NCBI GenBank assembly: GCA_025024175.1
Contig: QCXZ01000086.1
Location: 16,954,245 to 17,018,244 of the forward strand
Length of the DNA: 64,000 nt
DNA from: Rhyzopertha dominica
Lineage: Eukaryota; Arthropoda; Insecta; Coleoptera; Bostrichidae
Direction of reading: 5' to 3'
The notes beneath the pieces were generated by a model. That model saw only the letters and a program-made list of their open reading frames with translations, was not told where the DNA came from and searched no databases. Positions 1 to 64,000 of the stretch are shown here, piece by piece (positions within the stretch are counted from its first letter, which is position 1; each line of letters opens with the position of its first letter). Made by a program: the position numbers and the translations under genes.

Positions 1-1586
1 CGCGATTTTCTTTCTCCTTTTTATTCTGGAGTTGCATTTTAATTTCATTCATGAAAGGAGTGCCGGTTAAAACTTGAGAGCCAGTGATTTTCCCCTTCGT
101 GTTTCTTGCTTGCCCTGTAGAAACTGATTGGGGAAGTGGAGAAATCTCATTTAAAATCTCTTGGGTGCTAGACGATTCAGCAATGACTTGGTGATCACTC
201 TGAACTCTGATTTTGGCAGAATTTATTTTATGCTGTGCTGTGGTCGACGAAGAAGGTCCAGCAATATCTTCAAGATCAGGCTGCAGTTGATCAGCTGTTC
301 TAGTAAATTCTTTATCAGCTTCTTTTTCGTGGCCTTCATCATCCATCTCCATCTCAATAACATTTTCAGTTACTTCACTGGGCAGAAACAAATGATCCGG
401 AAAAACATGTGGGTTTAACGGATAAATTCCAGTTTTCTCAAAGCCACTCGTTATATTACCGACCGAGGCAACACTTCCGTATGCTCTCCCAAAAATACTG
501 GCGACTTGATAAAGCCCTACAGTTCTACCAGGGTGTGCTTTTAGCCAGGTGGTAATTTCACGGTTGTAAAATGCTTCAAGTGGTCCAAAAAATGACACGT
601 CCAGCGGCTGCATCCTATGGGTGCAGTGCGGGGGCAGACACACCAATATGACTCCATTAGCCTTAGCAAATTCTAATGCTTCTAGGTTCTTGTGGCTACC
701 GTGGCCATCCAGAATCAAAATAACTTTGTTTGTAGGGTTGCAGCCAGTAGAATTAACAAAATGTTTCACCCATTTGACAAATAAATGTCCAACCAAGTAG
801 CCACTTTCATAACATAGTTGCAAGGTTCCTGGAGGTGCGCCATCGAAATATTCAGGTTTAAAGTTTTTTCTAGGAATAATCATTGCAGGCGGAATGAAAT
901 TCCCAGCAGCATTAGCGCGAACAGCGATAGAGACATGCTGGCCTCGTTCGGCACTTGTCAATGCACCAACTTGTTTTTTCCCCTTCGATGCAAATATCTT
1001 TGGAGGCCTTTGGACGGTGCTGAGGCCAGATTCATCCATGTTGTAAATGTTTGATGGAGAAATATCATTATCAGTCACCAACTTCTGTAAAGAGTTCAAA
1101 GAACTTCATGACCTGTGGCTTATTAAAAACTCTTGCCCTAGCTGCGGAAGTGGCTTCAGGGGTCCTTAACGAGATGGAGGGGTTACGCTTCCTAAACCCT
1201 TTTAGCCAATCCCAACCTGCCATTTGTGTCTCTTCGTAAAATCTGTGGGACACACCCGCTCTGTTGGCAAATTCAAACGCCAATTTTCTCACATCCGTTG
1301 TAGTTAATCCAAAAAATCGTTGCTCAAAATCGAGCAAATGGTCCACAAATTGTTTTTCTGTGACTGAATCAAATGTGGGTTTGAAACGGCCCATATTTTG
1401 AGGAACATTCATGAAGTGACGACGTAGTGTGGCCTGTGGCACATTAAATGTTTTAGAAGCCCTTAACCACCCCATCTTGTTTTGTCTAACATGTTTTATG
1501 GCGCTTGCCATATCTTCATCTGACCACGCATTGCGTGTGGTCTTCCTCACATAGTTGGCGGGCATCCTGAAAAGAAAATATAACAT
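1..1586 (-). pseudogene. pogo transposase, copy A (frameshifted, C-terminus outside window)
   Basis: Reads from 1586 down. The first 171 codons hold a psq-type helix-turn-helix (about residues 10-55, NYVRKTTRNAW...) and a CENP-B-type DNA-binding part. At about 1095-1100 one extra G shifts the frame, so the first frame stops at 1071. The DDE_1 catalytic domain (NMDESGL, LDGHGSH, QPLDVS) continues in another frame to the window edge. The same single-base shift is in copies D and E, so the element was already inactive when the array was made. Confidence 0.88.
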
Positions 1587-2044
1587 AATTTTGAAGTATT
1601 TTTACAAGTAAGAAATTCAAGGTAAGATGACATACTATGTCATTTTAAGCCGATGGTTGGTATGTCATCTTGCCCTACGAGGTAAGAAATCTTTGGTGTT
1701 TTTTGCGACTTAAAAATTGTAAGGTTAGTTTAATGATTCTTCCATATTCTTAACTCATATCAACCACAGTTCATAGTAAATTAGTCAAATACCTCAAAAA
1801 ACTTACCTGAGAGATAGTTATCGGCACAAACACTTTCAACAAAATAATAATTTAGAGTGGCGAAATCAGAAACAATGCCACCACATCCGAATAACGCAAG
1901 CGGGCGGCCTCTAATGTTTTGAGTGATTGCGCCATCTGTTAGCCGACGTATGACAATCTATTACGAGCTTGTGGCACGTTTATTTGAACTGATACAGTAA
2001 CTATGTCATCTTACCTGAGTATGTCATCTTAAGCACAGTTCCCC
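1..2044 (-). mobile_element. pogo-type DNA transposon, copy A (partial)
   Basis: The right end of a Tc1/mariner-pogo element; the other end lies before the window. It ends in an inverted repeat reading GGGGAACTGTGCTTAAGATG inward and is followed by TA, the expected target duplication. It carries a minus-strand transposase (1-1586). Copies D and E further on show the complete element of about 2.52 kb. Near the end the motif GTAAGATGACATA recurs several times (around 1620-1680 and 2000-2035), probably subterminal binding sites. Confidence 0.9.
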
Positions 2045-2067
2045 TAATAATAAGGTCCATTCGTACA

Positions 2068-2787
2068 TTGTTCACCATTAACATGGCTTGCAATGCATCT
2101 ACGGAAATCAGGAAATTAGCACCTAATGTAAGGAAAGAATTAGAACAAATGTTAGACCAAGGAAGACAATGGCAGACACTCATGTCGATTGTACCTAAAA
2201 CTTTAAATGATAATTATAACGTTGATAATATTAAACAAAATAAGTATGGTCCAGTGGAGATAAAGTAAGTTACCTATTTGTAAATGTGATTCAATTCACA
2301 ATGTGTGACAGCACACAATTATTTGATAGTAATGATAAATAAATTTCACTGTTAATGTAGTAAATTGTTTGGTTTTAGGCTGGTCGAAGATGAAGCTATC
2401 CGAACACGTAGATCATTTACTGAAATTTTATTTGATGAATGGGGCACATCTGGCATGGTTCGTCCAAAGGTGGGACATTTATTACAACTTCTTATAAAGG
2501 CAGAGGCTTCTCGAGCTGCCGATTATGTGGCAGTACGCCTTTTAGGTCAGTCACTTCCTGGCAGGCCTAAACTAGGTCCGGCTGCCATTGGAATTCCTAA
2601 ATTAGATTCCAATTCAGACTTAGAAGAATTCCTTAAAAATATGAAGTGTGGCACTTCGACAGTTATGGATGGTGTTAAATGTACTGCTTTATGTACTAAT
2701 ATCAATTATAGTGATAGAATTCAATGTGTGAAAGGCATTGAAAAATCATTATTGAATCGGACCTTAGAGTCCAGTGCATGATGAAAT
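2068..2787 (+). pseudogene. tube: tube death-domain exons, array copy 1
   Basis: Exon 1 (likely ATG 2083, MACNASTEIRKL) ends at 2264 before donor gtaagt; a 114-bp intron ends in ttag at 2378; exon 2 runs from 2379. Spliced, the frame joins as EIK-LVEDEAIRTR. The product resembles the death domain of the Toll-pathway adaptor Tube: WQTLMSIVPK, then DEWGTSGMVRPKVGHLLQLL and AADYVAVRLLGQS match the order and spacing of the family. Tube binds MyD88 and Pelle at the membrane. Exon 2 stops at 2781. Only the N-terminal part is present; the copy ends at about 2787 where array-unit sequence begins. A transcribed decoy is possible but not shown. Confidence 0.8.
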
Positions 2788-3018
2788 TTTGGTTAAATTA
2801 GGGGTTCTTTATGATTATTAAACGTTGTTATTTATAGGTATTGAGTTCATCTATCTCTAGGGTAGTAGTACTCAGAATTTTGTGCATTTGTAGAAAATCC
2901 GTAAAATATCAACGTGATTTTGAGAGCGATGACACCCTTACTTCCGTTTTTAATTGTTTTGTGTTTATACGTTGTGGGTACTTACCTAAAGCCTAGAGGT
3001 GTTTGTGCGTGACATATA
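2788..3018. other. upstream flank of tube within the array unit
   Basis: About 231 bases present in every unit, directly before each pogo element. It replaces the continuation of tube exon 2 seen in the last copy, so by position it is the original 5' flank of tube (promoter or 5' UTR) into which pogo inserted. No ORF of note. The same stretch recurs at about 4506-4733, 6222-6446 and 9712-9939. Confidence 0.65.
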
Positions 3019-3762
3019 GGGGAATTGTGCTTAAGATGACATACTTTTTGTTTTGTGGTAGATATTCGAAAAGTGAAAGGCGCTAAAAAATAAATTTCAG
3101 ATTATATATATAAAACGTTTATGTAAGTACGGAATACAAAAAAGAAAACCGTCATTATGAAGAACTTTATATATGAAATAAAGAATAAAGCCCCTCTTGT
3201 CCACAGAGGTAAGTGGCACACGTCGTTCTAAGTTGACATACCTAATTATCGGTACACAATTCGCATATAAACTCCCGAGTTCTTGGTGCCACGCCAGCAC
3301 AAAGGGTGTGGCACCATCCCTTACATAATTGGCATCGTACCCAGTGTTCTCCTGGCTTTGATTTACTATATAATTCATTACAATAAAGGCATGCAGAATC
3401 GGAGAAATCTTTGGTGTTTTTTGCGACTTAAAAATTGTAAGGTTAGTTTAATGATTCTTCCATATTCTTAACTCATATCAACCACAGTTCATAGTAAATT
3501 AGTCAAATACCTCAAAAAACTTACTTGAGAGATAGTTATCGGCACAAACACTTTCAACAAAATAATATTTTCGAGTGGCGAAATCAGAAACAATGCCACC
3601 ACATCCGAATAACGCAAGCGGGCGGCCTCTAATGTTTTGAGTGATTGCGCCATCTGTTAGCCGACGTATGACAATCTATTACGAGCTTGTGGCACGTTTA
3701 TTTGAACTGATACAGTAACTATGTCATCTTACCTGAGTATGTCATCTTAAGCACAGTTCCCC
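3019..3762 (-). mobile_element. pogo element, copy B, internally deleted (744 bp)
   Basis: Flanked by TA on both sides, with inverted repeats GGGGAATTGTGC / GGGGAACTGTGC. Compared with copy D about 1.77 kb is missing: sequence ending gcagaatcgga joins directly to gaaatctttgg, with GA microhomology. Only the C-terminal tail of the transposase (about 3200-3378, minus) is left. This is the usual form of a non-autonomous pogo derivative. Confidence 0.9.
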
Positions 3763-3785
3763 TAATAATAAGGTCCATTCGTACA

Positions 3786-4505
3786 TTGTTCACCATTAAC
3801 ATGGCTTGCAATGCATCTACGGAAATCAGGAAATTAGCACCTAATGTAAGGAAAGAATTAGAACAAATGTTAGACCAAGGAAGACAATGGCAGACACTCA
3901 TGTCGATTGTACCTAAAACTTTAAATGATAATAATAACGCTGATAATATTAAACAAAATAAGTATGGTCCAGTGGAGATAAAGTAAGTTACCTATTTGTA
4001 AATGTCATTCAATTCACAATGTGTGACAGCACACAATTATTTGATAGTAATGATAAATAAATTTCACTGTTAATGTAGTAAATTGTTTGGTTTTAGGCTG
4101 GTCGAAGATGAAGCTATCCGAACACGTAGATCATTTACTGAAATTTTATTTGATGAATGGGGCACATCTGGCATGGTTCGTCCAAAGATGGGACATTTAT
4201 TACAACTTCTTATAAAGGCAGAGGCTTCTCGAGCTGCCGATTATGTGGCAGTACGCCTTTTAGGTCAGTCACTTCCTGGCAGGCCTAAACTAGGTCCGGC
4301 TGCCATTGGAATTCCTAAATTAGATTCCAATTCAGACTTAGAAGAATTCCTTAAAAATATGAAGTGTGGCACTTCGACAGTTATGGATGGTGTTAAATGT
4401 ACTGCTTTATGTACTAATATCTATTATAGTGATAGAATTCAATGTGTGAAAGGCATTGAAAAATCATTATTGAATCGGACCTTAGAGTCCAGTGCATGAT
4501 GAAAT
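3786..4505 (+). pseudogene. tube: tube death-domain exons, array copy 2
   Basis: Same layout as copy 1, 1718 bases downstream: exon 1 to 3982, intron 3983-4096, exon 2 4097-4499. Differs by a handful of substitutions (for example Val to Met before GHLLQLL, Asn to Tyr in CTNIYYSD). Splice sites are kept. It ends at the same position in exon 2 as the other internal copies. Confidence 0.8.
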
Positions 4506-4733
4506 TTTGGTTAAATTAGGGGTTCTTTATGATTATTAAACGTTGTTATTTATAGGTATTGAGTTCATCTATCTCTAGGGTAGTACTCAGAATTTTGTGC
4601 ATTTGTAGAAAATCCGTAAAATATCAACGTGATTTTGAGAGCGATGACACCCTTACTTCCGTTTTTAATTGTTTTGTGTTTATACGTTGTGGGTACTTAC
4701 CTAAAGCCTAGAGGTGTTTGTGCGTGACATATA

Positions 4734-5478
4734 GGGGAATTGTGCTTAAGATGACATACTTTTTGTTTTGTGGTAGATATTCGAAAAGTCAAAGGCGCTA
4801 AAAAATAAATTTCAGATTATATATTTAAAACGTTTATGTAAGTACGGAATACAAAAAAGAAAACCGTCATTATGAAGAACTTTATATATGAAATAAAGAA
4901 AAAAGCCCCTCTTGTCCACAGAGGTAAGATGGCACACGTCGTTCTAAGTTGACATACCTAATTATCGGTACACAATTCGCATATAAACTCCCGAGTTCTT
5001 GGTGCCACGCCAGCACNAAGGGTGTGGCACCATCCCTTACATAATNGGCATCGTACCCAGTGTTCTCCTGGCTTTGATTTACTATATAATTCATTACAAT
5101 AAAGGCATGCAGAATCGGAGAAATCTTTGGTGTTTTTTGCGACTTAAAAATTGTAAGGTTAGTTTAATGATTCTTCCATATTCTTAACTCATATCAACCA
5201 CAGTTCATAGTAAATTAGTCAAATACCTCAAAAAACTTACCTGAGAGATAGTTATCGGCACAAACACTTTCAACAAAATAATAATTTAGAGTGGCGAAAT
5301 CAGAAACAATGCCACCACATCCGAATAACGCAAGCGGGCGGCCTCTAATGTTTTGAGTGATTGCGCCATCTGTTAGCCGACGTATGACAATCTATTACGA
5401 GCTTGTGGCACGTTTATTTGAACTGATACAGTAACTATGTCATCTTACCTGAGTATGTCATCTTAAGCACAGTTCCCC
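4734..5478 (-). mobile_element. pogo element, copy C, internally deleted (745 bp)
   Basis: Same inverted repeats, TA flanks and deletion junction as copy B, so B and C descend from one deletion event followed by tandem duplication. Two ambiguous bases (5017, 5046). The remaining coding piece is the transposase C-terminus on the minus strand. Confidence 0.9.
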
Positions 5479-5501
5479 TAATAATAAGGTCCATTCGTAC
5501 A

Positions 5502-6221
5502 TTGTTCACCATTAACATGGCTTGCAATGCATCTACGGAAATCAGGAAATTAGCACCTAGTGTAAGGAAAGAATTAGAACAAATGTTAGACCAAGGAAGA
5601 CAATGGCAGACACTCATGTCGATTGTACCTAAAACTTTAAATGATAATTGTAACGCTGATAATATTAAACAAAATAAGTATGGTCCAGTGGAGATAAAGT
5701 AAGTTACCTATTTGTAAATGTGATTCAATTCACAATGTGTGACAGCACACAATTATTTGATAGTAATGATAAATAAATTTCACTGTTAATGTAGTAATTT
5801 GTTTGGTTTTAGGCTGGTCGAAGATGAAGCTATCCGAACACGTAGATCATTTACTGAAATTTTATTTGATGAATGGGGCACATCTGGCGTGGTTCGTCCA
5901 AAGGTGGGACATTTATTACAACTTCTTATAAAGGCAGAGGCTTCTCGAGCTGCCGATTATGTGGCAGTACGCCTTTTAGGTCAGTCACTTCCTGGCAGGC
6001 CTAAACTAGGTCCGGCTGCCATTGGAATTCCTAAATTAGATTCCAATTCAGACTTAAAAGAATTCCTTAAAAATATGAAGTGTGGCACTTCGACAGTTAT
6101 GGATGGTGTTAAATGTACTGCTTTATGTACTAATATCAATTATAGTGATAGAATTCAATGTGTGAAAGGCATTGAAAAATCATTATTGAATCGGACCTTA
6201 GAGTCCAGTGCATGATGAAAT
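5502..6221 (+). pseudogene. tube: tube death-domain exons, array copy 3
   Basis: Exon 1 to 5698, intron 5699-5812 (gtaagt...ttag), exon 2 5813-6215. Nearly identical to copies 1 and 2; exon 1 has Ser for Asn in KLAPSVRKEL, and exon 2 has Lys for Glu in DLKEFL. Ends in the same truncated exon 2. Confidence 0.8.
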
Positions 6222-6446
6222 TTTGGTTAAATTAGGGGTTCTTTATGATTATTAAACGTTATTTATAGGTATTGAGTTCATCTATCTCTAGGGTAGTACT
6301 CAGAATTTTGTGCATTTGTAGAAAATCCGTAAAATATCAACGTGATTTTGAGAGCGATGACACCCTTACTTCCGTTTTTAATTGTTTTGTGTTTATACGT
6401 TGTGGGTACTTACCTAAAGCCTAGAGGTGTTTGTGCGTGACATATA

Positions 6447-8968
6447 GGGGAATTGTGCTTAAGATGACATACTTTTTGTTTTGTGGTAGTTATTCGAAAA
6501 GTCAAAGGCGCTAAAAAATAAATTTCAGATTATATATTTAAAACGTTTATGTAAGTACGGAATACAAAAAAGAAAACCGTCATTATGAAGAACTTTATAT
6601 ATGAAATAAAGAAAAAAGCCCCTCTTGTCCACAGAGGTAAGATGGCACACGTCGTTCTAAGTTGACATACCTAATTATCGGTACACAATTCGCATATAAA
6701 CTCCCGAGTTCTTGGTGCCACGCCAGCACAAAGGGTGTGGCACNGNCCCTTACATAATTGGCATCGTACCCAGTGTTCTCCTGGCTTTGATTTACTATAT
6801 AATTCATTACAATAAAGGCATGCAGAATCGGATTCATCCATATCATCAGCGCCCTGACTAAAATCAGGTTCGCTATCTGAATCATCCTGAAAGATATTCC
6901 GCTTCACCTGCTTTCGAACTCTAACGCGATTTTCTTTCTCCTTTTTATTCTGGAGTTGCATTTTAATTTCATTCATGAAAGGAGTGCCGGTTAAAACTTG
7001 AGAGCCAGTGATTTTCCCCTTCGTGTTTCTTGCTTGCCCTGTAGAAACTGATTGGGGAAGTGGAGAAATCTCATTTAAAATCTCTTGGGTGCTAGACGAT
7101 TCAGCAATGACTTGGTGATCACTCTGAACTCTGATTTTGGCAGAATTTATTTTATGCTGTGCTGTGGTCGACGAAGAAGGTCCAGCAATATCTTCAAGAT
7201 CAGGCTGCAGTTGATCAGCTGTTCTAGTAAATTCTTTATCAGCTTCTTTTTCGTGGCCTTCATCATCCATCTCCATCTCAATAACATTTTCAGTTACTTC
7301 ACTGGGCAGAAACAAATGATCCGGAAAAACATGTGGGTTTAACGGATAAATTCCAGTTTTCTCAAAGCCACTCGTTATATTACCGACCGAGGCAACACTT
7401 CCGTATGCTCTCCCAAAAATACTGGCGACTTGATAAAGCCCTACAGTTCTACCAGGGTGTGCTTTTAGCCAGGTGGTAATTTCACGGTTGTAAAATGCTT
7501 CAAGTGGTCCAAAAAATGACACGTCCAGCGGCTGCATCCTATGGGTGCAGTGCGGGGGCAGACACACCAATATGACTCCATTAGCCTTAGCAAATTCTAA
7601 TGCTTCTAAGTTCTTGTGGCTACCGTGGCCATCCAGAATCAAAATAACTTTGTTTGTAGGGTTGCAGCCAGTAGAATTAACAAAATGTTTCACCCATTTG
7701 ACAAATAAATGTCCAACCAAGTAGCCACTTTCATAACATAGTTGCAAGGTTCCTGGAGGTGCGCCATCGAAATATTCAGGTTTAAAGTTTTTTCTAGGAA
7801 TAATCATTGCAGGCGGAATGAAATTCCCAGCAGCATTAGCGCGAACAGCGATAGAGACATGCTGGCCTCGTTCGGCACTTGTCAATGCACCAACTTGTTT
7901 TTTCCCCTTCGATGCAAATATCTTTGGAGGCCTTTGGACGGTGCTGAGACCAGATTCATCCATGTTGTAAATGTTTGATGGAGAAATATCATTATCAGTC
8001 ACCAACTTCTGTAAAGAGTTCAAAGTACTTCATGACCTGTGGCTTATTAAAAGCTCTTGCCCTAGCTGCGGAAGTGGCTTCAGGGGTCTTTAACGAGATG
8101 GAGGGGTTACGCTTCCTAAACCCTTTTAGCCAATCCCAACCTGCCATTTGTGTCTCTTCGTAAAATCTGTGGGACACACCCGCTCTGTTGGCAAATTCAA
8201 ACGCCAATTTTCTCACATCCGTTGTAGTTAATCCAAAAAATCGTTGCTCAAAATCGAGCAAATGGTCCACAAATTGTTTTTCTGTGACTGAATCAAATGT
8301 GGGTTTGAAACGGCCCATATTTTGAGGAACATTCATGAAGTGACGACGTAGTGTGGCCTGTGGCACATTAAATGTTTTAGAAGCCCTTAACCACCCCATC
8401 TTGTTTGGTCTAACATGTTTTATGGCGCTTGCCATATCTTCATCTGACCACGCATTGCGTGTGGTCTTCCTCACATAGTTGGCGGGCATCCTGAAAAGAA
8501 AATATAACATAATTTTGAAGTATTTTTACAAGTAAGAAATTCAAGGTAAGATGACATACTATGTCATTTTAAGCCGATGGGTGGTATGTCATCTTGCCCT
8601 ACGAGGTAAGAAATCTTTGGTGTTTTTTGCGACTTAAAAATTGTAAGGTTAGTTTAATGATTTTTCCATATTCTTAACTCATATCAACCACAGTTCATAG
8701 TAAATTAGTCAAATACCTCAAAAAACTTACCTGAGAGATAGTTATCGGCACAAACACTTTCAACAAAATAATATTTTCGAGTGGCGAAATCAGAAACAAT
8801 GCCACCACATCCGAATAACGCAAGCGGGCGGCCTCTAATGTTTTGAGTGATTGCGCCATCTGTTAGCCGACGTATGACAATCTATTACGAGCTTGTGGCA
8901 CGTTTATTTGAACTGATACAGTAACTATGTCATCTTACCTGAGTATGTCATCTTAAGCACAGTTCCCC
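6447..8968 (-). mobile_element. pogo element, copy D, full length (2522 bp)
   Basis: Complete element between TA dinucleotides, with 26-bp terminal inverted repeats differing at one base. It contains the whole transposase reading frame on the minus strand (6671-8510), broken once. Subterminal GTAAGATGACATA-like motifs lie inside both ends. It sits between tube copies 3 and 4. Confidence 0.93.
6671..8510 (-). pseudogene. pogo transposase, copy D (one frameshift)
   Basis: N-terminal frame 8510-7995 (171 codons: psq HTH and CENP-B-type domain). C-terminal frame 8023-6671 (450 codons: DDE_1 endonuclease with Asp in NMDESGL, LDGHGSH and QPLDVS, then an acidic linker). The last about 50 residues form a PHD-like zinc cluster (CLYC, CQLC, CHTLC, CELC). 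The two frames overlap around 8020, where a single extra G shifts the frame. Two ambiguous bases fall in the zinc cluster. The protein would cut and paste the element in the nucleus; this copy cannot encode it in one piece. Confidence 0.9.
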
Positions 8969-8991
8969 TAATAATAAGGTCCATTCGTACA

Positions 8992-9711
8992 TTGTTCACC
9001 ATTAACATGGCTTGCAATGCATCTACGGAAATCAGGAAATTAGCACCTAGTGTAAGGAAAGAATTAGAACAAATGTTAGACCAAGGAAGACAATGGCAGA
9101 CACTCATGTCGATTGTACCTAAAACTTTAAATGATAATTATAACGCTGATAATATTAAACAAAATAAGTATGGTCCAGTGGAGATAAAGTAAGTTACCTA
9201 TTTGTAAATGTGATTCAATTCACAATGTGTGACAGCACACAATTATTTGATAGTAATGATAAATAAATTTCACTGTTAATGTAGTAAATTGTTTGGTTTT
9301 AGGCTGGTCGAAGATGAAGCTATCCGAACACGTAGATCATTTACTGAAATTTTATTTGATGAATGGGGCACATCTGGCATGGTTCGTCCAAAGCTGGGAC
9401 ATTTATTACAACTTCTTATAAAGGCAGAGGCTTCTCGAGCTGCCGATTATGTGGCAGTACGCCTGTTAGGTCAGTCACTTCCTGGCAGGCCTACACTAGG
9501 TCCGGCTGCCATTGGAATTCCTAAATTAGATTCCAATTCAGACTTAGAAGAATTCCTTAAAAATATGAAGTGTGGCACTTCGACAGTTATGGATGGTGTT
9601 AAATGTACTGCTTTATGTACTAATATCAATTATAGTGATAGAATTCAATGTGTGAAAGGCATTGAAAAATCATTATTGAATCGGACCTTAGAGTCCAGTG
9701 CATGATGAAAT
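8992..9711 (+). pseudogene. tube: tube death-domain exons, array copy 4
   Basis: Exon 1 to 9188, intron 9189-9302, exon 2 9303-9705, followed by unit flank and pogo E. Substitutions include Val to Leu before GHLLQLL and Lys to Thr in GRPTLGPA. Splice sites and the terminal TGATGA are as in the other copies. Confidence 0.8.
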
Positions 9712-9939
9712 TTTGGTTAAATTAGGGGTTCTTTATGATTATTAAACGTTGTTATTTATAGATATTGAGTTCATCTATCTCTAGGGTAGTACTCAGAATT
9801 TTGTGCATTTGTAGAAAATCCGTAAAATATCAACGTGATTTTGAGAGCGATGACACCCTTACTTCCGTTTTTAATTGTTTTGTGTTTATACGTTGTGGGT
9901 ACTTACCTAAAGCCTAGAGGTGTTTGTGCGTGACATATA

Positions 9940-12460
9940 GGGGAATTGTGCTTAAGATGACATACTTTTTGTTTTGTGGTAGATATTCGAAAAGTCAAAG
10001 GCGCTAAAAAATAAATTTCAGATTATATATTTAAAACGTTTATGTAAGTACGGAATACAAAAAAGAAAACCGTCATTATGAAGAACTTTATATATGAAAT
10101 AAAGAAAAAAGCCCCTCTTGTTCACAGAGGTAAGATGGCACACGTCGTTCTAAGTTGACATACCTAATTATCGGTACACAATTCGCATATAAACTCCCGA
10201 GTTCTTGGTGCCACGCCAGCACAAAGGGTGTGGCACCGTCCCTTACATAATTGGCATCGTACCCAGTGTTCTCCTGGCTTTGATTTACTATATAATTCAT
10301 TACAATAAAGGCATGCAGAATCGGATTCATCCATATCATCAGCGCCCTGACTAAAATCAGGTTCGCTATCTGAATCATCCTGAAAGAGATTCCGCTTCAC
10401 CTGCTTTCGAACTCTAACGCGATTTTCTTTCTCCTTTTTATTCTGGAGTTGCATTTTAATTTCATTCATGAAAGGAGTGCCGGTTAAAACTTGAGAGCCA
10501 GTGATTTTCCCCTTCGTGTTTCTTGCTTGCCCTGTAGAAACTGATTGGGGAAGTGGAGAAATCTCATTTAAAATCTCTTGGGTGCTAGACGATTCAGCAA
10601 TGACTTGGTGATCACTCTGAACTCTGATTTTGGCAGAATTTATTTTATGCTGTGCTGTGGTCGACGAAGAAGGTCCAGCAATATCTTCAAGATCAGGCTG
10701 CAGTTGATCAGCTGTTCTAGTAAATTCTTTATCAGCTTCTTTTTCGTGGCCTTCATCATCCATCTCCATCTCAATAACATTTTCAGTTACTTCACTGGGC
10801 AGAAACAAATGATCCGGAAAAACATGTGGGTTTAACGGATAAATTCCAGTTTTCTCAAAGCCACTCGTTATATTACCGACCGAGGCAACACTTCCGTATG
10901 CTCTCCCAAAAATACTGGCGACTTGATAACGCCCTACAGTTCTACCAGGGTGTGCTTTTAGCCAGGTGGTAATTTCACGGTTGTAAAATGCTTCAAGTGG
11001 TCCAAAAAATGACACGTCCAGCGGCTGCATCCTATGGGTGCAGTGCGGGGGTAGACACAGCAATATGACTCCATTAGCCTTAGCAAATTCTAATGCTTCT
11101 AGGTTCTTGTGGCTACCGTGGCCATCCAGAATCAAAATAACTTTGTTTGTAGGGTTGCAGCCAGTAGAATTAACAAAATGTTTCACCCATTTGACAAATA
11201 AATGTCCAACCATGTAGCCACTTTCATAACATAGTTGCAAGGTTCCTGGAGGTGCGCCATCGAAATATTCAGGTTTAAAGTTTTTTCTAGGAATAATCAT
11301 TGCAGGCGGAATGAAATTCCCAGCAGCATTAGCGCGAACAGCGATAGAGACATGCTGGCCTCGTTCGGCACTTGTCAATGCACCAACTTGTTTTTCCCCT
11401 TCGATGCAAATATCTTTGGAGGCCTTTGGACGGTGCTGAGGCCAGATTCATCCATGTTGTAAATGTTTGATGGAGAAATATCATTATCAGTCACCAACTT
11501 CTGTAAAGAGTTCAAAGAACTTCATGACCTGTGGCTTATTAAAAGCTCTTGCCCTAGCTGCGGAAGTGGCTTCAGGGGTCCTTAACGAGATGGAGGGGTT
11601 ACGCTTCCTAAACCCTTTTAGCCAATCCCAACCTGCCATTTGTGTCTCTTCGTAAAATCTGTGGGACACACCCGCTCTGTTGGCAAATTCAAACGCCAAT
11701 TTTCTCACATCCGTTGTAGTTAATCCAAAAAATCGTTGCTCAAAATCGAGCAAATGGTCCACAAATTGTTTTTCTGTGACTGAATCAAATGTGGGTTTGA
11801 AACGGCCCATATTTTGAGGAACATTCATGAAGTGACGACGTAGTGTGGCCTGTGGCACATTAAATGTTTTAGAAGCCCTTAACCACCCCATCTTGTTTCG
11901 TCTAACATGTTTTATGGCGCTTGCCATATCTTCATCTGACCACGCATTGCGTGTGGTCTTCCTCACATAGTTGGCGGGCATCCTGAAAAGAAAATATAAC
12001 ATAATTTTGAAGTATTTTTACAAGTAAGAAATTCAAGGTAAGATGACATACTATGTCATTTTAAGCCGATGGTTGGTATGTCATCTTGCCCTACGAGGTA
12101 AGAAATCTTTGGTGTTTTTTGCGACTTAAAAATTGTAAGGTTAGTTTAATGATTCTTCCATATTCTTAACTCATATCAACCACAGTTCATAGTAAATTAG
12201 TCAAATACCTCAAAAAACTTACCTGAGAGATAGTTATCGGCACAAACACTTTGAACAAAATAATATTTTCGAGTGGCGAAATCAGAAACAATGCCACCAC
12301 ATCCGAATAACGCAAGCGGGCGGCCTCTAATGTTTTGAGTGATTGCGCCATCTGTTAGCCGACGTATGACAATCTATTACGAGCTTGTGGCACGTTTATT
12401 TGAACTGATACAGTAACTATGTCATCTTACCTGAGTATGTCATCTTAAGCACAGTTCCCC
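9940..12460 (-). mobile_element. pogo element, copy E, full length (2521 bp)
   Basis: Complete, TA-flanked, with the same inverted repeats as copy D and the same internal structure. It is the last pogo of the array and lies directly upstream of the tube copy that continues into the rest of the gene. Confidence 0.93.
10164..12002 (-). pseudogene. pogo transposase, copy E (two frameshifts)
   Basis: N-terminal frame 12002-11487, C-terminal frame from 11378 to 10164. It shares the extra-G shift of copies A and D near 11510 and has lost one T of a T-run near 11395, so the DDE frame is open only from MTSAERGQHV. All three DDE residues of the family and the full C-terminal PHD-like cluster (CQLCKGRCHTLC, CELC) are readable here without ambiguous bases. 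Confidence 0.9.
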
Positions 12461-12483
12461 TAATAATAAGGTCCATTCGTACA

Positions 12484-13197
12484 TTGTTCACCATTAACAT
12501 GGCTTGCAATGCATCTACGGAAATCAGGAAATTAGCACCTAATGTAAGGAAAGAATTAGAACAAATGTTAGACCAAGGAAGACAATGGCAGACACTCATG
12601 TCGATTGTACCTAAAACTTTAAATGATAATTATAACGCTGATAATATTAAACAAAATAAGTATGGTCCAGTGGAGATAAAGTAAGTTACCTATTTGTAAA
12701 TGTGATTCAATTCACAATGTGTGACAGCACACAATTATTTGATAGTAATGATAAATAAATTTCACTGTTAATGTAGTAAATTGTTTGGTTTTAGGCTGGT
12801 CGAAGATGAAGCTATCCGAACACGTAGATCATTTACTGAAATTTTATTTGATGAATGGGGCACATCTGGCATGGTTCGTCCAAAGGTGGGACATTTATTA
12901 CAACTTCTTATAAAGGCAGAGGCTTCTCGAGCTGCCGATTATGTGGCAGTACGCCTTTTAGGTCAGTCACTCCCTGGCAGGCCTAAACTAGGTCCGGCTG
13001 CCATTGGAATTCCTAAATTAGATTCCAATTCAGACTTAGAAGAATTCCTTAAAAATATGAAGTGTGGCACTTCGACAGTTATGGATGGTGTTAAATGTAC
13101 TGCTTTATGTACTAATATCAATTATAGTGATAGAATTCAATGTGTGAAAGGCATTGAAAAATCATTATTGAATCGGACCTTAGAGTCCAGTGCATGA
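12484..13197 (+). pseudogene. tube: tube death-domain exons, array copy 5 (junction with the rest of the gene)
   Basis: Exon 1 to 12680, intron 12681-12794, exon 2 12795-13197. Unlike copies 1-4, the sequence after the shared gatgaaa does not switch to unit flank but continues as tube-like coding sequence (next entry), so this is the right edge of the tandem duplication. Exon 2 frame stops at TGA 13195-13197; the next open frame is shifted by one base. The TGATGA is common to all copies, so the shift predates the array unless an exon boundary was missed here. Confidence 0.8.
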
Positions 13198-13815
13198 TGA
13201 AAATTTGCCACGATTGAGTTATTTGATGCAGCAAAATGGGTCAGAAGTAACCAGTTTTGGAGAGGACTGTGTGACTGATACTAATAAGAATCTAGAGATA
13301 GTATAATCAGCCCAGATTCATCAATTGTAAAACACGAAAACGCTTCAAGCCATGAAGTTCCTGCGTTTTCGAAACTTTTAAGTTTAAATGATAATGCACC
13401 TTCTGCAGCTGTCGCATTTCCAAGTGACAAATATTACAACCAGCATTTAGTGCATTGAACATGGCTAACACAAATTGTATGATTGGAGAAAGCAGTTCCT
13501 GCCGTCCTTTTTTTTAATACATGAGAGACTTCAAATACTACATAGTCTTAAAAAATTAATCACGTTCCACTTGTCTATTACACTTACCAGTATTGTCATT
13601 GAATACCATTCTGAAAGCATATACTTACCATCAACTGGAGGCAGCAATGAAGAATTTTGATAAGACTCCACATAACAGTATAGAATCGCCTGATGGATTT
13701 TTGTGGTCTGGTGCATTTGGCATTCTTGTGATGGACCCACATATTGTCTTTTATATGAATATGTTTCCGGAGCGACTTTATATGATATATTGCTACGTGT
13801 GTTAAAGGTAAGAAT
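13198..13815 (+). pseudogene. degraded remainder of a tube-like kinase gene
   Basis: Coding-like pieces in shifting frames follow array copy 5: HDENLPRLSYLMQQNGSEV (13188-13300), then PDSSIVKHENASSHEVPAF (13311-13460) one base out of phase. At about 13615-13740 comes YTYHQLEAAMKNFDKTPHN followed by WSGAFGIL, which resembles the start of an IRAK/Pelle/Tube kinase domain (Y-x-x-L-E-x-A-x-x-N-F-D, then a glycine loop). The loop is incomplete, and no catalytic lysine or HRD region follows before the (TA)n tract at 13855. At least two frameshifts; read as a pseudogene or a broken end of the locus. The assignment rests on order and these motifs. Confidence 0.6.
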
Positions 13816-13854
13816 AAACTAGTTATATAGTTATATATAGTTATATAGTTATAT

Positions 13855-13856
13855 AG

Positions 13857-13927
<71 letters not shown>
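13855..13927. repeat. (TA)n microsatellite
   Basis: Pure TA dinucleotide run of about 70 bases. It truncates the tube-like kinase remnant and marks the start of unrelated repeat sequence. Confidence 0.97.
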
Positions 13928-13928
<1 letters not shown>

Positions 13929-16855
13929 CGGAATAGTATGTTCCTGAACCAAATGTATGTTTCTGAATGCAAAAACCTGAACCACTCTGGAAAACCTGAA
14001 CCATATATGTGGTTCAGGTTTTCAAGCCGTACGCACGCTTCCATGATGACCTCTAATGCCCGTAGAATGAATTTCAAAATGGCGCATGTTTAGACGAATC
14101 TCCATTTCGTAGTTTCACCGTTTTAGCACCGAGCCGATGGTGGCGCTGTAGTCGCCACCGCGGGTGTATATCTGTATAATAATCATCCTGAACCAACAAC
14201 AATTTTACTCCTATAATTCTGTGCGGGGACTGTGAGTCGAAGAAGGGAGGACGCGTAGGGGAGGCTACGTTGAGAGGAGAATTGCGGGCTATAACTTATG
14301 ATATGCTATTGATTGTATTAAAATATTTTGATTTAAGGTTTCTGATTATGTAAGGTCAGAAACAAATTATACTTATATGAATCATTAAACCGCTTTAATC
14401 TAGAAACATTTTGATTTATACATGGCATGATACAAATAACACATTGTTTTGTATTATTTATTTACAATAATATGGTAGAGCGTCTTCTGCTACCTAAAAG
14501 CCACCGTCAGTACCAAAATTAAAAAAAATAAATAGCAACTTTTACAACTACTTTGGCATTGTCATCAGGGAATAAAATCTACTGGACACTTTTTACATTT
14601 CATTAAGTCACATCACTGATACATTATTTTTTAATAGAAAAGTATAATTTTTTACATGCGCAAATGGCTAATTTTTATTCCTTTATCGGCTTATTCTTTA
14701 TCTTTTTATTATTTTTTATATTTTTTTGTAAAATAGCAAATAGAAACATATGCTGATGCAGAAAAAAGGTATTTATAAAATCAATTATTTATTCATAAAT
14801 CTAAATTAGGTACGTCAACTATCAGTATTGAAAAATAAACATATAGAAGGCGTAGGTGTTGTATGCTATATAATACTTTTTATGCATCCTCATAAAAAGC
14901 ATAGTCTTGATAAATCTGGGAACCTGGGTGGCCGCAATTTATTGCTCAACCTCTACCGATTCCTTTGTGTTAGTATTGTTGGTTTTAAAAACTTCGTGAC
15001 CTTGTTAAGAGGCACATCTTCATGTTGCAGCCACATTCCTTGTCGAAGATGTAGACATTACATCCTTTTATAAAAAATTAAGAATTATATTCATTAAATG
15101 TATCACTAAATTTGCTCTAAAATTTGAAACAACCTGAACAAGCCATAATTAAAGGGTAATTATCCTAACAATAGGTGACACTTGAAAAAGGAAGCTTAAA
15201 ATTAGAGACAGATGAACTGACACAACCCACTTAAAGGACTCTTCGGTATGTTCACATACCTATTCGTTAGTATTCCGCTGATACTATACCGCTGTTGGTT
15301 AAATTAAAATTGACATCCTGGCGCCTTCTTATTGCAAGCCAGCTGATTTTGATGTTTATCCGGCCGGACACTGCGGACAGAATTCCCATAACAGTTCATC
15401 AAATTGAACTTCGCGGGCAAAATGCACAATCCATTTAAAGGGACTAGTTGTTCAAGGTCATTGAAACCTAATCGAAAAGATCAAAGGTGCCGCTTCATGT
15501 ATTGTTAGGATGTATTTAATTTCATTTTAAAAATGACATTTACACTTTTATTTCTTATATTATACCATCAATTATGAGGTTTTGAGCATTTTTTTTGTAC
15601 ACATTTTTTTCTACGACAAACGGTTTTCGCGATATTAGCAAAAATCCATAAGTTTGTAAAATCAGATTTTTCTAAATAACTCGAAAATTATTAACATAAC
15701 AAAAAAATTGCAAGAGTGCTTTTCGATCGTAAATTTGATTTTCTACATAATAGCAAAATTTAAAAGAAAATCGTGTGGACGGGGTCCAAAATCCAGTTTC
15801 TTTGAAATATTTCAAAAATATCAAAATTTTGGAAAAACTTTTTACAATACTTTTGGTGAAAAATATTATTTCCTATCTGATGGTACTTTTACTTTTTGAA
15901 TATGTTAAGTATTTTTGGAAATATTTAGAAAAAAACCGTTTTTTTAAGTGACTGTTTTTTGCAAATAACTTATAAACAGTTTGGGTAGTTGAGTGCCAAA
16001 TTTCAAGTTCATATGTTGTCTTTCGAAAGTTATGGACTACACACACAGACGAGAAAATTTTTTTTGCTCAAAATTTGTTTGTGGACGTTTTCGAACATTT
16101 TAAAGCGATCGAGCAAATAAAAATTTTTGAAATTTTTTTTCCCGATACAGTGCTTCCATATCCATTGGATGCGGAAGTAAAATTATTTGACCAGCTATAC
16201 TACAAAAAAACTATACAAAAGTCTTTCTAACTGTACAGTACAGGGGGTCCAATTTTACAGAAATATTTTACACTAACTCGTTGTCTTTTCTTTAAGTCTA
16301 CTTCAGTATTTTAAAATAATGTTTTTTTTTCTGATGTACTGGTCAAACTGTTTTTAATTGGAACCATATTTGGCCATAATATAATCAAAAATAGTATTTT
16401 GTTCATTCACCAAATTTATAGTGTAATTTATTTTAATAATTAAAAAATCAACAAAATTGTATTACCTATATTTTACTGCAATTATGATTATTAAAAGAAT
16501 GAGCATTGACATTTATTATTATTCATTAATTCTATGTAGTCAGATACTGAGGGCTCATGGCTGACCGGGCAACTATTTGGTCTTACGTCTACTTCCCCCA
16601 CCACATGGATCAGGATCTCCTGATGAACATACATACTGGTTCAGGACCGGATTGATCAATAGGATCAGGAACATACAAATTCTTTGTATAAAAATTAAAA
16701 TTAATTTTGTGATTTTGTCGCGTATAATTTAGTAAATTGACAGTGATAGTAAATAATTAACAAATATACTCAATAAAATATTTGGTTTGAGCCTGATTTA
16801 AGGATGGTTCAGGATTTTAGCTAAAGTCAATCGGTTCAGGAATAATATATTGATA
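13928..16855. repeat. non-coding repeat region edged by CCTGAACCA motifs
   Basis: No credible ORF. Clusters of CCTGAACC and its complement GGTTCAGG lie at the left (13941, 13977, 13995, 14010, 14188) and right edges (16638, 16806, 16830), mostly in opposite orientation. At 13991-14022 AAAACCTGAACCA faces TGGTTCAGGTTTT across a 6-base loop, a perfect hairpin. This layout would fit subterminal repeats of a non-autonomous DNA transposon of about 2.9 kb, but target duplication and boundaries are not clear. Confidence 0.4.
15500..16177 (+). repeat. palindrome-ended AT-rich repeat, copy 1
   Basis: Non-coding, rich in A/T runs. It matches, in opposite orientation, the repeat at 62407-63174 (shared stretches such as caaatttcaagttcatat and tttcgaaagtta). 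Its right end is a near-palindrome CTTCCATATCC-A-TTGGATGCGGAAG at 16153-16177. The left boundary is degraded and only approximate. Confidence 0.6.
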
Positions 16856-16920
16856 ATGAAGAACTAGGTTTCCGGGATCTGCTCCGCGTTGTCAAATGTT
16901 GATCCTCCACTGGACCGTTG

Positions 16921-16967
16921 AACTGACGACGTTTCGGCACGGTCTCACGTGCCATCTTCAGGTCTTC
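16921..16967 (-). ncRNA. hammerhead-ribozyme-like core, family 1, left arm
   Basis: On the minus strand: CUGAAGA, stem II GGCAC/GUGCC with an 8-nt loop, then GAAAC and ACGUC. The minimal palindromic ACGU helix III is typical of hammerheads reported in Penelope-like elements, thought to act as dimers. It would self-cleave the element RNA. Predicted by eye from core and helix only. Confidence 0.6.
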
Positions 16968-17058
16968 TCTGCTGCTGCTGCTGCTGCTGCTGCTGTTCTG
17001 CTCCGCGTTACACGGCTACAACTTGTAGCCGTGATTGTAGCCGTGTAACGCGGAGCAG

Positions 17059-17106
<48 letters not shown>

Positions 17107-17157
17107 GAAGACCTGAAGATGGCACGTGAGACCGTGCCGAAACGTCGTCAGTTCAAC
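17107..17157 (+). ncRNA. hammerhead-ribozyme-like core, family 1, right arm
   Basis: CUGAAGA at 17113-17119, stem II 17121-17125 with 17134-17138, GAAAC at 17139-17143, expected cleavage after C17146. Short helix I candidates GAC/GUC and GAA/UUC flank the core with a bulge. It is the mirror copy of the core at 16921-16967. Confidence 0.6.
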
Positions 17158-17244
17158 GGTCCAGTGGAGGATCAACATTTGACAACGCGGAGCAGATCCC
17201 GGAAACCTAGTTCTTCATATAACGCCCGCGGAAGCCTGAAACAA

Positions 17245-17246
<2 letters not shown>

Positions 17247-17320
<74 letters not shown>
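17247..17320. repeat. (TA)n microsatellite next to a Penelope end
   Basis: TA run preceded by gcggaagcctgaaacaaaaca, almost the same sequence that precedes the (TA)n at 23167. Confidence 0.95.
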
Positions 17321-17322
<2 letters not shown>

Positions 17323-17577
17323 CATTAATCAAATCTGTAATGAAACTTCAAATTCAATCAAATTATATAAGTTATGCAAGATTTGGAAGATAAAATTGGC
17401 CCCCTTTTATAAACCTCAATTTCAGTAAGGTTACGAGTTACATGTAGTTTTAGGTACATCCTGTTATAAATGTTGTAGAAGCCCTGAAGAAGATTTAAAA
17501 TAAAATCGAAAGCTTGGCAAAGAAAAAAGAGTTTACATAATTTCAACAAAAGTCGAATTCCCCTTAAACCGAAGATT

Positions 17578-17579
<2 letters not shown>
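17321..17579. other. 259-base AT-rich spacer
   Basis: No ORF or repeat recognised. It separates two (TA)n tracts. Confidence 0.5.
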
Positions 17580-17614
<35 letters not shown>

Positions 17615-17669
17615 CCGGTTAAAACGCTATTTTAAATATTTGTGATAGTAATATAGTGCTTAATAAAGT

Positions 17670-18398
17670 ATGGCCGCCACCAGAAGTAAAGGAATTGATA
17701 TCAAATCAATTATTAGAGAAACTATTACCGAATTACTCTCAGATGACTCGTTTGTTTCTCGTGTGGCAGACAAGGTAAAAAGTAACCTAGGCATAGATGA
17801 GTTGGTACAAAAAGTGAAGGCCTGTGAAGCTGAGATTAGCGCACTGAGAGATGAGCGTGCTCTTTTGTTAAATCAAGCCGATATGGCGGATCAATATAAC
17901 AGGAGGAATAACATTAGAATTTTCGGCATCAAAGAAGTACAGGATGAAAATATTGAAACAGTGGTATTGGAGATGTTCCAATCTAAGCTCAATGTAAGCT
18001 TACAACCTCATGATATGGACCGTTGTCATCGCGTGGGCAAGCCAAGGGCTGATGGAAAAAGGCCTGTTATAGTTAAGTTCCTACGGTATAGTCACAAGAT
18101 CCAAGTTATATCCAATCAGAGACGTTTGAAAGGCTCTCATATTTTTATAGCTGAAGATCTCACATCTTCGCGTTATAAACTTTTAAAGCAAAGCATGGAA
18201 AAGTGGGACAAGAAGAATGTTTGGCTATATAATGGGAAAATTTATGTTAACACTGAGGGTAAGAGGATCGTTATTTCAAGCCAGGAAGACCTAAATGAGC
18301 ATATTAAGGTTAAACTATCCCAAAGCGATGGAGTGGGCATGGAGTCCCTGAAGGGTGGTTTAAGACGCAGTATCGCTGAAGCACTGGTTAATATGTGA
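17670..18398 (+). CDS. non-LTR retrotransposon ORF1 protein (242 aa)
   Basis: ATG in good context (agtATGG). A charged N-terminal region with coiled-coil character (about residues 40-75, VQKVKACEAEISALRDERA) is followed by an ORF1-type nucleic-acid-binding segment: NRRNNIRIFGI, MDRCHRVGKPR, RPVIVKFLRY. ORF1 proteins of this type coat the element RNA and assist reverse transcription. A related, broken ORF1 fragment lies at 24892-25125. The stop is 212 bases before the ORF2 start. Confidence 0.85.
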   Translation: MAATRSKGIDIKSIIRETITELLSDDSFVSRVADKVKSNLGIDELVQKVKACEAEISALRDERALLLNQADMADQYNRRNNIRIFGIKEVQDENIETVVLEMFQSKLNVSLQPHDMDRCHRVGKPRADGKRPVIVKFLRYSHKIQVISNQRRLKGSHIFIAEDLTSSRYKLLKQSMEKWDKKNVWLYNGKIYVNTEGKRIVISSQEDLNEHIKVKLSQSDGVGMESLKGGLRRSIAEALVNM

Positions 18399-18610
18399 AC
18401 TTATTTGCATACATAATGTGAGCTTATAGATATTTGTTCTTTTTTACCGGACTTTCCTTTTTCTGTATTTTTGTTTATAGTGGGGTTAGATAGAGCTTCA
18501 AAATATACTTTTGCACTTTTTTTTGTCTTCACTCATCGATATGTATACGTTTCTTGTTTTCTTACATAGCCTTAATTATACTTAAATTGTTTGCGGTTTA
18601 GTAGTTTTAT

Positions 18611-21436
18611 TTGATTGTAGTAAATATGCGAGTTGCACATTTGAATGTACGTTCATTAACGAATAACTTTCATCTATTTCAAGATTATTTTTCTAATTAT
18701 CAGTGTGAGGTGCTGGCACTTACTGAAACTTGGCTTGGCCCAAATATTTCAGATGATTCTATTTATTTAAACAATTACTCCTTATTTCGCCAAGATCGTA
18801 GATCTGGACGGGGCGGTGGTATATGCATATATGTATGTAGACAGATTAAATTTAGAACTGTCTCTTTGGACTTGCGCTTTGATTCGTTCGAATACTTGGC
18901 ATTATTATTGCAGTTGCCATCAATATCTATTTTACTGTGCTGTGTTTATCGATCCCCATCATTGCAAAATTATAATGTCTTTTTTGAACAATTTGATTCC
19001 CTTCTCTCACATGTTACTCTTTTAGCCGACACTATTATCTTTATAGGAGATATGAACATTAATCTTCTAAATGTTACTTCTTCTACCGTTAAACATTATT
19101 TAAATTTATTGGGAGCCTTTGGTTTGCATCAAGTAGTCGACCAACCGACAAGAGTCTCCTTGCAATCGCTTACTTTAATAGACCATATTATTACATCCAA
19201 TTTGGATGTTGTTCAAGGAGTGTCTGTAAGGTCTGATCACTCTATCTCGGATCATAGTGTTATTTGCTGTGAAATAACTGGTGAAGTTAATAACCTTTGT
19301 AGTGATCCTAGCTTTATTACCTATCGTTCGTATAAAAATTTTGATAGAAAAGGGTTTTTGTCTGATCTGCAGTTCAGCAATCTGGAGACTATATATGACA
19401 TGCCTGATATAGATGATAAGGTACGCATGCTAAATGATAAACTGTTACTGGTATACAATACTCATGTACGTATTGTTGAACGTCGAGTCACGAGACNCAG
19501 AGCACCGTGGCTGACAGATAATCTTAAATTAATGATGAACCTTCGTGATAAGGCGCTTACACGATATAGGCGATCCGGTGTGCGGCACCACTGGGACTAC
19601 TACAAAGTTCTTAGAAATTTAGTAAATAAAACGGTACAATTAGAAAAGAAGGCATACCTACAATATAGGCTGGCTACTGTTGCCAAAACTAAATTGTTCA
19701 CTGAACTGAAGAATATGGGGGTCACTTTTAAAAACACCAAATATACCATACCAGAGCACTTAAACTCGGTAACAGATTACAATAAATTTCTTTTGAACTT
19801 ACCTCTGGGGGACTTTGTTCCAGACCAACAGTTAATAAACAGTTATATGAACAAAACACTGATTAATACAAAATTTGAATTTACGTTTACTAACGAATAC
19901 GAAATATCTAAAATCATAACGTCAATTAAAACTAATGCATGTGGTTATGACAGTATAAATATTAATTTATTACTAAACGCTTTGCCTGTCATTCTTCCAT
20001 ATATAACCCATATAATTAATACTTGCATTGGTCTTAATACTGTTCCTAATAGCTGGAAAAAATCCATAGTAGTTCCCATCCCCAAAATTAAAAAACCTTC
20101 TGAGTATAAGGATCTTAGGCCTATTAGCCTGCTACCCATTCTTTCTAAAGTCCTTGAAAAGATTATGGCTTCCCAGTTGTTGACGCATGTTGGTGAGTTT
20201 AAGTTGCTCCCTGGGACTCAGTCTGGCTTCCGAAAGGGATATAGTTGTGAGACTGCACTTTTGAACATTACAGATAATATCCTATCAGCCCTGGACATAG
20301 GAAAAGTTTGTTTTTTGGTACTTTTAGATTATTCTAGAGCTTTTGATACCCTTAACCATTGCTTACTTACGGCCATCTTGCATCATCTAGGCATAGGATC
20401 CGATGCATTAAAATTATTTAAAAGTTATCTGTCGGACAGGGTTCAGATTGTTAAAATTGGTGACGTTTTATCCGAACCATTTGGTGTAACTTGTGGTGTC
20501 CCACAGGGATCTATTCTGGGTCCTATACTTTTTACCTTATATACGTCTGTTCTGGCTCGTGTCATTCGACATGGTGAATGCCATTCTTATGCTGATGACA
20601 CTCAGCTTATTTATTATTCCGATAGAAATACTATTCTGGATACCAGGGAAAAACTTGAGGCGGATCTAAGGAACTTATATCGCGCTTCTATGGACCATTC
20701 TTTGTCGTTGAATCCATCAAAGTCTAAAATTATTGTATTTTGTATGTCTCCTGCCTCCCCTTGGTATACTGAATTAGTTACGAACTTACATGTTAAGGTG
20801 GGCGGTCAGAATTTGGAAATTGTTGGATGTGCCAAAAATTTGGGTTTATTGATCGATAATAGAATGCGTTTTAGTAAGCATGTAAACAATCTTATTAGTA
20901 AGGCATTCTGCAATCTTAGAATTATCTATAATATCCGCCACCTACTAAATTTACAGCAAAAAGTATATCTGTGTGATGTTATGGTCCTTTCTTTGTTTAA
21001 CTTTGCTGATAGTGTCTATGGGCCTTGCTTGGATTATGCCGATTGCAGGAGGATTCAAGTCGTACAAAATTCTTGTTTACGCTTGATTTTTGGGCTAACG
21101 AGAGTACACCATGTTAATCACAAACTCAAGTTAATACCCTGGTTGGATATGAAATCTCGTAGAAAGCTGCATTCTGCGTGTTTATTTCATAAAGTGATCT
21201 TATATAAATCTCCCGCTTATTTACATGAAAAAATTACATTTAGGACAGATGTACACAGTATCAATATACGCAGAAAAGATATTCTCTTGATTCCAATTCA
21301 TAAGCACAGCTTTTTTCGTCGTTCGTTTTCTTATTGTGTGTCCAATATATATAATTCTGTCCCTATAGATTTAAAATCTAAAAGTTTACATTCTTTTAAG
21401 CGTGAATACAGGAAGTTTTTGTTATCCAGCACATAA
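18611..21436 (+). CDS. non-LTR retrotransposon ORF2: endonuclease and reverse transcriptase (941 aa)
   Basis: The N-terminal about 220 residues are an AP-type endonuclease (LNVRSLTNN, LTETWL, FIGDMNINLL, SDHSISDHSVICCEI). The middle is a reverse transcriptase with RPISLLPILSKVLEK, SGFRKGYSCETALL, LLDYSRAFDTLNH, GVPQGSILGPILFTLY and the catalytic YADDTQLIYYS. The C-terminal region carries the usual non-LTR tail. The listed start is MIVVNMRVAHL; the inner Met at 18626 precedes the first conserved motif and may be the real one. One N at 19497. It nicks target DNA and primes cDNA synthesis there. Confidence 0.92.
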   Translation: MIVVNMRVAHLNVRSLTNNFHLFQDYFSNYQCEVLALTETWLGPNISDDSIYLNNYSLFRQDRRSGRGGGICIYVCRQIKFRTVSLDLRFDSFEYLALLLQLPSISILLCCVYRSPSLQNYNVFFEQFDSLLSHVTLLADTIIFIGDMNINLLNVTSSTVKHYLNLLGAFGLHQVVDQPTRVSLQSLTLIDHIITSNLDVVQGVSVRSDHSISDHSVICCEITGEVNNLCSDPSFITYRSYKNFDRKGFLSDLQFSNLETIYDMPDIDDKVRMLNDKLLLVYNTHVRIVERRVTRXRAPWLTDNLKLMMNLRDKALTRYRRSGVRHHWDYYKVLRNLVNKTVQLEKKAYLQYRLATVAKTKLFTELKNMGVTFKNTKYTIPEHLNSVTDYNKFLLNLPLGDFVPDQQLINSYMNKTLINTKFEFTFTNEYEISKIITSIKTNACGYDSININLLLNALPVILPYITHIINTCIGLNTVPNSWKKSIVVPIPKIKKPSEYKDLRPISLLPILSKVLEKIMASQLLTHVGEFKLLPGTQSGFRKGYSCETALLNITDNILSALDIGKVCFLVLLDYSRAFDTLNHCLLTAILHHLGIGSDALKLFKSYLSDRVQIVKIGDVLSEPFGVTCGVPQGSILGPILFTLYTSVLARVIRHGECHSYADDTQLIYYSDRNTILDTREKLEADLRNLYRASMDHSLSLNPSKSKIIVFCMSPASPWYTELVTNLHVKVGGQNLEIVGCAKNLGLLIDNRMRFSKHVNNLISKAFCNLRIIYNIRHLLNLQQKVYLCDVMVLSLFNFADSVYGPCLDYADCRRIQVVQNSCLRLIFGLTRVHHVNHKLKLIPWLDMKSRRKLHSACLFHKVILYKSPAYLHEKITFRTDVHSINIRRKDILLIPIHKHSFFRRSFSYCVSNIYNSVPIDLKSKSLHSFKREYRKFLLSST

Positions 21437-21746
21437 TATTACTGTTTTTTTTTGTGAATGTTAGTTAACAATTTTTTTTCTCCGAAATTCGGCCAGATTT
21501 AATTTGCCTTCTAAATAAAAATAAATTTTTTGTTATTTTTTTTTGTTTTACCCATATTTATAAGCTAATAAGGCTTTTATTTTGTTTGTTTCTTTTTTTT
21601 TCTTCGCTCTCGGTTAAGTGGAAGAACAGCTGCCATTTTCGTTTAAGTGGCCGCTGAACTTCGCCGTTTCGCAAGTGTTAGCACCAATGCAATTGTATAT
21701 TTATGCTTAAAATTATTAATATTGTAAAAGCTTGCGAATAAAGACG

Positions 21747-21749
<3 letters not shown>

Positions 21750-21785
<36 letters not shown>

Positions 21786-21788
21786 TAT
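21750..21788. repeat. (TTA)n then (TA)n tail microsatellite
   Basis: The ATT/TTA repeats are the 3' tail of the CR1-type element; they pass directly into TA repeats and then the next Penelope terminus. Confidence 0.9.
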
Positions 21789-21850
21789 GATAAACTAGGT
21801 TTCCGGGATCTGCTCCGCGTTGTCAAATGTTGATCCTCCACTGGACCGTT

Positions 21851-21898
21851 GAACTGACGACGTTTCGGCACGGTCTCACGTGCCATCTTCAGGTCTTC
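21851..21898 (-). ncRNA. hammerhead-ribozyme-like core, family 1, element terminus
   Basis: Same core as at 16921-16967 (minus strand CUGAAGA, GGCAC/GUGCC, GAAAC-GUC), placed just 3' of the Penelope reading frame. This ties the motif to the element. Confidence 0.6.
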
Positions 21899-21956
21899 TC
21901 TGCTGCTGCTGCCGCTGCTGCTGCTGTTCTGCTCCGCGTTACATGGCTACNACTGA

Positions 21957-23145
21957 CATCCGGTGCTGCTGCTGCTGGTATATATACCCGNCGGGTGCCA
22001 GGCNTCGTCGCGCTTGGTTGGCTTCCTGCTTGACTGGNTATTGGACGGTTGGTGGNTGTTGTTGTCCGTGTCCTTGTTTTTGTATTGAGGGCTGGTTTCC
22101 AGGTCGGTGGTAATCTTTGTGTATCATCTCTTGTATTCAAGCTGTGTGGTCTCCTTTCAATCTCTATGGCTTCTCTGATGATACGTTTAGTTTTGTGTTC
22201 GATGCTCGCTATAACTTTGGTGTTATCGAAGTCTATTCGATGCGAAGTACTTCTCACGTGTTCTGCTAAAGATGACGATGTTTCCATTTTCCTGACAGCA
22301 TTTTGGTGTTCTTCGCGTCGTACGTTGATTCTCCTGTTGGTTTGTCCTACGTAGCTGCCTTCACAATCTTTACATGGGATTTCGTAGACTCCTTGTGCTT
22401 CTAGTTCGATCTTCGTCTTCGCATTCGGAAGCATCTGGCTTATCTTCCTCGATGTGGTGAACGTGGTCGCAATGTTGTGCTTCTTCAGGACTCTGCTGAC
22501 TCTCTCTGTAGTTCCTTTGATATATGGTAGGTGAGCTTTGGCTACAGGTTTGGTTTCCTCTTCTGCTGGATCCCTCTGTCGACGTGGTCGTAGCGCCTTT
22601 TTGATGTCATCTCTGGTGAATCCGTTCTGCTGTAGTGTTGTTTTGGTCCTCTTAATTTCTGTAGGTCTGCTTTCTATATCCGTTAAGCGTTCCGATCTGG
22701 CGACTAGAGTCTTGATTACTGACTGCAGTTGGGCTGGATGATGATGCGATTGAGCGTTCAGGTACCGGTTCGTGTGTGTAGGTTTTCGGTACACTGTATA
22801 CCTTAACTTGTCCTTCTTCTTGGTTATTAGGACGTCCAGGAATGGTAGCTGGTTATTGTTTTCAATCTCCATCGTAAAAGTTATGTTGTTGTGGATACTA
22901 TTCAGGTGGTCCATGAATTCCTTGAGTTTCTCCTCTCCATGGCTCCAGATAACGAAGGTGTCGTCCACGTAGCGTAACCATAATCTTGGTTTCCAGGGTG
23001 CTGTTCTGATTGCTCTCTCCTCCAGGTCTTGCATGAACAAGTTCGATATTATCGGCGATAGCGGTGAACCCATCGGTGCTCCCTCGACTTGTTTGTATTG
23101 TATATAGCTACAAGGACCAAAAATACAAACAAGTCGTAGGAGCCC
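21957..23145 (-). pseudogene. Penelope-like RT and GIY-YIG endonuclease (N-terminally truncated)
   Basis: Begins inside the RT at [19 protein letters not shown], followed by the catalytic YVDDTFVIW and the thumb region (PFLDVLITKK). A linker then leads to the GIY-YIG nuclease: GVYEIPCKDCEGSYVGQTN with the usual Cys pair, and REEHQ. The open frame continues past the element's coding end into polyalanine from CAG repeats; that tail is not real coding sequence. Several ambiguous bases lie near 21951-22054. Confidence 0.87.
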
Positions 23146-23163
23146 CGCGGAAGCCTGAAGCAA

Positions 23164-23166
<3 letters not shown>

Positions 23167-23254
<88 letters not shown>
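23167..23254. repeat. (TA)n microsatellite
   Basis: TA run of about 88 bases. It cuts the downstream end of the Penelope RT frame that begins at 24095. Confidence 0.97.
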
Positions 23255-23255
23255 C

Positions 23256-24095
23256 AATTGTAAATCTAATATTTTCAGCAAAAGAGCCAAAAATTGTTAA
23301 ACTTTCTTCCATGCCGTCCCTTGGAATCATCAATAACAAGTCGTCCACATATTTTTTGATGATAAATAAGTTATAAGATAGTTTCGGTATGCAGGTATCA
23401 AGTAGATGGTCCATTATGTACTGCGCTAATATTGGACTCAATTTTGAGCTCATGGCACAACCACAAATTTGTTTGTAGTATTTTTCTTGGTAAGTAAAAT
23501 AGTTATTGTCTAATATGAAGGATATTAACTCTAAGAACAACTGTCTTCTTTTATCAGTGGTCAAAGTTTTGAAACATACGAAAAAAGGGTCAATTTTGTA
23601 CCAGTGTTCACACAATACCTTGATAATTAACTGTTTTGAAATGTTTCCAAAAAGGTTTACTACATCCAATGATACTACTTCATGATTTGGAGGAACTTGT
23701 ATGTCCTTTATAGATTCAACAAAATGGAAAATATCTTTTATATAATAGCTGTTATTGGTATCATACGCTTTGGTTAGAATATCACAAAGTAATTTGGATA
23801 AGTTTGTCATTGGACTTTGAATGCTGGAAACTATTGGTCTCAAAGGTACATCAGGTTTGTGGAGCTTAGGGTTCCCATAAATCCTTGGTGTTATTGAATT
23901 GTATATTTTATACAATTTTGCATTTTCCACGTTGAGAAAATTTATTTTTTCTAACTTACTTATATAAGAATTTGCTTTGGTTTGTATAGTCCGAGTCGGA
24001 TCGCTTTTCAGTTCTTTAAAGTACTTTCTATCTAATAAAATATCCATCATCTTTCGATGGTACTGCTCTCTATCCAAAACAACTGTTGTTGTCAC
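23256..24095 (-). pseudogene. Penelope-like reverse transcriptase, family 2 fragment
   Basis: Minus-strand RT with IYGNPKLHKPDVPLRPIVSS, VVSLDVVNLFGNIS, GCAMSSKLSPILAQY and catalytic YVDDLLLMIP. It ends in the (TA)n tract before any endonuclease. Its sequence differs from both the family-1 element at 21957 and the one at 33914, so at least three Penelope lineages are present. The GIY-YIG part found next to it on the opposite strand may be the missing half. Confidence 0.85.
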
Positions 24096-24490
24096 AAGTT
24101 AATAAAATACTGTTTTCAACTCCAAATAACCAAATTGAAGTTACAAATATAAGAGGACTTAATGAATGTGAAGATATTGAAGAAAATCTCAGAATAATAG
24201 ACCACGATTCAGGAATGAATGAATTACAGAAATTTGGGTCTCTTCCTAATATAACAGGACTTACAACAAAATTAATAAAAAGTTTTTATTCAGAAAATGT
24301 TAGAATTGCAATTAAAAATGTTAAAACAGGATATAATTTATTTAGTAAACTAAAAGCAAAAACTCTAAAGAATTTTGTCAGATGTTTATTCATTAAAATG
24401 TGAAACTTGTGATAACATATATGTAGGGCAAACATCCCATTGGTTGAAAAACAGAATATCTCTACACAAGAGTGATGTTAATAATAAAAG
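24096..24490 (+). pseudogene. Penelope-like GIY-YIG endonuclease fragment
   Basis: Plus strand. The pre-nuclease region (YNLFSKLKAK...) and the GIY-YIG core VYSLKCETCDNIYVGQTS, WLKNRISLHKSD lie in two frames separated by a shift near 24380. It starts where the minus-strand RT begins, so the two pieces point away from each other. This is consistent with an inverted rearrangement of one element. Confidence 0.8.
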
Positions 24491-24891
24491 CTTGGCAATT
24501 CTCCGAGAAGCCATCCACGACACACGCCGATCGCTAGATAACGTCAACAGAAAGCTACTTCAACAACATCTGAAGCTGAGAAACATCCAACCACTCGATG
24601 CCAAGGAACTAGTGCAAACATGTATATCCCTAAGTGAATACGTGTTGCTTGGCGGTTCGTGAATTTTGTGAAAAACCTGGTAAATACGAACATTTATTTC
24701 CTGAAACTGGTGCGATCTAAAGTATAAAGCTACACTTCTACGTCATGTGTCATCGTTTCCTTATACACATACTGTAAGGCGCTCATAATAATAATAATGG
24801 TTTTAACGCAAAGCCAACTGTGCGATATAAGAAGTGTCGTTGATTATTCAATAAAAAACTTGCTTGATGATAAAGCATAGTCCAAGAGGAA
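24491..24891. other. spacer with a short unrecognised reading frame
   Basis: The frame continues to 24662 with an amphipathic stretch (ILREAIHDTRRSLDNVNRKL) that does not look like Penelope. It could be a captured exon, but I do not recognise it. A short (AAT)n lies at about 24788. Confidence 0.3.
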
Positions 24892-25125
24892 TTGAAAACA
24901 ACTTTTTCTGTAATTAATAAAACAGTATCAGACCTTCAGGGACGTGTCAGTGTACTAGAAAATAAAAACCGATCGTNAACTGACCAAAATNCGAAATTGG
25001 CTACGGAAGTAGANCGAATGGAGCACATGGAGAACATTGATGATGTAGTNCTTGATGTCTTTAATAATAAGCTAAATCTTAATTTCGCGAAAAATAATAT
25101 TNATCGAGCACATAGAATTGGTAAA
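24892..25125 (+). pseudogene. non-LTR retrotransposon ORF1 fragment
   Basis: The coiled-coil-like start (VSDLQGRVSVLENKN) and the stretch VFNNKLNLNFAKNNI, RAHRIGK resemble the ORF1 at 17670-18398 (MFQSKLNVSLQPHDMDRCHRVGK) but are diverged. Several ambiguous bases. Fused at about 25126 to unrelated RING sequence. Confidence 0.6.
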
Positions 25126-25480
25126 TTATCTTATTGTTGCAGATTTCGTGAGGAATGTATAAAACAATGGTTCCTACGCAAAACGCAGTGCCCTATATGC
25201 CGAGCAAATTTGTGGTGTACAGAAGATCCGTTGCATGAAGCATTCGAGCAGATGCTGACAAACTGCGAACACCGTGTATGAGGATGCTACCGTAACTGCA
25301 CCTGTACCAGACTTTCTCGTTGAGCGTGAAACGACCTTAAGCGACCTGGAACGTGAAAATATGGTGCCACGCGACATGAGAGAAGTGAGCGCCATATGCG
25401 TACTGTCCAATACAGTCAAGTATATGATAGCGAGGAAGGAACTACTTCGGGCTCTAGTAGTGGTGAGTTTGATAAAATGA
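25126..25480 (+). pseudogene. RING-finger E3 ligase gene fragment, copy 1
   Basis: An acceptor-like ttgttgcag at 25132-25140 precedes an exon reading FREECIKQWFLRKTQCPICR, the C-terminal half of a C3HC4 RING finger. It continues DPLHEAFEQML. After a frame break it continues VPDFLVERETTLSDLEREN. Only half the RING is present; the first Cys pairs are missing. A second, shorter copy of the downstream part lies at 26883-27069. The parent gene is not identifiable beyond an RNF8-like RING ending. Confidence 0.55.
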
Positions 25481-26882
25481 TGCTATAAACATGATTTTAC
25501 ATTAGTGCTGCCAGTTGGTTTCGAAACCGGAACGGCCGTAATGCCAAGGAAACGCAATTTGTCGTTCTTTGAACCCGGAATCGTAACCACAAAATTTGAA
25601 CCACGTTTTTAGAATCGTGTAAGCATGGAATTTTCAAGAATAGTTAAAGCAAGTCAAAAAATATTAATGTTAGGTAGTATAGATAAAAGAAAATATTGCT
25701 TAGCAATGTAGGCGAACATTTTCTATTGATTGTCAGTAAAAACAAAAAAAACATAATAATAATAATAATAATTATAATAATGTCTATTATCCATGTGTAA
25801 AGAAAAGCAAAAATTACAAAAAATAATTGAAATTAATTATGATTGTAGTTTATAAGTCTACAGTAAAAATTAGCATTACGAAAACAAACTCTAAGAAAAA
25901 CTGAAGTAACTTTAAACTAAGCTTAAAGACTATAAGAAGTGCAATACTGAAAAACATTTTCTAAAATATGTATTTATGAATTTTTTTAGACTTTCCATGA
26001 TTATTTCAAGGTTTGACACTGAATAGCAAATAGCCAAACTTACAAATTATAATATTATGTGACAGTGTTCATTAAACTGTGGTAAATAACAAAGGCAAAG
26101 AACACATATACATATACAGGGATTCTATAAATGATNCGTGCATCCAGGCGCTTATGGAAATTATCCATTAAATCAGTTTGCCGCCTCTCACAAAAGTGAA
26201 CACAACTATTACTTTGTCGGATACTTGTCATCACCGATTGTCGAATTGTTTGATATATTTTGTTATGAGAAAATGCATGGCAGTGTGTATTTTTGACGTA
26301 CACCATGGCGTTTTGTGGAATAGTTAACTGTAATATTGCAGAAAGTTCAGTTTCGTAGAACTTTTAGGTTATGTATCACAGTTGTGACTACAGTAATTCT
26401 TCCGTAATCGTAAAATTCAGTTAGTTTAAGTTTGAGAATGACTGTATACGCTTTCAAGTTTGTGACCACAACAAAAGGCAGTTATGACGGACGTAGTTGT
26501 GTATGTTGTGTGGCTTAGTACATGCAAATTATTGTTATTACTTACATTACAAAGTAAAATATAACCCTAAATTGTTGGAAAAACAAAACACATACCATAT
26601 CGGCATATTCAGCGTGTGTAAGCACGCTAAGCATGATTGACTGTAAACCGGAATCTGAAAATTTTTTACTTAATTGTGACAGTAATTTGCCATAGGCTTG
26701 TTGATGTGATTCGAATATCCCGTTTCTGTTTAAGCATGTTTGAATAAAATGTCGTTTAACTCAAAAACAGTTAATCTTATCGACATACAAGAAAAGTAAA
26801 TTTTTGTGCAAGAATGACAAATTTAAAAAATTAAGTCAAAACCATGAAACCTCTAAGGGATGAAAAGTTATTATATTACCCT
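25481..26882. other. 1.4 kb without recognisable genes
   Basis: AT-rich. Contains a short (AAT)n at about 25757 and one ambiguous base at 26137. Short ORFs look random. No inverted repeats or coding homology noticed. Confidence 0.5.
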
Positions 26883-27384
26883 ATATGTGCCCTATATACC
26901 GAGCAAATTTGTGATGTACAGACGATCTCCGTTGCATGAAGCATTCGAGCAGATGCTGGCTGAACAAACTGCGAACATCGAATATGAAGATGTTACCGTA
27001 ACTGTACCTGTACCAGAGCTTCTCGTCGAACGTGAAATGACCTTAAGCGACCTGGAACGTGAAAATATGGAAGTAATAGATTATTATTCTAGATACCAAG
27101 AAATGAAATTTTTGGAAACTACCACATCCTCGGTAATAATAGAACGGTTGGCAGAAGTATTTTCGCGACTTAGGTATCCTCGAAGCATAAGGGCCGATAA
27201 CGACAGACAATTTCTGAGCACCGAATTTAAACAGTTCTGTAACAACAATAGCATTAAATTGATCCAAACGCCACCCTATCGGCCTCAAGCGAATGGCGAG
27301 GTGGAGAATATGAACAAAACGATCCAGGAACGTTTAAAAATTACCCATGCTAGTGGTCGCGATTACCAAACGGAAATGTACTAA
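26883..27384 (+). pseudogene. RING-gene fragment fused in frame to a Ty3/gypsy integrase
   Basis: The first part repeats the 25190-25370 sequence (PLHEAFEQMLAEQTANIEYE, VPVPELLVEREMTLSDLEREN). Directly after ENM the frame passes into an integrase core: VIDYYSRYQEMKF, RSIRADNDRQFLSTEFKQF, PPYRPQANGEVENMNK. The second catalytic Asp (ADN) and the Glu (GEVEN) are present; the first sits in VIDYYS-type context only, so the N-terminal half is missing. The 174-codon frame is open across the junction. Confidence 0.75.
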
Positions 27385-27690
27385 GAAGCTAAGGACAGTG
27401 ATATCATCAACAAACAAAATAGAAAAGAATGAGAGGACAAACGCAGAGGATCAAAATTTGATAACATACAGCTTGGGGACAAAGTTCCACCACAAATTAT
27501 AAATGCCTCAGATAAACTGGATGCTAGTTTTGAAAATGAAGAATACGAAGTTATTGGCGGGACAGGAATGAGGTAACGATAAGAAAAGATGAGAAGATCT
27601 TCAAATCACACATTACGCACTGAAAGAAGATACCCGAAAGTTCAAACAGCGATGTTTTGGAATCAACCATGCCTACTTCGTGACCCGACG
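27385..27690 (+). pseudogene. Ty3/gypsy integrase C-terminal remnant
   Basis: Out-of-frame continuation of the integrase: pieces read GDKVPPQIINASDKLDASFE and EEYEVIG...RKDEKIFK, typical of the post-catalytic domain of K02A2.6-like integrases. Interrupted by stops. Confidence 0.6.
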
Positions 27691-27795
27691 GACCAGCCAA
27701 CGAGGTCGACGCAACTCCTTCACCAGTGCCGATCCAGGATGAGGTGAGGATATGGTCGGGGCCGAAGGTGACACCGCTACAAGAAAGGGAGGGAT

Positions 27796-27970
27796 TGTGG
27801 AGACCGGTGACCGGTGATGGCTAACGTCCAGGGTGGAGGAGAACAGAAGCAGGCAAGCGAACGAGATACGAGCGAAGACGGCGGCGAATGTGACATTCAT
27901 TGTCACTGTTAATATAGAAGCGTTGATAAATAAAGTTGTTTTGGTTTTGAGCGAATTTGTTATTTATTAC
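27796..27970 (+). repeat. probable LTR of a Ty3/gypsy element
   Basis: A purine-rich tract (aagaaagggaggga) precedes TGTGGAGACC, and ATAAATAAAG lies near the far end. This is the order polypurine tract, 3' LTR, poly(A) signal expected downstream of the integrase. The right boundary is approximate. Confidence 0.5.
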
Positions 27971-27984
27971 CCTTGATACTTGGC

Positions 27985-28300
27985 GTAGCACACCTGAAAT
28001 AAGTTTACCAAAATTCAGTGGCCCATATATGGAGTGGTTACCTTTTTGTGATGCTTTCAACAGTTTAATCCAGGAAAATAAGAATTTGAATAATGAATAA
28101 TTGCCGGAAATTTCATTACCTGAAATCTAGTCTAAAAGAAAGAGCTAGTCGCAGTATTGATTTCTTGACGATTTCGGATGCTAATCATACGTCAGCGTGG
28201 TCTTTATTACAAAAAAGAGATAGAAACGAACGCCTAATCAATCAAAGTAATGTGTAAGCGATGATGAATTACTCCTGAAATGAGTAAAGATTCACTCGAC
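27985..28300 (+). pseudogene. BEL/Pao-type gag fragment (degraded)
   Basis: Reads ISLPKFSGPYMEWLPFCDAF then LIQENKNLNN, the conserved start of the Pao-type gag (K-F-x-G-x-x-x-x-W-x-x-F-x-D-x-F). Several stops and shifts follow. No LTR of its own is seen. Confidence 0.6.
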
Positions 28301-29268
28301 GCGTTGCGTATACTAATCGATGATATTATAGCAATTATTCAAGCATTATAGTACTAAATATACCTTTAGATTCTTGTAATGCATTCGGGAACGCTATAAA
28401 ATATACTAAATTGGATTGCAACACCAAACGCGAACTATCGTATTGACCGAACTTAATACTGGGCGCTATCACACATTCCTGATGCCAGCTAATTTGAAAC
28501 AAAAATTTCCCCATGCAGTGACGATTNCAACGACCACCCTGGAGAGCTACGTATTATCGACGCCCATATAAAGGCCTGCAACCGAAATTTACAATCTCTT
28601 GATGACGAATCTAAATGGCTGTTCGTACTTAGGGGTGGTAAGGAGAGGCAAACAGTGATACACCTAAAACAGTGATGGGTGCGTAGAAGTTGGTTACGCC
28701 ACTATCTACGCATAAACTATGTAATATTTTAGTTTGAAAGTTTACTATGGAAAGCATAAATGGACAAATTAAGCTTTTTAATGGTGCTCGTTATCGGTAC
28801 TGGTCAAAACGCTTGCAGTGTCAATATTATTTTGTATTTTATTATTTTAATTCCTTGATAACTAAACGAAATACTACTTTAGCCAGAGAAATGACGAATC
28901 AACAATAACTTGTTTGGGCATATGTTAATTAAGGCCAGTTTACTATCGGCTTACATTTCAGAGGGTGTTCGTGTTGAAACTATCGTATTCCAATTTCGTT
29001 TCCCTAGATATATAAACTGTAAACCCTAGATATATAAACTCTTCAAATGAGCGTTCACATTTTATATTGAAACAAGTTACGAAATCAAAAATTAAGTCAA
29101 ATTGTATAGTCTATAATTATTATTGTACCATACGTAGCAACTAAAGCACAAATTTATTTAAATTACAATAAATTCGTTATACGCAAATTTAAAATAGTCG
29201 ATGACGACTTTCCTATTTCCAGTTGATGGTATTTTAGGCAGACTTCCTAATCTATTATAAATTTATTA
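28301..29268. other. about 970 bases without recognisable genes
   Basis: Short coding-like stretch around 28460-28580 (GRYHTFLMPANLKQKFPHAV) that I do not recognise. Otherwise AT-rich spacer. Confidence 0.4.
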
Positions 29269-30447
29269 CACAGGGTGCGGCGCTTAAATCCGGACAAATT
29301 TCAATTTGAATTTTTCCGCCAGAGACCGCTTTTGGCGTTCTTGAAAGTCATTGGCATTTAGTAAATAGTCATAACCTCAAAATGGCCGGGATGTTACATA
29401 CAAGTGCTGAGTACAAACCGAAGAGCCGCGGTTATCGAAATTCTTCGCGCTGGGCGTTCGCCGACAGAAATAATTCGATTCTTCGGGTACCCGAGATCAT
29501 CTGTATACGATATTGTATCCAAGTACAATGCTTCTGAAGAGTCTAGGGAAGGTTCCTCTAACCCAGCGAGGAGAACTCATTCGACGGAACGCAGGTCACC
29601 GAACTCCGGCAGTCGTGGGAAAAGGCTCAGGCGCTGATTTCGTAGGGCCCGAGGCAATCGTTGCGGAAATTGGCCTTAGTATTGGGTGTCAGCGAGCGAA
29701 CCATGCGTGGGATTGCAGAAGAGGACCTACGTTACAAGTGCGACAGATGCTGTCTGAGATTCTTTTCTGATGAAGAAAATTTTCACTGTTGATGCGAAGG
29801 TCAAGAACGACCCGATTGTTGCTCGAACAAAGTTTCCGGCTACGTGTTCACGTCCTAGGTGTTGTGTCAAGTGAAGGTGATGCCATTTCGCCACATTTCT
29901 TCGAAAAAGGACTACCTATCAATAAAGAGATCTAACCTGCAAGTTTTTGACAAATGTCGTGAAACCGTGGATGGTAACTGTAGCCTCGGGTAGACAATAT
30001 GTCTTTCAGCAGGACGGTATTGTACCGGCCCACACGAGCCATTTAGTCCAAAAATGGCTATCTGATAACGTAGACTTGTTCAGAAGCAGAGTTCTGGCCC
30101 CCCAATAGCCCGAAATTTGAACCCCCTGGACTATTATGTTTGGAGCGTAGTCGAAAGGTTACTAAACAAGTCCAGGCACCCTAATGTCGGATCTCTTAAC
30201 GCACCGCTATCGAAACAGCATTAACCAATATGGACCAGCGCTGTTTTAAAGACGAGCATGTGGCCATTTTATTGCCAAGGATGGAGGCGGTCATTAGAGC
30301 TAAAGGAAGTTATATAGAATAATTTTACTCTTGACAGGTAGAAACTATATTTCTGTAAATGAATTTTCAATTATGTTCATTTTTTGTTCAATAAATCTGT
30401 TTTGAAATAAAAAGATAAATTGTCCGGATTTAAGCGCCGCCCCTGTA
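29269..30447 (+). mobile_element. mariner-family transposon, inactive
   Basis: Terminal inverted repeats read GCGGCGCTTAAATCCGGAC at the left (29277 on) and its complement at the right (30421-30441), flanked by TA. Length of about 1.18 kb is normal for the family. It is inserted in otherwise unannotated sequence. Confidence 0.88.
29404..30321 (+). pseudogene. mariner transposase pseudogene
   Basis: The N-terminal helix-turn-helix (RRAAVIEILRAGRSPTEIIR, RSSVYDIVSKY) is intact. The catalytic part is in several frames: VHVLGVVSSEGDA, FQQDG around 30010, FWPPNSP and the C-terminal MEAVIRAKGSYIE. Multiple frameshifts and stops make it non-functional. Motif order fits the long mariner branch of IS630/Tc1 elements; the exact subfamily is left open. 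Confidence 0.82.
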
Positions 30448-30607
30448 GATTATACAAATTGCACACTGAAAATTAATATTAATAGAAAATAGATACGGTA
30501 AGGTATTAGATACTAATCTTTCCATCATGGTCAGAGGTAACAAGGGGAGTTCACTTAAGTGAACCATATAAAAGTTGTTTAATAAATGGTCAGCAAATTA
30601 CAGATGT

Positions 30608-31140
30608 TTTGGGGTCAAGAGCGCTTGTTTCACTTTTAAATACGACACCTGATGTAGCAATTGAATATAAAATTAGAAACTGCAAACTTAGCCGAATATT
30701 TATTTATATATTTATAACAGTAAATGCAACACCACTAGATTCACGGTTGATTCTGGAACTTTTAGATTTAAGAGACTTCCTTTTGGTCCTTCAGTCAGTG
30801 CCAATAGTTTTCAAACAATATTGATTTAACATTTTCAGCGTTATCTCTGAAAAAGTCTTCATGCACATGGATGACCTAATCGTGATCGGATATCCAGAAA
30901 GTCACCGATCAAAAAACCTTAGAATAGTTTTCAAAACTTGTATAAATGTTGCCTTCAGTTAAACTCAGATGTATCAATTTTTCCGAAAAGAAGTAACCTA
31001 CCTAGGACATAGCATAATAGTTAGAGGTATCCGTGTGATCAAAATTTGAAATAATTCAGAATTATCCACAACCAAATGCGTATGCAGTAAAAAGATTTGT
31101 AGCGTTTTGCAATTATTATAGCAGATTCATGGAGTGTGTT
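30608..31140 (+). pseudogene. Ty3/gypsy reverse transcriptase remnant
   Basis: Pieces in shifting frames read FRFKRLPFG, FMHMDDLIVIGYPESH (active-site MDDL in place of the more usual VDD), FFRKEVTYLGHSI and FEIIQNYPQPNAYAVKRFVA with YYSRF, in the order of a gypsy RT and connection region. Several stops. Confidence 0.7.
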
Positions 31141-31400
31141 TGGATAAGAAGAATTTGACAGTTAAAAACTAACATTAATACATTAAAAAAGTGGGTAAGT
31201 TTTGTAACGCTTAACACACCATCAAACCAATGTTGTCGCTTTCGAATTCACATCAATCATGGGCGACTCCCCCAGGGAATAAGCGTAAAGCTGAAGATAG
31301 CGAGGAGTCATTCCGTATCCTTAAAGCCGTTATAAATACTTGTGCTGATGTACAGCGAATATGACAACCACTACAACATACTGCAAAGCGTAACCAGCAA
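31141..31400. other. spacer with an unrecognised coding-like stretch
   Basis: Around 31276-31365 one frame reads PGNKRKAEDSEESFRILKAV then INTCAD. I do not recognise it. Repeated at 33140-33230. Confidence 0.3.
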
Positions 31401-31469
31401 TATAGGTCTTCCGATGCCTATTGTCAAGAAGACGAATGGTGCTCCAAGGTGAGCCTGTGTATATAAGGT

Positions 31470-31630
31470 ATTGTTTACTACAGAAACGAGTCACCCATCA
31501 AGATGAAATTTTACACGCTATTAAGAAATCACCGCCTGTTGGGTTACCTTTTGGTATCAAAATTGCTCCAGAAATATTTCTAAAAGTGGTAACTAAAATC
31601 TTTGGTGGCATAAAAGATGTTAATATATAC
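31470..31630 (+). pseudogene. second gypsy reverse transcriptase fragment
   Basis: Reads LPFGIKIAPEIFLKVVTKIF and GGIKDVNIYI, the F-G-x-x-x-A-P-x-x-F motif of gypsy RT, cut where the Penelope terminus begins (aaatattttcttggg). Repeated at 33344-33503. Confidence 0.65.
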
Positions 31631-32263
31631 ATATATAAAATATTTTCTTGGGAAAACGGCAAGGGTGTTTGGGCTAAATTAAGAAATGGATTTTTTAACT
31701 TTGTCTATATTTCGAACCAAAATCGGCTCTTCGTCAGGACACTAAAATTAAATACATAACAGGCACTTTTTATAGTTAAACTTCTTAACACTTACTCTTA
31801 ACTCCAAATATTAAAGGAAACAAAACGACGAAAACATATAACTTTGTAAAGGAATAAACTATTACAGAATGCCGTATGGCAAAACTGAATAAATAATTAA
31901 AAGGTGTCTAACCGTGAAATTGACAAAACTGACAAAATTTTTCGACATAATCAAGGATAGAGTTGTTGAACAAGCTTAAAATTCATGAGCGATTTATCAA
32001 ATATAAATATTATTTAAAATTCTATATATAAATTTTAAGTTGTATTATTTTCTTCTTAGTTTAACACTGTCAATTTGAAGAAGTTGGCAATAATAGAACT
32101 AAGATTTTGTATATCTGACCTTTTATTAATAGAATTGGAATTTTGTTGTATATAACACATTTCTAAAAATAAACGTTTTGATTTATTAGCTTCTATGTCT
32201 AAAATTGCAGTATTTAGGAAACCAAAAGAATGTCCGGTACTAGATGCATGCTGAGCTAAAGCA
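31631..32263 (-). mobile_element. Penelope-like element family 3, 3' end only (cut by gap)
   Basis: Minus-strand terminus plus the last codons of the GIY-YIG ORF, up to the gap. Equivalent to 33505-34142 in the other copy. Confidence 0.8.
31697..31745 (-). ncRNA. hammerhead-ribozyme-like core, family 2
   Basis: Minus strand: CUGACGA, stem II GAGCC/GGUUC with a 6-nt loop, GAAAUAUA, flanked by GUC/GAC as helix I. Same order as family 1 but with different stem sequences, which supports structural rather than sequence conservation. Confidence 0.55.
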
Positions 32264-32363
32264 NNNNNNNNNNNNNNNNNNNNNNNNNNNNNNNNNNNNN
32301 NNNNNNNNNNNNNNNNNNNNNNNNNNNNNNNNNNNNNNNNNNNNNNNNNNNNNNNNNNNNNNN
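32264..32363. other. assembly gap (100 N)
   Basis: Exactly 100 ambiguous bases, the usual placeholder for a gap of unknown size. Confidence 0.99.
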
Positions 32364-32474
32364 GTAAGGTATTAGATACTACATCTTTCCATCATGGTCA
32401 GAGGTAACAAGGGGAGTTCACTTAAGTGAACCATATAAAAGTTGTTTAATAAATGGTCAGCAAATTACAGATGT

Positions 32475-33010
32475 TTTGGGGTCAAGAGCGCTTGTTTCAC
32501 TTTTAAATACGCCACCTGATGTAGCAATTGAATATAAAATTAGAAACTGCAAACTTAGCCGAATATTTTATTTATAACATATATTTATAACAGTAAATGC
32601 AACACCACTAGATTCACGGTTGATTCTGGAACTTTTAGATTTAAGAGACTTCCTTTTGGTCCTTCAGTCAGTGCCAATAGTTTTCAAACAATATTGATTT
32701 AACATTTTCAGCGTTATCTCTGAAAAAGTCTTCATGCACATGGATGACCTAATCGTGATCGGATATCCAGAAAGTCACCGATCAAAAAAACCTTAGAATA
32801 GTTTTCAAAACTTGTATAAATGTTGCCTTCAGTTAAACTCAGATGTATCAATTTTTCCGAAAAGAAGTAACCTACCTAGGACATAGCATAATAGTTAGAG
32901 GTATCCGTGTGATCAAAATTTGAAATAATTCAGAATTATCCACAACCAAATGCGTATGCAGTAAAAAGATTTGTAGCGTTTTGCAATTATTATAGCAGAT
33001 TCATGGAGTG
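32475..33010 (+). pseudogene. Ty3/gypsy reverse transcriptase remnant (gap duplicate)
   Basis: Same content as 30608-31140, with small indels. Probably the same genomic locus seen twice. Confidence 0.65.
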
Positions 33011-33573
33011 TGTTTGGATAAGAAGAATTTGACAGTTAAAAACTAACATTAATACATTAAAAAAGTGGGTAAGTTTTGTAACGCTTAACACACCATCAAA
33101 CCAATGTTGTCGCTTTCGAATTCACATCAATCATGGGCGACTCCCCCAGGGAATAAGCGTAAAGCTGAAGATAGCGAGGAGTCATTCCGTATCCTTAAAG
33201 CCGTTATAAATACTTGTGCTGATGTACAGCGAATATGACAACCACTACAACATACTGCAAAGCGTAACCAGCAATATAGGTCTTCCGATGCCTATTGTCA
33301 AGAAGACGAATGGTGCTCCAAGGTGAGCCTGTGTATATAAGGTATTGTTTACTACAGAAACGAGTCACCCATCAAGATGAAATTTTACACGCTATTAAGA
33401 AATCACCGCCTGTTGGGTTACCTTTTGGTATCAAAATTGCTCCAGAAATATTTCTAAAAGTGGTAACTAAAATCTTTGGTGGCATAAAAGATGTTATATA
33501 TATATACATATATAAAATATTTTCTTGGGAAAACGGCAAGGGTGTTTGGGCTAAATTAAGAAATGGATTTTTT

Positions 33574-33622
33574 AACTTTGTCTATATTTCGAACCAAAAT
33601 CGGCTCTTCGTCAGGACACTAA
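33574..33622 (-). ncRNA. hammerhead-ribozyme-like core, family 2 (3' pseudo-LTR)
   Basis: Same core as at 31697-31745; it lies in the 3' terminus of the near-complete element. Confidence 0.55.
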
Positions 33623-33913
33623 AATTAAATACATAACAGGCACTTTTTTATAGTTAAACTTCTTAACACTTACTCTTAACTCCAAATATTAAAGGAAACA
33701 AAACGACGAAAACATATAACTTTGTAAAGGAATAAACTATTACAGAATGCCGTATGGCAAAACTGAATAAATAATTAAAAGGTGTCTAACCGTGAAATTG
33801 ACAAAACTGACAAAATTTTTCGACATAATCAAGGATAGAGTTGTTGAACAAGCTTAAAATTCATGAGCGATTTATCAAATATAAATATTATTTAAAAATT
33901 CTATATATAAATT

Positions 33914-36399
33914 TTAAGTTGTATTATTTCTTCTTAGTTTAACACTGTCAATTTGAAGAAGTTGGCAATAAATAGAACTAAGATTTTGTATATCTGACCT
34001 TTTATTAATAGAATTGGAATTTTGTTGTATATAACACATTTCTAAAAATAAACGTTTTGATTTATTAGCTTCTATGTCTAAAATTGCAGTATTTAGGAAA
34101 CCAAAAGAATGTCCGGTACTAGATGCATGCTGAGCTAAAGCACAACGATCTGGACGTAGACGAACATTACTACGATGTAGGTTCAGTCTGTGTTGTAAAG
34201 ACTGCATGGTTTGTCCAATATAAACAGAGGGGCAGTCCAGACATTCAACACAATAAATCACATTCATTTTTTTATTTTTGTCAATTTTATCTTTAAGTTT
34301 TGAGAACAACTTTTTATTAGTTTTTATATAGTATTTTGCAATTTTTAAATTTGGAACTACGTTAAAAATTTTTGTAAGTTTATGTGTTAAATTAGGTATA
34401 AATGGAAGAGATGCAAATACTATATTTTGAGGATTAACTAAGTGATCTTGACTTATCTGACCATATGTGGTGTTATTAACAGAAGTCCTTGAATTGTTAC
34501 TACCAAATAATAATTTAATAATTAAATGACGTGGGTAGCTATTATGTAAAAGTATTTTATATAATCTGTGTAAAGCTTGATTTGTAAGGGACGGATGTGT
34601 AATTTTTTCAATTCTATTTTTTTAAAGCTTTAATAAGATTTAGTTTTATATGGAAATTATGTTCAGAATAGTAATTTATATATCTTCCAGATGAGGTGGG
34701 TTTTTGATACCAATCTAAAATTAAACTGTTATTTTGAGTACGAATTATTTTAGTATCAAGAAAAGGAATGGAATTATTTTCTTCAAGTTCAATTGTGAAT
34801 TCTAAGTATTGATCGAAAGAATTGAACGTTTGTAGAACAAGGTTGGTTTCTGTATATGGAATCGCTAAGATTAGGTCATCAACATATTGGTATAGTAATG
34901 GTACTTGGAATGGAAGTTTTTCTATACAAGTGTGAAGTAAGTTTGACATTACTAATGCAGCAAGAGTTGGACTTAATGTAGAGCCCATTGGACAACCAAG
35001 GATCTGTTGATAGAATATATTTTTAAATGAAAAATAAGTGGATTTGAAAAGAAATTTTATAATGTTTGTAAATGTTACTAGTTGAATAGTAGTGTGATCT
35101 GCTATTCTCTCCCATTCTGACTGTATGATTTGTAAAACAAGTTCTAAAGAAATGTTAGTGAATAAACTGACAACATCTAATGAAATAATGATGTAATTAG
35201 AAGGAAGCTGAAAATTATTAACTTTAGAAGCAAACTCAAAAGAATCCTTGATAGCAAAACAGTGGTAACTTTCAAAGGCTTTATTAAGAATATCTGCCAC
35301 AAAAGTGCTAAGCGGCGAGGTAGGAGATCCAATGGTGGATACTATTGGACGTAGTGGAACATCTGGCTTATGTATTTTTGGCAAGCCGTATATAGTAGGT
35401 GATATAGCGTCATATAGGGTAAGTTTTTTAGTCTGGATTGTATCTATATGATTACTGTTTTTAAGTTGTTTAATTAAAGCATTGTTTTCCCTAATTATTT
35501 TTGCTGTAGGGTCCCTCGCTAGAGGGGAATAAACTTGTGGATTATTAAGTAAAGTTTGCATTTTGTCTTCATAATGATGAGAGCTTATAGCTACAGTGAC
35601 ATTGCCTTTATCAGCTCTGGTAATTAGTATATCTGGATTGGATTTAAGAAAGGTACGTGCTTGCTTATAGAGGATGTTTTCAGTGTTATGTGCGGAAGAA
35701 TAATTTTTTGAATTTTTGTACCAAAAGTTTGTAATAGCGTTCGTAGCTTTAGCTCTGATAAGGTTCTTTTTTGAATTATCAGGAATGTAATTAATAACAT
35801 ATTCTACATCTGCCAATAACTTTTTAATGTTGATGTCTTGATTAGTGGGATGGTAGGTAAATTTTGGTCCTAGCGATAGAATAGTTTCTATGTTTTTTGG
35901 AAAGGTGTAATTTGTAAGGTTTCGAAACCATTTCTTGGAGGTGTTAAATTTATTCAAGTGTGTTTCTACAAGTTTATTAAATTTAATTTTAATTTTAATT
36001 TTAATTATTATAATTGTGATTTTGAAAGAAAATAAAGTTGGATAATACATGTCGTGGCAAAATTGGGCTTAATTCTTCTCTAATTCGACAATTTGAACTT
36101 TTGAGCTTGGCCAACAACCTAAATGTAAGTGAAATCTCTAAACTCAATAATCTTGTTTTAAATCTTTTTTCAAAAGTCATAATTTCACGGTTGTTACCAT
36201 TATCTTCATCCAGCGAAGAAGTGAGGGATTTGATGTTCTGTTGGATGTGACGTGGTGTTATGCCAGATCTTCGGCACTTTAGTAGAAAATCTTTCCTGTT
36301 TTCGTATTTTGCAACCTTGGTGTTATTATGTGCCCATTGTTTGAGAAGGCGAACAGAGTTGTCTCCAAACCTGTTACGTATATCTTCGTAATAACCCAT
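33914..36399 (-). pseudogene. Penelope-like RT and GIY-YIG protein, family 3 (two frameshifts)
   Basis: Three consecutive frames: 36399-36001 (N-terminal, MGYYEDIRNRFGDNSVRLLK), 36050-34614 (RT: PTIYGLPKIHKPDVPLRPIV, ISLDVVSLFTNISLELV, GCPMGSTLSPTLAALVMS, catalytic YVDDLILAIP), and about 34613-33914 (linker, then VIYCVECLDCPSVYIGQTMQ nuclease core). The shifts lie near 36010-36050 in an (AATTTT)n run and at 34614 in a T-run; both are simple-sequence slips. All RT and nuclease signature residues remain, so decay is recent. Confidence 0.9.
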
Positions 36400-36497
36400 G
36401 TAGATGAATAAACGATAGATAATTGCCGGATGTATATTAAATATTTTCTTGGGAAAACGGCAAGGGTGTTTGGGCTAAATTAAGAAATGGATTTTTT

Positions 36498-36546
36498 AAC
36501 TTTGTCTATATTTCGAACCAAAATCGGCTCTTCGTCAGGACACTAA
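36498..36546 (-). ncRNA. hammerhead-ribozyme-like core, family 2 (left arm)
   Basis: CUGACGA, GAGCC/GGUUC, GAAAUAUA on the minus strand, in the 5' pseudo-LTR. Confidence 0.55.
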
Positions 36547-36727
36547 AATGAAATACATAACAGGCACTTTTTATAATAAAACTTCTTAACACTTACTGTT
36601 AACTCCAAATATTAAAGGAAACAAAACGACGAAAACATATAACTTTGTAAAGGAATAAACTATTACAGAATGCCGTATGGCAAAACTGAATAAATAATTA
36701 AAAGGTGTCCAACCGTGAAATTGACAA

Positions 36728-37258
36728 ATTCTATTAACAAAAGGTCAGATATACAAAATCTTAGTTCTATTTATTGCCAACTTCTTCAAATTGACAGTGT
36801 TAAACTAAGAAGAAATAATACAACTTAAAATTTATATATAGAATTTTTAAATAATATTTATATTTGATAAATCACTCATGAATTTTAAGCTTGTTCAACA
36901 ACTCTATCCTTGATTATGTCGAAAAATTTTGTCAGTTTTGTCAATTTCACGGTTGGACACCTTTTAATTATTTATTCAGTTTTGCCATACGGCATTCTGT
37001 AATAGTTTATTCCTTTACAAAGTTATATGTTTTCGTCGTTTTGTTTCCTTTAATATTTGGAGTTAACAGTAAGTGTTAAGAAGTTTTATTATAAAAAGTG
37101 CCTGTTATGTATTTAATTTTAGTGTCCTGACGAAGAGCCGATTTTGGTTCGAAATATAGACAAAGTTAAAAAATCCATTTCTTAATTTAGCCCAAACACC
37201 CTTGCCGTTTTCCCAAGAAAATATTTAATATACATCCGGCAATTATCTATCGTTTATA
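36728..37258 (+). mobile_element. Penelope family 3, 5'-truncated inverted copy
   Basis: Plus strand. Starts inside the last codons of the nuclease ORF (NKRSDIQNLSSIYCQLLQID at 36737-36796) and runs through the 3' pseudo-LTR. It points away from the near-complete element. Confidence 0.85.
37117..37165 (+). ncRNA. hammerhead-ribozyme-like core, family 2 (right arm)
   Basis: CUGACGA at 37127-37133, stem II GAGCC 37135-37139 with GGUUC 37146-37150, GAAA 37151-37154, then UAUA and GAC as helix I partner of the upstream GUC. Confidence 0.55.
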
Positions 37259-37939
37259 ATACTTACAATAGTGCGTGCGTGTATAGCGTGCCGCATAAAA
37301 CGTTTACCTTATACATCGCAAAAACGGCTGGCTACTAACGCACCGCTGCTCGTGTGTCTGTGGCGCAGTGTTGTTAACCTTACTATAAAGGAAATCCGGT
37401 ACGCATGCGCCCCAAAATCCGTAGAAATCCCTAGTTGCCACATTTCTCATGACCAATGTATCTATAATTACCAAGATACTTACCATAATGCACGCCTTTG
37501 ATAAAATGCGTTCACAGATAGTACTTTTAGAATTTCATTGTTTATAATAATAACTAATACCATAAAGGAAACATTTAATAAATAAATAGGAAGTACAAGT
37601 AATATATATTTTATTTATGAAAATAGCAACTAAAATACATTTTTGGAAAGAAACTAAAAAAAAGTAAAGTTTGTGCTTTTCATATTATTCATATTAACAA
37701 AAATCTGTTTTATAAGGTTTATAAGGTTAATAAAAAACAAAACGAACAGCACAGGTAAGTATTATGTGGCATTTTTAGTCTTCATTGTTATCACTATCAC
37801 TGCCGTCAGATTTGGAACCAATTTTTTGTGGTCATATATAAACCAGCTTTTAATTCTTTTTTTAACATATTTTTTTCTATTTTCCAATTATGGCACACAT
37901 AATTTTTATGAAAAATTCTTTTCCCGTGCAAATTTCCAG
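37259..37939. other. about 680 bases without recognised coding sequence
   Basis: AT-rich; short ORFs only. The right part (about 37800-37939) may be further decayed DDE sequence of the pogo relic that follows. Confidence 0.4.
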
Positions 37940-38675
37940 TTAAGGTCCAATCGAAAACTTGACCCGAACTCGTGGAAAAATAACCATGGGTGGAACGTAT
38001 GTTTCCGCAGCACTCATGCATATTACCGCAGTGCATAGTGTTCCCCGTTCTGCTGAAGTTAATGTGCCTATTTGCTTCCTACCTTTCATTGCAATCAATT
38101 TGGATGGACGGCCCTGCATAGTTGTTAAGCCCGTCTCATCGACGTTGAATATTCTAGATGGTGGAAACGTGTATTTCTCTTGCAGAAGCTCTAGCAAATC
38201 AGAAAACAAGTGTACGGCAGGTTTATTGAAACCCCTAGCGCTAGCAGCCGATGTTGCTTCAGGTGTCTTCAGGGAAAGTTTATTTCTTTTCATAAATGAC
38301 TGCAGCCAAACCCAACCAGCCATTTTCTTATTTCGATTGAAATAGTGCTCCAAATTGTTCCATTCCGCTAACTGAAACGCCAAAATACGCCACATTTGTA
38401 GACGTTAATCCAAAAAGCATGCTCTCCATAGTTTTTATGTAGTCAACTAGTTGCTTTTCCATTCGGCGCGAAAACGTTCGTCGCCTACTTCCTACTTCCT
38501 TTTTATGCCCAGTAACAATTTTATTCAGGTTTTTCGCTCCGCTCGAGGGTGCTATTTGGTACCGAAAAAACTTTTGCCGCTTTAAATATCCATATTTGCC
38601 ACTTGAAACCGATCTAATTGCTTCGGCCATATTTTCCTTGGACCACGACTGACGGGTTGTTTTTCGCGGTGCCAT
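37940..38675 (-). pseudogene. second pogo-type transposase relic, different lineage
   Basis: 38675-38328 gives the psq HTH (RKTTRQSWSKENMAEAIRSV) and part of the CENP-B-type region. 38395-37940 gives AGWVWLQSFMKRNKLSLKTP, FNVDETGLTTMQ (first catalytic Asp) and GTLTSAERG, then decays. It aligns in order with the array transposase but is clearly diverged and independent of the tube array. The C-terminal half of the DDE domain is not recognisable. Confidence 0.78.
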
Positions 38676-39180
38676 ATTTGCTAATAATTATTGTAACTTG
38701 ATTCTGAAATAAAAAATACCAACAATATTTATACTGCAATCGAATTTGAATGAAAAAATAAAACAAGCATTGTGTTTCTAAAATGGGATATATCCCATTT
38801 TAAAACGATTTGCCGTTTTCCATTTTACCGACACATCAATATGTAAACAAAAAAACACCGGCAAAATTCCGTATGAAAACATAACCTCAAAATTTTATAC
38901 GCAAAGTAATCGTTAATATCCTAGCAACTAGTAAAAAATATATCGCCATCATCTCGTTGGTCATATAGCTTAAGTTAATAGATGTGAATTTTTACAATAG
39001 ATATAATAAAAACTTAAAAACTCACCTGGCAGTATTGCATCGCCCACGATTTTGATCAAACTGCTCAAGGCTACTCATACGGTGACACAAAGTATTACGT
39101 GAACTGTAGAAGAGATGGCGCTGCATGTACGACGAAATAGTTAAGGTATCCCGTTTTACCAGTATCCGGTTATAGGTAAC
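38676..39180. other. about 500-base spacer
   Basis: No coding sequence seen. A short palindrome AATGGGATATATCCCATT lies at 38781-38798 and could be part of the pogo relic's end. Confidence 0.4.
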
Positions 39181-39189
39181 CTTCCCCTA

Positions 39190-40690
39190 ATAGCTATTTA
39201 AGCAGCATCTAACATGGCAAATTCCTTCACTCTCCGAACCACACGCTCAATGTGAATGCGTAGTGCGGCTATCACTTGGTTCCGTTTGGCATCTTCTTTT
39301 GAAAGGGTTACACCGCTAACGACACTTGGTGGCCTTATTAACGCACAGCTTTTTTTACGGAAAACGTGTGGGCAATATATTTAAAGCCCCTATCTGCCAT
39401 TATGTTTACGCTATCAGGTAATATATCTAATTGCCCCCTTTTTTTTCTACAATTACCTTGTCAGATGCCCTTCCTGCATATGCTCCCGACACATAATTTA
39501 TGAATCCATTTGGAGTTGCTGATATCAGAAAGTTTATTAGATTGCAGCATTTGTATTGGGACCAAGTAATTGCCTGTTTTACAGCATCGCTAGGTTTTTC
39601 TATTTCCACCCCAAAACAATCAATTATCGACGCAGGCCAAAATATCAGTTGTAGGAGCACATTTTGTAACTCGTGACATATTCAATGAAAATATTTTTTC
39701 AATACTTGAATGACTAGCAGGGAAATCATCTGCTACGCGAGTGTATGCGTCATTTAAGCGAATTTGTTTTAAGATTATGAGTACGTTTCGATATAAAACA
39801 TGCGCATGTTCGCTCAAATACTGTACCACTAAATATATAACTCGAGGTATTTCCAAATAGAACTTTGACCTTGTTCTATGAGCAAAATGGTAGACCTTAA
39901 TCTATCTGTATTTTGTTCTTTATCTTCATTGGTTGGTAAATACGAACGAACATAATCGGAACTCTTTGAAGTGCTTGGTACATTTTCTGATGACGAGCTA
40001 CCTGTGGAAAAGAAAGATTCTCGTTGAAGCCAACTTAAATTAATGGCCATATTTACATTTACACCAATACTTTTGTGGGACTGTCTAATGTTCACTTGCG
40101 TTTTTTTTATTAGCAAAAGATGATACATTTTGTACATTAAATGCGCCTGAAGGTGATGCTGCAGTTTCCACAGTTAATATTTTGTTGGGGTTAATGCAGT
40201 TGTCGATGGCATTAAAAACAAATCACTTTGATAATGATCACTCTCATTAAAAATAAGTTTCTAGCAATTTTTATGACCTTTATGAAAATCACGTAGGTTT
40301 TTCTGCTTTCTCTTCTTAGCTGATTCTGTTAATTGCGACTGAGCCACTGGAGAAGAAGTACTGAAGAGATTTTTATGGGGCACTACGTCTTTCTTCAGAA
40401 TTATTCTATTATGCATTGTTTTATAGAANATCCAGTTGTATGCATCTTTTTCTAGCTGTAATATAAAACATAAACATTACTTCAACCCAAACTGTAAGGA
40501 AGTTGTAGCAGTAATTACCTCAAAATGGTCTTCACATGCATACAGCACAGTGCCTAGATTGGTTTCAGCTTCTAAACCAACTGTGTTCAACCACGTTGTG
40601 CGGGTTCCTTCCGTAGCGATTTTCGTGCTAGGCGGAACTTTCCGCTTACAAATATGTTTCGTTTTGTAGTTTTCTGCAAGCTGCTTCTGT
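39190..40690 (-). pseudogene. THAP and DDE_Tnp_4 transposase relic (ISL2EU/Harbinger-like)
   Basis: Minus strand. Exon about 40660-40527 reads VPPSTKIATEGTRTTWLNTV, LEAETNLGTVLYACEDHFE, the C-terminal half of a THAP zinc finger (C-x2-H-F). A donor gtaatt and acceptor ttacag bound a short intron (about 40450-40526); exon LEKDAYNW follows. Downstream come a decayed HTH and then DDE_Tnp_4: IIDCFGVEIEKPSDAVKQA, TWSQYKCCNLINFLISATPN, ADRGFKY and RIHIERVVRRVKEFAMLDAA. Frames are broken; one ambiguous base at 40430. Confidence 0.7.
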
Positions 40691-41879
40691 CATAACGTTC
40701 TGCATAAACATTAGAAAGCTATCTGCATTTCTTGCATTTGACACAGTTTTTGCTATATACTTTAAAGAAATATGATAAACATCTGTATTGTCATACTCTA
40801 ATGTGTTACACATATCAAAGATTGTATTGTTGTATTCAACTTTGCCAATATAGCTCTAGGATAACATTGGACGACTCTTTCGTTCATCTTGCCTGAGTAG
40901 TCTTCCACTGCTTCGCTCGAGCGCAACTTCAAATTACACCTCTATGGATCTGTGAGCTCTCAATGTCCTCCTGTGCTGCCTGATTTGTCCTGCATTTACT
41001 TGAATATGTTATATAAACAGCTGTTCGCAATAAATGCTGTTGTATTCAGCGTTGCCAACGGTATTCCTAGATAGCTGTAGCTAGGCCGTTCATAATAACA
41101 GGCCGGTATGTAGGGCTACCTCTTTCGACGCCTATGTCACAAAATCGGCCCGCTTCGCACAGAATTATACTCTTTTAGTAGGCGTGTGCACTTATTACGA
41201 GACAATACTGTTCTATACTTAAAGGTATTTAAAGCTTACTGCAACGTCGCCGCGGTGATGATTCTCTGGCTTATTATTAAAAATGACGAATTTAGGATAC
41301 GTTCGTAGGCATCAAGATATAAAAAAGGTCGCTAATCTATCAAGTGTTTAAAGTTTTCTTATATTTTTGCATAAAGTGTGGAACATTGAGCAACCGCTGG
41401 CTTTACAAGTCAATATAAATCATGTGAATAATGAATTTAATTAAAATGTATATACCAAAATGCTTCGTTTGCAGTGGACAAATTTCTTAATTATATCACT
41501 TCTTTAGTAGCATTAATACAATTTAAAATAAGAAGTCCGTACTTAGTTTTGGTCTTGATGTTGAGTCGAATCTCGATGCTAAAATTGATTTCAGTCACTT
41601 GAAACACTACTGAAGAAATAAAAAAAAAACTTAGGGCATAATAAGCATTGTGGTACCTGAAGTATCTATATACGTAGGTACAGTTGAAAGTAAAAATTTT
41701 GGACACTTATAAATATCTACGTCTTTTCTAAGTAACTATATTTTCAAAATATCAGCATTTATGTATTTCTGTTTCATTTTTAGCCCATTTTCAAGGACGT
41801 TACTGTTACTGGGTTCACCAGTTCTCCGAAGTTCGTTATATCACCCTGTACAAAATGATACATTACAATTCGCAATTTA
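40691..41879. other. about 1.2 kb without recognised genes
   Basis: Mixed composition; short ORFs without coding character. Nothing repeated within the window was noticed. Confidence 0.45.
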
Positions 41880-42426
41880 CAATCATGACAAACATTACTT
41901 CCACCCTTCGGGGAGATGCTCCTGAAGAACCAGCTCCCCTCTGCTGTGTAACATTCGATTATAACTTAACAGCTCATATAAATTAAAACATATGTAACAA
42001 AATTACAAACATTCTCCATTCAAATACTTACACGCTCCGTGGGGATCTGCCTTTGGGGAGATACTCTTCAAGAACCAGCTCCCCTCTGCTGTGTAACACT
42101 CGACTATAATTTAGCAGCTCGTATAAATTAGAACATGTGTAACAAAATTACAAACATTCTCCATTACAAATACTTACACGCTCCGTGAGGATCTGCCTTT
42201 GGAGAGATGCTCTTGAAGAAGCAGCTCCACTCTGCTGCGTAACACTCGACTATAATTTAACAGCTCATATAAATTAAAACATGCAACAAAATTACAAACA
42301 TTCTTCATTACAAATACCTACACGCTCAGTGGGAATCTCCCTTCGGGGAGATGCTCTTGAAGAACCAGCTTCCCTCTGCTGTGTAATTCTCGACTATAAC
42401 TTAACAGTGCATATAGATTAAAACAT
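41880..42426. repeat. 145-bp tandem repeat, about four units
   Basis: Units begin near 41911, 42056, 42201 and 42346, each with ggggagatgctcttgaaga and cagctcccctctgctgtgta, then aacaaaattacaaacattc and cttacacgctccgtg. The spacing is 145 bases. The next unit is interrupted by the LTR element at 42427 and resumes at 47683 (atgtaacaaaattacaaac). A degenerate echo lies at about 48440. Confidence 0.88.
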
Positions 42427-42745
42427 TGTAACGGTGGGTTGATAAGGGAATAAAAGCCAATTTAGTCACAGATCGGTTTATTGTAGTTGCCCACTAAAAA
42501 TATACATAATTAGGTTTTTGAAAGTTGGATTAGTAAACACTTACCTAAGCACCAGGCATAGGTACACAAAAAAGCAAATTACTAATGATACACCTCGCAC
42601 CCGTGGTTGCTCGCTGGACAATGCCGGCAAATAATCCCAACCAGTTCAGGGAGGCAAAAACTAGGCCGAAATAAAAACGAACAAAGAGTGATTAAAGAAA
42701 CGCCTGTAAGAGGCAACCCACAATTCAATAAACGATACTGCTTCA
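42427..42745 (-). repeat. 3' LTR of the gypsy element
   Basis: Reads TGAAGCAG...CCGTTACA on the minus strand, with TG...CA ends. The polypurine tract lies directly inside it. Confidence 0.93.
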
Positions 42746-42775
42746 ACTACCCCACCCAAGCTAACAATTGCGGAA

Positions 42776-45700
42776 CTAATCCTTCGCAGCTTGTTTAGCT
42801 TTCCAAAATTTTTTCAGGTGACTAGCATGAAATACCCCTCTTTCTTGGTCTGAAATTGGATCCACTAGTACATAAGTATCGAAACTAACTGATTTTTTGA
42901 TTTTAAAAGGCCCTTCGAACAACAGAAAGAATATCCGATACTCCCCTTCTACACTAGACGACACGGGGTTTGAGCGCAACAAAACGGAATCACCCGGTTG
43001 ATACTTTACATACGGACGACTCAAATATTTAGCTGCACGACGAGTGGCGCGGCTTTCTAAATTTTCACGAGCCAAGATGAGTTGCTTTGGGTTCACGAGA
43101 GGATCTTTATTTAACGGAACAATGAGGTTGTCTGGCAGAAGGCCCCTCGGAGAACCCCCAAATTGCAGTTCGTGCGCGGTGAATCCAGTGGATTCGTGTA
43201 TAACGGTATTGAGGAACTTTTCGAAATTGTCAAGCTGATAAGCCCATTGCGAATGACGAATGACCCGTTCGACTGGGTTACCCTGTGGATGTCGTACCGA
43301 TGACAAAATGACATTAACGCCCGATTTTTCCAAACTTTGTTGCCACTTCGGCGAAGTGAATTGATTTCCGCGATCAGAAATAATACGTCGAGGTACTCCC
43401 AGTTTTGGAAAATAGTCTTTTATTAAGCGCGTAAGGATGGAACGGGTTGTAGCCTTTTTCAGGGAGTACAACTTTACATATTTAGTAAACACATCCAAGC
43501 AAACACAAATGTACATAACACCGCCCCTACTTTTGGGCAAAGGCCCATATAAATGGAGGGAAACTAAATCTCCTTTAGTCTTAGGAACAATAGGATGCAT
43601 CTCTGGGCGAGGTAAGACCGCATATTTAGATTTTTGACATATTTCGCAGCTACGTACAAATTTTTTAACATCGCGGTGCATGTTGGTCCACCATGTTTCT
43701 CTTTTCAGCGCGCTCCAAGTTTTATAACTGCCAAAATGGCCTATAGCTTCATGATACTCTCTAATAAAAGCTGGAACTAATGCTTTAGGTACACAAAGCA
43801 AACACCCTTCCTCTGACTCCATGCGAACATACAAAATATCTTTGTGTATCACAAACCGACGCTGAAGGTTTTCTTTTGTGTTAATTTGCTCTCGAATTGA
43901 CCCAAGCTTGCTATCTTGTGCTTGTAAATGTGCGATATTGTGTAACAATTTAACAAATTCTTGAGAAGGATTCTGGGTCAATAAAATTTTAAAACACTTG
44001 TCATCAGGGGCTGGGAGTCTGGTAGCCGCATAACGTGACAAAGCGTCAGCCACTATATTTTGCGCCCCGGGAACATATACTAACTCAAAATCATATTCTT
44101 GAATGGATAAAGCATATCTGGCAATCCTAGGGGACAATAAACGACACGTTTTTAGATACGCAACCGAGCTATTATCCGTGTAAATAACGAAACGTCGGCC
44201 TAACAAATAGAAACGAAACTTTGATAAAGCCCAAACGACAGCCAGAGCCTCTCTTTCATTTATACTATAACGTTTTTCGCGTTCTAGTAACATTCGACTG
44301 GCCCATGCCACCGTTTTTCTCTCACCATCAACGTTTTGGAATAAATGAGCTCCAAGACCGGTATCGCACGCATCCGTACTCACGCACAACGGCAAATCAT
44401 TTCTTGGGTGATTCAAAAGAGTACTTTTTACGATTTTTAACTTTAGAGTCTCGAAAGCCGTCTGCTCACACTCACCCCACTTCCAGGAAATGCATTTCCG
44501 TAGCAAAGCGTGCAAAGGAGCTGCAATCGCCGAGAAATGTTCACAGAAAGATCTATCAAAATTTACAAACCCTAAAAAACTTTGAAGTTGCTTAACGTTT
44601 TCCGGAGGAACATAATCCTTTATGGCTTTTACCCGTTCTGGACTCGGTCGTATCCCTTCCGAACTAATCAGATAACCCAAAAAATGAATTTCTTTTCGAA
44701 AAAAGGAACATTTCTTAAGCCTTAAGGTAAAGCCCGCCGCCTGTAATCGAGAAAATAACTTGTCTAGATGCTCCAGATGTTCATAAACATCTCCTGATAA
44801 TACTGCAATGTCATCCACATAAATGCGACAAAACCCCTCAAATTCTGGCCCTAGAATTTTACTAAGCGCCCTAGTAAACGTACTAACACTAGATGATAAA
44901 CCAAAGGGCAAGGTTGCAAAACAATAGGTCCGACCGTTGACACAAAATCCGGTATATTTCTGAGATTCTAATGACAGTGGAATTTGCCAATAACCGTGTG
45001 TTAAATCTACCGAAGAGAAAACCCGAGCTCCAGTAAAGGAACGTAACGCTTCCTCAATCGGCGGAGGAGTGTCATGTTCTGTTTCCATGATGGTGCTTAA
45101 ATGACGTGCGTCTAAACAAAGCCTCACGGAATTGTCTTTTTTCATAGTAACCAACAGTGGAGATATGTAATCAGAAGGAACGCGACGTATTACACCCCAT
45201 TCTTCCATTAAGTCTAGTTGCCTTTGTACCGCCTCTTTATAAGCGGCTGGAATGGGATACTGTTTTTTAACAAAAGGTGATGCATTNCGAAGTTTAANTT
45301 CGTGTTCGTACTCTCTGGTCCGACCCGGACGATCAGAAAAGAGCGATTGGTATTTTTTAAGCAGGTTACGGAAGTGAACCGTCTGATCGTGCTTTAACCG
45401 GGCTTTCGCCACCGCGTTCTCAATATCAAATTCGGTAATACCACTAACATTGTTGTTAACAGCCGCCGTTTCTGAGTTCTTTATACTGATGGACTTTAAT
45501 TTGTAACTAGTGCTTTTTCCGTTTTCATGCCGCGTATGAATTTCTGCTACTTCAACTATTTTTTTTTCGTCCATAAAAATAACTTTCTCCGCGCCCAAGT
45601 CAATTTTAGCTTGCACTCGTCTTAAAAAATCCGACCCGATTATTACCTTATAGCTTAAATCTGGAATAACTAAGAATTCGTGCGAAAATGTTTTGTTCCC

Positions 45701-46012
45701 TATTTTGAAAATTAAATAAGCTTGCATTTTAACTCGACGTTGTTTAACCTTGAAAGCACCAGCGATTTTCACGCCCGTACAATTAAATTTAGTTATTGAC
45801 TCATGATAAGGAGATAAACTGAGCCATACCTCTTCGTTAATACAGCAAATCTCACTTCCAGTATCAACTAATGCTGGAAAATGTGTGTTAAAAATGATAA
45901 TTTCTATTATAGGTGACCTTACTGGCAAAACTTCATGATTGAAGTCACATTCCTCTAAAAGATCTTCTCGAGGATAATTTATGGTACTAATAGCTCTATT
46001 AAACTTTCCCAC
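42776..46012 (-). CDS. pol: gypsy Pol: protease, reverse transcriptase, RNase H, integrase (1078 aa)
   Basis: Protease near residue 50 (LVDTGSEICC); RT about 255-410 with FSSVDLTHGYWQIPL, FGLSSS and IYVDDIAVL; RNase H about 530-650 (STDACDTGLGAHLF, YTDNSSVAYL); integrase with CEICQKSKY zinc residues, ISDRGNQFTSPKW and NPVERVIR. The first catalytic Asp of the integrase is replaced by His (LHLYGPLP, codon CAT at 43555-43553), which should abolish integration. No ATG opens the frame: it starts in a different frame from gag and is open across the gag stop, so expression would need frameshifting. Two ambiguous bases near 45287-45298. Confidence 0.93.
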   Translation of the reverse strand: MGKFNRAISTINYPREDLLEECDFNHEVLPVRSPIIEIIIFNTHFPALVDTGSEICCINEEVWLSLSPYHESITKFNCTGVKIAGAFKVKQRRVKMQAYLIFKIGNKTFSHEFLVIPDLSYKVIIGSDFLRRVQAKIDLGAEKVIFMDEKKIVEVAEIHTRHENGKSTSYKLKSISIKNSETAAVNNNVSGITEFDIENAVAKARLKHDQTVHFRNLLKKYQSLFSDRPGRTREYEHEXKLXNASPFVKKQYPIPAAYKEAVQRQLDLMEEWGVIRRVPSDYISPLLVTMKKDNSVRLCLDARHLSTIMETEHDTPPPIEEALRSFTGARVFSSVDLTHGYWQIPLSLESQKYTGFCVNGRTYCFATLPFGLSSSVSTFTRALSKILGPEFEGFCRIYVDDIAVLSGDVYEHLEHLDKLFSRLQAAGFTLRLKKCSFFRKEIHFLGYLISSEGIRPSPERVKAIKDYVPPENVKQLQSFLGFVNFDRSFCEHFSAIAAPLHALLRKCISWKWGECEQTAFETLKLKIVKSTLLNHPRNDLPLCVSTDACDTGLGAHLFQNVDGERKTVAWASRMLLEREKRYSINEREALAVVWALSKFRFYLLGRRFVIYTDNSSVAYLKTCRLLSPRIARYALSIQEYDFELVYVPGAQNIVADALSRYAATRLPAPDDKCFKILLTQNPSQEFVKLLHNIAHLQAQDSKLGSIREQINTKENLQRRFVIHKDILYVRMESEEGCLLCVPKALVPAFIREYHEAIGHFGSYKTWSALKRETWWTNMHRDVKKFVRSCEICQKSKYAVLPRPEMHPIVPKTKGDLVSLHLYGPLPKSRGGVMYICVCLDVFTKYVKLYSLKKATTRSILTRLIKDYFPKLGVPRRIISDRGNQFTSPKWQQSLEKSGVNVILSSVRHPQGNPVERVIRHSQWAYQLDNFEKFLNTVIHESTGFTAHELQFGGSPRGLLPDNLIVPLNKDPLVNPKQLILARENLESRATRRAAKYLSRPYVKYQPGDSVLLRSNPVSSSVEGEYRIFFLLFEGPFKIKKSVSFDTYVLVDPISDQERGVFHASHLKKFWKAKQAAKD

Positions 46013-46023
46013 AACCGAGCTAT

Positions 46024-46830
46024 TTAATTGTGAGAATCCATCTCGTTTCCCGATTTAATATCTCCCCCTTCTTCTCCCGAAACTTCCGCAGTTATCACAG
46101 ATATTTTCGGTTTCGAATTTCGTGACATATTACCTTTAAACCATCTCTCACGATCTGAATCACTATTTTTTTGGGGAGCTTCTCGAAAATTAATTCGTTC
46201 TTCGCGACAGTTACCGTAAACGTTGTTCAGAAAAGAAGACTCGTCTCTTCTAAAATACCGGTCCGCTTGTCTTAACCGTTCAAGTGCTTGTTCGATATTG
46301 CATGCTCCAATTAATACCGAAGAGACATTAGGCGGGTAGTGGCGCGCTATCGTCGCAATTAACATATTCTCCGAATACGGAGGGTCTATATGCCTAGCCA
46401 TTGCTATATATTTCATGAAATGATTCACCAAAGATCCCTCTCTTTCTGTGTATTTTGTTGCTTGCAATTCTAATTTAATGTCTAGCTGTTTAGTTTCAGA
46501 CCAGAAATGTTGCACAAATGCGGTTTTGAAATCCTGAAAACTTCTGAATGAAAATAATAAAGCTTGACTCCAAACTCTTGCTTTATTCCCAAATTTTTCA
46601 CTGAGAGTATACTGAAAATTTTCGAATGACATTCCTAAAGCTCTGAACTCTTGCTCTACTTGATTCACAAAATCAATTGGGTGCAAAGTCCCATCATTAT
46701 TGAATACTGGCAAGCGGCTACTAATTTTTACCTCTTGCAAATATTCGTCTATATTAGGCCTAGCTCTTACCGCGCGAATACTAGCATTACTTTGATTATT
46801 AGGATCATTTGCCATGCCTAACAACTGCAT
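46024..46830 (-). CDS. gag: gypsy Gag (268 aa)
   Basis: Gag-type helical domain: FVNQVEQEFRALG, KARVWSQALLFSFRSFQDFK, FVQHFWSETKQLDIKLELQA. No CCHC zinc knuckle, as in several gypsy clades. It overlaps the upstream 175-codon frame and ends 12 bases before the start of the pol frame. Confidence 0.85.
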   Translation of the reverse strand: MQLLGMANDPNNQSNASIRAVRARPNIDEYLQEVKISSRLPVFNNDGTLHPIDFVNQVEQEFRALGMSFENFQYTLSEKFGNKARVWSQALLFSFRSFQDFKTAFVQHFWSETKQLDIKLELQATKYTEREGSLVNHFMKYIAMARHIDPPYSENMLIATIARHYPPNVSSVLIGACNIEQALERLRQADRYFRRDESSFLNNVYGNCREERINFREAPQKNSDSDRERWFKGNMSRNSKPKISVITAEVSGEEGGDIKSGNEMDSHN

Positions 46831-47332
46831 TTTCTCTAATACTTCTCTCTACTATATGACTGATATTATTCGAATGTGTATTGATACTTAACCTACGACT
46901 TAAATTAACCTGGTCGTCATGGTTTGTTTCCTCCTCTTGTCTCGGGGGTGAACGCTTCTTGAAGGTGTAACCCACAGCGCCCTTTTCATGGTCGTATATT
47001 GGTTGTGCTATGTACTGCCTTCCTCCGCTTACTCCTAGTGGAGAATGTATGCTGTTGTTCGGCGGTGCTGATGTGGCTGGCTGCGCTGCTGTGAACGATT
47101 CCAGCATAGATAACGAATACCTTCGTCTTTCTGCAGATGGTCTTATCGGAGTGGCCATGGGATTTGACTGGAACTGTGCTTCGATATCTGCCGCTGTTTT
47201 TGCATCCGATGATGGCACCTTCGGGACAGCTCCTGTCTGCTTCCAGTCGCGTTCTAATGGCCTCCCTCGATTTCTTAGATTATAGCCCTCGTAGCCACTA
47301 GCTTCGGTATTTGGCGATCTTTCTATTGGCAT
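46805..47332 (-). CDS. N-terminal Gag frame of the gypsy element (175 aa)
   Basis: First ORF after the 5' LTR and primer-binding site, starting MPIERSPNTEASGYEGYNLR. Low-complexity, Ser/Pro/Arg-rich. It overlaps the following gag frame by 26 bases. Either a separate small ORF or the N-terminal part of Gag split by a one-base slip near 46830. Confidence 0.65.
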   Translation of the reverse strand: MPIERSPNTEASGYEGYNLRNRGRPLERDWKQTGAVPKVPSSDAKTAADIEAQFQSNPMATPIRPSAERRRYSLSMLESFTAAQPATSAPPNNSIHSPLGVSGGRQYIAQPIYDHEKGAVGYTFKKRSPPRQEEETNHDDQVNLSRRLSINTHSNNISHIVERSIRENAVVRHGK

Positions 47333-47359
47333 GTTCCCTGCTCACGTTGGTCGCCAAGA

Positions 47360-47678
47360 TGTAACGGTGGGTTGATAAGGGAATAAAAGCCAATTTAGTC
47401 ACAGATCGGTTTATTGTAGTTGCCCACTAAAAATATACATAATTAGGTTTTTGAAAGTTGGATTAGTAAACACTTACCTAAGCACCAGGCATGGGTAGAC
47501 AAAAAAGCAAATTACTAATGATACACCTCGCACCCGTGGTTGCTCGCTGGACAATGCCGGCAAATAATCCCAACCAGTTCAGGGAGGCAAAAACTAGGCC
47601 GAAATAAAAACGAACAAAGAGTGATTAAAGAAACGCCTGTAAGAGGCAACCTACAATTCAATAAACGATACTGCTTCA
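47360..47678 (-). repeat. 5' LTR of the gypsy element
   Basis: Pairs with 42427-42745; differences seen at the gcatgggtag segment (two) and in caacctacaa (one). Confidence 0.93.
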
Positions 47679-47682
47679 ACAT

Positions 47683-48787
47683 ATGTAACAAAATTACAAA
47701 CATTCCTAACATTCAAAATAACAAATACTTACACGATGACCTACCTCCCCTACGCACCTGATGTGGGCGGTTTCGCTCGGGTCTTTTAGCAACAAGGCTG
47801 CAAACAACATTACAACATAGTGAATTATGAATATTAGCACATAATTACATCTAACAGTAAGTATACTTCATCCGCTTACACATTCAATATTAATAATCAT
47901 TCCATAATACTTACAATTTCTTCGTCGGAAGCAAACTCTTGGTCCATCATGGGTTCTCTTACTTCACCCACAGCACAATAAACTGCAACACCGTTTCCAC
48001 GTACCCGCAAATAGGGATTACCCCAACTTCTTACACAGGCCGGGTATTTCACCGATTCTATTTTTATTGCTTTGCAGTACATTATAGATACCTACATTAA
48101 CTTATGTTTACCGCATTGCGACACATCATGGCTGTTGCAAGAACTACACTCAACACCTAACTGGTCATATTTTACTCGAACGACAATTTACTGAATTTAC
48201 TGACTCATATTAATTGTAGTGTCGAACTCTGACTACATTCCTGTTATTGTCTCTATATATCTATAAAACTTCTCAGTGTGTATGGCACACATTGATAATT
48301 CCACAAAAAAATTAAATAAACATTACGCACACACACATTTCATATAGTACCCGATAATTTGTTCAATTGCAATTACTTCTCATTCAATTACAGATACCTA
48401 CTTAACCTCAGACAAACCTAAATATAAATTCTGTATGGAGATGCCCCGCCCAAAGGGCTCCTATTAATTGGGATATCTCTTATTACCTGTTACTTCTTCA
48501 TGCCACTTTTACAAATATTGTATAATTTAATATTAAGTTTTGTATTCATATACAGTCAATAGCAAAATTAGGGCTACATCTGCAAATGAACATCGATCTA
48601 AAACATTAATATACACAAAACAATATATTTTTACATTTTCTTATGCTAACAATACTTATCCAAAATATCATTACTGCACATTTTTCTCACAGATAATCAT
48701 GGAATTACTTTACTGACGGGGATTTTCGCTGCTATGTCGGGTTGTGGAGAACGGTAAACTACCCAACTTTTTATACGTGAGAATTTA
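47683..48787. other. 1.1 kb, continuation of the interrupted repeat locus
   Basis: The start continues the 145-bp repeat. A minus-strand frame at 48082-47897 (MYCKAIKIESVKYPACVRSW) has some coding character but no recognised family. A weak echo of the repeat unit (ggagatgccccgcccaaagg) lies at 48438. Confidence 0.4.
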
Positions 48788-48985
48788 GGATGGCATTGCC
48801 ATCCTAAATTGTCACTTATATCATACCATATCATACCATACCATACCATAAGCAAAACCAGTTCTAAGCCGTTCTGTCTACATTAGACCTAAACTGCACT
48901 GATGAGCTATAATGACAGCGATATAGATCTATCTGCAGTTGGTCGAGGTGTAGACAGCACAGCATAGACATGCATTTTAACGTAT
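48788..48985. repeat. direct repeat copy 1 (about 190 bp)
   Basis: Contains the palindrome TTAGGATGGCATTGCCATCCTAA and, further on, ttctgtctaca...tgtagacagcaca as inverted arms about 90 bases apart. A short cataccata run is inserted here. Confidence 0.75.
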
Positions 48986-49146
48986 GTCGGTTCTTGCCCG
49001 CTAGCAAAAAGTGTCGTGGGGCCTGCTGTCAAATTTGAAGTATGCAGTTGCATGCCAATTTGTCAGGCTACAGGTCACTTCCTTTAGGAAGTAGTACCCG
49101 TTAAGGCAGCTAGGTGGCTCTGTAATCATGTCAGTGGAATGCTGAT

Positions 49147-49335
49147 AGATGGCATTGCCATCCTAAATTTTCACTTATATCATACCATTGCTTTGGTATA
49201 TAAGCAAAACCAGTTCTATGCCGTGCTGTCTACACTAGACCTAAACTGCACTGATGAGCTGTAATAACAGCGAAATAGATCTGTCTGCAGTTGGTTGAGG
49301 TGTAGACAGCACAGCATAGTCATGCATTTTACCTA
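49147..49335. repeat. direct repeat copy 2
   Basis: Same order as 48788-48985 with about 10 per cent differences; inverted arms tgctgtctacac / gtgtagacagca. Probably two copies of one short hairpin-forming element. Confidence 0.75.
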
Positions 49336-49429
49336 ACTTTTTGTTTATGGACTGATCGCTTTCTAATTTTGGGTATCGATCGGGTACCCCTATGCCATTC
49401 CTTCCATTTTAAATATGCTTCCGTAGCAT

Positions 49430-50988
49430 TGTAACGAAGTTACAGTCTCCGCCTTAGTCATGCCACGAATCGCGTCCATGTTTCCGTTCAGAGCCCGCTT
49501 AGATGGCACTGAAAACATCTGCCATCTAATTCTCCCGCTGATCCGTCCGACCGTCGCTGACAAAAGCACACCGGTTTGTGCATACTGGCAGTTCTGACCG
49601 ATCCGTCGTGCCAGCAACAAGCTTAGGTGAGTAAACGCTAGTAAGTAGCTTGGGCATTGTGGTGACTTCCCTGTTCGCCACGATCCCTTTCCTGCCATCC
49701 TCTGTGGGGCAGTTGATCGATGGTGCGCCGCATGCTAGTTTTTGTAGGCGGTTCGCTTTCAGACTAACNACACAGAGNGTTATNTGCTGGGTATTTACCG
49801 CATGCTAGTTTTTGTAGGCGGCCCGTACACGGTGAATTACTCTCTCACGTCCCGACCGTTCCTTCCCACCGACTGTTACACCGACCCGACCAGCTGATTG
49901 GGGTGCGCCGCATGCTAGTTTTTGTAGGCGGTCCACTTCAGTCTTACTGTGCGGGGGTTATTCGCTGGGTATTTGCCGCATGCTAGTTTTTGTAGGCGGC
50001 CCGTGCCTGGTGAATAACTTGACTTTCGACACCGACTGTTACGCCGACCCGACCAGCTGATTGGGGTGCGCCGCATGCTAGTTTTTGTAGGCGGTCCACT
50101 CCAGTCTCACTGTGCGGGGGTTATTCGCTGGGTATTTGCCGCATGCTAGTTTTTGTAGGCGGCCCGTGCCTGGTGAATAACTTAACTTACGTCACCGACC
50201 GTTACGCCGACCCGACCAGCCGGTTGAAGTGCGCCGCATGCTAGTTTTTGTAGGCGGTCCGCTCCAATCTCACTGTGCGGGGGTTATTCGCTGGGTATTT
50301 GCCGCATGCTAGTTTTTGTAGGCGGCCCGTGCCTGGTGAATAACTTATTCACGACACCGACTATTATCACTTCTGACGACGTTCACCCCGTCTCTCACCA
50401 AATTCGACCGTCCCATACATATCCTGCCCTGTAACCCCACCTGCTTCACCCGACATTGCACGCTTATTATTGCTGGCACCGCTTTTACCGCTAATTGCAT
50501 CATAATCACCGCACCGTTTCTTTCACCGTACCGTAATCATTGTTCACCGTAGTTACGTAATCGTAGTGTGGCTTGGCTAGGCATCGCATGGGGAGCCGTT
50601 GCGTAACTTAGAGCCATAGCGTTATTTTGCCTGTTTAACCATTTAACATAGAGTAATAAACTGCATTTCTAGGTGATTGTTGGTTTTACTGCTTGCACCG
50701 CCCGCATCCCGCTAATATCTTTTTCAGCACACGGCATCCACCCTCGTGTCTTGTTCCCTGGAGTGCCGTTTCTCCACTGCAGCTGCCCTGGACTGTGTGT
50801 TAAAAGGGGATAGCACACAGAAATCTGAGGAGCATACCTCAGTATAATAAAAAACTGGCGCCCGAGAACACCGTCTGACGTCACGCTAAGTGATTACGTT
50901 AGCACCGTACCGCACATTACGTACCACCGTCCGTCCGCCCTCCGAGCCGAAGGCCCGTTCCGCTGCTAACACCGAAAAAGGCGTCACA
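49430..50988 (+). repeat. 5' LTR with eight hairpin-motif repeats
   Basis: 1559 bases. Holds eight copies of CCGCATGCTAGTTTTTGTAG-GCGG (near 49726, 49799, 49909, 49978, 50070, 50142, 50233, 50303), each bounded by CCGC/GCGG arms, alternating between two contexts (gtgcg- and tttg- before the motif). An ORF on the minus strand at its start recurs in the other LTR and is not a gene. Confidence 0.9.
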
Positions 50989-51736
50989 TTTTGGCGCCCT
51001 ACGAGCAGGGACCGTTGTTACTTCGAGGAGGAGCCGGAATTACGTAACCGCCGTCAAGCAGAAGATAACCACCCCGTTTCCAGCGGCTCCGAGTCTGCGC
51101 CTGCGCGGAATTCAAAAATTCCGTTAGAGCAGTCGTCCACCGGATTTTCGAATTCCATTAGGGAGTCCGCATAAGAAAATCGCTGGAAACCGACTTTCAC
51201 CCCCGACCACCCCCTAGTTACGAAGTTGGCTTTGAAACATCGTAGCATAGCCGTGTGACCCCTCTAGTCCGACTAAACCGAGGACGCCGAGTCGAATTCT
51301 GCAATCGCCGTCTCCCTATTACGTAAGGCAACGGAGATCCGATTTTTCACCGACTTCCAGTCGTCGGAGACCCGTCAAGTGGGTACTCGTTTCTGAAAAA
51401 CCGGACCTGTTCTAGCGATTGATGACATCGGTTTGGGCCGATTACGTAATCCACGGACTTCGTAATTTTCACCGACTTCCCGTCGTCGGAGACCCGGCAA
51501 GTGGGGATTCGTTTCTGACAAGTAAGGCATCCCGCATCGATTACCGTCACTCGTTCCAAACTGTGACGTAACCAGGAAGAATTTGAAATTTTCAACGACT
51601 TCCCGTTGTCCGAGACCAGTCGTGTGGGGGCTCGTTTCTGACAAGTCAAGGGTCCCCCATCCAACGCCATCGTCAGTGGAGCCGAAATCATCGTCCCGAC
51701 CAGNTGGCTACCGGAGGACCTCCTGAGGAGACCCAC
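50989..51736 (+). other. leader region of the LTR element
   Basis: Between the primer site (50990-51010) and gag. Contains three related segments around ccgacttcccgtcgtcggag (about 51351, 51470, 51595) with gtgggnnctcgtttctgac, an internal triplication. Possibly packaging-signal sequence; function unknown. Confidence 0.55.
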
Positions 51737-53519
51737 ATGGGCNATAGCGACTGTTCCGACTCAGAATGCACCGACATCCGTGTCAGCTGGGTGTACCGAT
51801 TGAAGAAGCANCAGCTGATGCACGAGCTACGGAAGCAGAAGCTCTCAACTGAAGGGGCCGTACCGGAGCTTCGCCAGCGGATGGTCCGACACCTCCGTCA
51901 AGAGCTGCCGTATCCCACCACCGTCCTGGTCCCCACCGTAGTATCGGCCCCCTCTCCGATCTATACTGTTTCCACTACAATGACGTCGACGACAACCGTC
52001 ACCAGCAGCTATAAAGGCCCGATACCTGCAGCTCTGGGGACAGTAGCTAACCAGCCACCGCAGGAAAGAGTAGCTAACCAGCCACCGCAGGAAAGAGTAG
52101 CCAACCAGCCACCGCAGGAAAGAGTAGCTAACCAGCCACCGCCGAAAACAGCAGTGGTGATCCAGCCACCGCATACGAGGATAGCAAACCAGCTTCCACA
52201 AAGGTTAGTACACATTCAGCCACCTATAGAAGGCGATCCACCGAGGACAGTATCAACCCAGCCGGTGAACCCGCCGAAGACGATTCCGAGCCAGACACCG
52301 TTAGCGAACCCTCCAGAGAAGGCAGTTCCAAACGAGCCGTTATTGCAGGACCGAGTCTTCAGTCCGCCACCGATCCAGCCACCGCCAGTCACTGATCCGC
52401 AAGGAAGAGGGGCGATCGAACAATTCTTCGACACCCTCCTCCGAGTTACCAGCCCGCAGGAACACCAGATGCCGCAATACGAAGTAGCCAGTCCGCCATC
52501 GGCAGAGCCACCGATATCATACAGTCCACCTAGGAGAGAAGTAACCGACATACACCTGGAGGACCGACGGATGCCGGCAACCGTACCAGGACCCAGCCAG
52601 ACTACAACACCGCCGCCAGACCCCTCAAATGCAGGGGTATATACACCGACTACAGTGCGCCGTGCCCGTATACGGTCCGACCTGAAGCCACATCGATGGG
52701 GAATCCACTTTGATGGATCCACCGATGGGGTCGCCTTCATGGAACAGCTGCTAGACGTTATGGACCGATACAATATCTCACACGATGAGGTAATGCCTAT
52801 CCTGCCCGAACTGCTATCTGGACTAGCCCTGGCCTGGTACCGTAACAACCTTCGAGCTGAATTACTACCCGGCTGACTACAAGATCAACCTCGAGCGGGA
52901 GATAAGTCAGCGTACTCAGCAGCCACACGAAACCGCCTTGGAGTACAGTACCGCCATTCGTACCCTGATCCGCCGTCATGGAGGCATGACACCGGCGCAG
53001 GAACTGTACTGGCTACACCGGAACATGTTGCCAGAGTACCGCATGTTCATCCGCCGCCAGGATTGCACCAGCGTTGCTAGTCTGCTGGCCGCCGTCAAGG
53101 AATTCGAGATTCTCCGCCAGGACCAGATAACCGCCACCGCCCAGGATGTAGCCGAGAGGCTTGAAGAAAGAAGACCCATCCCGCAACTGAGGATTCCAGT
53201 TGAACGTGGGAATTCACCGACATACCGACAACCCCAGGAATATCACCAGAGACAAGAACCGCCATCCAGGCGTTTTAATGTACCGGAGCAGACACCGGTA
53301 CCACAACCGGAACGTCAGCCGCAGGAAAATCGACCCAGTCATCGCCACCGAGAAGACACATCCGACCGTATCGATACTAGCCGCCCTGTATGTTGGAGAT
53401 GTGGCCAGAGTGGCCACTCACGAAGCCAATGCCAGAACCCCTTCGTGAAGTTCTGCTCAAGGTGTGGCCGCCGTGGGACCTACACCCGGGACTGCACCTG
53501 CCAGAATTCGGAAAACTAG
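51737..53519 (+). pseudogene. gag: Gag of the non-autonomous LTR element (one frameshift)
   Basis: Frame 51737-52876 starts after a purine-rich leader: an SAP-like N-terminal helix pair (QLMHELRKQKLSTEGAVPEL), a Pro-rich linker with four tandem copies of VANQPPQER, then the capsid start (WGIHFDGSTDGVAFMEQL, LALAWYRNN). One base is lost near 52845. The next frame continues FELNYYPADYKINLEREIS, YRMFIRRQDC and two zinc knuckles (CWRCGQSGHSRSQC, CSRCGRRGTYTRDC) to 53519. Confidence 0.85.
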
Positions 53520-54910
53520 ATGGCAGCACGTCAGCGCGGAGGCCTGAACTGCTGCCCGTACACATCGTCTCCGAAAACCGACCACACATCAGGATCAACA
53601 TACAGGGAAGACCGTTCACTGCACTCATCGATACCGGATCCGTATCTTCATGCATAGGACCTACCGTTGCGCGATATCTGGAAAGAACCGGAGTCCCTGG
53701 ACAAAATTCAGGCTCTCCGACCGCCAGAGTCATCGATGGCCGCCAGGTCCAGATCTCCAAGGTCTACGAGGTAGAGGTCCGCATAGAAGACGAAGCCCGA
53801 CAACACCATTTCCTGTACATACCGACAATGACCAGCAAAGTACTACTTGGAATGGATTTTCTCCGAACCATGGACCTGCACATGAACTTCGAATCCGGGT
53901 TCGTGTTTGACAGGAACCGCAACATTTCTTTACCGAACTGCCGGACCATCCACAAACCCGACACCGCCGCCACCGATAACATCGAGCCCACATCAACCAA
54001 ACCTGTCATGAAGCACCACAAGGGAGTCCCCAAAAAGGTAGACCACACATTACCTAGGGATCCCGTACCAGTTACCGATATAGGAGCCACCGACATAACC
54101 GAGCAGAACACCGCTATCGAAGAACTGCCAGATTGTTCTTGGTATCGACACCGATTCACGGAAGTCAAGCGGCATCCAGACCAATGCCCCGATTACCGCA
54201 TCACCGACCACCGACTTTACCGCCACATAGACAGCCACCATAGTGACAAGGTGCTGTCCAAACCGTGGAAGTTATGCATACCGAAGCCTCTTCGCCGTCG
54301 TGTGTTAGAAGAGAACCACGACGCACCGACCGCCGGACATTTAGGGGTATCCAGGACGATATCCCGACTGGCCCAGCAATATTACTGGCCAGGAATGTTC
54401 CGGGACGCCGTTAAGTACGTCCATAGATGCCAGCACTGCCAGGGTGTTAAAATTTCACAGCAGAGGCCACACGGACTGCTTCAGCGAACGGCAAACCGCA
54501 ACCAGTGGAAAGCCGTCAGCACCGACCGACCCCGACCTGCAACGGAACAAAGCTCCCAAGCCGAGCATCCGAAGACTACGCCCTCCAAGTCCAGCCAAAG
54601 GATCCCTATTCAGCCGGACCAATGCTGGCGATGTGGCGAGCCAGGTCACCGACGTAATGGCTGCTTACAGCCACCGATGCTGTNCTGTTCCCGANGCGGA
54701 ACAGTAGGCATCATGTCCAGTAAGTGCGACTGCCCGACAGAGCCCAGANGGCCAACGAGGGAAAGAGAGGCCTTATTCGACCAGTCCACGCCGAGCAAAC
54801 GGATCCACCCCCGAAGGATGACCCACCGAACCAGGACCAGATACCCGCGTACCGCGATTTCATATATAGTTCGCCGCGATCTGACATGTACATACAATGA
54901 AATAATTTAG
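53520..54910 (+). CDS. protease / integrase-zinc / zinc-knuckle chimeric ORF
   Basis: The open frame begins at 53390 inside gag. From about 53590 it reads a retroviral-type aspartic protease (TALIDTGSVSSCIG, VLLGMDFLRTMDL). The frame then skips directly to the integrase zinc-binding domain (HDAPTAGHLGVSRTISRLAQ, YYWPGMF, HRCQHCQGVK). No RT, RNase H or DDE core follows. It ends with another nucleocapsid-like stretch (CWRCGEPGHRRNGC and a second, ambiguous knuckle) that resembles the gag zinc knuckles upstream. It looks like the product of template-switching deletions but stays open for 506 codons. Confidence 0.8.
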
Positions 54911-55078
54911 GATTGTAAATAGTTAGGATAAGATAAAATATCTTAGGATTGTAAATAGTTAGGTTAAGATGAAATATTCTAAGATTGTAAATAGTTAGGG
55001 TAAGTGGGATTGTTAACCGAATAAATTAAATTTTGCCTTCCGGTCATCTTTTTCCGCGCCCCCGAAGTAAGAGGAGAA

Positions 55079-56299
55079 TGTAACGAAGTTACAGTCTCCG
55101 CCTTAGTCATGCCACGAATCGCGTCCATGTTTCCGTTCAGAGCCCGCTTAGATGGCACTGAAAACATCTGCCATCTAATTCTCCCGCTGATCCGTCCGAC
55201 CGTCGCTGACAAAAGCACACCGGTTTGTGCATACCGGCAGTTCTGACCGATCCGTCGTGCCAGCAACAAGCTTAGGTGAGTAAACGCTAGTAAGTAGCTT
55301 GGGCATTGTGGTGACTTCCCTGTTCGCCACGATCCCTTTCCTGCCATCCTCTGTGGGGCAGTTGGTCGATGGTGCGCCGCATGCTAGTTTTTGTAGGCGG
55401 TTCGCTTTCAGACTAACTACACAGAGAGTTATTTGCTGGGTATTTGCCGCATGCTAGTTTTTGTAGGCGGCCCGTACACGGTGAATTACTCTCTCACGTC
55501 CCGACCGTTCCTTACCACCGACCCGACCAGCTGATTGGGGTGCGCCGCATGCTAGTTTTTGTAGGCGGTCCGCTCCAATCTCACTGTGCGGGGGTTATTC
55601 GCTGGGTATTTGCCGCATGCTAGTTTTTGTAGGCGGCCCGTGCCTGGTGAATAACTTATTCACGACACCGACTATTATCACTTCTGACGACGTTCACCCC
55701 GTCTCTCACCAAATTCGACCGTCCCATACATATCCTGCCCTGTAACACCACCTGCTTCACCCGACATTGCACGCTTATTATTGCTGGCACCGCTTTTACC
55801 GCTAATTGTATCATAATCACCGTACCGTTTCTTTCACCGTACCGTAATCATTGTTCACCGTAGTTACGTAATCGTAGTGTGGCTTGGCTAGGCATCGCAT
55901 GGGGAGCCGTTGCGTAACTTAGAGCCATAGCGTTATTTTGCCTGTTTAACCATTTAACATAGAGTAATAAACTGCATTTCTAGGTGATTGTTGGTTTTAC
56001 TGCTTGCACCGCCTGCACCCCGCTAATATCTTTTTCAGCACACGGCATCCACCCTCGGGTCTTGTTCCCTGGAGTGCCGTTTCTCCACTGCAGCTGCCCT
56101 GGACTGTGTATTAAAAGGGGATAGCACACAGAAATCTGAGGAGCATACCTCAGTATAATAAAAAACTGGCGCCCGAGAACACCGTCTGACGTCACGCTAA
56201 GTGATTACGTTAGCACCGTACCGCACATTACGTACCACCGTCCGTCCGCCCTCCGAGCCGAAGGCCCGTTCCGCTGCTAACACCGAAAAAGGCGTCACA
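55079..56299 (+). repeat. 3' LTR with four hairpin-motif repeats
   Basis: 1221 bases; same sequence as the 5' LTR but with only four copies of the CCGCATGCTAG...GCGG motif (near 55378, 55447, 55545, 55616). The copy-number loss explains the length difference. Confidence 0.9.
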
Positions 56300-57518
56300 G
56301 CAACATCATAAATCCTTTTGTTTCGTTGTAACTCCTTAACCCGGCGTCCTAGGACTTTCGGTGCGGTTTATTTTATTGTAGACTGTGATCCGGGGAATAC
56401 CTCTTCTGATAAGCTTCCTTGAACCCCCACTTCTCATGACTATCATGGTCTGCGGCCTTTTATCCCTCGACGGAACCCACTTCTTATAGCTAACTCCTTA
56501 TTGATCAAGGGTCTCCTGTACCCAAGGGACGCGCGAAGAGAGGCGGGTCCCGAGACGTTAACCCACATTCCAGGAACGCGCGACGCTTAATTTCTTCTCA
56601 TTCAGTAAACTTGTCGAAAAGTCTTCACAAACCTGTAAAAACATATTACTAAGAATTCTTTTTATGGAAACAATATTTTTTATAATAAAATATGATGACA
56701 TGGAAAAAGTGTTTTCAGATACATATATATTTTTTTATAAGTAAGTATTATACCTTTGCGGAAACTTTTTTGGCCTATTTTAATGTAAGGAATTTCACGT
56801 GATGATAAATCAAATTGCACGATGACGTCCCAACATAATTTTGAGTGATGTTTTGAAAAGTTGATATAAAAGTTAAAATTTTACTCAACAGCAATAATTT
56901 TGACTGTGAGTCTTTTGAGGTTTAGTGTGCTTTGTAGAAACATCATTTATATTTAAATTTATATAAAATGAAACTTATAAACCTACATAAAGTAATATTA
57001 GGAAAAATTAATACTATTGTTGGGAGACTCGGGAGAAAAACGCTGCTTGCTACTACTGCTGGTTTATTACATAAACTGTAAAACTCATCTAAAAAGTCTG
57101 ATTGCGCTACAAAGTCTGCGTGCTTATATAGTAGGATTTGATCGTAAATTTGTTCTCGCCAGAAAACTTGCAATAATTTGAGAACAGTTACAAGTTTTCT
57201 TTTACATAGAGTTTTGCTAGTTCTTACTGGTAAGGGTAGCTCATTAGCGAGCTTCTAGAATGTTCTTACATTTACAGTTTTTCTTAACAGGATCATAAAA
57301 GTGATAAGCGAACATGTGTTTGAGACGATTCATCAGAACATGTTAACATGAACATCGAAGATAACTTAAAATTAGATGCATCTGTACTGAGGTTAATACA
57401 CTGAAGTGGTAGGTATACAAGACTTCCCTTCTAAAACTGTTTTATTACGGAAGCAATCTTCCTAATAAAATACTTAAAATTACACTAGGCACTACTCTGC
57501 TTTTAAAATACTCGCGCA
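56300..57518. other. 1.2 kb without recognised genes; may include an LTR of the retrovirus-like remnant
   Basis: 56330-56620 is GC-richer single-copy sequence. The part just left of 57518 would be the position of the 3' LTR of the env-bearing element, but no terminal repeat partner is in the window and no boundary could be fixed. Confidence 0.4.
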
Positions 57519-58440
57519 CTAAATTCTAATATTCTTTTTCCGTAGGGGAAGTTGCTCTAGGTCTTCCATGGAGGACTCAATCTGGATGATCATTGATGAC
57601 CGCGGTGATTTCATTCTGCCTTGAAGTGTGGGCTGTGCTTCGCCGATTTCTTGAAATTCGTAGGATCCACGATAGCTGGCTGTATTCGTTATGTTGATGC
57701 AAAGGCCACATTTTCCTAAGTCGATGGTTCTTCTTATGCATGGATCGTACATCCTTTTACATCGTATGCATGAACATACAAATATTACTACAGTGACAAA
57801 TAGTATTACTCCTAGTAATAAAGTGTACCATTTGGTGTGCTGAACGATGAAGGGTTGATTGAGATTATTATGGAGTATCTCGTCGAATTGCTCCAGTTTA
57901 TGTTGGGCAGAAGGCAGATCGTTCAGATTAATGTTTGGTAAACGGATCATCTCCATTGGTTTACTTTCAATATACTGTTGCTTTTCTAGACAACATTCAT
58001 ATTCCACTAGGTTGAACCTTGGTACGTAACTGGTGAAATTAGCTGTTATATTGCTGTTCGAGATCAGCATTATTGTATACTTGTAACATTTACAACCAGA
58101 TTTTAATTTGAAAGTTCCAGTGTTGGTTAGTTCGATGTTGACTGGTATGTAAGAGTCTTCACATAATATTGTAGCAGTGACTGCTTACGATGAATAACCA
58201 TTGATTAGGTGATAGCGGATGCCAAATTTCCAATTCTGCACTGATGGCCTTGGTTTGACAATCTGATGGTTGGGATTCCAGCTTCTTTAGCCTTAGTTCA
58301 GTTTCACACACAGACTGCTCCTTAATGAAATGAACCATGATATTTTTGCAGATGTATTAATCGCCATGTAGAACCTTCTTGCAAGATGTCAAATCTTTTG
58401 ATGTTCCATAAAATGTCCTTGATGCGCTCATTAAGAGGTA
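57519..58440 (-). pseudogene. env: C-terminal part of an errantivirus-type envelope protein (insect endogenous retrovirus relic)
   Basis: The 183-codon frame 58070-57519 has an ectodomain end, one strongly hydrophobic membrane segment (WYTLLLGVILFVTVVIFVCS) followed by a Cys-rich basic stretch, and an acidic cytoplasmic tail. This is the layout of insect gypsy-type Env, a fusion glycoprotein. Upstream, 58071-58440 continues with stops and shifts. The middle of the gene is interrupted by the CR1 copy at 58579-61162. Non-functional. Confidence 0.65.
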
Positions 58441-58578
58441 AGGATATTGTGGATCAGTATAGGAATATATATTTGAAGTATTATGGAAAGGTACAGGTAA
58501 TGGAATGAGTTTGTACAATTGATACGGTTCCTTGGTGACTTAAGGTATGTGAATCGCGTAAATGAGAATTTGATTGAT

Positions 58579-61162
58579 ATATAATAATAATAATAATAAT
58601 GCGTCTTTATTCGCAAGCATTTACAATATTAATAATTTTAAGCATAAATATACAATTGCAGTGGTGCTAACACTTGCGAAACGGCGAAGTTCAGCGGCCA
58701 CTTAAACGAAAATGGCAGCTGTTCTTCCACTTAACCGAGAGCGAAAAAAAACAAACAAAATAAAAGCCTTATTAGCTTATAAATATGGGTAAAACAAAAA
58801 AAAATAACAAAAAATTTATTTTTATTTAGAAGGCAAATTAAATCTGGCCGAATTTCGGAGAAAAAAAATTGTTAACTAACATTCACAAAAAAAAACAGTA
58901 ATATTATGTGCTGGATAACAAAAACTTCCTGTATTCACGCTTAAAAGAATGTAAACTTTTAGATTTTAAATCTATAGGGACAGAATTATATATATTGGAC
59001 ACACAATAAGAAAACGAACGACGAAAAAAGCTGTGCTTATGAATTGGAATCAAGAGAATATCTTTTCTGCGTATATTGATACTGTGTACATCTGTCCTAA
59101 ATGTAATTTTTTCATGTAAATAAGCGGGAGATTTATATAAGATCACTTTATGAAATAAACACGCAGAATGCAGCTTTCTACGAGATTTCATATCCAACCA
59201 GGGTATTAACTTGAGTTTGTGATTAACATGGTGTACTCTCGTTAGCCCAAAAATCAAGCGTAAACAAGAATTTTGTACGACTTGAATCCTCCTGCAATCG
59301 GCATAATCCAAGCAAGGCCCATAGACACTATCAGCAAAGTTAAACAAAGAAAGGACCATAACATCACACAGATATACTTTTTGCTGTAAATTTAGTAGGT
59401 GGCGGATATTATAGATAATTCTAAGATTGCAGAATGCCTTACTAATAAGATTGTTTACATGCTTACTAAAACGCATTCTATTATCGACCAATAAACCCAA
59501 ACTTTTGGCACATCCAACAATTTCCAAATTCTGACCGCCCACCTTAACATGTAAGTTCGTAACTAATTCAGTATACCAAGGGAAGGCAGGAGACATACAA
59601 AATACAATAATTTTAGACTTTGATGGATTCAACGACAAAGAATGGTCCATAGAAGCGCGATATAAGTTCCTTAGATCCGCCTCAAGTTTTTCCCTGGTAT
59701 CCAGAATAGTATTTCTATCGGAATAATAAATAAGCTGAGTGTCATCAGCATAAGAATGGCATTCACCATGTCGAATGACACGAGCCAGAACAGACGTATA
59801 TAAGGTAAAAGGTATAGGACCCAGAATAGATCCCTGTGGGACACCACAAGTTACACCAAATGGTTCGGATAAAACGTCACCAATTTTAACAATCTGAACC
59901 CTGTCCGACAGATAACTTTTAAATAATTTTAATGCATCGGATCCTATGCCTAGATGATGCAAGATGGCCGTAAGTAAGCAATGGTTAAGGGTATCAAAAG
60001 CTCTAGAATAATCTAAAAGTACCAAAAAACAAACTTTTCCTATGTCTAGGGCTGATAGGATATTATCTGTAATGTTCAAAAGTGCAGTCTCACAACTATA
60101 TCCCTTTCGGAATCCAGACTGAGTCCCAGGGAGCAACTTAAACTCACCAACATGCGTCAACAACTGGGAAGCCATAATCTTTTCAAGGACTTTAGAAAGA
60201 ATGGGTAGCAGGCTAATAGGCCTAAGATCCTTATACTCCGAAGGTTTTTTTAATTTTGGGGAAGGGAACTACTATGGATTTTTTCCAGCTATTAGGAACA
60301 GTATTAAGACCAATGCAAGTATTAATTATATGGGTTATATATGGAAGAATGACAGGCAAAGCGTTTAGTAATAAATTAATATTTATACTATCATAACCAC
60401 ATGCATTAGTTTTAATTGACGTTATGATTTTAGATATTTCGTATTCGTTNGTAAACGTAAATTCAAATTTTGTATTAATCAGTGTTTTGTTCATATAACT
60501 GTTTATTAACTGTTGGTCTGGAACAAAGTCCCCCAGAGGTAAGTTCAAAAGAAATTTATTGTAATCTGTTACCAAGTTTAAATGCTCTGGCATGGTATAT
60601 TTGGTGTTTTTAAAAGTGACCCCCATATCCTTCAGTAGCCAGCCTTTATTGTAGGTATGCCTTCTTTTCTAATTGTACCGTTTTATTTACTAAATTTCTA
60701 AGAACTTTGTAGTAGTCCCAGTGGTGCCGCACACCGGATCGCCTATATCGTGTAAGCGCCTTATCACGAAGGTTCATCATTAATTTAAGATTATCTGTCA
60801 GCCACGGTGCTCTGGGTCTCGTGACTCGACGTTTGACAATAGGTACATGAGTATTGTATACCAGTAACAGTTTATCATTTAGCATGCGTACCTTATCATC
60901 TATATCAGGCATGTCATATATAGTCTCCAGATTGCTGAACTGTAGATCAGACAAAAACCCTTTTCTATCAAAATTTTTATACGAACGATAGGTAATAAAA
61001 CTAGGATCACTACAAAGGTTATTAACTTCACCAGTTATTTCACAGCAAATAACACTATGATCCGAGATAGAGTGATCAGACCTTACAGACACTCCTTGAA
61101 CAACATCCAAATTGGATGTAATAATATGGTCTATTAAAGTAAGCGATTGCAAGGGGACTCTG
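58579..61162 (-). mobile_element. CR1-type element, 5'-truncated copy inserted in env
   Basis: Minus-strand copy of the element at 17613-21770: (ATT)n tail at 58579-58599, 3' UTR, and ORF2 back to the end of the endonuclease domain. Homology stops near 61162. The tail adjoins gattgatata on the left and the truncated end adjoins gataactgata on the right, so a short gata-type target duplication is possible. Confidence 0.92.
58904..61152 (-). pseudogene. ORF2 of the truncated CR1 copy (endonuclease end and RT)
   Basis: Frames 61152-60646 (endonuclease C-terminus LIDHIITSN, SDHSISDHSVI), 60626-60231 and 60175-58904 (RT with GVPQGSILGPIPFTLY and YADDTQLIYYS). Very close to the 18611-21436 protein. 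Breaks: a stop and frame change near 60640 and an indel near 60235. One ambiguous base at 60450. Confidence 0.9.
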
Positions 61163-62048
61163 ATAACTGATAATTCACAAATAGAAAAATAGTGGTTAGT
61201 TTTTTCATTATTATCAATAGGAATAGGAATGTCTGCAGCAGTATTTAATTTGACTTTTGATAATTATTCTCTTAGATGTTTTGGTGTTATAACTGCTGGA
61301 TGTAAAATATTTTGTTTGGCAAATAACATGGCTGAAATTATTACATCAAATTTTTCATGTAGTTCAGTAATAATTTGAGTAATCCTATTTAAATGATCTT
61401 GAATCTTAATATAATATGTATGAGTATTAAGCGTTTTAATAGCATTAGAAGAAAAATTATTAAATTTTTCTGTATTTTTATTCATTTTGTTGTAACGATG
61501 AGTGATTCATTGTGACTATTGATGGCATCTGATAAAATATGAATTTGTTGTTTCATGAGTAATTGTACATCATGATTTTGCTGAAGAGTTGCTGTAATTG
61601 CTTCATTGTAATATTTAGCATCTTCTGCATCTGGAATACCAAATAGTCATTTAAAAGAGTATTGCACGTCATTAAATAAACCTCTCTTTTCACGAATTAA
61701 TGAATGACCAGTTATGTGACAGATTGACTCAAATTTAGTTTTTAATTGATTTATTTGAATCGTTAATAATTCGATTGTTTCTTTACAGGTCAATTTATTA
61801 CTTCCTTTGGTAATATTACTGTTTGGATCAAAGATTTCTCAAAGATCTTTTGCACAAATTGCATTTCTTGATCGTAAAAACTAATATTTGTGTACGTTAA
61901 TAAAGTAAATTGTCATTTGAAAGTTTAAGCGTAACCTATTTGATGATGACATAACGCTGCTTTGACATCAAGTGGTGAGATTTGATAAGGTAAAGAGTGA
62001 GCTTTTGTTTCACAATTTAGTAGGACTGGAAGTAGAAGTAGGAACATT
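61163..62048 (-). pseudogene. env: N-terminal part of the errantivirus-type envelope relic
   Basis: An ATG at 62048 starts a hydrophobic signal-peptide-like stretch (MFLLLLPVLLNCETKAHSLP). The body is broken by stops and shifts. A 73-codon frame at 61485-61264 carries a heptad-like helix and the motif AMLFAKQNILHPAVITPKHL, found near this position in insect retrovirus-like envelopes. It continues beyond the CR1 insertion into 58440-57519. Described only as a relic. Confidence 0.6.
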
Positions 62049-62049
62049 T

Positions 62050-62406
62050 TTATGATTTCTGTAAAGAAAATGTAAAACTAATATTAGTATGCTTGTATAC
62101 TATAAACAGAGCTTTCTGATGTATCATTGTAATAGGGTTGTAACATATCATGGTGATATGTAGTAACTTTCTTTGAACTAATTTGTACGTCGTAAGTGTT
62201 ATTTGATGCACTTTAATAATTTGGTATGGTCCTTTAAAGGATTGTGACAATTGCTTGTTTAATCCAGGCTTAATAGCTTCGTTTTTAACTAATACATAAT
62301 CATGTAGTTTATATTTGTTGAACTTAATTTTCTGATCATGGCAATTTTTCGCTTTGGCTTTTGCTTTTTCCAAGATATTTCTGTCTATCTCAAATGATTG
62401 CTGTAA
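62050..62406 (-). pseudogene. integrase C-terminal domain of the retrovirus-like remnant
   Basis: Reads YKLHDYVLVKNEAIKPGLNK then SFKGPYQIIKV, the chromatin/DNA-binding end of gypsy-group integrases, directly upstream of env. The first residues of the open frame come from the inserted repeat. Confidence 0.7.
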
Positions 62407-63174
62407 CTTCCACATCCAACGGATGGGAAGTATTGCATCGCGAAAAACATTTTCAAAAATTTTTATTTGCTCATTCGCTTTAAAATGGTCGAAAACGCAA
62501 AAAAAAACAAAATTTGAGCAAAAAATTTCTTGTCTGTGTGTCCATGTGTCTGTGTGTCTGTGTGTTTGTGGACACGATAACTTTCGAAAGACTCAATATA
62601 TGAACTTGAAATTTGGCAAACGTATAAATCTCAACTACCCAAAGCGACCTATTGTTTGAGGGGTAAGTAGGGTATCGGGAAGGGGGCGAAATTGGGGGGT
62701 TACTACCCTTTTTGCAATTTTTTTTTTCGTGTTGGTATGTGATTAGTAGTATAACTGCGAGTATTAATCGTTCTTAAAAATTTTCGGTGCAGCAAACTGT
62801 TTTGAAGATATTAGCAAAAAAAGCGTCACTTAAAGAAAACGGTTTTTCCTAAATATCTCCGAATATATTTCATATATTACAAAAATGAAAATACCGTCAG
62901 ATAGGAAATAAAATTTCTTACAAAAAGTACGATTTTTTTTTAAATTTTGATATTATATAGAAAATCAAATTTCTGATCAGAAAGCACTCTTGTAATTTTT
63001 TTGTTAAGTTAATAATTTTCGAGTTATTTGGAAGAAACCGATTTTAAAATTTTATATATTTTTGTTAATATCACGAGGACTGTTTGTCTTAGAAAAAATG
63101 CTCAAAATCTGATTACTAATCCTATAGTATAAAAAATAAAACATAAATGTCATTTTGACAATTGGATGTGGAAG
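62407..63174. repeat. palindrome-ended AT-rich repeat, copy 2, inserted in integrase
   Basis: Starts with CTTCCACATCCAAC-GGATGGGAAG (62407-62430) and ends with TTGGATGTGGAAG (63162-63174), giving inverted ends. Non-coding, with A/T runs and a (TGTCTGTG)n patch at 62533-62568. It splits the integrase reading frame. Homologous in reverse to 15500-16177. Confidence 0.75.
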
Positions 63175-64000
63175 TATTGATTCAATTTGCAGCGGTTTTT
63201 TAAGTGATTTTCATAGTCGTCTTATGTACATCTAAACTCAACCTTGTTTGTGATTGTTTGGTATTTCGGTTTTTCGTCAAAAATTAATTTAAAAGGTATT
63301 AGGTTTGTTGCTTTATGAATGTGTGTATTATATGTAAACATTGCAAATTTAACAGCATTCTGTTTAGGATTTATGTAATGTTTCAAATATTCTTTTATAG
63401 TATGGTGACTTCTTTCAAGCGCACCATTTGTTTGTGGATGGTACGGTGTTGGCGTTACATGTCTAATTTTAAATATTTAGTTGACATTATTCTTTATAAG
63501 TTTTGAATTAAAGTCTGTTCCTTGATCTGTAAGAATACATTCTGGAATTCCGAATAACATAATAAATTCTACAAGTTCTGAAGCGATAGATTCATGATTT
63601 GGAATAGCTTTAGCATAATAATACTTAGTTAAATCGTCTTGCATTGTTAAAATAAAACGATTTTCTTTTTCAGTTATTGGAAGTGTTCCAACTATATAAG
63701 TTTTTGAAATGGTCGTTCAGACATTGTTTTAATTTGTATTGGTGCTTCCGCGTAACTTATTCTTTTATTTAATTGACAAGACTTACATTTCTTTATGTAT
63801 TCCATTATAATCTTCTTTCATATTAAAAAAAAAGTTTCCTTAATTCTGTAATATGTTCTTCTAAAACCTGAATGTCCTGAAACAGACGCTTCGTGATTTT
63901 TTTGTAATACTTTCAGAATTTCTTCTTTACGTTCTGACGTTATTCTTGGTCTATTTATTAAAGTAAACTGAAATTTTGTATCTTTAAATATAAATTTTAT
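63175..64000 (-). pseudogene. integrase core of the retrovirus-like remnant
   Basis: Minus strand, broken frames: zinc-binding end (KKCKSCQLNKRISYAEAP near 63770), catalytic ILTMQDDLTKYYYAKAIP (about 63600-63655), ILTDQGTDFNS (about 63500-63535) and TPTPYHPQTNGALERSH (63410-63460). The three acidic residues are recognisable, but stops interrupt. The rest of pol lies beyond the window. Confidence 0.72.

What the first reader, a model, noticed from the sequence alone, without database searches (positions are those of the whole stretch)
1..13197. Macrosatellite of Toll-pathway tube death-domain exons alternating with pogo transposons
Five near-identical copies of tube upstream flank, exon 1, intron and exon 2 are spaced 1717 or 3490 bases apart, each separated by a pogo element in the same place about 40 bases before the tube ATG. 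Each copy keeps its splice sites. The array runs off the window at the left. Amplification of the N-terminal exons of an immune adaptor together with a transposon is unusual. Possible outcomes are death-domain-only decoys, read-through antisense to pogo, or a small-RNA source; all of these are inference.
Basis: partly seen in the sequence, partly recalled or inferred. Interest (0 to 1): 0.88.

Follow-up and report, generated by a model that had tools for sequence, protein, structure and literature searches.

The report
Tandem broken tube-gene fragments with transposon
In what looks like a beetle genome, the front end of a second, broken copy of an immune-signalling gene, with a jumping gene lodged just before it, has been copied eight times in a row, while an intact gene sits elsewhere; the copies change like spare DNA, so they are probably not making a working protein.

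Summary
The five copies in the window are units 4-8 of an eight-unit array (about 21.6 kb). Each unit is tube-like kinase (TLK/IRAK4-type) exons 1-2 behind a pogo element inserted at one TA, 36 bp before the start codon; unit 2 has lost exon 1 and unit 1 its ATG. An intact gene with death and kinase domains lies on another contig (88%). The array copies had lost the kinase frame before amplification. Within the array the coding sequence changes as fast as pogo (0.38% vs 0.41%), with 14 nonsynonymous and 3 synonymous changes, the neutral ratio. Best reading: a duplicated pseudogene fragment carrying a pogo insertion, tandemly amplified by end-joining and unequal exchange. The decoy idea is not supported for the array as it stands. 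Pogo's transposase strand would read leftward into the neighbouring tube exons in antisense, as hoppel does in Drosophila Su(Ste); with 88% identity to an intact target this small-RNA reading is possible but untested. Pogo copy number was never obtained.

The parts
1..2046 (-). pogo-type element (long form), left part outside the window; transposase on the minus strand
2083..2264 (+). array unit 4, tube-like exon 1
2379..2781 (+). array unit 4, tube-like exon 2 fragment ending in a shared frameshift stop
2788..3016 (+). unit spacer: piece of the gene's intron 2 joined to 5' flank (tandem junction)
3017..3764 (-). pogo-type element, short form (internal deletion, junction near 3403)
3801..3982 (+). 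array unit 5, exon 1
4097..4499 (+). array unit 5, exon 2 fragment
4506..4731 (+). unit spacer as at 2788-3016
4732..5480 (-). pogo-type element, short form, same internal deletion (junction near 5119)
5517..5698 (+). array unit 6, exon 1
5813..6215 (+). array unit 6, exon 2 fragment
6222..6444 (+). unit spacer as at 2788-3016
6445..8970 (-). pogo-type element, long form; HTH-bearing reading frame 7995-8510 and DDE_1 reading frame 6671-8023 lie in different frames
   Evidence: (DDE_1 scanned in this copy, HTH_psq in the copy at 9938)
9007..9188 (+). array unit 7, exon 1
9303..9705 (+). array unit 7, exon 2 fragment
9712..9937 (+). unit spacer as at 2788-3016
9938..12462 (-). pogo-type element, long form (transposase frames 10164-11378 and 11487-12002)
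12499..12680 (+). array unit 8 (last), exon 1
12795..13197 (+). array unit 8, exon 2 death-domain reading frame to the shared stop
13208..13840 (+). rest of exon 2 and start of intron 2, in the last unit only: degenerate linker and kinase start, with frameshifts and a deletion of 160-170 bases relative to the intact gene

Best explanation
A tandemly amplified, unprocessed pseudogene fragment. The 5' half of the tube-like kinase (TLK, the arthropod IRAK4 counterpart) was duplicated away from the intact gene, lost its kinase reading frame, took a pogo insertion at a TA 36 bp before its ATG, lost about 2 kb between exon 2 and intron 2, and was joined head to tail. Unequal exchange then raised it to eight units; on the way one pogo lost 1.8 kb internally and spread to two intervals, and unit 2 lost exon 1. 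Shown: unit anatomy, common insertion site, pogo-free copies elsewhere, intact parent, frameshifts, junction sequences. Inferred: order of events, end-joining and unequal exchange as mechanisms, absence of a protein function.
For: Genome search with exons 1-2 gives 13 places: 8 in the array, 1 relic on the same contig, 3 on small contigs, 1 intact gene; the Tube death-domain profile gives the same 13 loci (16 candidates scored, counts are lower bounds). The parent has a Tube death domain and three exon pieces over the kinase cut-off. No pogo match lies in the 40 kb fetched around the parent or beside the three small-contig copies. The first frameshift before the stop is shared by all 8 units and by relic L025, so it predates amplification. 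Unit 8 against the parent: death-domain frame one gap, of 3 bases; the next 300 bases gaps of 1, 1, 27, 1, 1. Within the array: CDS 17 changes in 4498 bases, long pogo 51 in 12452; 14 N to 3 S against 79% nonsynonymous sites. Few differences group units (informative columns: tube 1, spacer 0, long pogo 6, pogo right end 3), as after a burst. Two array changes hit conserved death-domain positions: S in all units where 9 of 9 other rows have F, Y or L; and M (V in unit 6) where 8 of 9 have R.
Against: Six of eight units still encode the whole 194-residue frame with a GT-AG intron, and that frame shows 8.2% divergence from the parent without a frameshift while the sequence beyond it decayed. On the branch before amplification the count is 8 N to 4 S (ratio 0.53), not different from neutral (p 0.29) but also compatible with some constraint. 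Gene conversion between copies (intron 1 at 0.9% but exon 2 at 6.2% between array and C55) blurs these rates. The three small-contig copies lack about 24 bases at the insertion point, so their exact site is not preserved and loss of a pogo there is not excluded; only the parent shows the site, aligned by eye.
Confidence: 0.78

Rival explanations
1. Su(Ste)-like silencing locus: pogo-initiated transcripts run leftward through pogo into the tube exons of the neighbouring unit in antisense and feed small RNAs against the intact tube-like kinase mRNA or against sibling copies.
For: Transposase frames lie on the minus strand, tube on the plus strand, so pogo read-through is antisense to the unit on its left. 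All five window pogo copies, short ones included, keep the 362-base right end where a promoter would be. The array is 88% identical to the intact gene; 96 of 157 exon-1 and 312 of 1197 exon-2 26-mers of the intact gene match the array with at most 2 mismatches, 0 for the reversed control. Su(Ste) has a similar layout: tandem repeats about 90% identical to Ste, transcription starting in a hoppel insertion (PMC10567549, passages read).
Against: No transcript or small-RNA data. Nothing shows that the pogo promoter works; no reason is known to silence a single-copy immune kinase. Any transposon in reverse orientation would give this geometry.
Confidence: 0.08
2. Death-domain-only decoys: the units are spliced into a 194-residue Tube death-domain protein that binds MyD88 or Pelle and damps Toll signalling.
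For: Intact spliced frame in 6 of 8 units; death-domain profile match well over cut-off; the frame has no frameshift against the parent while the sequence after it decayed.
Against: Neutral ratio and transposon-like rate within the array; start codon lost in unit 1 and exon 1 in unit 2; a conserved hydrophobic position changed to Ser in all units; pogo separates the native 5' flank from the ATG by 0.75 or 2.5 kb. A 194-residue spliced product was not among the 8 proteins found (127 candidates); the one near-identical record, 138 residues, begins in the intron, so it comes from unspliced DNA.
Confidence: 0.05
3. Assembly artefact: one unit written several times.
For: The same assembly has a 1.78-kb 99.1% direct repeat on both sides of a 100-N gap at 32264-32363, typical of an unmerged overlap; five single N letters lie in the array.
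Against: Units differ in length and in private changes with a natural-looking spectrum (38 transitions, 35 transversions; 25 of 73 are G>A or C>T although the window is 62% AT), unit 2 has its own deletion, and no run of N lies in the array. The exon-2 frame was found in 33 contigs, the longest 3523 bases, which is one long period (3490-3493) plus about 31, as a head-to-tail repeat would give in a k=31 assembly (k is recalled, and the tool does not show the source of these contigs).
Confidence: 0.08

Closest known systems
Tube / tube-like kinase (TLK), arthropod IRAK4 counterpart
   Same: Exons 1-2 encode the Tube death domain; the intact parent has death domain plus kinase, as TLKs do (PMC3498205 passages).
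   Different: Array units stop before the kinase through old frameshifts, and units 1-7 also through a junction in exon 2.
pogo superfamily DNA transposons (PMC7386202, passages read)
   Same: TA on both sides, short terminal repeats, HTH_psq and DDE_1 domains, DD35D spacing, 2.5 kb.
   Different: Transposase split between two frames in all five long copies; PHD-like tail only below cut-off; family within pogo not assigned.
Drosophila Su(Ste) repeats with 1360/hoppel
   Same: Tandem gene-derived repeats with a transposon, 88-90% identity to an intact gene, transposon oriented so that its transcripts would run antisense into the gene-derived part.
   Different: Eight units, not shown to be sex-linked; the intact relative is an immune kinase; no RNA evidence.
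Tandemly amplified unprocessed pseudogene / segmental duplication (recalled category)
   Same: Intron kept, kinase disabled, copies drift neutrally.
   Different: A DNA transposon forms part of the repeat unit.

Membership tests
Tube/TLK family | Tube death domain (PF14786) | tested here: met
   E 1.6e-25, 90.2 bits against cut-off 25; 1d2z_B E 1.2e-17
Tube/TLK family | Kinase domain in TLK members (absent in Drosophila Tube) | tested here: not met
   Array units end before it; the last unit has a degenerate, frameshifted, deleted start of it. The parent on C136 meets it
pogo superfamily | TA target duplication and terminal inverted repeats | tested here: met
   28 of 29 bases match including the TA, TA both sides
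pogo superfamily | HTH plus DDE_1 transposase with DDxD triad | tested here: met
   HTH_psq E 2.9e-07, DDE_1 E 1.9e-15; 35 residues between the last two D
pogo superfamily | Transposase in one continuous frame (one or two reading frames occur in the superfamily) | tested here: inconclusive
   HTH and DDE parts lie in two frames in 5 of 5 long copies; relatives such as P0010 have both domains in one protein; an intron at the split was not tested
Su(Ste)-type silencing array | Tandem repeats about 90% identical to an intact gene, with a transposon in the repeats | tested here: met
   88% to the intact gene, pogo at the same place in the units; Su(Ste) description from passages
Su(Ste)-type silencing array | Transcription starts in the transposon and runs antisense into the gene-derived part | not testable with these tools
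   Orientation allows it; no RNA data
Su(Ste)-type silencing array | Antisense small RNAs that lower target expression | not testable with these tools
   No small-RNA data
Unprocessed pseudogene array | Introns kept, reading frame disabled relative to parent | tested here: met
   Intron 1 with both splice sites in 7 of 8 units; shared frameshifts
Unprocessed pseudogene array | No constraint on coding sequence | tested here: met
   Within the array 14 N to 3 S and CDS rate equal to pogo. Before amplification inconclusive: 8 N to 4 S

The most novel reading that the evidence does not exclude
A convergent Su(Ste)-like system in a beetle: pogo-driven antisense RNA from truncated tube-like kinase repeats makes small RNAs that tune the intact Toll-pathway kinase (or tune other kinase-less tube copies, whose death-domain frame may have been kept for a while after the kinase was lost).
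Probability: 0.06. Interest if true: 0.8.

Novelty: new member of a known kind. Interest (0 to 1): 0.36.

Why it matters
As it stands it is a clear example of how a transposon insertion and a few joining accidents turn a gene fragment into a tandem array. If small RNAs were found, it would be a second, independently evolved transposon-plus-pseudogene array of the Su(Ste) kind, aimed at an immune kinase.

Tried and rejected
Chance or low-complexity match: rejected by the Tube profile and solved-structure matches. Retrocopy: rejected, intron 1 is kept. Transposon capture (tube carried inside pogo): rejected, because both terminal repeats and TA sites of each complete pogo in the window lie outside the tube segment, and pogo-free copies exist. 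A family of working kinase copies: of the 13 death-domain loci only C136 was seen to run on into kinase exons; the first 10 kb of C55 matches the parent only around exons 1-2, and L025 matches it only in exon 2, intron 2 and flanks; C48 ends soon after exon 2, and C32 was compared only with C55 and with the unit pieces. A DNA search for the number of pogo copies in the genome was sent 16 times and never answered, so whether the short form is a dispersed family is unknown. The 13.6 kb to the left of the array has no match to the window at E 1e-10. Literature: pogo with tube death domain, 0 papers; searches gave nothing on point in the listings.
Full report
What is there. The window is C86:16954245-17018244 of a 479-Mb, 138-contig genome. 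The best-scoring named relatives of the intact gene are beetle proteins (Tribolium, Cylas, Leptinotarsa and others), so the host is probably a beetle; this is inference. The five copies have spacings 1718, 1716, 3490 and 3492, and spliced each gives 194 residues and a stop. Pfam calls it Tube death domain (E 1.6e-25), and the Drosophila Tube death domain structure 1d2z is the best solved relative (E 1.2e-17).

The array is bigger than the window. A genome search with exons 1-2 returned 13 places (13 of 13 candidates scored): seven full and one exon-2-only unit in one array on C86 (16946287 to 16967441), a relic 0.95 Mb away (C86:16000961), copies on contigs C55, C48 and C32 (92-93%), and C136:43370030 (88%). 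The Tube death-domain profile found the same 13 loci (16 candidates scored). The tool warns that such counts are lower bounds. Landmarks place the array at about 16945815-16967447; its left edge begins inside a truncated pogo.

Intact parent. On C136 exon 1 and exon 2 have open frames and the following exons continue the kinase; Pfam gives Death_2 and protein kinase over cut-off in exon 2 and kinase in the next two exons. Exon limits were set by eye; the 3' end of the gene was not read. Exon 1 of the parent carries two N letters. It is a tube-like kinase, the arthropod counterpart of IRAK4 (PMC3498205, passages read).

Anatomy of a unit. From left to right: about 125 bases of the gene's intron 2, about 90-100 bases of native 5' flank, the pogo element, 36 bases, exon 1 (182), intron 1 (114), exon 2 (403 to the stop). 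In the parent and in L025 the intron-2 piece lies downstream of exon 2; in C55, C48 and C32 the 5' flank runs into the gene with no pogo, although these three lack about 24 bases just at the insertion point, so a lost pogo is not excluded there. In the parent the corresponding stretch has no pogo (aligned by eye). The unit is a head-to-tail joint of intron 2 to the 5' flank. Read by eye from the printed junctions, that joint shares about 2 bases, and the joint between exon 2 and intron 2 about 3. The last unit lacks the exon 2/intron 2 joint and keeps the older downstream sequence, as the rightmost copy of a tandem duplication should.

Pogo. The copy at 6445-8970 has 2526 bases including the TAs; terminal repeats match in 28 of 29 bases; TA lies on both sides; the short form (748 bases) has one internal deletion with the same junction in two intervals. 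HTH_psq and DDE_1 domains and 35 residues between the last two aspartates fit pogo as described in PMC7386202 (passages read). The domains lie in two frames in 5 of 5 long copies. Relatives are common: 986 proteins at E <= 0.001 among 4069 candidates, 120 listed.

Broken before it was amplified. A missing base near the end of the death-domain frame, with a second one soon after, leads to the stop shared by the units; both gaps are also in L025. Against the parent, unit 8 has 8.2% change and one 3-base gap in exons 1-2 up to that point, but 15.0% and gaps of 1, 1, 27, 1, 1 in the next 300 bases, and 13.6% with gaps of 2, 1, 3 and 169 columns after that; intron 1 has 14.5% and gaps of 17 and 4. 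C55, read by eye, meets a stop of its own a little further along. So the array and, as far as seen, C55 are kinase-less.

Selection. Within the array 17 coding differences were counted: 14 nonsynonymous, 3 synonymous, where neutral expectation is 79% nonsynonymous; one (N15S) is shared by two units and counted twice. Coding sequence changes at 0.38% (17 of 4498), long pogo at 0.41% (51 of 12452), intron 0.24% (2 of 817), spacer 0.12% (2 of 1617), 5' flank 1 of 245. No coding indel was seen, against 6 in 12452 bases of long pogo, which is too few to tell. On the branch leading to the array the count is 8 N to 4 S, p 0.29; on the C55 branch 10 to 6, p 0.12; on the parent's side 18 to 11, p 0.04. 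So an earlier period of constraint on a kinase-less death-domain gene is neither shown nor excluded. Gene conversion is likely, because intron 1 differs by 0.9% and exon 2 by 6.2% between array and C55, and L025 resembles C55 in one stretch and the array in another.

Star-like history. Columns that group units are few: tube 1, spacer 0, long pogo 6, pogo right end 3. The 73 differences have 38 transitions and 35 transversions, 25 of them G>A or C>T. With a recalled rate of about 3e-9 per site per generation, 0.4% per unit means roughly a million generations since the burst; this is an estimate only.

Is it an assembly error? The assembly does contain a likely false duplication at a gap (32264-32363), and five single N letters lie in the array. 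Against it: no run of N in the array, units with different lengths, a private deletion and private mutations. The exon-2 frame occurs in 33 contigs of the protein collection, longest 3523 bases, close to a long period plus 31. The source of those contigs is not shown by the tool and k=31 is recalled, so this is supporting evidence only.

How it most likely works. As protein: probably not at all. As DNA: a passive array, open to further unequal exchange. As RNA: pogo's coding strand is opposite to tube, so read-through beyond its left end would be antisense to the unit on the left. This resembles the Su(Ste) arrangement, where transcription begins in hoppel and repeats are about 90% identical to Ste (PMC10567549, passages read). 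Of the parent's 26-mers, 96 of 157 in exon 1 and 312 of 1197 in exon 2 match the array with at most two mismatches; a reversed-sequence control gave none. I give this 6-8%.

Literature. Searches of the held library for pogo with tube death domain (0 papers), pogo tandem duplication in insects (2 papers), Tube/IRAK4 duplication (5 papers), pogo with PHD (9 papers, 8 listed), Su(Ste) with hoppel (9 papers) and pseudogene/piRNA/tandem array (1 paper) showed no report of this locus in their listings; (478 papers, 10 listed) returned unrelated papers. Only PMC7386202, PMC10567549 and PMC3498205 were opened, and only passages were read.

Noticed in passing
30498-34142: A 1.78-kb direct repeat, 99.1% identical, lies on both sides of a 100-N gap (32264-32363): probably two overlapping contig ends that were not merged.
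   Followed up: partly
17670-21436 and 58577-61161: A non-LTR retrotransposon with a 242-aa first frame and a 941-aa endonuclease/reverse transcriptase frame; part of a second copy, about 98.7% identical, lies inverted some 37 kb away.
   Followed up: partly
21771-24095: Probably a Penelope-like element (reverse transcriptase over cut-off, GIY-YIG only below cut-off) with a repeat that also occurs as a hairpin at 16856-17218.
   Followed up: no
34614-36050: A long minus-strand frame that by eye resembles a second Penelope-type reverse transcriptase.
   Followed up: no
37940-38395: Piece of a different, more distant pogo-type transposase (by eye).
   Followed up: no
15524-16180: A dispersed repeat that also occurs inverted at 62406-63098 and, at 80-85%, near L025 and upstream of the parent locus on C136.
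   Followed up: no
42776-47332 and 51737-58070: Reading frames that look by eye like LTR retroelements; observed only.
   Followed up: no
49430-50988 and 55079-56299: A 163-bp minisatellite and duplicated stretches of 612 and 931 bp, 5.3-5.6 kb apart.
   Followed up: no
L021, L022, L023/L024: Contigs C55, C48 and C32 share 2.5-3.8 kb at about 99% around a pogo-free tube copy; in C48 and C55 it lies near a contig end, so it may be another repeat that broke the assembly.
   Followed up: partly
proteins P0208, P0209, P0216, P0219-P0225: Tube-death-domain proteins without a kinase match in other records, one named from Ceutorhynchus assimilis: kinase-less tube copies or partial genes may occur in other insects.
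   Followed up: no
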